Shown here: positions 1-32,127 of the stretch, one piece after another
Position numbering within the stretch: position 1 is the first letter of the stretch
How the letters are laid out: each line of letters begins with the position of its first letter
Assembly: GCA_016937695.1 (NCBI GenBank)
Contig: JAFGWC010000109.1
Span: 1 to 32,127, forward strand
Origin: Bacteroidales bacterium
Lineage (GTDB): Bacteria; Bacteroidota; Bacteroidia; Bacteroidales; NBLH01
DNA: 32,127 nt
Direction: 5' to 3'
Made by a program: the position numbers and the translations under genes
The notes under the pieces: model-generated
Database searches by the model: none
The model's input: only the letters and a program-made list of their open reading frames with translations
Told to the model about the DNA's origin: nothing

Positions 1-83
1 ATTTTTGCATAGATTACTATAATGCAAAAAAATACGGTGAAGAAAAAGAAGCTGAAAAAGGAATTAATGAATTTTGCAAATAG
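1..83 (+). CDS. 3' end of an unidentified gene (partial)
   Basis: Reading from base 3, one frame stays open to a TAG at 81-83 and gives about 26 residues rich in Lys and Glu, ending in NEFCK. The other two plus frames stop within the first 20 bases. The composition suggests the charged helical tail of a cytoplasmic or repeat protein, but this is too short to identify. It may be chance; the main support is that the following 320 bases look intergenic. Confidence 0.4.
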   Translation, partial: FCIDYYNAKKYGEEKEAEKGINEFCK

Positions 84-407
84 AAAATCAAAAATCAAGA
101 GACCAAAGTTATCGCTTTATTAAAAAAATAAGACAATCAACACTTTTAGAGTGATAAATAATTCAACTAATGCACTATTGTTTATTTCTTAATATTAACT
201 ATTTAAAGTATTATATTTGTATTTTTTTAAAATAATAGCTAACTTTAATGCAATTGTATAGCAGATATACACCAAAGGAATAATAAAATAAAATATTTTT
301 CTTTTAAATATTTATTTTATTTAAGTTTGTCTACTTTTTTTAAACCTAAAACCAAAACTCACCTAAAATTTCTATGCTTAGAATTTATTAATAATTTTAA
401 AATTTAC
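84..407. other. intergenic region upstream of the endonuclease gene
   Basis: These 324 bases hold no convincing gene. They contain an imperfect, purely AT inverted repeat around 283-322 (ATAAAATAAAATATT against AAATATTTATTTTATTT), which could be a weak terminator or simply low-complexity sequence. Two matches to the Bacteroidota -7 consensus TAnnTTTG lie at 212-219 (TATATTTG) and 322-329 (TAAGTTTG). Neither has a clear TTG box at the usual distance upstream. Confidence 0.5.
322..329 (+). promoter_or_regulatory. candidate -7 box for the endonuclease gene
   Basis: TAAGTTTG matches the Bacteroidota -7 consensus TAnnTTTG and would start a transcript near 336, about 70 bases before the ATG. No -33 TTG box was found, so the call is tentative. 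Confidence 0.25.
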
Positions 408-2546
408 ATGATGAAAAAAATTTTTCTAATAACGCTCCTAAGTTTTGTAAGCTTAATGGCTGTAAGTCAAATTCCTGCAGGATATTATGACGGAACAGAA
501 GGACTTGGAGGCGATGCTCTTAAATCAGCATTAAACAATATAATTAAAGGCCACACTACATATCCATATACATCAGGTTCAACTGATATTTGGGATATTT
601 TAAAGCAAACAGATAAAGATCCGGGAAATGCAGACAATGTAATATTGTTATATTCAGGCAGATCTATAAATGCAGCACAAGAATACAACGACGGAAATGG
701 TTGGACACGTGAACACGTTTGGGCAAAATCAAGAGGCGACCTTAATGAAGAAGTAGAAGGCCCCGGAACAGATGCACATAATCTTCGCCCTTGCGATAAT
801 GATGTAAACACTGCCAGAAATAACAGATGGTTTGCCGAATGTAATGAAGAATATATCGATAACGGCTTTCCAACAGGAAGCTATACAAGCTCAACAGAAT
901 ATGTTTGGAAACCAAGAGATGCTGTAAAAGGCGATGTTGCAAGAATGATTTTTTATATGGCAACTCGCTACGAAGGATTTGACGGTGAACCTGATTTAGA
1001 GGTAATTGATTACTTTCCGGCAGACCAATACACACATGATCCAGTACACGCTTTATTATCAGATTTATTATTATGGAACACACAAGATCCTGTTGATGAT
1101 TTTGAAAGAAACAGAAACGATGTAATTTATTCATTTCAAGGAAATAGAAATCCTTTTGTTGATCATCCTGAATGGGTTGAATGCATTTTTAACAACAACT
1201 GTACAGGTTTTTATTTTACAACCAGTCCTGATACAGAACTTACTGATAGAGAGTCGTTTTCATACAATATTGCAGCAACAGGCTCTGATAATGTTTTAAC
1301 AATTACCGGCGAAACTATTCCTGCTTGGTTAACATTTACATCAACATTAAGCGAAACAGGAAATGCTACTGCTACACTTACAGGCGATCCTGAATTTACA
1401 GATATTGGAACACATCCTGTTTCTTTAAAACTAAGTGATGGAACTGACGATGTATATCAAAATTTTAATATTATTGTTACCGATGGAAATCCAATTGCAT
1501 TTACCTCAACTCCTGTTACTTACGCAAATGTAGATCAAGTTTATACATATAATGTTACAGCAACGGGCGATGATGGAGCAACTTTTACACTTACAGGAAC
1601 TACTTTACCTACTTGGTTGAGTTTAAGTCAAAATACAGTTCCTGCTACATTAAGCGGAACTCCTTCAATAAGTGATATAGGCACAACAAGTATTGTTTTA
1701 ACATTAACAGATACCAAGAAAACAATTACTCAGGAATTTGATATTATTGTTGCCGACCCAAACGATATTAATACTGTAATTATTACTCAATATTACGAAG
1801 GTGCAAGTAACGATAAATACATTGAAATAACCAATATTGGTGACGAATCTGTTGATTTAAGCCCTTTTTATTTAGCACGTTGGGGAAATACTTCTGCACC
1901 AAGCGGAGCTTATACAAACGGTGGTGCTTTATCCGGAACTATTGGTGCCGGAGTAACTCAAATATATAAAAATTCAGCTGCCGCAACTCCAGCTTATGCT
2001 GTTTCTTCCGCTGTAGGATCTACAGAAGCAACATATTTTAATGGCGATGATCCTATTGCATTAACAAGAAATGGAAGTGATTGGGAAAACAGAGTTGATT
2101 GTATTTATGCTGACGGAACTTGGGGTTTAGACAAAAGCTTTTACAGAAAATCAACCGTAACTTCAGGAAATATAAACAAAAGCGTTTTAGACGGAACAGG
2201 AGAATGGGTTCAAGTATCTATTGAAGATGTAAACAATGCTGCAAATGATACTCCGGAATATTTAGGCTTTCATGGTGAAGATGATGATGATAATACCAGC
2301 GGAATAGAAAATTTAGAATTACTTTATAAAATTTATCCAAATCCTGCTAAAGACTTTATAAATATTGAGTCTGAAAATCAAATAAACAAAATTGAAATAC
2401 TTTCTATAAACGGACAAAATTTAAAAACAGAAATTATTAATAATTCAAAAGCTAAAATTAATATTTCTGAATTGCCAAAAGGTATTTACTTTTTGAATTT
2501 AAGCGATTCTAATGGAAATATTTCTTCATCAAAATTTGTAAAATAA
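408..2546 (+). CDS. secreted endonuclease I with Ig-like, lamin-tail-like and T9SS sorting domains
   Basis: This 712-residue protein should be an extracellular nuclease secreted by the type IX system. I chose the ATG at 408 (or the adjacent one at 411) because it is followed at once by a signal peptide, MKKIFLITLLSFVSLMAVSQ; the open frame extends upstream to a TTG at 327, but that stretch does not look like protein. Residues about 20-270 carry the endonuclease I (EndA/NucM, His-Me finger) core: W99-T-R-E-H103-V-W-A-K-S, then TDAH124NLRP and D132-V-N134-x-x-R137. Two putative Ig-like domains of the He_PIG type follow (about 275-360 and 365-450), then a lamin-tail-like segment (about 455-620) and a C-terminal T9SS type A signal (about 640-712, starting IYPNPAKDF). 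A likely role is degrading extracellular DNA for nutrients. The domain calls are from pattern recognition. Confidence 0.9.
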   Translation: MMKKIFLITLLSFVSLMAVSQIPAGYYDGTEGLGGDALKSALNNIIKGHTTYPYTSGSTDIWDILKQTDKDPGNADNVILLYSGRSINAAQEYNDGNGWTREHVWAKSRGDLNEEVEGPGTDAHNLRPCDNDVNTARNNRWFAECNEEYIDNGFPTGSYTSSTEYVWKPRDAVKGDVARMIFYMATRYEGFDGEPDLEVIDYFPADQYTHDPVHALLSDLLLWNTQDPVDDFERNRNDVIYSFQGNRNPFVDHPEWVECIFNNNCTGFYFTTSPDTELTDRESFSYNIAATGSDNVLTITGETIPAWLTFTSTLSETGNATATLTGDPEFTDIGTHPVSLKLSDGTDDVYQNFNIIVTDGNPIAFTSTPVTYANVDQVYTYNVTATGDDGATFTLTGTTLPTWLSLSQNTVPATLSGTPSISDIGTTSIVLTLTDTKKTITQEFDIIVADPNDINTVIITQYYEGASNDKYIEITNIGDESVDLSPFYLARWGNTSAPSGAYTNGGALSGTIGAGVTQIYKNSAAATPAYAVSSAVGSTEATYFNGDDPIALTRNGSDWENRVDCIYADGTWGLDKSFYRKSTVTSGNINKSVLDGTGEWVQVSIEDVNNAANDTPEYLGFHGEDDDDNTSGIENLELLYKIYPNPAKDFINIESENQINKIEILSINGQNLKTEIINNSKAKINISELPKGIYFLNLSDSNGNISSSKFVK

Positions 2547-2552
2547 AACAAA

Positions 2553-2587
2553 AAACTATCAGATGTCTTTAAGGCATCTGATAGTTT
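2553..2587 (+). terminator. hairpin terminator after the endonuclease gene
   Basis: AAACTATCAGATG (2553-2565) pairs perfectly with CATCTGATAGTTT (2575-2587), extended inward by TC/GG, with a short loop. It lies 6 bases after the TAA. The A-rich 5' side and T-ending 3' side fit a Rho-independent terminator. Confidence 0.8.
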
Positions 2588-2790
2588 AAATTACAGCATC
2601 AAAATCCTAAATATCAACATATTACCAAACTACATCTTTCCAATAAAAATTTAGACTTTTAAATATTTATCTTCATCTAAAAAAAATATTTAATTGAATA
2701 AATAACTAACTTTAATATATTTACACAATAAAATACACTAAATTTATTTTATCGTGTTAATCTAATTATCTATTAATTAAGCCATTAGAG

Positions 2791-3948
2791 ATGAATAAAA
2801 AAACATTTTTCATAATATTCAGCGTGATATTAATAAGCACAAATATTAAAGCACAAATTGAGGATGTTATTAAATCTTATGTTGATAGCACAGAATTTTT
2901 AGTTAATAATGGCCGAAAACTTATTCTTCAAACAATTATAGAAGGCGATTATAAAAAAGCGCAGGAAATTTATCAATTTCTTGATGAAAAAACACAAAGC
3001 TCTGATATTAAGGCATTTGATTATTACGAAAGTATTTATATTACAATGCTTATTCACGATTGGAGAAATTGGTCGGAGCTTACAAAAAATTATAATGATT
3101 ATCGAAAATCAAAAATATATCAAAATTCATATAAAATTTTCGACCAATTATATGATGAAATACTTAATAATAATGAACTTATTTTATTCTCAATAGAATC
3201 TTCGTCTTTAGATGACGAAGGAAAAAGCGTTGCAAAAATATTACTACATTTTTTAAACGCTAAAACAAGAGACGAAGAATATAATAAAATGCTTGGAGAT
3301 TTTAATAAAGTTTATAAAACTTCAGATTACAATGTTTTTTTAGTTAATTCTTTGCCACGTAAAACTGCAAAGATGTCGTGGGGATTTTCTTTTGGTGCTT
3401 CGTCTTTATATCTTACTGATAATTTAGCTAAAAACTTTACACCAAGTCCTATGTATTCGTTTTCAATGGACGTAAACATTGGAAAAATATTTTTTTCATT
3501 ATACTTTAGCGGAGCTGTTTTTAAGTTAAACAATTCATTTACAGCTGTTTCAGGCAGCACAGTTTGGGATTTTCAAAATGGGGAATATTTTGATTATTTT
3601 GAAGGCGGAGTTTTATTGGGTTATTTTGTTATCAGAAATAAAAGAATTAATATCAGTCCTTACATAAAATTAGCAGATGCTAACTTAACAAGCACTAGAT
3701 TCGATAATTCTGATGAAGGCGAAGAACTAGATTTATTTGATTCATTCACTTATGGCCCTGGTTTACATGCAGAAGTTAAACTGTTTGATTTCAAAATGAG
3801 AAATTTTAATCGTTATCAATCTAAAAATTACATTAGTTTAAAACTCGAAAGCGGATATAATTTCATCAGCAATTTTAATTATGATGAATTGAAAGGTAAT
3901 TCGGCATATATTGGTGTTTCTTTGCTTTGGGGAACTGGCCAGTTTTAA
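2791..3948 (+). CDS. secreted protein of unknown function with probable C-terminal beta-barrel
   Basis: This 385-residue protein begins with a signal peptide (about 1-21, ending NIKAQ) at an ATG. The first half (about 22-185) is charged and predicted helical, perhaps repeat-like. From about residue 195 the sequence changes to alternating aromatic and small residues (WGFSFGASSLYL, FSLYFSGAVF, GVLLGYFVI) and ends in Phe after SLLWGTGQF. That pattern is typical of a small outer-membrane barrel with a C-terminal aromatic. I do not recognise the family. The next gene starts 37 bases downstream on the same strand and also encodes a secreted protein, so the two are probably co-transcribed. Function unknown; the barrel is inferred from the residue pattern. 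Confidence 0.8.
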   Translation: MNKKTFFIIFSVILISTNIKAQIEDVIKSYVDSTEFLVNNGRKLILQTIIEGDYKKAQEIYQFLDEKTQSSDIKAFDYYESIYITMLIHDWRNWSELTKNYNDYRKSKIYQNSYKIFDQLYDEILNNNELILFSIESSSLDDEGKSVAKILLHFLNAKTRDEEYNKMLGDFNKVYKTSDYNVFLVNSLPRKTAKMSWGFSFGASSLYLTDNLAKNFTPSPMYSFSMDVNIGKIFFSLYFSGAVFKLNNSFTAVSGSTVWDFQNGEYFDYFEGGVLLGYFVIRNKRINISPYIKLADANLTSTRFDNSDEGEELDLFDSFTYGPGLHAEVKLFDFKMRNFNRYQSKNYISLKLESGYNFISNFNYDELKGNSAYIGVSLLWGTGQF

Positions 3949-3985
3949 AAAAAATAAAATTAATATCCACATAAAACTTCAAAAA

Positions 3986-4930
3986 ATGAAAAAAACAATT
4001 TTAGCAATCTTAACTTTAACATTAAGCATTACAGGATTTTCTCAATTTGGAAATTTGCCTAAATTAGGTTCAAAAAAGGCAAAAATGCAACCAGACCAGG
4101 GAATAACAAATGAAGTTCATAAAAAATATGTAAAACAAATAGTTTGGTCTGACAGTAAAATTTCATTTACAAATCCTGATGAATCTACATTTAAAACAGA
4201 ATTTACATCTGATATGTTTATATATGCCAGATATTATATGCCTTATTCGTTTGAAAATTATTTTATAAATCAATTAAAGGAAAAACCGGGGGATATGATA
4301 TCTTATTATTTCCTTTTATATGTTGACGATAAACTTCAGGATTGGAAACCGGACGAAGGAACATTATCTGGTGATTATGTTCAAAGAACAACTCAACAAT
4401 TTTGGATATATATTCCTAATGATGATAAATACAGTAAAGATGTAAATAATAATTGGGTAGACATTGTTAACAAAATGAGCGCCGGCAAACATGAAATAAA
4501 ATTAATTCTGCTATTAGAATCTTATGGCAAAAAATTAACAGCCTTAGAAGGAAGTTTTACTTACGATAAAAAAGAAAGCCAAAGTATTAAAATAGGTAAA
4601 AGTTTTGCTGATTTGGAAGCAGGTATGAACGATACAAATCTTGAAAATGATATTTTACAATGCGTTAATAAAACATCTGAAGAAAAGTATTGGAAAATAA
4701 AATATACAAAAGTTAAGATTAAAAGCAACGATTGGAATGTAATAAGAATTAAACCAAATTATACAGTTATTGGAAAATATGTTGAAGCATACTGCTATGG
4801 AACAAAAGATGGAAAATGCTTTGTTGAACCACATAAATTTTTTAAAGAATTTGATGGCGCAGAATACACAAATAAAGTAAAATATTATTACAACGGATCT
4901 GTTTACGAAGAATATATTGATTGCGATTAA
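3986..4930 (+). CDS. secreted protein of unknown function
   Basis: This 314-residue product starts at the ATG at 3986, which is followed by a clear signal peptide (MKKTILAILTLTLSITGFSQ). The open frame could begin at 3911, but that would overlap the previous gene and bury the signal peptide. The mature protein is polar and Lys-rich with many Tyr and Trp; it shows no transmembrane segment, lipobox or T9SS sorting domain, so a periplasmic location is most likely. I do not recognise a family. Its position 37 bases after another secreted protein and before a hairpin suggests a two-gene unit. Confidence 0.8.
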   Translation: MKKTILAILTLTLSITGFSQFGNLPKLGSKKAKMQPDQGITNEVHKKYVKQIVWSDSKISFTNPDESTFKTEFTSDMFIYARYYMPYSFENYFINQLKEKPGDMISYYFLLYVDDKLQDWKPDEGTLSGDYVQRTTQQFWIYIPNDDKYSKDVNNNWVDIVNKMSAGKHEIKLILLLESYGKKLTALEGSFTYDKKESQSIKIGKSFADLEAGMNDTNLENDILQCVNKTSEEKYWKIKYTKVKIKSNDWNVIRIKPNYTVIGKYVEAYCYGTKDGKCFVEPHKFFKEFDGAEYTNKVKYYYNGSVYEEYIDCD

Positions 4931-4957
4931 TATAAAAAAGCACTAAACAATTAATTT

Positions 4958-4999
4958 AAGCCTGTCTGGTTTTATTTATGCATAGAAACTGACAGGTTT
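4958..4999 (+). terminator. hairpin terminator
   Basis: AAGCCTGTC (4958-4966) pairs with GACAGGTTT (4991-4999, one G-T pair), enclosing a partly paired AT-rich loop. It lies 28 bases after the stop codon of the preceding gene and is followed by an A-rich run, so it may be most effective for minus-strand transcription or be bidirectional. Confidence 0.6.
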
Positions 5000-5160
5000 A
5001 AAAAAAAATAAAAATTCTTCATTTAAAATCCAACAAATTTACATACATCCCAATTCCGATATTTATCTAATTATCAAATAATTACTCTACAAATCTCTAA
5101 TTTTATAATTTCTAATTCTTAATTCTTAATTTTTAATTAAAAAAAAGCAAAGTATTTTCA

Positions 5161-5168
5161 TACATTTG
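5161..5168 (+). promoter_or_regulatory. candidate -7 box for glycyl-tRNA synthetase
   Basis: TACATTTG is an exact match to TAnnTTTG and sits 36 bases before the ATG, giving a plausible leader of about 30 nt. The bases before it are a low-complexity run of TAATTCTTAATT-type repeats without an obvious TTG box. Confidence 0.4.
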
Positions 5169-5204
5169 CAAATTAAAATTTTTAAACATCAAGAAATTAG
5201 ATAA

Positions 5205-6755
5205 ATGGCTAACGAAGATATTTTTAAAAAAGTTGTTGCACACGCAAAAGAATATGGTTTTATTTTTCAATCAAGCGAGATATACGACGGTTTATCGGCA
5301 GTTTACGATTACGGACAAAACGGAGTAGAACTTAAAAATAACATAAAAAACTATTGGTGGGATTCAATGGTTAAAATGAACGAGGAAATTGTTGGAATTG
5401 ATTCTGCAATTTTTATGCATCCAACTGTTTGGAAAGCCTCCGGACATCTCAGCGCTTTTAGCGATCCACTTATCGACAATAAAGATTCTCAAAAACGTTA
5501 TCGTGCTGATGTTCTTATTGAAGAGCACAGAGCTAAAATTCAGGCTAAAATTGATAAAGAAGTTGAAAAAGCAAAAAAACGCTTTGGCGATGCTTTTAAC
5601 GAACATGAATTTTTATATACAAACCAACGTGTACTCGAAAATCAAGCTAAAATTGACGAACTTAACAACAGATTTATTAATGCTTTAGACAGCGATAGTT
5701 TAGATGAACTAAAACAGATAATTGTTGATTATGAGATAGTTTGTCCTGTTTCAGGTTCAAGAAACTGGACAGATGTGCGCCAATTTAATCTAATGTTTGA
5801 AACAAAACTTGGCTCGTTAAACGAAGGCGCTAATCAAATTTATCTTCGTCCCGAAACTGCTCAGGGAATTTTTGTAAATTATCTTAATGTTCAAAAAACC
5901 GGCAGAATGAAACTGCCTTTTGGAATTGCACAAATTGGTAAAGCTTTTCGTAACGAAATTGTTGCCAGACAGTTTATTTTTCGTATGCGCGAATTTGAAC
6001 AAATGGAAATGCAATATTTTGTTAAACCCGGCGAAGAAATAAAATTCTACGAACAATGGAAAGAAACACGTATAAAATGGCACAAAGCTCTTGGTTTGGG
6101 CGATGAAAAATATCGTTTTCACAATCACGAAAAATTAGCTCATTATGCTAACGCTGCCGCAGATATTGAATTTGATTTTCCTTTCGGATTCAAAGAACTG
6201 GAAGGCATTCATTCTCGTACAGATTTTGATTTAAAAGCACATCAAACCGAATCTGGTAAAAAAATACAATACTTTGATAATGAAACCAATGAGTCATATG
6301 TTCCTTATGTTATCGAAACTTCAATTGGTTTAGACAGAATGTTTCTTTCAATACTTTCGGCATCGTTTAACGAAGAAACTATCGAAAAAGAAGACGGAAC
6401 CAAAGACCAAAGAGTAGTTTTAAATATTCCGCCACAACTTGCTCCGGTAAAATTAGCTGTTTTGCCTCTTGTTAAAAAAGACGGTTTACCCGAAATGGCT
6501 CGCGAAATTATTGCCAACTTAAAGTATAATTTTAATTGCCAATACGACGAAAAAGATTCTATAGGTAAAAGATACAGAAGACACGATGCAATTGGAACGC
6601 CTTTTTGTGTTACTGTTGATCATCAATCAATTGAAGACAAAACTGTAACTATAAGATACAGAGATACAATGCAACAAGACAGAGTTAATATTGATGATTT
6701 AGAAAAAATTATCGACGATTTTGTTAATTTTAAAACTCTTTTAAAGAAAATATAA
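5205..6755 (+). CDS. glyQS: glycyl-tRNA synthetase, single-chain dimeric type
   Basis: This 516-residue class II synthetase charges tRNA-Gly with glycine (EC 6.1.1.14). It is the alpha2 type found in Bacteroidota, archaea and eukaryotes rather than the alpha2beta2 GlyQ/GlyS type. Visible motifs are the N-terminal YGF(I)FQSSEIYDGL block, LRPETAQGIF, class II motif 2 (FRNEIVARQFIFRMREFEQME) and motif 3 (IETSIGLDR). A C-terminal anticodon-binding domain begins near LAPVKLAVLPL. The length is normal and the frame is clean. The next gene begins 75 bases downstream; the gap holds only a 9-bp all-AT hairpin (6779-6802), so some read-through is possible. Gene naming differs between databases (glyS or glyQS). 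Confidence 0.97.
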   Translation: MANEDIFKKVVAHAKEYGFIFQSSEIYDGLSAVYDYGQNGVELKNNIKNYWWDSMVKMNEEIVGIDSAIFMHPTVWKASGHLSAFSDPLIDNKDSQKRYRADVLIEEHRAKIQAKIDKEVEKAKKRFGDAFNEHEFLYTNQRVLENQAKIDELNNRFINALDSDSLDELKQIIVDYEIVCPVSGSRNWTDVRQFNLMFETKLGSLNEGANQIYLRPETAQGIFVNYLNVQKTGRMKLPFGIAQIGKAFRNEIVARQFIFRMREFEQMEMQYFVKPGEEIKFYEQWKETRIKWHKALGLGDEKYRFHNHEKLAHYANAAADIEFDFPFGFKELEGIHSRTDFDLKAHQTESGKKIQYFDNETNESYVPYVIETSIGLDRMFLSILSASFNEETIEKEDGTKDQRVVLNIPPQLAPVKLAVLPLVKKDGLPEMAREIIANLKYNFNCQYDEKDSIGKRYRRHDAIGTPFCVTVDHQSIEDKTVTIRYRDTMQQDRVNIDDLEKIIDDFVNFKTLLKKI

Positions 6756-6830
6756 AATTAAATTATCAATTATAGATTAAAAATTATAAATTCATAATTT
6801 TTATATTCTAAAGTAAAACTTATTAATAAA

Positions 6831-9356
6831 ATGGAAAACCTAAAAAATTATTTTCAAAAGGCTTTGCCTTATTTTCTTGCTGTTATTTCATTTGTTGTTT
6901 TAAGCTATATTTATTTTAGTCCGCTTTTAACCGGAAAAGATTTAGCGCAAATGGATCAGACTCACGCAAAAGGCATGGCTAAAGAAATGATGGATTTTAA
7001 AGAGCAAACCGGCCAAGACACTCAATGGACAAACTCAATGTTTGGCGGAATGCCTACTTATCAAATTGCAAGTACTGTTTCGTATAATATTTATCAGAAA
7101 GTACAAAAACTTTTAAGATTGGGTCTTCCTTTTACTACAGTTTCCATTTTATTTATTCTGCTTTTCGGATTTTATTTATTAATGATAAGCCTTGGTTTTA
7201 ATAGTTTGCAAAGTGCTTTGGGCGCAATTGCATTTGCTTTTGCATCGTACAACATAATAATTATTATGGCAGGGCACATTACAAAAGTATATGCTATTGC
7301 ATATATGCCGCCTGTAATTGCAGGAATATTAATGACTTATAGAAAAAAATATCTCTGGGGCGGAATTATTACTGCTTTTGCTCTTGGTGTTGAAATATCA
7401 ACAAATCATATACAAATAATTTATTATTTGGCTTTAATGGTGGTTTTACTTGTAATTTTTAAATTTATTTATTCAATTATCGAAAAAGAAATAAAATCAT
7501 TTTTTATTGCATCATCAATATTAGCTTTAGCTGCACTTTTAGCCTTTTTACCAAACATTACAAATTTAGCAACAACATACGAATACGGAAAAGAAAGTAT
7601 AAGAGGCGCATCGGAACTAACTGATAATATGGCAAATAAATCAAGCGGTTTAGATAAAGACTATGCTCTTTCATGGAGTTATGGCGTAGACGAAACTCTT
7701 ACTTTATTAATTCCAAACTCAAAAGGTGGTTCAAGCACGCCAATTGGCGCTAACGAAGATGCTCTAAAAGGCGTTGATTCAAACTACATTAACTATGTTG
7801 CTCAATCATCGCAATATTGGGGAGATCAACCATTTACATCAGGTCCTGTTTATATGGGCGCTATTTTAATATTTTTATTTGTGTTGGGTTTATTTATTGT
7901 TGAAGGTTATGTAAAATGGTGGCTTTTAGCAGCTGCATTACTTGGAATTTTGCTTTCGTGGGGAAGAAATTTTATGGTTTTTACTGATTTTTTCTTCTAT
8001 TTCGTTCCTTTTTACAATAAATTCAGAACCGTTTCCATGTCGCTTGTAATTACAGGTTTTACTGTTCCAATGCTTGCAATGCTGGCAATAAAAAAAATAA
8101 TTGAACAACCTGATATTATTTTAAAGCAAAAAAAGTGGTTTTTCACAGCTTTTGGTTTAACAGCCGGTTTAAGTTTATTTCTTTACTTTTTTGCAAATTC
8201 ATTTTTTGATTTTTTAAGCCCACAGGAAATATCAAATTATAATCCTGCAAAAGCAGAAAATCCACAAATGGCACAGCAAATTTCAATGTACACCAGCGGA
8301 CTTCAATCTGCTCGTTTATTCCTTTTTAAGGCTGATGCTTTAAGAAGCTTTGCTTTTATTCTTATTGCCGCAGCTCTTTTATGGATTTTTTCTGCAACTA
8401 AAAAAATTAAAGCTCAATATTTGGTTATTGGTTTAGCTGTACTTTTCCTTGCTGATATGTGGACTATTGATAAAAGATATTTAAACGACAGTCATTTTCA
8501 GAAGAAAAGAATTGTAAAAAACGAATTTACTAAAACTCCTGCTGATGATTTTATTTTAAAAGACAAAGATCCTAATTACAGAGTTTTAAGTTTGCTTAGA
8601 AATCCGTTTAACGATGGCTACACACCTTATTTTCATAAATCGATAGGTGGATATCACGGAGCAAAATTAAGACGATATCAGGAAGTTATTGAACGATATC
8701 TTGACAGAGAAATTCAAACTGTTGCATATACAGCTCAAAATGATTCTACCGGTAACATTAGAGACGTTTTAAGCAGAATGAATGTTATGAATATGCTTAA
8801 TACTAAATATATAATTTTTACACCTAACCAATACCAATTAAACTGGAGTTCGATGGGACACGCATGGTTAGTTGATGATTATGAGTTAGTTAATAATTCT
8901 GATGAAGAAATTGCAGCACTTGGTAGATTTAATCCTAAAAAAACAGCAATTATTGATAAACGTTTTGAAAGTGTAACTAATAAATTACCAAAAGCAGAGT
9001 TTTTCTCGCTTGATACAGGATATATTGAATTAATTACATACAAACCAAATCACTTAACGTATAAATCGGCAACAAGAAAAGAAAGACTTGCTGTTTTTTC
9101 CGAAATTTATTACGACAAAGGTTGGAATGCATATATTGATGGTTTTCCTGTTGAGCATATCAGAGTTGATTATATTTTGCGTGCATTAATAGTTCCAAAA
9201 GGAGTGCATAATATCGAATTTAAATTCGAGCCAAAAACATATAATTTTAGTCAAACAATTGCATTAAGCAGTTCAATTTTTGTGTTGATTTTATTTTTAG
9301 GATTAACCGGATTTAGTATTTACAAAAACAGAAAGTCTGTTTCGACAGAAAAATAA
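6831..9356 (+). CDS. YfhO-family multi-spanning membrane protein
   Basis: This 841-residue integral membrane protein matches the YfhO family, large GT-C-like proteins thought to act in modification of cell-surface glycans or lipids. The first transmembrane helix (about 14-33) is followed by a long extracytoplasmic loop with DLAQMDQTHAKGMAKEM and MFGGMPTYQ, a characteristic block in Bacteroidota members. About a dozen hydrophobic segments follow up to residue 550. A soluble domain comes next (about 555-805), then a final helix near 810-830 and a basic tail. The family's enzymatic activity is not settled; the glycosyltransferase role is inferred from its fold class. A bidirectional hairpin lies downstream, where it converges with the SPOR gene. 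Confidence 0.9.
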   Translation: MENLKNYFQKALPYFLAVISFVVLSYIYFSPLLTGKDLAQMDQTHAKGMAKEMMDFKEQTGQDTQWTNSMFGGMPTYQIASTVSYNIYQKVQKLLRLGLPFTTVSILFILLFGFYLLMISLGFNSLQSALGAIAFAFASYNIIIIMAGHITKVYAIAYMPPVIAGILMTYRKKYLWGGIITAFALGVEISTNHIQIIYYLALMVVLLVIFKFIYSIIEKEIKSFFIASSILALAALLAFLPNITNLATTYEYGKESIRGASELTDNMANKSSGLDKDYALSWSYGVDETLTLLIPNSKGGSSTPIGANEDALKGVDSNYINYVAQSSQYWGDQPFTSGPVYMGAILIFLFVLGLFIVEGYVKWWLLAAALLGILLSWGRNFMVFTDFFFYFVPFYNKFRTVSMSLVITGFTVPMLAMLAIKKIIEQPDIILKQKKWFFTAFGLTAGLSLFLYFFANSFFDFLSPQEISNYNPAKAENPQMAQQISMYTSGLQSARLFLFKADALRSFAFILIAAALLWIFSATKKIKAQYLVIGLAVLFLADMWTIDKRYLNDSHFQKKRIVKNEFTKTPADDFILKDKDPNYRVLSLLRNPFNDGYTPYFHKSIGGYHGAKLRRYQEVIERYLDREIQTVAYTAQNDSTGNIRDVLSRMNVMNMLNTKYIIFTPNQYQLNWSSMGHAWLVDDYELVNNSDEEIAALGRFNPKKTAIIDKRFESVTNKLPKAEFFSLDTGYIELITYKPNHLTYKSATRKERLAVFSEIYYDKGWNAYIDGFPVEHIRVDYILRALIVPKGVHNIEFKFEPKTYNFSQTIALSSSIFVLILFLGLTGFSIYKNRKSVSTEK

Positions 9357-9379
9357 AAAAATAAATTAATATAATTATA

Positions 9380-9419
9380 ACAAAAACAGCCTGAAATTGA
9401 CTTTTCAGGCTGTTTTTGT
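9380..9419. terminator. strong bidirectional terminator
   Basis: A perfect 17-bp stem, ACAAAAACAGCCTGAAA (9380-9396) with its complement at 9403-9419, has a 6-base loop and T or A runs on either side. It sits between the convergent YfhO-family gene and the SPOR lipoprotein gene, so it can serve both strands. The remaining 200 bases up to 9619 hold only a 9-bp tandem duplication (TGACTAAAA twice, 9531-9548). Confidence 0.85.
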
Positions 9420-9619
9420 ACTAAGAAAGATAATATAGATATAGAAAATTACTTTATTTAGCAGCTTAAAAATATGAAAAAAGTTTCGAAACCAAACTTA
9501 AATAATATTGAACTATTGAAACAATATAACTGACTAAAATGACTAAAACAAACATATTCAACTGTAATAAACGAATAAAGTAAAATTAAAAATAAAACAA
9601 TTGTAAATTGAACACAAAT

Positions 9620-10165
9620 TTACCACTTGTAAATCCAGAAAGTTAAGTCGTTATGTTCTTTTCTTAATTTTTCAATTGCTCTTTTTGCGTTTGGTTTTTC
9701 AACAAACGAAGTAATTGCTACTCTATTATAATCGTTTACTTTTGGTAAAATAAGCGGATAATATCCTTTTTGCTTAAAATAAGTTGATAAGTTTTGGGCA
9801 TTACTGAATTTTTTAAAACTTCCAACAACAACATAATATCTGGTTTCGTGAACTTTTGGTGCTTCTTTTACAACAGGTTTCACTTCTTTTTTAATTTCTT
9901 TTGGCTGTTCTTTTTCGCTAACCAACTCTTCTTTAGAATTTTCGTTGTAATTCATTGTTTCAACGGTGCTGCTATCTACAGGGTTTATTTCCTCACCAAC
10001 TCCGTCAGATACAAATTCTTCGTAATCAGGATAATTGGTTGTATCTTGTGTTTCATCAACAAATTCTTTGTCGTCGTTAATTTTTTCTCTTGTTTCTTCT
10101 TTTGCACCACATGAACTAAGGATAAGTGCAGCTATAAATGTTAAACTTAAAATGATGTTTTTCAT
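9620..10165 (-). CDS. SPOR-domain lipoprotein
   Basis: This 181-residue protein has a lipoprotein signal peptide with lipobox LSSC and lipidation at Cys19. An acidic, disordered linker (about 20-100) rich in Glu, Asp and Lys follows. A SPOR domain covers about 104-181: RYYVVVGSFKKFSNAQNL, YYPLILP, YNRVAITSF and a final FWIYKW. SPOR domains bind denuded septal peptidoglycan, so a role at the division site or in the periplasm attached to a membrane is expected. The 7-of-8 -7-box match on the minus strand at 10189-10196 (TTTATTTG) could be its promoter. The 119-base gap to the DUF2723 gene leaves co-transcription open. Confidence 0.9.
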   Translation of the reverse strand: MKNIILSLTFIAALILSSCGAKEETREKINDDKEFVDETQDTTNYPDYEEFVSDGVGEEINPVDSSTVETMNYNENSKEELVSEKEQPKEIKKEVKPVVKEAPKVHETRYYVVVGSFKKFSNAQNLSTYFKQKGYYPLILPKVNDYNRVAITSFVEKPNAKRAIEKLRKEHNDLTFWIYKW

Positions 10166-10284
10166 GTCATAAAATTTTAATATTAGTACAAATAAAGTTT
10201 TTTTTTAATAAACATAAAGCAAATGTATATAATTATTTATTAATTACAATAATAGTTTACATTTTTTTTAGATTTGTTTCTTTT

Positions 10285-13200
10285 TTACTGATATTTTATT
10301 AAAGTTTCTTCAAATTTAGAGTTAATTTCTTTAAATAATTCATCTTGTTTAAACACAGCCAAAATTCTCAATATTTCTTGAGCCATAGCCAATGTTCTTT
10401 CCTTTTCCGAACCCATTTTAGAAACAAATTTAACAGGTAAAGACAAATAATAATTTAAATTCTGGTTTACATTATCAGATAAAATTCGAATTATATCGGT
10501 AGCTTTTTCATTAGCACCTGCTTTAAAATACGATTCGGCAATTAAAAGATTATAATAATTGTAAGAAACTAATTCATTTGGCATTAACTCTGTTGTTTTA
10601 TCTAAAACAGTAATTGCAGAATCAATTTTTCCTTCATCAATTAAAGCGTTTGCAAGCCTCGAAAAATTATTTTTTAAATTCATCAGCATTCTGCTGTTAT
10701 TTTCATCAAGATATACTTTTGGATTATTAATTCCGCCCCATTTAAATTTATTCATTAAATTATCGTAAAGCACATCAGTATTTATACTTCCAAACTGATA
10801 TCCGCCTTCAACATGACTTTTTATCGGCACAAATTTATAAGCCATTCCATCCAATCTAAAATAATCCTGAAGATTATAATATCCTTCTAAACCAACTGTA
10901 ATTGCGAAATATATTGGTCGTTCCCAATTATTATTAGCTAATAAATCTAAAACCATTAAGTGATTTTTTCTGAAATAATCTTGCGGAATATCCCAAGTTA
11001 TTTCAGACACCATTTTATCAGCTTCTTTTTCTGAAATTATTCCTTTTTTTAAAACTAATGCAGAATCTACAGTAATTTTTATTTTATTTGATGGGAAAAA
11101 ATCATTATTTCCTAATCTTGCATCTTTTGTTCTAGAATCGTCACTACCAACAAATTGAACCAACTCTTTTAATTCTATTCTCTTATTTAAAATATCTTGT
11201 ACATAAACAACATCTCTTTTTCCTGGCATAAATTGCTCATATTTATATGAAAACGGAACAGGTAAACCGTTGTAGGCTTTTTTCAATTGCTGAGAAATAT
11301 ACCAATCTGTACTTAAATAGCTCAAATTTATAACTCTAACGTCTGTTCTAATACCTTCAACTTCTTGTGCATACCAAAGTGGAAAAGTATCGTTATCGCC
11401 ATTTGTAAACAGTATTGCATTTTGAGCGCAGGAATTTAAATAGTTTTTTGCAAAATCTCTTGCTGTATATCTTCCGCTTCTATTATGATCATCATAATTT
11501 TCGAAAGCCATAATAGTTGGCACTAAAGCAATTGCTATAATAACAGAAACAATTGATGATAAAATTTTAGGACTGAATTTATTAAACAATTCATAAATCA
11601 TAAATACACCTAAACCAATCCAAATAGAAAAAGCATAAAAAGAACCTGCATATGCATAATCTCTTTCGCGTGGCTGAAAAGGCGGTTGATTAAGGTAAAC
11701 AACAATTGCTAAGCCTGTAAAAATAAAAAACAAAAAAACAACCCAAAAGAAGTTTTTACTTGTAAGATTTGTATTTAGCAAATAAACAATGCCAAAAATA
11801 CCTAACAAAAGCGGCAAAAAATAATATTTATTTCTGCCTTTATTCTTTTTCATTTCATCAGTTAATTTATCTTGTGGTCCTAATCGCCATTCATCAATAA
11901 AAGTGATTCCGCTAAGCCAATTTCCTTCAATAAAATTTTCATTTCCAATAACATTCCCACTTTCGCCTTGTATATCGTTTTGTCGTCCAACAAAATTCCA
12001 CATAAAATACCGTAAATACATATAGTTTACTTGATATTTAAAGAAAAAAGACAGATTTTGTGCAAATGAAGGTTTTTTTTCCTGATTTTTTAAGCTAGCC
12101 CATTTCATATAACCTAATTTATGATTTGGCGAATCGGAATCGGAATACATTCTTGGAAAAAATGTCATAAAAGAAGAATCAAATTCTCTTAACACAGTTC
12201 TGTCTGCAACAATATACTTTCCGTCTTTTTTAATATATGTTGCTGCACCTTGTCCGTATTCGATAACATCAGCATTAAAATATTGACCGAAAAGTAATGG
12301 TCTGTCGCCGTATTGTTCTCTGTTTAAGTACGATAGCATACTAAACAAATTGTCTGGCTTATTCTGATTCATTGGTGTATCTGCATTTGAACGAATTATT
12401 ATCAATGCAAATGATGAATATCCGATTAAAATTACAGTTATCATTGTAAAAATAGTATTTAACAATACTTTCTTTTTCACGTATGTGTAATAAACTGCAA
12501 ATACAATTAATCCGATAAGTAAAATAAAGTAAAAAATTGCACCAAAATTATATGGTAATCCAAATGAATTTGTGAATAGCAACTCAAATTTTGCAGCAAA
12601 ATTAACAACTCCGGGAATTATTACATACATAATAGAAGCCAAAGAAATTAATGAAATTAAAGAAGCATAAATAATTCCTTTTTTAGATATTTGATATTTT
12701 CTAAAATAATATACAAAAATAATTGCAGGAATAGCAAGTAAATTAAGTAGATGCACGCCAATAGATAAACCCATCATATATGCAATAAAAATTAGCCAAC
12801 GATTTGCATATTTCTGATTATCAATATTTTCCCATTTAAGAACAGCCCAAAAAACGATAGCCGTAAATAATGAAGACATCGCATAAACTTCGCCTTCAAC
12901 AGCCGAAAACCAAAAAGTATCGGAAAAAGTATATGCAAGCGAGCCAACAATTGCGCTTCCAACAATAACAATTACTTTATCGAGCTTTAAATATTCGTTT
13001 TCGCCAACAATACGTTTTGCAATATGGCTGATTGTCCAAAAAAGGAATAAAATTGTAAACGCACTTGCAACAGCAGAAACTGAATTTATCATTCTTGCAA
13101 CTTGAGTTACATCGTTTGTAAAAACAGAGAAAAAACGTGCAAGCAGCATAAAAAATGGAGCTCCCGGCGGATGTCCAACTTCTAATTTAAATGAACTTGT

Positions 13201-13344
13201 AATAAACTCGCCACAATCCCAAAAACTTACAGTTGGTTCAATTGTAAGTAAATATGTTATTGCAGCAATTAAAAAAACTAACCAGCCGCTTATACGATTA
13301 ATCAGTTTAAAACTTTTTTCCTTAATAATATTGTATTCAGTCAT
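10285..13344 (-). CDS. DUF2723 multi-spanning protein, probable glycosyltransferase (GT117-like)
   Basis: This 1019-residue membrane protein belongs to the DUF2723 family, which is widespread in Bacteroidota and related to the eukaryotic TMEM260 O-mannosyltransferase. After the first helix it carries the family hallmark TVSFWDCGEF (about 40-50), followed by GHPPGAPFFMLLARFF. The Asp and Glu of WDCGEF are the expected catalytic or metal-site acids of GT-C enzymes. About a dozen transmembrane helices extend to residue 620. A large soluble part follows (about 625-1019), and its end (about 895-1019) looks like TPR helices. Likely role: transfer of a sugar from a lipid carrier to a surface protein or glycan. 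This is known for relatives and inferred here. The neighbouring GT4 gene fits a glycan-building role. Confidence 0.92.
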   Translation of the reverse strand: MTEYNIIKEKSFKLINRISGWLVFLIAAITYLLTIEPTVSFWDCGEFITSSFKLEVGHPPGAPFFMLLARFFSVFTNDVTQVARMINSVSAVASAFTILFLFWTISHIAKRIVGENEYLKLDKVIVIVGSAIVGSLAYTFSDTFWFSAVEGEVYAMSSLFTAIVFWAVLKWENIDNQKYANRWLIFIAYMMGLSIGVHLLNLLAIPAIIFVYYFRKYQISKKGIIYASLISLISLASIMYVIIPGVVNFAAKFELLFTNSFGLPYNFGAIFYFILLIGLIVFAVYYTYVKKKVLLNTIFTMITVILIGYSSFALIIIRSNADTPMNQNKPDNLFSMLSYLNREQYGDRPLLFGQYFNADVIEYGQGAATYIKKDGKYIVADRTVLREFDSSFMTFFPRMYSDSDSPNHKLGYMKWASLKNQEKKPSFAQNLSFFFKYQVNYMYLRYFMWNFVGRQNDIQGESGNVIGNENFIEGNWLSGITFIDEWRLGPQDKLTDEMKKNKGRNKYYFLPLLLGIFGIVYLLNTNLTSKNFFWVVFLFFIFTGLAIVVYLNQPPFQPRERDYAYAGSFYAFSIWIGLGVFMIYELFNKFSPKILSSIVSVIIAIALVPTIMAFENYDDHNRSGRYTARDFAKNYLNSCAQNAILFTNGDNDTFPLWYAQEVEGIRTDVRVINLSYLSTDWYISQQLKKAYNGLPVPFSYKYEQFMPGKRDVVYVQDILNKRIELKELVQFVGSDDSRTKDARLGNNDFFPSNKIKITVDSALVLKKGIISEKEADKMVSEITWDIPQDYFRKNHLMVLDLLANNNWERPIYFAITVGLEGYYNLQDYFRLDGMAYKFVPIKSHVEGGYQFGSINTDVLYDNLMNKFKWGGINNPKVYLDENNSRMLMNLKNNFSRLANALIDEGKIDSAITVLDKTTELMPNELVSYNYYNLLIAESYFKAGANEKATDIIRILSDNVNQNLNYYLSLPVKFVSKMGSEKERTLAMAQEILRILAVFKQDELFKEINSKFEETLIKYQ

Positions 13345-13434
13345 TATTTTATGTTTTTAGCTTTTTAACAAGCGAAAATAAGAAATTTTATCTAAATGCC
13401 TAAAACTTGTATATGAAGAAAAAATCAAATGGAT

Positions 13435-14559
13435 TTATTTTTGTGATATTTCTTTATAGATTCTTAAAATATTTTTTGCTATAGCATTTGGGCTTAAATT
13501 TTTTTCAAAATATTTTAATACTTTTTTTGATTCTTGTTCGATATTTTTTTCTATGTTTTGTTCTAAAGCTGAAATTAATTCAGTGGATTTTCCGGCTGTC
13601 CACAAAGAGCCAATTTGTCCATTTCGTGTTAAAAGATTAAAAGAAGGAATATTTGTTAATATTGGAATACATCCGCAAGACATTGCTTCTATTGCAGCGT
13701 AACCGGAACCTTCTCTATAGCTTCCGGAAATATAAAAATCAGCACTATTGTAATACATTTCTAAATCGTAATGACTTTTTGCTCCTAATAAAATTACATT
13801 TTCAGATAAAATTATGCTTTTATTAATAATAGCTTTTACTTTTTCTTCATCCTGATTTAATCTGTAAATCATATAAAGTTTAGCATTTGGATGTTTTCTA
13901 AAAAAAACTTTAAAAGCCTCTAATACAGATATATATCCTTTTGCTTTTATTAAATTTCCAACCCAAATAAAAATAGGATTTCCTTCTAATTTAGTTTCAT
14001 TTCTGGCAATGTTTCTCTCATGGTAAACAAATGTAGATGAGCTTTCTAAAACATAATCTATTTGCTTTAATTTGATGATATTTTTTTTTATCCATTTAGT
14101 TTCTTGACCTTTTGCGCTAAAAAGAAATTTATCAATTTTAGATAAAGCTATTTTTTGTAAAATAGGAAATTTTGAATTTGCATTTTCGCTGTGATAAATA
14201 ACAAAAATTTTCGAGTCAAATTTTCTTCTGCTAAAGAAATAGTGTTTTAAATAATCATTAATATTATCTAAGATATAAATATCTGCTTTATTGTATTTTT
14301 TTATACTTCTGTAAAAAGAAAAAGGAATACGGTAAAACTTTAATATTGGTGACAAAGTATCTTTATATAAATAGCAATTAACTCCTTTATTCTCAATATG
14401 TTCTGTGTTTTTAAATCTACTTATGAATGACACTTCAAAACCAGATTCTGATAATGCTTTTATCCAAATTTTATATGTAAACCATTTTTTCAATAAAGAA
14501 TCAACATCTTCAAAATCAGGCTTATAATGATTGCTAATTATTGCTACTTTTAACTTCAA
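13435..14559 (-). CDS. GT4-family glycosyltransferase
   Basis: This 374-residue protein has the two-domain GT-B layout. The N-terminal Rossmann strand is KLKVAIISNHYKP. The C-terminal donor domain starts near PIFIWVGNLIKAKGYISVLEAF and includes GSYREGSGYAAIEAMSCGCIPIL, the nucleotide-sugar-binding E-x7-E region. The start is a TTG at 14559: no ATG precedes it in frame close by, and the first strand begins right there. No Shine-Dalgarno site is visible, which is normal in this phylum. It lies 90 bases upstream of the DUF2723 gene on the same strand and 20 bases from the divergent GT4 gene. It probably adds one sugar to a surface glycan or glycolipid; donor and acceptor cannot be told. Confidence 0.9.
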   Translation of the reverse strand: MKLKVAIISNHYKPDFEDVDSLLKKWFTYKIWIKALSESGFEVSFISRFKNTEHIENKGVNCYLYKDTLSPILKFYRIPFSFYRSIKKYNKADIYILDNINDYLKHYFFSRRKFDSKIFVIYHSENANSKFPILQKIALSKIDKFLFSAKGQETKWIKKNIIKLKQIDYVLESSSTFVYHERNIARNETKLEGNPIFIWVGNLIKAKGYISVLEAFKVFFRKHPNAKLYMIYRLNQDEEKVKAIINKSIILSENVILLGAKSHYDLEMYYNSADFYISGSYREGSGYAAIEAMSCGCIPILTNIPSFNLLTRNGQIGSLWTAGKSTELISALEQNIEKNIEQESKKVLKYFEKNLSPNAIAKNILRIYKEISQK

Positions 14560-14579
14560 AATTTGTAATATTGTATGAT

Positions 14580-15740
14580 ATGAAAAAAACTAAAATTTGT
14601 ATAATTATTCGTGGCGGAATTGGCGTTGGATATAAAAACAATGGAGTTCCTGTTTTAACAAAATTTATCGAAAATATATCGGAAAATTTTGATTTAACTG
14701 TTTTTCTTATGATAAAGCCAAACGACGATTTTATTACAAATAAATACAAGATTAAGTTTTTAAACGAAACAAAAAAAAGAAAGATATATTTTACTAAAAT
14801 ACAGTTTTTAAATTTAATTCGTAAGGAACATAAAAAAGAAAAGTTTGATTTGATTCATGCATTTTGGGGACATCCGGCAGGAACTTTTGCTGTTGTTTTA
14901 AAATTTTTATTGAAACTTCCTATAATAATAAGTTTGCAAGGCGGCGATTCTGTTTATATTCCTGATATTAATTACGGATTATTCAAAAATAAATTAAGAA
15001 CAAAATTTCATCATTATATTTATTCAAAAGCTGATATTCTTAATGTTTTAACTAAATATCAGCAAACAAAATTGAAAAGCTTTGGATATTTAAAAAACAA
15101 CATGAAAATCACAATGTATGGCTCTGATAATCAATTGTTTGTTTTCAAAAATAAAAAGTTTGAAAAGCCTTATAAATTTATTGCAGTTGCAGATTTAAAT
15201 AGAGTTAAAGATTACAAAACTTTGTTAAAAGCTTTTAATGAAATTAAAAACCGAACAGATGCAAATTTAACAATACTTGGGATTGATGTTTTAAATGGAG
15301 AAATTCAAAATTTCTCAAAAGAATTAGATTTAAATAATTCAGTTAATTTTGAAGGAATTGTTGAATATAAAAACGTTAATCTCTATTTTCAAAAAGCTGA
15401 TTTTTTATTGCATACATCAGTTTATGATGCTCAGGCTGTTGTTATTTCTGAAGCTCACGCAACAGGAACTGTTGTTTGCGGAACACGTGTTGGTTTAATT
15501 GCCGATTTAGAAAATTATTCAACAATTGCTGCGGATGTTGGTGATTATAAGCAAATTGCAGAAAATGCATTAAGCTTAATTAATAATCCTGAAAAATATT
15601 ACGAATTGCAAAATAATGGTTTGGAATGGTCTAAAAAGTTCGATTTTAACTGGACAATTAAACAATTTGAATCTTATTACAATAAATTAATTTCTGAAGC
15701 TAAAAATAATACCGAACTGTTATCATGTAACAGAGATTAA
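14580..15740 (+). CDS. GT4-family glycosyltransferase
   Basis: This 386-residue GT-B enzyme starts at the ATG at 14580 (MKKTKICIIIRGG); the longer frame from 14541 would overlap the divergent gene. Visible elements are the glycine-rich acceptor-domain start GGIGVGYKNNGVPVL, a mid-protein LQGGDS, the donor-domain start FIAVADLNRVKDYKTLLKAF, FEGIVEYKNVNLYF, and VYDAQAVVISEAHATG, which replaces the usual E-G-x-x-x-x-E block with a D and keeps the second Glu. It is the only plus-strand gene between 9,620 and 26,239 and converges on the minus-strand operon with 18 bases between stop codons. Likely role: sugar transfer in the same surface-glycan context. Confidence 0.9.
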   Translation: MKKTKICIIIRGGIGVGYKNNGVPVLTKFIENISENFDLTVFLMIKPNDDFITNKYKIKFLNETKKRKIYFTKIQFLNLIRKEHKKEKFDLIHAFWGHPAGTFAVVLKFLLKLPIIISLQGGDSVYIPDINYGLFKNKLRTKFHHYIYSKADILNVLTKYQQTKLKSFGYLKNNMKITMYGSDNQLFVFKNKKFEKPYKFIAVADLNRVKDYKTLLKAFNEIKNRTDANLTILGIDVLNGEIQNFSKELDLNNSVNFEGIVEYKNVNLYFQKADFLLHTSVYDAQAVVISEAHATGTVVCGTRVGLIADLENYSTIAADVGDYKQIAENALSLINNPEKYYELQNNGLEWSKKFDFNWTIKQFESYYNKLISEAKNNTELLSCNRD

Positions 15741-15758
15741 AATATCTTAACATGCTAA

Positions 15759-16583
15759 TCATTCGGCATTATACTGATATTTTTTTGCAAAATTTGATAG
15801 CGGTTTAGTATAAATAACAAGCCAAGGAAAAGGCGAATTTTTGCATATAACTTTTTTTAGAATTCTATTATTTATCGGCTTATATAAATACTTGCTATTG
15901 AATATTGATAAGTCATTAAATGTAAGGTGATTATAATAATCTAACATTTCTGAAAATCCAATTGATTTATAATAATCTTCGCTTCTTTTTTGTGCATTTT
16001 GCTTTTCATTTTCGGCATAAAATTTTGTGTCGATTATATGTATTTCTGCATTTAATACCGATATTTTTTTTAATTGTGCAAATAGCTTTTCAATATTAGT
16101 AAAATATTGCAAAGAAGCATTGAAAACTATAATATCAAAAACATTTTCATTAAAGATGTCATCAAAAATATCAGCATAAATAAAAGCCAGATTTTCTTTT
16201 TTAAAAACTCTTGCAGCTTGTTCCAACTCGATTTTATTAACATCTAATCCAACAACAAAACTTTCTTTTATTTCGGATAATTTATTTAAAAACCAGCCAT
16301 TTCCGCAACCAATTTCCAATATTTTTAAGTTTGAATTCTTTTTTTTTAGATATCTTAAAAATCTGTTTGTTGATTTTTTCCTAATTTTCCATTCTTTACT
16401 GTAAATATGATTTTTTCCAGTTTCGGGAAGAATTTTTACTTCATCATCATTTAAAATTCTTTTTTCGCTTTTGCGCAGATTAATGTAATTTTCTTCAAAA
16501 TCATTAAATTTATGAGTTTCTGAAAGATATATTACTTGATTATCCGAATAGAAATTTGGATTTTTTATAATATTATTTATCAT
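15759..16583 (-). CDS. class I SAM-dependent methyltransferase (last gene of the operon)
   Basis: This 274-residue protein has the Rossmann methyltransferase core: motif I ILEIGCGNG (88-96), an acidic end of strand 2 (VVGLDVN), YADIF as motif II, and FDIIVFNASLQYF as motif III/IV. The N-terminal 85 residues are basic and polar and may determine the substrate. Its ATG overlaps the stop of the preceding methyltransferase gene by 11 bases, which implies translational coupling. The substrate is unknown; small-molecule or sugar O-methylation is the most common role of such enzymes in biosynthetic clusters. It ends in TGA, one of the few UGA stops here. Confidence 0.9.
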   Translation of the reverse strand: MINNIIKNPNFYSDNQVIYLSETHKFNDFEENYINLRKSEKRILNDDEVKILPETGKNHIYSKEWKIRKKSTNRFLRYLKKKNSNLKILEIGCGNGWFLNKLSEIKESFVVGLDVNKIELEQAARVFKKENLAFIYADIFDDIFNENVFDIIVFNASLQYFTNIEKLFAQLKKISVLNAEIHIIDTKFYAENEKQNAQKRSEDYYKSIGFSEMLDYYNHLTFNDLSIFNSKYLYKPINNRILKKVICKNSPFPWLVIYTKPLSNFAKKYQYNAE

Positions 16584-17247
16584 GATTTTTTTCTATTTTA
16601 TAAATAATAAAATTTTCGGAGAATTGTTTTTCTTCATGTATATTGCTTATTATTAACTTATTACAATATGCAGTTTCATTGATTTTTTTAATATTGGCAT
16701 TTTCCGATAAAATCATTAAAACATTAGTTTTTGAAATATTTATTTGCCATAATTGTTGAAATAGTTTTTGAAAATATTCAAAATTTTCGCCACAAAACCA
16801 TGCTTGTTCCGATACATTTTCCGGATTTTTATTAAAAAATGGCGGATTTATATAAATGTAATCAAAATCTATTTTTGGAATATTTTTAAACAAATCAGAC
16901 AAGAAACATTGAATTTGCAAATTATATTTATTTTTAGTTTCGATTAAGCCTTTAATTGCATTTTCATTAATATCAGAAGCATAAACTTTTGCATTTTTTT
17001 TTGCTGCCATCAAAGAAACAATTCCGCTGCCACAACCTAATTCAAGAAATGTTTTGTTTTCAATATCAATTTTCTCAATATATTTTAAAAATATTTTTGT
17101 TGCAAAAGTCCATTTCGGTGAAAAAACACTTGGATTAATTACAATTTTTAAATTTTTGTAACGATATATATGCTTTCTGCCACTTTTATATTTATATAAT
17201 TTTTGCCAAAAAGGCGCTAATATCTTCTTTATCAAATTATTCAGCAT
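16573..17247 (-). CDS. SAM-dependent methyltransferase with NPPF motif
   Basis: This 224-residue methyltransferase shows motif I FLELGCGSG (67-75), an acidic strand-2 end (YASDIN, about 89-94) and N134-P-P-F137. An (N/D)PP(Y/F) motif is typical of enzymes that methylate planar nitrogens, such as PrmC/HemK or RsmC, and VNPSVFSPKW before motif I also recalls that group. In this operon a small-molecule or protein N-methylation role is possible. A stray rRNA or release-factor enzyme is less likely, because it overlaps both neighbours by 11 bases and so belongs to the unit. Confidence 0.88.
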   Translation of the reverse strand: MLNNLIKKILAPFWQKLYKYKSGRKHIYRYKNLKIVINPSVFSPKWTFATKIFLKYIEKIDIENKTFLELGCGSGIVSLMAAKKNAKVYASDINENAIKGLIETKNKYNLQIQCFLSDLFKNIPKIDFDYIYINPPFFNKNPENVSEQAWFCGENFEYFQKLFQQLWQINISKTNVLMILSENANIKKINETAYCNKLIISNIHEEKQFSENFIIYKIEKNHDK

Positions 17248-18766
17248 AAAATCCTTCTGTTTCGGGTTTTCTATATTTCCAGATTTTTTGTAAAAATCTA
17301 AGCTCGTAAGGAAATGAATAAAAATTTAAAGCATATCTGCAAAATGCAAATAATTGAAATATAAATTTTTTAAATCCTTTAATTTTAAAATCAGAAATGC
17401 TTGGATATCTGGCATTTAAAACAGTTTCAAAATTTTTAACTCTGTTTATCATTTTTGAATTTAGCCACGGCGTAAGCGGATTTTTTCTTAAATCAAAATT
17501 TTCCCAAGCCGGATTTAGCCAATCTTCAATGTTCGACGGAAATTTAAATCCCGATTTTATTAATTCGTCAGAAAGCTCGTTTTCAGTTGTAGGAATAGGA
17601 CTATAAATATAAATTATTATTTCGGCCGATTTATTTATTTTTTTTATTTGCTTAATAAATTTGATGTCGGAGTTTATTTGTTTCCAAACATTTTTTTCAT
17701 CATTATCAGGCATTCCAAGTACAAATGATAATTCCGGAATTATTCCGGCATTTTTCGCTTTTACAACAAATTCTTTTATCGAATTTCCTGATACAGTTCC
17801 GCCTTTGTTAATCTTTTTAAGCATTTCATCGTCGCCGGTTTCTGCTCCCCAAAAAATCATTTTACAACCGGATTTGCTTAATAAATTTAACTCTTGTTCC
17901 GAATAATTATTTAATGTATCAATTCTTCCTTCTGCCCACCACGTAAAATTCTCATTTTCAATTAGTTTGCAAAATTCAAGAACTCGTTTTTTCGATGTAA
18001 AAAAATTATTATCTGTAAATTCTATTGAATCTATTCCGTAAATATTTTTAAACTCTATTATTTGATGGTGCATTTTTTTTGCTGATTTTGCTATCCAATT
18101 TCCTTTAAAAATAGGAACAACAGCACAAAACGAACAAAAAAACGGACATCCAAAACTTGAATGATAACTAAAAGTTCGTTTTCCTAAAAAAGTTTTTGAA
18201 ATGTAATTATTAATCGGATAAAAAGTATTTAAATGCTGATAAGGATATTCAGAAAGTTTATCTAAATCGAAATTAATATTGGTTTTATTTGTGATAATTT
18301 TTGATTCTTGTTTAAAAATCAGATTTTCAATATTCTCTAAATCTTTATAATTATCTGTTTTTAAGGCTTTTATTAATTCAGGAAAAGCAATATCACCTTG
18401 TCCGGAAATTATAAAATCTACAAAATCGGAATTTATAACTGTATTTGCATGAATTGAAGGAAAATATCCGCCTCAAATTGTTATTAAATCAGGAAATTTT
18501 TGCTTTACAATTTTTGTAAACGGAATTGCTTGTTTTGTTTGCGGACCAGGCATTACTGTAACTGCCAAAAAACTATATTTGCCTGATTCTAAATACTTTA
18601 TAATCACATTTAGTGGATTTTTTTCAATATTTCCATCAACAAAAACATAATTAAAAACGCTGTGTATTGAAGCTGCAATTTGTAAAATTGAATTTGGCAA
18701 TCGGTGTTTTGAATTAGCACTTTTTGGATTAACAAAAATTATTCCGCCTTTTACTTTATCTGTCAT
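17237..18766 (-). pseudogene. B12-binding-type radical SAM protein interrupted by an in-frame TGA
   Basis: The frame runs 510 codons from the ATG at 18766 to the TAA at 17237, broken only by TGA at 18475-18473 (codon 98). Translation resumes without a frame change. The codon lies between FPDLITI and GGYFPSIH, where related proteins often have a hydrophobic or Trp residue before the conserved GG, so TGG to TGA is the simplest origin. Downstream come the rest of the N-terminal B12-binding-like domain (FIISGQGD), then the radical SAM cluster motif C207-P-F-F-C211-S-F-C214, and WGAETGDDEML in the TIM barrel. The family uses a 4Fe-4S cluster and SAM for C-methylation, oxidation or ring chemistry. 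The 97-residue and 278-residue pieces are unlikely to work separately. The gene lies 10 bases after the sulfotransferase and overlaps the next methyltransferase by 11. Confidence 0.85.
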
Positions 18767-18776
18767 AAATTTATTT

Positions 18777-19934
18777 TTACAAGCATTTTTTTATAATTTC
18801 TTTTATTTTTAAAACCATATTTTGAAAACAAAATTGAGATTTAATAGTAATTTTATCAAATAAGTTTACATTTTCTAAACTATAAGCAAGTTTTTTTGAC
18901 GTGTTTTTAAATATTACAGATATTCTTTTTTTATCATAATCAGACAAAAGCTTTAATTTGTTTTTTTGAGCTGTTTGTGTTGAAAATGAGCTGTTTGTAT
19001 CTGAAATCATATTTTCAGAAAAGCTGCTTATCATAATTTCATCATATTTAATATTTAAAAATTCAGCAATTTGCTTTTGAATTTCCTCTTTGTTTTTGAG
19101 CAGATTTTCATATTTTACTAAAAAAACGTTTTTTTGTTTTTCATATTTAATTTCAGAAATTAATTTGTGCGATTTATATAAATTTATCAAAATTAAATTT
19201 TCCTGCTTTTTAGTAAAAACATCAATATTTGAAGTTATTTTTTTTAAAGAAGCATAAACATTTATTGGATTTCTATAAAGCATAATTATCTTAGCATCAG
19301 GATAATATAAAAAAATATTTTTTAAAAACAATTCGCTAAAAGGTGTTTTGTCAAGCCAATATTTAATATTTGAGTCAATTTTTCCGTTTCCTAAAAAACT
19401 AATGTGTGCAAGTGCTAATGCAGATAATTCGTGTATGTTTTTTTCTTTGATTATTTTAAACCAAGTAAAAAAATATCGTGTAAATTCAACATATGGCGAA
19501 TAATTTTCATTTGAACGCCCGAAAATAAAAGTTTTTATATTAATTCCGCCTTTAACTAAACCGTAGAAATAGTACTTTAAAACGGTTTTTTTAAAATTTT
19601 CATTTGTTTTTTGTTTCCAAAAATTTCGTGCAAATCCAATTTCTGTGTGTAAACTAAATATTTCTTTATTTCCGCTAATTAAATTTTTATAAAAAGTAGT
19701 TCCGCTTCTTGCAGCTCCACAAATAAAAATTGCATTTTTTGAAATGCTTAATCCTTTTTCTAAATTTGCTTTATCAGTCTCATAATCAGAGAGTTTAATG
19801 GTTTCATAATAAATAAAATCAATCCAATTATTAATTGAATTTAAATATTGGTCTGAAACTTTTTCAAAATTTGCAGGAATGTTTTTTTCAACTATTTTTT
19901 CAAGCCTAACTATTTCTTTATAATTGATATTCAT
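18777..19934 (-). CDS. PAPS-dependent sulfotransferase family protein
   Basis: This 385-residue protein carries both signatures of sulfotransferases that use PAPS. The 5'-phosphosulfate loop is ICGAARSGTTFYK (about 71-83), and the 3'-phosphate-binding strand is DAKIIMLYRNPINVYASLK near 215-235. Such enzymes move a sulfuryl group onto hydroxyls or amines of lipids, glycans or small molecules. A 65-residue helical N-terminal extension precedes the P-loop-like site. It overlaps the ABC transporter gene by 17 bases and is followed after 10 bases by the TGA-interrupted radical SAM gene. The sulfate acceptor is probably the operon's product, but this is inference. Confidence 0.9.
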   Translation of the reverse strand: MNINYKEIVRLEKIVEKNIPANFEKVSDQYLNSINNWIDFIYYETIKLSDYETDKANLEKGLSISKNAIFICGAARSGTTFYKNLISGNKEIFSLHTEIGFARNFWKQKTNENFKKTVLKYYFYGLVKGGINIKTFIFGRSNENYSPYVEFTRYFFTWFKIIKEKNIHELSALALAHISFLGNGKIDSNIKYWLDKTPFSELFLKNIFLYYPDAKIIMLYRNPINVYASLKKITSNIDVFTKKQENLILINLYKSHKLISEIKYEKQKNVFLVKYENLLKNKEEIQKQIAEFLNIKYDEIMISSFSENMISDTNSSFSTQTAQKNKLKLLSDYDKKRISVIFKNTSKKLAYSLENVNLFDKITIKSQFCFQNMVLKIKEIIKKCL

Positions 19935-21669
19935 AATTGTTTAGTTTGTAGTTTTCAATTTTGAATATCTTATTGCAGTTTTTCAAAGTGTTTTTTCTGT
20001 GCGAAACAAAAATTATAGTTTTTCCTTCTTTATTAAGCTTTTCAAGTAATTTTATTATAGAATCTTCGGTTTCAAAATCAAGATTTCCGGTTATTTCATC
20101 TAAAAGCAGCAAATCTGTTTTTTTATATAAAACTCTGGCAAGAGCAAGCCGTTGTTTTTGTCCTTCAGATATTTTGCTGCCGTTTTCGCCAAGAATTGTA
20201 TTTTTTCCGTTTGGTAAACTTTTTGCCCAAAAATCTAGCTCAACCAAAGCTAAAACATCATTTAATTTATTGTGGTTAATTTCTGATTTTTTGATTCCCA
20301 AAGCTATATTTTCACAAATACTTCCATTAAAAATGTATGAGTTTTGAGTTACATAACCAATTTGTTTATACCAGTTTTTAACATTTTTTATTGATAAAAA
20401 TTTATCGTCTATTTTAAGAATATTGTCTTGAATTATTAATCCGGAAAGGATATTTAGTAAACTTGTTTTTCCTGAGCCTGATTTTCCAATAATTCCAATA
20501 AAATCGCCTTTTTCAACATCAAAATTTAAATTTTTAAAAACTTGCTGATTTGTATCATTATACGAAAAGTTAAAATTTTTAAGTTTTATTGATTTTTTGA
20601 ATTTCAAATTTTCATTTTCTGTTCCAGTTGCGTTTTCTATACTATTGTTATTCAGCTCTTTAACTATTTCGACAGAATACCAAGCTGTTTTTACTTTAAT
20701 TATATTCATATAAGTTTTATTTAATGATGGCAAAAGTTTATATGAAATTGCAATAACTGTGCTTATTAAAATATTTAAAGAATTATTATTATCGATGTAA
20801 TATTTACCAAAAACTACAAGTAAAATTAGCATAAGTACAATAATAATTTCAACTGCACGACGAGGAATTTCAAGAATTACAAAAGTTTTTGATCTTATTT
20901 TTTGATAAGAGTGATTATTTTTCAGATATTTTTTTATAAAGTAAGATTGTTTGTTGAATAACCTAATATCAGTAAAACCTTTAACACTGTTATAAAGAAT
21001 TTTTAAAATTTCGTTATGTGTAATTTTATTTGTTTGTGCAATTTCGGCTACTTTTTTTCTTTTTATAAAATAGAACAAATACATTAATGGTATGTAAATC
21101 AATATCAGCAATATAGCTATTTTAAAATTAACAAATATTACAACAATTATTATAATAAAAAACACAATTAGCTCAGAAAATATATTAATTATCGAGCGTA
21201 TTATTTGATAAGAATAATCGACAGGCGCTTCAAATATTTCGCGAATGATTATTGAAGAACTTTTGTTTGCAATATCCTGAAAATCAGAAATATAAAATTT
21301 AATTAAGGCTTTTTCTGATATTTCGGTTACTATTTTATAAGTATATTTTGCAATAAATTCTGATATTTTAATATTTAATAAGTTCTTTACAATAAAAAAC
21401 AATACAATAAAAACTAATAAAAATCTGATAAAATTTATTGTCGAAATATTTAAAAAAGAAATAATGCTTATAAAATATCTGTTTTGTGATGCAATTTCAG
21501 GATTTAAAACAAGTAATATAAGCGGAATTATTGTTGCAATACTAAATATATCAAGAAAAGCACTTATTAAAATATAAATTAGTGATTTTACACTTTCTTT
21601 TTGGCTGTTTTTATCTAAAAGATAAAAAAGTGTTTTAAATGTTTCAAAATATTTAGTTTTAATTCGCAT
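19918..21669 (-). CDS. ABC exporter, fused permease and ATPase
   Basis: This 583-residue half-transporter has about six N-terminal transmembrane helices (about 30-330) followed by a nucleotide-binding domain. Visible motifs are Walker A GKSGSGKT (395-402), Q-loop VTQNSYIF, signature ISEGQKQR (500-507, Glu in place of the first Gly of LSGGQ), Walker B LLLLDEITGNLD and the H-loop FVSHRK. The domain order and length match the MsbA/PglK type, which dimerise and flip lipids or lipid-linked oligosaccharides or export peptides. In this operon it is the best candidate to move the finished product across the inner membrane. It overlaps the genes on both sides (11 and 17 bases), so its dose is tied to the biosynthetic enzymes. 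Confidence 0.93.
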   Translation of the reverse strand: MRIKTKYFETFKTLFYLLDKNSQKESVKSLIYILISAFLDIFSIATIIPLILLVLNPEIASQNRYFISIISFLNISTINFIRFLLVFIVLFFIVKNLLNIKISEFIAKYTYKIVTEISEKALIKFYISDFQDIANKSSSIIIREIFEAPVDYSYQIIRSIINIFSELIVFFIIIIVVIFVNFKIAILLILIYIPLMYLFYFIKRKKVAEIAQTNKITHNEILKILYNSVKGFTDIRLFNKQSYFIKKYLKNNHSYQKIRSKTFVILEIPRRAVEIIIVLMLILLVVFGKYYIDNNNSLNILISTVIAISYKLLPSLNKTYMNIIKVKTAWYSVEIVKELNNNSIENATGTENENLKFKKSIKLKNFNFSYNDTNQQVFKNLNFDVEKGDFIGIIGKSGSGKTSLLNILSGLIIQDNILKIDDKFLSIKNVKNWYKQIGYVTQNSYIFNGSICENIALGIKKSEINHNKLNDVLALVELDFWAKSLPNGKNTILGENGSKISEGQKQRLALARVLYKKTDLLLLDEITGNLDFETEDSIIKLLEKLNKEGKTIIFVSHRKNTLKNCNKIFKIENYKLNNYEYQL

Positions 21670-23036
21670 ATTTTTCTTTTATCATTTTAAATCTGTAATA
21701 AATTGATTTTATTATTAAAATAATTCCTTTTTTACTAAAATATTTTTTGAGAGCTAATTTCGACAAATTAACTTCGGCATGCAGTTTTGCATTTGCATAA
21801 CTGTAAAATTTATTTGAATATGGTTTTTCAAAAATCAAATCGGCATCAGCCACATTTTCCCAATCGAAATTAAAAATCTTTTCTTTTATTTGATTAAACA
21901 AATCGGTTCCAATTATCGGATATGTATTTGTTGTTAAAACAGAATCGGGTTTTGCTTTTTTTAAGTACTTGATTGTTAAGTTAATATCTTTAATTTTTTC
22001 TTTCGGATATCCAAACATAATAAATGTTCCGGTTTCTATATTTTTTTGTTTACAATAATTTATTGCATCAATTACTTGTTCAATTTTAACTCGCCTGTCC
22101 ATTGCGTCAAGTATTTTTTGAGAACCACTTTCTGCACCAATCCATATTTTATAGCAACCTGTTTTTTCAAGCAAGTCAATTGTCTCATTATCAAGTTTAT
22201 CTGCTCTGCTTATGCATTCGTATTTTATTTTTAAATTTTCATTTTTTAGCTCTTGATTAAATTCGTTAAGCCATTTTTTATCTATTGTAAATACATCATC
22301 TACAAACCAAATATAATCAAACTCATATGTATTTTTCAAGCCAACTATCTCATTTACAGCACTTTAGCGTTTCTTCTTCTGTATGATTTTCCAAAAACAG
22401 CTTTACTGCACCATTTACATGAAAACGGACAACCACGCATTGTGCTGATTGCTATAGAATTATAGCCATGAAATTCTTTCCAAACTTTTAAATATTTGTT
22501 TATATCAATTTTATTTCTTGTAGGATTTGGTAATTCGTTAATATCCAGAAAATTAGATTCTTCAGTAAGTTTTATTTTATTATCAATTTTATCAAAATAA
22601 GCAATATTTGGTATATTATTAATTTTAAAATCTGATTTTATAATATCAACAAAAGTTTTTTCGCCTTCCCAATTACCACAATATCAGCATTATGCAAAAT
22701 ATATTTTTCGGCGTTATATTTTACATCTGGTCCGCCAATAATTATTTTTGTATTTTTTAAATTTTCATTATTTCTGATATATTTTGAGATTTCAATAAAA
22801 TTTCGCCTTGTTTTAAAGTTTAAATAAACGCCTAAAACATCTGGGTTTAAGTTATTTAGCTGCTTTTTAAATTCTGTTTTATTCGAAAAAGTGTTATCAA
22901 TAATTTCGGTTTTAATATTATTTTTTTCGGCAAAAGCAGCAATATAAAGCAAACCCATTGGCGGATATGGTTTCATAATTTTTTGCTCTGCTTTGTCTTC
23001 TTCTAAAAAATATAAATGTGTTAATAATATTTTCAT
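21659..23036 (-). pseudogene. B12-binding-type radical SAM protein with two frameshifts
   Basis: Three reading frames must be joined. The first (ATG at 23036) encodes PYPPMGLLYIAAFAEKNN and ends IIIGGPD...ADIVVIG, then goes out of frame at 22667-22671. Adding one base there restores GEGEKTFVDII. The middle frame has MRGCPFSCKWC with the cluster cysteines near residues 203, 207 and 210. It is lost again at about 22361-22366, where one more base restores AVNEIVGLKNTYEFDYIW. The last piece has WIGAESGSQKILDAMDRR. With two added bases the gene becomes exactly 460 codons, close to the 479-residue intact paralog at 23866. Both lesions sit at short runs (GGG and AAA), so an assembly error is as likely as true decay. 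Confidence 0.85.
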
Positions 23037-23048
23037 TTGATAATAATT

Positions 23049-23840
23049 TTATTCTTGTTTTAATTTTAGTTCAATTAAAAAATGATCGGAAAAAATTGCA
23101 AAAAGCTTAAGTTTTCCCAATATTTTATCAATTTTAATTAAAAACTCAAGTGTTTTTTTATGTCTTTCAAAAAAAGAGTTCAAATAAGAAGGCGGAACAG
23201 CAAAATTAACAGGCATTTTTGTTTCAATTTGATAATCTTTAAATGCTTTTGCTATTTTTTTTGGCGAATAATAATATGTATCTATCTCATTATCACCAAT
23301 TTTAACAGATATTTTTTTATTTAAAAATCTTCGAAAAGCTGTTTTAAAATCTAATTTAAATGAATAATATAAAATTTCCCAAAGGCAAAATTTTGACATT
23401 ATAACCATAATTATGCTTCCTTCGGGTTTTATGTTTTTTTTTATTTCTGATGAAAATTTAATAAGCGAATCGATTGAAACACAATTAATTCCGCCAAAAT
23501 TTGAAAACACATAATCAAATTTTCCGCTTGATTTTAGCTCGGAAATATCTAAAATATCCAGTTTTTGAAGTTTAATTTTATCTTTAAATTCCGGTTTTAT
23601 TTTAAGCTTACAAAAATTAAGCATTTCAGCAGAAATATCAGTAGCTAAAATATTTGCGCCATTTTCTGCAAAAAACACAGCATCTTCGCATGTTCCGCAA
23701 TTTAATTCAAGAATATATTTTTCGTGTAAAGTCTTCTTTTTCAGATAATTCCAAACTGATATTCGTTGAGCTTTACCAACAGCAGTTTTAGTAAAAGTTT
23801 TATCGTATTTATAAGCTATTGAATCGAAAACTTCGCTCAT
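23049..23840 (-). CDS. class I SAM-dependent methyltransferase with altered motif I
   Basis: This 263-residue methyltransferase begins FDSIAYKYDKTF and has KAQRISVWNYL ahead of motif I. Later blocks are ATDISAEML (strand 2), YVFSNFGGINCVS (motif IV) and GSIIMVIMSKFCLWEILY. This pattern is familiar from methyltransferases found beside radical SAM genes in Bacteroidota. Motif I reads ILELNCGTCED (43-53): Cys51 stands where most relatives have the third glycine (GTGED). The change is one base (GGC to TGC) and may weaken SAM binding. It lies 12 bases before the frameshifted radical SAM gene and 25 after the intact one. The substrate is unknown. Confidence 0.9.
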   Translation of the reverse strand: MSEVFDSIAYKYDKTFTKTAVGKAQRISVWNYLKKKTLHEKYILELNCGTCEDAVFFAENGANILATDISAEMLNFCKLKIKPEFKDKIKLQKLDILDISELKSSGKFDYVFSNFGGINCVSIDSLIKFSSEIKKNIKPEGSIIMVIMSKFCLWEILYYSFKLDFKTAFRRFLNKKISVKIGDNEIDTYYYSPKKIAKAFKDYQIETKMPVNFAVPPSYLNSFFERHKKTLEFLIKIDKILGKLKLFAIFSDHFLIELKLKQE

Positions 23841-23865
23841 ATAACATTGATTAACTGTGCTTTAA

Positions 23866-25305
23866 CTATGATTTTACATTCAATAAAAATTTGTATTTAA
23901 TGGCATAAATCAAAAAATATATAAACTTAGCAGCTGATTTATAAAATATCAAATTAAATATTTGAAATTTAAGAATAGTAAAAAAGCTTTTCTTTGCTTT
24001 AAAAATAAGGTGAACGTATCTGTGTAAAGTTTTATAATATTGTGATGAGTAATTATTTTTAAACATTAAATCCAAATCGTCAGAATCTGTCCAATTTTCT
24101 TTATTTTTCAAATCATTTTTAACCATTTCGTAAAAAGGAGTTCCCGGAAGCGGATACGAAACAGATATTCCAATTTTTTCGGGCATTAATCGTAATATCA
24201 TTTTTATAGTTTTTTTAATATCATCTTTTGCTTCGCCCAAATAACCAAATTGAATAAAAAATGCTGCATTTATTTTGTTATTTTTTAAAAGTTTCCTTGA
24301 TTTTTCAACTTGTTCAATTGTAATTCCTTTATTCATTGCGTCAAGAATTTTTTGAGATCCTGATTCTACGCCAAACCAAACTTCTTTTGCGCCGGAATTT
24401 GCTAAATTCTTAACATACTCATTATCAGTTAATAAATCAGCTCTTGACTGAAAAATATATTTGATTTTAATTTTTCTCTCATTTAAAATATTGTTAAATT
24501 CTTCTACCCATTTTTTGTGAAGCCCGAATATATCATCACAAAACCAAAATTCGTCAGGCTTAAATTTATTTTGCAAAAATTCTAATTCATCAACAATATC
24601 AGTTGGAGTTCTGTAATTATATGTATATCCAAAAAGAGGTTTTGCACACCAATTACATTTATAAGGGCAACCGCGCGACATTGCCACATTTAAAACAAAA
24701 CGACCGTGTTTATTTTTCCAAATTGATTTATATTTTTCAACATCAATTAAATCCCAAGCCGGTTTTGGTAATTTATCTAAATCAATAATTTTTGGCCTTT
24801 GCAGAGTTTTTATTAATTTGTTATTTTCGTTAAATATTAAACCATTTATTTCTGATAGTTTATCTCTATTATCAACATTTTCAATTACTTCCAAAAGAGT
24901 TTGTTCGCCTTCGCCCGGAATAACAAAATCAGCGCCATTTTCTAAATACTGTTCAAATCTGTCTGTTGCATCAGAGCTTGAAACTATTACTTTGCAATTA
25001 TACTTTTTACCGATTTTAATTATTTCAAAAGCTGCTTCACGCATATTTGTAAGGCACATTTTTGTTAAATAATTAAATTCATCATCGTAAATAACCAAAA
25101 AATCGGGTTTAAATTCTTCAATTTTTGGAATTATCTCATTTGTGCTGTATAGTAAATTTGTGTCAAAAACATCAACATTATATCCTTTTTCTCTAATAAA
25201 AGATGCTGCATACAAAGTGCCCAAAGGCGGATATGGCTGCATCATTTTCCATCGTTTTTCATCAAATTTATAGAAAAAAGAATGTGTAAAAAGTACTTTA
25301 TACAT
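23866..25305 (-). CDS. B12-binding-type radical SAM protein (intact)
   Basis: This 479-residue protein is the only undamaged radical SAM enzyme of the three. The N-terminal domain (about 1-150) has the B12-binding fold pattern (PYPPLGTLYAASFIREKGYNVDVFD, FVIPGEGEQTL) but lacks a DxHxxG cobalamin-ligand motif, and it has SSSDAT where many relatives have GGPHAT. The radical SAM barrel starts with MSRGC213-P-Y-K-C217-N-W-C220 and includes EVWFGVESGSQKILDAMNKG. The family includes anaerobic cyclases, C-methyltransferases and hopanoid- or bacteriochlorophyll-modifying enzymes; the reaction cannot be chosen from sequence. It is a paralog of the frameshifted gene at 21659 (shared ESGSQKILDAM). It probably works on the same pathway intermediate as the methyltransferases beside it. 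Confidence 0.93.
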   Translation of the reverse strand: MYKVLFTHSFFYKFDEKRWKMMQPYPPLGTLYAASFIREKGYNVDVFDTNLLYSTNEIIPKIEEFKPDFLVIYDDEFNYLTKMCLTNMREAAFEIIKIGKKYNCKVIVSSSDATDRFEQYLENGADFVIPGEGEQTLLEVIENVDNRDKLSEINGLIFNENNKLIKTLQRPKIIDLDKLPKPAWDLIDVEKYKSIWKNKHGRFVLNVAMSRGCPYKCNWCAKPLFGYTYNYRTPTDIVDELEFLQNKFKPDEFWFCDDIFGLHKKWVEEFNNILNERKIKIKYIFQSRADLLTDNEYVKNLANSGAKEVWFGVESGSQKILDAMNKGITIEQVEKSRKLLKNNKINAAFFIQFGYLGEAKDDIKKTIKMILRLMPEKIGISVSYPLPGTPFYEMVKNDLKNKENWTDSDDLDLMFKNNYSSQYYKTLHRYVHLIFKAKKSFFTILKFQIFNLIFYKSAAKFIYFLIYAIKYKFLLNVKS

Positions 25306-25345
25306 CTAGTTTTAGCTTAGTTTAATATTATATTGTTTTTCAAAT

Positions 25346-26239
25346 TCATAAATCTTTTTTTTGATATATTTCCAATATTTTTAATTGATCATTTTTTCTT
25401 GCTCTATACATAATTCTATCATTTGTAACTTTAGACATTTTTTTTATTTCTTCACTACTCAGAGAAAGTTTTTTTATCGTTCTTTTTTGTCTGTATCTAG
25501 TTAATTTTCTAATTGTTAATTCAATTAAATTTCCAAAAAAATTATTTAATAAAAACTCTAAAAACCTTTTTAATTTTCCTGATTTATTTATAATTACTTC
25601 GTTTAACATTTTATTAGGATAATTAGGAAAATATTCATTTATCCATTTATGTCTTTCAATAAAATTTTCAATTACATTTTCGTTATAAACAGGAATACTG
25701 GCAACTATTTCATAAGCGACATAAATATTTTTATCAGAAAAAGTATATTCTGAAGTAATAAAATGATTAAAACAACTAAATTTCTCCGACTTTTTAAGAA
25801 ACCGTGTAATAAATAATCTATACAAAATTAAAACAGCTCTTACTAACCAAATTCTTCCTTTTTCAGTTAAAATAATATAATCAACATCAGCACCTTTATA
25901 CGCATTTCCTTTTGATGTTGAACCGGATATTGCAATGGCTCTAACATAAGGAAATCGCCCTAAAAATTTTGCCATTTTTTTAGAAATATAGATATATTTT
26001 TCTGCTCTAATATTTCTAATTTTTCGGTCTTCAATTCCATTCATTTCTCTAACTGAAAAAAAATTATTCTTTTGATAAAAAATTTTATCATGAACAAGTT
26101 TTTCTATTTCATTATTTATCTCAACACTTGTAATATCCTGTATTTTAAGTCTTTCCATAATTTCCGCTTCAGTAAGAGGATAATTAAATATATCAAAATA
26201 CAAAACAGTTAAGACTATTTCCTTTGCAATATCATTCAT
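25346..26239 (-). CDS. nucleotidyltransferase-domain protein (first gene of the operon)
   Basis: This 297-residue protein starts at the ATG at 26239; a TTG two codons upstream (26245) is less likely. Residues about 8-68 resemble a winged-helix domain (ILTVLYFDIFNYPLTEAEIM). A polymerase-beta-type nucleotidyltransferase site follows: SGSTSKGN (about 105-112) and D118-V-D120, the metal-binding acid pair. The rest is helical and basic. Relatives include aminoglycoside-type and MNT-type transferases; the actual substrate, a small molecule or protein, is unknown. Its 40-base gap to the radical SAM gene and its leading position make it part of the operon, possibly activating a substrate with a nucleotide. 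It ends in TGA. Confidence 0.85.
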   Translation of the reverse strand: MNDIAKEIVLTVLYFDIFNYPLTEAEIMERLKIQDITSVEINNEIEKLVHDKIFYQKNNFFSVREMNGIEDRKIRNIRAEKYIYISKKMAKFLGRFPYVRAIAISGSTSKGNAYKGADVDYIILTEKGRIWLVRAVLILYRLFITRFLKKSEKFSCFNHFITSEYTFSDKNIYVAYEIVASIPVYNENVIENFIERHKWINEYFPNYPNKMLNEVIINKSGKLKRFLEFLLNNFFGNLIELTIRKLTRYRQKRTIKKLSLSSEEIKKMSKVTNDRIMYRARKNDQLKILEIYQKKDL

Positions 26240-26530
26240 AAGCAAAAAATAAAAACAGAAATATAATTAAAAATAAATCAAAACAAATTCTTTAAAAAAT
26301 CGCTTCAAAAAAATAAATTATCGCAAACATTATGTTTAAAAAGGTAAAATTCAGAAGAAAACTTAAAAATGAAAAACCATATAATTGCACCACAAAATCA
26401 GTTACTTACTTAACTTTTCAATAACTTATTAACAAGTAAACAAAAAAACCAACAAAATTCATAATTTTACAAAGCTAATATGCTCCCTGCAGTTTAGTAT
26501 AATATTCACATTTTCAGCTATTTATAACAA

Positions 26531-29500
26531 ATGAAGGAATTTACACATTTACATGTCCATACTCAATATTCAATTTTAGATGGTGCTGCAAGTATTAAAG
26601 GCTTAATTGAAAAAGCAAAAGCCGATAATATGAAAGCTATTGCCATTACTGAGCATGGAAATATGTTTGGAGTAAAAGAATTTCATAACACTGCAAGAAA
26701 AGCAGGAATAAAACCTATTTTGGGTTGCGAAGCTTATATCTCAAAAAGAAACCATACTGATAAAGATAAAAACAACGAACTCGATAAAAAGAGAAACCAT
26801 ATCATTATTCTTGCGAAAAATTTAAAAGGATATCATAATCTGATTAAATTAATTTCAAAATCATGGATTGATGGATATTATTACAAACCAAGAATTGATA
26901 AAGAATTACTTTTTAAGCATCATGAAGGATTAATTGTTTCGAGTGCATGCCTTGGTGGAATTGTTCCTCAGCATATATTAAAAGGAGAAATTGACAAAGC
27001 AAAAGAAAGTATTCTGGAATTTAAAGAAGTATTTGGTGATGATTTTTATCTTGAACTTCAAAGACATAAAGCCGTTGGCAGACCTCCTTTAAACGACACT
27101 TTCGAAAAACAGGAAATTGCAAATGCCGAAATATTAAAATTAGCCCAGGAATTTAATGTAAAATGCATTGCAACTAACGATGTCCACTTTTTAAATGCTG
27201 AAGATGCCGAAGTTCACGATTTACTCATTTGTCTTAATACCGGAAAAGACATTGAAGATCCATCGAGAATGCGATATACAGGCGAAGAGTATTTGAAAAC
27301 TCAAAAAGAAATGAATGAGCTTTTTGCTGATATTCCCGAAGTTCTTGAAAACACGATGGAAATAGCCGAAAAAGTTGAAGAATACGAGCTTGATCAAAAA
27401 CCAATTATGCCCGATTTTGCTCTTCCTCAGGATTTTACAAACGAAGATGATTATCTTAAACATATAACATATTTAGGCGCACAAAAAAGATATAAAGATT
27501 TAACCCCAGAAATAAAGGAACGTATTGATTTTGAGTTAAATACAGTTAAAAACATGGGTTTTCCCGGATACTTTCTTATCGTTTGGGATTTCTTAAAAGC
27601 GGCACGCGAAATAGGCGTTTGGGTTGGTCCGGGACGTGGTTCTGCTGCCGGTTCTGTTGTTGCATATTGCTTAAAAATCACAAATATCGATCCGCTTAAA
27701 TACAATCTGCTTTTTGAGCGTTTCCTAAATCCGGATCGTATTTCAATGCCCGATATTGATATCGATTTTGATGACGACGGAAGAGCAAAAGTTCTTGAAT
27801 GGGTTACTAAAAAATACGGAAAAGATAAAGTTGCAGCAATTATTACTTTTGGTACAATGGCCGCCAAAATGGCTGTTAGAGATGTTGCCAGAGTTTTAAA
27901 ACTTCCACTTCACGAAGCAGACAGAATTGCAAAAATGATTCCCGGAAAACCCGGAATGACTTTAGAAAAAGCATATAAAGAAGTGCCGGAATTTAAAAAC
28001 GAACGAGAAGCCGGAGCACCATTAATAATTAAAACACTTCAATTCGCAGAAAAACTAGAAGGTTCTGTTCGTCAAAGTGGCGTACATGCCTGCGGAATTA
28101 TTATTGGTAAAGAAAGCCTCGATAACTATATTCCTCTAAGTGTTGCTAAAGATTCCGACTTATACGTTACTCAATTTGATGGCAATCATGTTGAACCCGT
28201 TGGAATGCTTAAAATGGACTTTCTTGGATTAAAAACTTTGTCCATTATTAAAGAAGCAGTCGAAAATATTAAAAAATCTAAAAATATTGATATTGATATA
28301 GATGAAATTCCATTAGAAGATAAAATCACTTACGATCTATTTGCAAAAGGTGAAACCACCGGAATATTCCAATTCGAGTCTGACGGAATGAAAAAACATT
28401 TAAAAGGCTTAAAACCAAACAGATTTGAAGACCTTATCGCGATGAATGCTCTTTATCGTCCGGGACCAATGGAATATATTCCCAGCTTTATTAAAAGAAA
28501 AAACGGTAAAGAAACTATAAAGTACGATTTGCCGGAAATGGAAGAACATCTTAAAGAAACATACGGAATTACCGTTTATCAGGAACAAGTAATGTTACTT
28601 TCTCAAAAACTTGGCGGATTTACAAAAGGAGAAGCCGATACTTTGCGAAAAGCAATGGGAAAAAAGAAATTTGATTTACTGGAAAAATTAAAACCTAAAT
28701 TTCTTGATCAAGGTGCGGAAAAAGGACACGACAAAAAAATACTTGAAAAAATATGGAAAGATTGGGAAGCTTTTGCTCAATATGCTTTCAATAAATCACA
28801 TTCAACTTGTTATGCATATTTAGCATATCAAACAGCATATCTTAAAGCACATTATCCGGCCGAATTTATGGCTGCCGTTTTAAGCCGTAATTTTTCAAAC
28901 ATCGATAAAATAGGCATTTTCATGGATGAATGCAAAAGAATGGGTTTTGATGTTCTTGGTCCTGATGTTAATGAAAGCGAGACAAGATTTTCTGTAAATA
29001 AAAAAGGTGCTTTACGATTTGGAATGGCTGCAATTAAAGGAGTTGGACAAGCAGCAGTTGAACATATTATTGAAGAAAGAGAAAAAAACGGAGAATTTAA
29101 AAATATTTACAACTTTGCCGAAAGATTAAATTTAAGAACTGTTAGTAAAAAAAACATCGAAGGACTTGCAATTGCTGGTGCTTTTGACAGTTTTGAAGAA
29201 ATAAACAGAAGTCAGTTTTTTGAATCGGCAAACGGAAGCGGTTCTTTTATTGAAGATTTAATAAAATATGCTAATATTTTACAAGGCGAACAATTACTTC
29301 CTCAGCAATCTCTTTTTGGAGAATCTGATAGCATTGAAATAAAAAAACCTGAAATACCACAAGTTACAGAATGGGATAAAATTGAACGCCTAAACAAAGA
29401 AAAAGAGCTTATTGGAGTTTATCTTTCTGCTCATCCGCTTGACGATTATAAACTTGAAATGAAAACTTATTGTAATTGCGAAATTACACATTTTAAAGAC

Positions 29501-30025
29501 TTAAAATCCTTACAAGGCAGAGATTTAAAAATAGCAGGAATTGTTACAAATGTTGAGCATAAAACAACAAAAAACGGAAAACCATACGGAAGTTTTACTA
29601 TTGAAGATTATTCAGATTCATACAAATTTACGCTTTTTGGAAACGATTATCTCGACCAAAAAAAATATTTTACAAAAGGCTATCAAATTGCCCTAAAAGG
29701 TAAAATCCAGCCCAGATTTAATAATCCTGAAAACGAATTAGAATTTAAAATTTCAAATATAGATATGCTTTCAGAAATAAAAGATAATGTGTTTAACAGC
29801 CTTGCAATTAAAATTCCGGTAGATAATTTAACAAGCGATTTAATTTCAGAAGTTGAAGAATTAGCCGAAAATAACAAAGGAAATGCAATGCTTAAATTTT
29901 TAATTTACGAACCAAATACAAAAATTTGGGTACAAATGTTTTCAAGAACACATAAAGTAAACATTTCCAAAGACTTAGTTAAATTTTTAGATAAAAAAAC
30001 TGAATTAGAATACAAAATATTTTAA
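26531..30025 (+). CDS. dnaE: DNA polymerase III subunit alpha
   Basis: This 1164-residue replicative polymerase extends the DNA chain at the replication fork. The N-terminal PHP domain begins EFTHLHVHTQYSILDGAA (H6, H8, H10). The C-family catalytic site is MPDIDIDFDDDGR with Asp408 and Asp410, and the third acid is Asp563 in KMDFLGL. A probable internal clamp-binding motif QQSLF lies at 925-929. An OB-fold (about 1000-1080; LKIAGIVTNVEHK, YGSFTIEDY) follows, then a C-terminal tau-binding region. The length matches DnaE of the E. coli type and there is no intein. It is transcribed away from the radical SAM operon across 291 bases and closed by two hairpins. Confidence 0.98.
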   Translation: MKEFTHLHVHTQYSILDGAASIKGLIEKAKADNMKAIAITEHGNMFGVKEFHNTARKAGIKPILGCEAYISKRNHTDKDKNNELDKKRNHIIILAKNLKGYHNLIKLISKSWIDGYYYKPRIDKELLFKHHEGLIVSSACLGGIVPQHILKGEIDKAKESILEFKEVFGDDFYLELQRHKAVGRPPLNDTFEKQEIANAEILKLAQEFNVKCIATNDVHFLNAEDAEVHDLLICLNTGKDIEDPSRMRYTGEEYLKTQKEMNELFADIPEVLENTMEIAEKVEEYELDQKPIMPDFALPQDFTNEDDYLKHITYLGAQKRYKDLTPEIKERIDFELNTVKNMGFPGYFLIVWDFLKAAREIGVWVGPGRGSAAGSVVAYCLKITNIDPLKYNLLFERFLNPDRISMPDIDIDFDDDGRAKVLEWVTKKYGKDKVAAIITFGTMAAKMAVRDVARVLKLPLHEADRIAKMIPGKPGMTLEKAYKEVPEFKNEREAGAPLIIKTLQFAEKLEGSVRQSGVHACGIIIGKESLDNYIPLSVAKDSDLYVTQFDGNHVEPVGMLKMDFLGLKTLSIIKEAVENIKKSKNIDIDIDEIPLEDKITYDLFAKGETTGIFQFESDGMKKHLKGLKPNRFEDLIAMNALYRPGPMEYIPSFIKRKNGKETIKYDLPEMEEHLKETYGITVYQEQVMLLSQKLGGFTKGEADTLRKAMGKKKFDLLEKLKPKFLDQGAEKGHDKKILEKIWKDWEAFAQYAFNKSHSTCYAYLAYQTAYLKAHYPAEFMAAVLSRNFSNIDKIGIFMDECKRMGFDVLGPDVNESETRFSVNKKGALRFGMAAIKGVGQAAVEHIIEEREKNGEFKNIYNFAERLNLRTVSKKNIEGLAIAGAFDSFEEINRSQFFESANGSGSFIEDLIKYANILQGEQLLPQQSLFGESDSIEIKKPEIPQVTEWDKIERLNKEKELIGVYLSAHPLDDYKLEMKTYCNCEITHFKDLKSLQGRDLKIAGIVTNVEHKTTKNGKPYGSFTIEDYSDSYKFTLFGNDYLDQKKYFTKGYQIALKGKIQPRFNNPENELEFKISNIDMLSEIKDNVFNSLAIKIPVDNLTSDLISEVEELAENNKGNAMLKFLIYEPNTKIWVQMFSRTHKVNISKDLVKFLDKKTELEYKIF

Positions 30026-30038
30026 CTTTATATAATGT

Positions 30039-30058
30039 TTCCTTAAGGGGTTAAGGAA
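30039..30058 (+). terminator. hairpin downstream of dnaE
   Basis: TTCCTTAA (30039-30046) and TTAAGGAA (30051-30058) form a perfect 8-bp stem with a GGGG loop, 14 bases after the stop. It is followed by an A run rather than T, so alone it is a pausing or mRNA-end hairpin; it sits just before a stronger terminator. Confidence 0.5.
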
Positions 30059-30060
30059 GA

Positions 30061-30103
30061 AAAAAATGCCATACTTGTTTTAAACAATGTTATGGCATTT
30101 TTT
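30061..30103. terminator. Rho-independent terminator of dnaE
   Basis: AAAAAATGCCATA (30061-30073) pairs perfectly with TATGGCATTTTTT (30091-30103). A second inner pairing (TTGT with ACAA) closes the loop, and a T run ends the structure. The A and T runs on both sides allow termination in both directions. Confidence 0.85.
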
Positions 30104-30281
30104 ATTTTATATTTAAATCTAATTTATTGTAAAATTTGGAATTTAACTATTTCTAAATTAAATATCTGGCATAGTAATTTACACAAAACGCAACTTTATA
30201 AATTTATAAATTTTGCGCTAAGTTTTTTTATTTATTAAAGCTTTCTTAATTTTACTTGATAATTTAAAAACACATTTAAAC

Positions 30282-31343
30282 ATGACAGAATTTTTTTCAA
30301 AAACATTTTATAACAACACAATAGCCCAATGGGCAATATCTTTAGCCATAATTATTGGTTCTATAATTATTTCTAAACTTATATTTTTCATTATTTCTAG
30401 AATTATTAAAAAAATTACTGATAAAACAAAAAGTAAATTAGACGATATTATTATTGATATGCTTGAAGAACCAATAGTTTTTGCAATAATAATAGCAGGA
30501 GTTTGGTACGGTTTAAATTTTTTAAATTTAAGTCCTTGGCTCGATAAATTTATCGGAAAAGTCTATTATATCCTTATCACTTTCAATATTGCTTGGTTTT
30601 TAAGCCGGTTTTTTGATGCGCTTGTTAAAGAATATTTACAACCTTTAGTTGACAAAACAGAAAGCGACCTCGACGACCAATTACTTCCAATTGCCAGCAA
30701 AGGAATAAAAATAACTATTTGGACTATAGCAATTGTAGTTGGATTAAACAATGCCGGATATGATGTTGGTGCACTAATTGCAGGACTTGGAATTGGAGGT
30801 TTAGCTTTGGCGATGGCAGCAAAAGACTCTGTAGCAAACCTTTTTGGCGGATTTACTGTTTTTGCTGATAAACCTTTTACAATAAGAGACAGAATTAAAG
30901 TAAAAGGATTTGATGGAACTGTAGAGGAAATAGGAATAAGAAGCACTCGATTAAAAACTCTTGAGGGCAGAATTGTTACAATTCCAAATGCCACTTTTTC
31001 TAACGAAGCTATTGAAAATATAAGTTCAGAGCCAAACAGGAAAATAGTTTCTGATATTGGCTTAACTTATAATACAAGTCCGGAAAAAATGTTAAACGCG
31101 ATAGAAATTTTAAAAAATATTGCTATTCAAAATCAAAATGTTAGTAATGATGATATTGTAGCAGCTTTTAACTCATTTGGCGATTCGGCAATGCTTATAA
31201 AATTTATTTACTATATAAATAAAGGTGCTGATATTTTTAATACAAGTTCTGAAGTAAATATTGAAATTTTAAAGCAATTTAATGATGAAAAATTAGAATT
31301 TGCATTTCCAACACAAACTGTTTATACAATTAAAGCAAACTAA
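30282..31343 (+). CDS. MscS-family mechanosensitive ion channel
   Basis: This 353-residue inner-membrane channel opens on membrane tension to release solutes during osmotic downshock. Four hydrophobic segments are visible: about 17-40, 62-85, 95-115 and the pore helix at 145-190. The pore-lining part is rich in Gly and Ala (ALIAGLGIGGLALAMAAKDSVANLFGGF), as in MscS TM3. The cytoplasmic beta domain follows with DKPFTIRDRIKV, GTVEEIGIRSTRL and IVTIPNATF. The C-terminal alpha/beta region is shorter than in MscK-type channels. It stands alone between the dnaE terminators and an inverted-repeat element. Confident family call; the exact ion preference is unknown. Confidence 0.95.
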   Translation: MTEFFSKTFYNNTIAQWAISLAIIIGSIIISKLIFFIISRIIKKITDKTKSKLDDIIIDMLEEPIVFAIIIAGVWYGLNFLNLSPWLDKFIGKVYYILITFNIAWFLSRFFDALVKEYLQPLVDKTESDLDDQLLPIASKGIKITIWTIAIVVGLNNAGYDVGALIAGLGIGGLALAMAAKDSVANLFGGFTVFADKPFTIRDRIKVKGFDGTVEEIGIRSTRLKTLEGRIVTIPNATFSNEAIENISSEPNRKIVSDIGLTYNTSPEKMLNAIEILKNIAIQNQNVSNDDIVAAFNSFGDSAMLIKFIYYINKGADIFNTSSEVNIEILKQFNDEKLEFAFPTQTVYTIKAN

Positions 31344-31357
31344 AAAAATTGCTTTTT
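31332..31357 (+). terminator. weak hairpin overlapping the mscS-family stop codon
   Basis: AAAGCAA (31332-31338) pairs with TTGCTTT (31349-31355) around a 10-base A-rich loop containing the TAA, followed by a short T tract. The stem is only 7 bp, so termination would be modest. Confidence 0.3.
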
Positions 31358-31367
31358 ATAATTACTA

Positions 31368-31479
31368 AAATCCGCAAGTTATCGTATCAATCAGTTAATT
31401 AACCGTAGAATATCAGCAAGTTTTCTACACTTTTTTTAAACAATTGATACGACGACTATCAGCCTAAACTTGCGGATTT
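31368..31479. repeat. nested inverted-repeat element (possible structured RNA or mobile-element relic)
   Basis: A perfect 13-bp outer pair, AAATCCGCAAGTT (31368-31380) with AACTTGCGGATTT (31467-31479), encloses a perfect 10-bp pair, TCGTATCAAT (31382-31391) with ATTGATACGA (31443-31452). Inside lie the palindrome GTTAATTAAC (31394-31403) and a small hairpin GTAGAA/TTCTAC (31405-31410 with 31423-31428). TATCAG occurs twice (31411, 31457). It has no ORF and no terminal T run like the other terminators here. It may be a structured RNA, a MITE-like element or an mRNA-end structure. Confidence 0.6.
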
Positions 31480-31568
31480 AAGGTTATTTTAAAACAAATA
31501 AAAATCAATTTCACTTTATTATATAATTATCTTATAATCAGCATATAACACACACTAAAACTTTAAAT

Positions 31569-32127
31569 ATGGAATACAGATTTTTAGGAAAAACAGGATT
31601 AAAAGTATCAGCACTTTCGTTTGGTGCCTGGGTTACTTTTGGCGAACAAATCGATTTAGAGCTTTCATCCCAAATTATGAAAGCAGCATATGATAATGGT
31701 GTTAATTTTTTCGATAATGCCGAAGCTTATGCTTCAGGAAATGCGGAAACAGTTATGGGAAAAATCATAAAAAAAGCCGATTGGAAACGCTCTGATTTGG
31801 TTTTATCAACAAAAATATTTTGGGGAGGAAGCGGCCATAACGACAGAGGACTTTCGAGAAAACATATTATCGAAGGAACTGATGCAGCGCTTGAAAGATT
31901 ACAAACAAAATACGTAGATTTGATTTTCTGTCATCGTCCAGATATTCACACTCCTATTGAAGAAGTAGTAAGAGCAATGAATTATGTAATTAATTCAGGC
32001 AAAGCATTTTACTGGGGTACAAGCGAATGGAGCGCCGAAGAAATTAGAGAAGCATATCTTATTGCTGAAAAAGAACATTTAATTGCGCCAAGCATGGAAC
32101 AGCCACAATACAACATGTTTGAAAGAG
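31569..32127 (+). CDS. aldo/keto reductase, Kv-beta-like (partial, runs off the window)
   Basis: The first 186 codons are present, starting at the ATG at 31569 ([19 protein letters not shown]). The sequence follows the AKR6 subgroup closely: [24 protein letters not shown] (catalytic Asp and Tyr), [10 protein letters not shown] (catalytic Lys), [28 protein letters not shown] (catalytic His) and [13 protein letters not shown]. The four catalytic residues Asp, Tyr, Lys and His are all in place, so it should be an active NADPH-dependent reductase of aldehydes or ketones. The physiological substrate is unknown. About 225 bases separate it from the channel gene, and the 112-bp inverted repeat lies in that gap. 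Confidence 0.95.

Follow-up and report, generated by a model that had tools for sequence, protein, structure and literature searches.

We read the nine-gene operon at positions 15759-26239 of the window (the whole 32,127-nucleotide stretch of Bacteroidales DNA analysed here) as one copy of a widespread gene cluster, likely directing an exported lipid-linked glycan or glycolipid and damaged in this genome, and we give this reading a probability of about 0.5. The gene set, its conservation, the lesions and the sequence motifs are observed, whereas we infer the product class, the order of the steps and the loss of function. Somewhat more tentatively, the cluster may represent a phylum-wide, so far undescribed pathway of Bacteroidota and Ignavibacteriota: three or four radical SAM enzymes, together with three methyltransferases, would turn a lipid-linked sugar into a surface glycan or glycolipid, optionally sulfated, whose chemistry is new to these bacteria.

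Operon organization and gene content

All nine coding regions lie on the minus strand, with the ATG of the first gene at 26239. Overlaps of 11 bases join MT1 to MT2, MT2 to rSAM-B and the ABC exporter gene to rSAM-A, SulfoT and the ABC exporter gene overlap by 17 bases, and the remaining gaps in the operon are 10, 12, 25 and 40 bases. The recomputed coordinates thus reproduce the strand, overlaps and gaps of the original prediction. The genes of the operon and two adjoining glycosyltransferase genes are as follows.

25346-26239, minus strand: NT, winged-helix and Pol-beta-type nucleotidyltransferase, core (297 aa; PF01909 barely above cut-off)
23866-25305, minus strand: rSAM-C, radical SAM protein with B12-binding domain, core, intact (479 aa; PF04055 and PF02310 above cut-off)
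23049-23840, minus strand: MT3, class I SAM methyltransferase, core, partner of rSAM-C (263 aa; Pfam Methyltransf_25)
21659-23036, minus strand: rSAM-A, radical SAM protein with B12-binding domain, interrupted by two -1 frameshifts (three overlapping open frames)
19918-21669, minus strand: ABC exporter, PglK/MsbA-like half transporter (583 aa; PF00005 and PF00664 above cut-off)
18777-19934, minus strand: SulfoT, PAPS-type sulfotransferase, lineage-specific (385 aa; PF13469, 69.5 bits)
17237-18766, minus strand: rSAM-B, radical SAM protein, interrupted by an in-frame TGA at 18473-18475 (one frame, open on either side of the TGA)
16573-17247, minus strand: MT2, HemK/MTS-like methyltransferase, partner of rSAM-B (224 aa; PF05175, 64.6 bits)
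15759-16583, minus strand: MT1, class I SAM methyltransferase (274 aa; PF13847)
14541-15740, plus strand: GT2, GT4-type glycosyltransferase adjoining the operon end (PF00534, 75.1 bits; family in 4 loci)
13435-14559, minus strand: GT1, GT4-type glycosyltransferase of the wider neighbourhood (PF00534, 80.9 bits; family in 23 loci)

Pfam agrees with the gene types originally read from the sequence: three methyltransferases, three radical SAM proteins, a sulfotransferase, an ABC exporter and a nucleotidyltransferase and, in the adjacent region, two GT4 glycosyltransferases and one DUF2723 protein (a family now called TMEM260-like). The B12-binding domain scores above the Pfam cut-off in two of the three radical SAM genes. 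The count of nine genes holds if the broken pieces are joined, since rSAM-A is spread over three frames and rSAM-B contains a TGA. Seven of the genes (NT, rSAM-C, MT3, rSAM-A, MT1, rSAM-B and MT2, two of them interrupted) belong to the core families described below and are co-directional within the operon. Rfam models detected no riboswitch in the window or in five relatives, and matches to the Bacteroidota promoter consensus fell below the number expected by chance. The sole Rfam match was Flavo-1, in locus L046.

The gene set recurs across Bacteroidota and Ignavibacteriota

With rSAM-C as query, species genomes yielded at least 568 relatives, the best 80 of which all belong to Bacteroidota (one labelled Kapaibacterium) or Ignavibacteriota. 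In the loci compared, the MT3 family was present 79 times, NT 76, rSAM-B 46, MT1 40, rSAM-A 39 and MT2 25. MT3 adjoins rSAM-C in 77 loci (median gap -4), NT adjoins rSAM-C in 49 (median gap -8) and MT2 adjoins rSAM-B in 22, and the core genes other than NT share the strand of rSAM-C with almost no exceptions. Since scores of other genomes have the same families side by side, chance falls far short of explaining the arrangement. One Ignavibacteriaceae locus carries NT, rSAM-C, MT3, a gene of unknown type, rSAM-A, MT1, a GT4 gene, rSAM-B and MT2 in a single run.

Because these loci had been picked by rSAM-C, a second sampling was made from rSAM-B in a separate sample of the phylum. All 13 other genomes found by this anchor also have rSAM-C, which lies within about 10 kb in 11 of them. 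Since rSAM-C is present in just 22 of 394 other genomes of the phylum (about one in twenty), the association of the two genes is not a matter of chance. No relative of rSAM-C was found in the viral contigs searched. The genes are therefore found together elsewhere, an outcome in favour of the original prediction, which their absence from other genomes would have refuted: the core set recurs across both phyla, and its conserved partners are NT, the rSAM-C/MT3 pair and the rSAM-B/MT2 pair, with glycan genes around them.

Two architectures were seen. NT heads the operon in Flavobacteriaceae, Ignavibacteriota and the window, many copies having rSAM-A after MT3. In Chitinophagaceae and their relatives MT1 and rSAM-C are usually separated by a SPASM-type radical SAM gene (family 7), NT is inverted, and a gene for a WcaJ-like sugar phosphotransferase (family 10, found in 14 loci) is often alongside. 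The 108 non-core proteins encoded within the clusters include 18 GT4, 7 GT87, 6 PMT_2 and 5 GT2 members, together with 4 ABC, 4 arylsulfotransferase-like and 3 capsule-type NKWYS proteins. O-antigen ligase or ligase-like genes and polysaccharide deacetylase genes are present in the clusters of relatives, some relatives carry Bac_transf or Wzy_C genes, and amidohydrolase genes (family 11) recur. Two membrane protein families (35 and 36) that look flippase-like by eye match no Pfam or NCBIfam model and were for that reason not counted as flippases.

Interruption of rSAM-A and rSAM-B

The open frames of rSAM-A span 22638-23036, 22354-22683 and 21659-22363, with -1 shifts near 22669 (22668-22670) and 22364 (22363-22365), and an intact relative used as query reproduces the split. 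In rSAM-B, the column of the TGA holds Trp in 37/37 full-length relatives, and alignment to an intact relative gives 57% identity over 502 aa with this one internal TGA. The core genes are thus not all intact in the window. No intact spare copy of rSAM-A or rSAM-B was found elsewhere in the genome. Recoding of TGA as Trp was considered and rejected: the 26 Trp codons of the intact operon genes are all TGG, two of these genes end in TGA, and none has an in-frame TGA.

It is possible, if unlikely, that sequence or assembly errors account for the interruptions and that nothing is broken in the window operon. In two of the three lesions a single base is missing beside a short run (GGG, AAA), and the remaining parts of the two genes still align at 39-57% to intact relatives, as this explanation would have it. 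However, the third lesion is a stop codon in frame, not a one-base loss, the remaining seven genes of the operon have uninterrupted reading frames, and none of 35 strong ABC-domain matches in the same genome, examined as a control, is interrupted by an internal stop. In our judgement, real and recent decay is more likely than error, at roughly three to one. With both genes interrupted, the window operon as it stands probably makes no full product, and the radical SAM steps appear to be where this genome is losing the pathway.

Origin of the window copy

Within the order, rSAM-C was found in only 3 of 392 other genomes, and it is absent from the five same-genus genomes listed. In one genus-mate the neighbours of dnaE are YfhO and a divergently oriented class II tRNA synthetase gene, not the operon. 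The GC fraction, taken in 2-kb steps, is 0.23-0.27 across 13-26 kb as against 0.27-0.35 on either side, and rSAM-C of the window forms a pair, on a long branch, with a sequence from an uncultured member of Bacteroidia. Horizontal gain of the operon is plausible; repeated loss within the order is a possible alternative.

Sulfotransferase and sulfation

SulfoT scores 69.5 bits against PF13469 (cut-off 27) and carries the GAARSGTTF and YRNP motifs, which identify it as a PAPS-dependent sulfotransferase. No SulfoT ortholog was present in the fetched loci, and among 40 related genomes only weak matches (23-28% identity) were found, in 2. Other sulfotransferase families occur in several Flavobacteriaceae copies: an ASST-type protein in L034, with members of its family in L033, L056 and L076, and a Sulfotransfer_1 protein in L047. 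SulfoT is thus not part of the core, and sulfation, which the original prediction counted among the steps, is an add-on. The occurrence of other families in several copies suggests that sulfate may be a recurring yet optional decoration.

Properties of rSAM-C, NT and related proteins

Assignment of rSAM-C as a B12-binding-domain radical SAM enzyme is supported by the Pfam pair, an N-terminal B12-binding-type domain, the fold of its predicted model (mean pLDDT 86.5) and a CxxxCxxC motif found in 83/83 rSAM-C relatives. DxHxxG is absent from all three radical SAM families; B12-binding-type radical SAM domains often lack this motif. The closest structures include both methylases and a sugar diol dehydratase, and one of them, AprD4, has a B12-binding domain and does not use cobalamin. 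Because the structural matches span such different chemistry, the fold tells neither the reaction of rSAM-C nor whether it uses cobalamin.

The NCBIfam cut-offs of the named radical SAM equivalogs (BchE, HpnJ, HpnR, PhpK, ladderane, AprD4 and MgmA) were not reached, the best score being 168 bits for rSAM-C against the BchE cut-off of 481, and intact relatives of rSAM-A and rSAM-B likewise fell below them. No cluster member scored above any curated NCBIfam equivalog cut-off. In NT, a GS...DxD motif is conserved in 74/76 family members. Its model is confident and has an N-terminal winged helix; sequence searches found no relative of the family among solved structures, and by fold it resembles common winged helices and, weakly, nucleotidyltransferases (AadA-type; E above 0.001).

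Predicted product

The glycosyltransferases, sugar phosphotransferases, ABC exporters, O-antigen-ligase-like genes and deacetylase genes of the relatives make a lipid-linked glycan or glycolipid the best reading. It is favored by a neighbourhood that is conserved from two independent anchors (rSAM-C and rSAM-B) and by an ABC protein that is closest to PglK among named families. Against it, none of the Pfam-scanned genes of the window encodes a polymerase, a recognised flippase or an initiating sugar phosphotransferase, and a Wzx/Wzy locus test on these genes likewise found no initiating sugar phosphotransferase and no polymerase or ligase. The glycan genes also differ from one relative to another and may be part of adjacent loci, the ABC protein stays below the PglK cut-off, and the lesions could be sequence errors.

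In the proposed pathway, glycosyltransferases would assemble the glycan or glycolipid, and the B12-binding-type radical SAM enzymes would remodel its sugar or lipid at unactivated positions by C-methylation, deoxygenation or a ring change. The three class I methyltransferases may cap the product, NT may activate or nucleotidylate an intermediate, and the PglK-like ABC protein would flip the product across the membrane, with SulfoT adding a lineage-specific decoration. With rSAM-A and rSAM-B interrupted, this genome probably runs the pathway in truncated form or not at all.

Among the alternatives, a diffusible small molecule, for example aminoglycoside-like or nucleoside-type, that is methylated, in some cases also sulfated, and leaves the cell through the ABC protein deserves the most weight, though we consider it improbable. 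Among the structures matched by the rSAM-C model, OxsB acts on a nucleotide and AprD4 on an aminoglycoside, and the recurrent amidohydrolase genes and AadA-type matches of NT point the same way; however, the NT matches are weak, the window has no recognised genes for sugar-cyclitol or nucleoside core biosynthesis, and the relatives carry membrane-linked glycan genes. More doubtful still is modification of a membrane lipid other than a glycan, as in ladderane, hopanoid and tetraether radical SAM systems, with a head group that is sulfated here. Sub-threshold matches of the radical SAM proteins to HpnJ and to the ladderane lipid B12/radical SAM family are consistent with this, but these matches stay below the curated cut-offs, the window has no recognised cyclase, acyl-carrier or isoprenoid gene, and glycosyltransferase genes are recurrent. 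A RiPP pathway, with radical SAM enzymes acting on a small peptide, is very improbable. ApyD and further radical SAM families of RiPP pathways give sub-threshold matches, relatives have SPASM-type genes, and an ABC exporter is present. However, the largest gap in the window operon (40 bases) leaves no room for a precursor gene, none was seen in the original prediction, and no conserved small ORF was found in 106 intergenic gaps of at least 90 bases across the loci.

If the glycan or glycolipid reading is true, the cluster would give a phylum that ranks among the most abundant in bacteria a further biosynthetic class, rich in radical SAM enzymes and lacking the marker genes of polyketide, peptide-synthetase and RiPP pathways. 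The cluster apparently has not been described so far: a literature search that reached few subscription journals found no account of it and, as first supposed, no curated family, solved structure or paper found gives it a named pathway. The tightly overlapping gene set is also present in cultured Flavobacterium, Chitinophaga, Niastella and Ohtaekwangia strains, which makes the cluster genetically testable.

Comparison with known systems

The rSAM-C model aligns over most of its length with OxsB (Z 30.0), AprD4 (29.0), MgmA (27.6) and TsrM (26.8), with which it shares domain order, fold and CxxxCxxC, while identity is just 17-23% and the gene company is different. In the HpnJ/HpnH (bacteriohopanepolyol) and ladderane systems, radical SAM enzymes with a B12-binding domain act on lipids or sugar-lipids, and the radical SAM genes of the operon resemble them by sub-threshold profile matches; the differences are that the curated cut-offs are not reached and that the window has no hopene or ladderane genes. 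SulfoT has the Sulfotransfer_3 fold family and PAPS motifs in common with the NodH-NoeE-type sulfotransferases that decorate glycolipids, although it reaches 20.8 of 500 bits against NoeE and there are no Nod-factor genes. PglK is the top NCBIfam match of the ABC protein. While the score is 272.1 bits against a cut-off of 1000 and no pgl glycosylation genes are recognised in the window, the match to this flippase of lipid-linked oligosaccharides in Campylobacter N-glycosylation (structures 5c73 and 6hrc) extends over the full length of the protein.

Genomic setting of the operon

Between positions 13400 and 26500 of the window, the GC content is approximately 0.23-0.27, compared with 0.27-0.35 in the flanks, and the gene order surrounding dnaE in a genome of the same genus (G001) differs from that of the window. 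Given the low GC relative to the flanks and the differing dnaE gene order, this segment, including the two GT4 genes beside the operon, looks from sequence like an acquired island. In the window (5205-9356 and 26531-30025), a class II tRNA synthetase/YfhO pair is oriented towards dnaE, whereas in G001 the pair is oriented away from it, indicating that the block is inverted or displaced relative to dnaE. In a genome of the same order (G008), a 1924-aa protein (L137:8380-14154) takes up the interval separating dnaE from the tRNA synthetase gene; on visual inspection, this protein resembles a two-module peptide synthetase.

Near the window start, a domain scan identified a gene whose product is apparently a secreted nuclease:

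327-2546, Endonuclease I with Ig-like, lamin-tail and Por-type secretion tail domains

Operon components and other cluster copies

Structure comparison of the predicted nucleotidyltransferase model (25346-26239) showed that its N-terminus folds as a winged helix (63 residues matching 7ne9 at Z 10.7), which could bind DNA or merely mediate contacts.

Two other copies of the cluster carry sulfotransferase genes of unrelated families, positioned close to where the window has its own:

L047:14765-15598, Sulfotransfer_1 gene
L034:18893-20386, arylsulfotransferase (ASST) gene

In the Flavobacterium lotistagni copy, a Flavo-1 RNA (RF01705, 58.9 bits; L046:20121-20197) lies between the radical SAM gene rSAM-B and the methyltransferase gene MT2. 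Two similar-looking protein families of ~310-325 aa are repeatedly present in Chitinophagaceae-type copies (L042:910-1854; L096:5048-6019), one of them with a sub-threshold match to flavin reductase.
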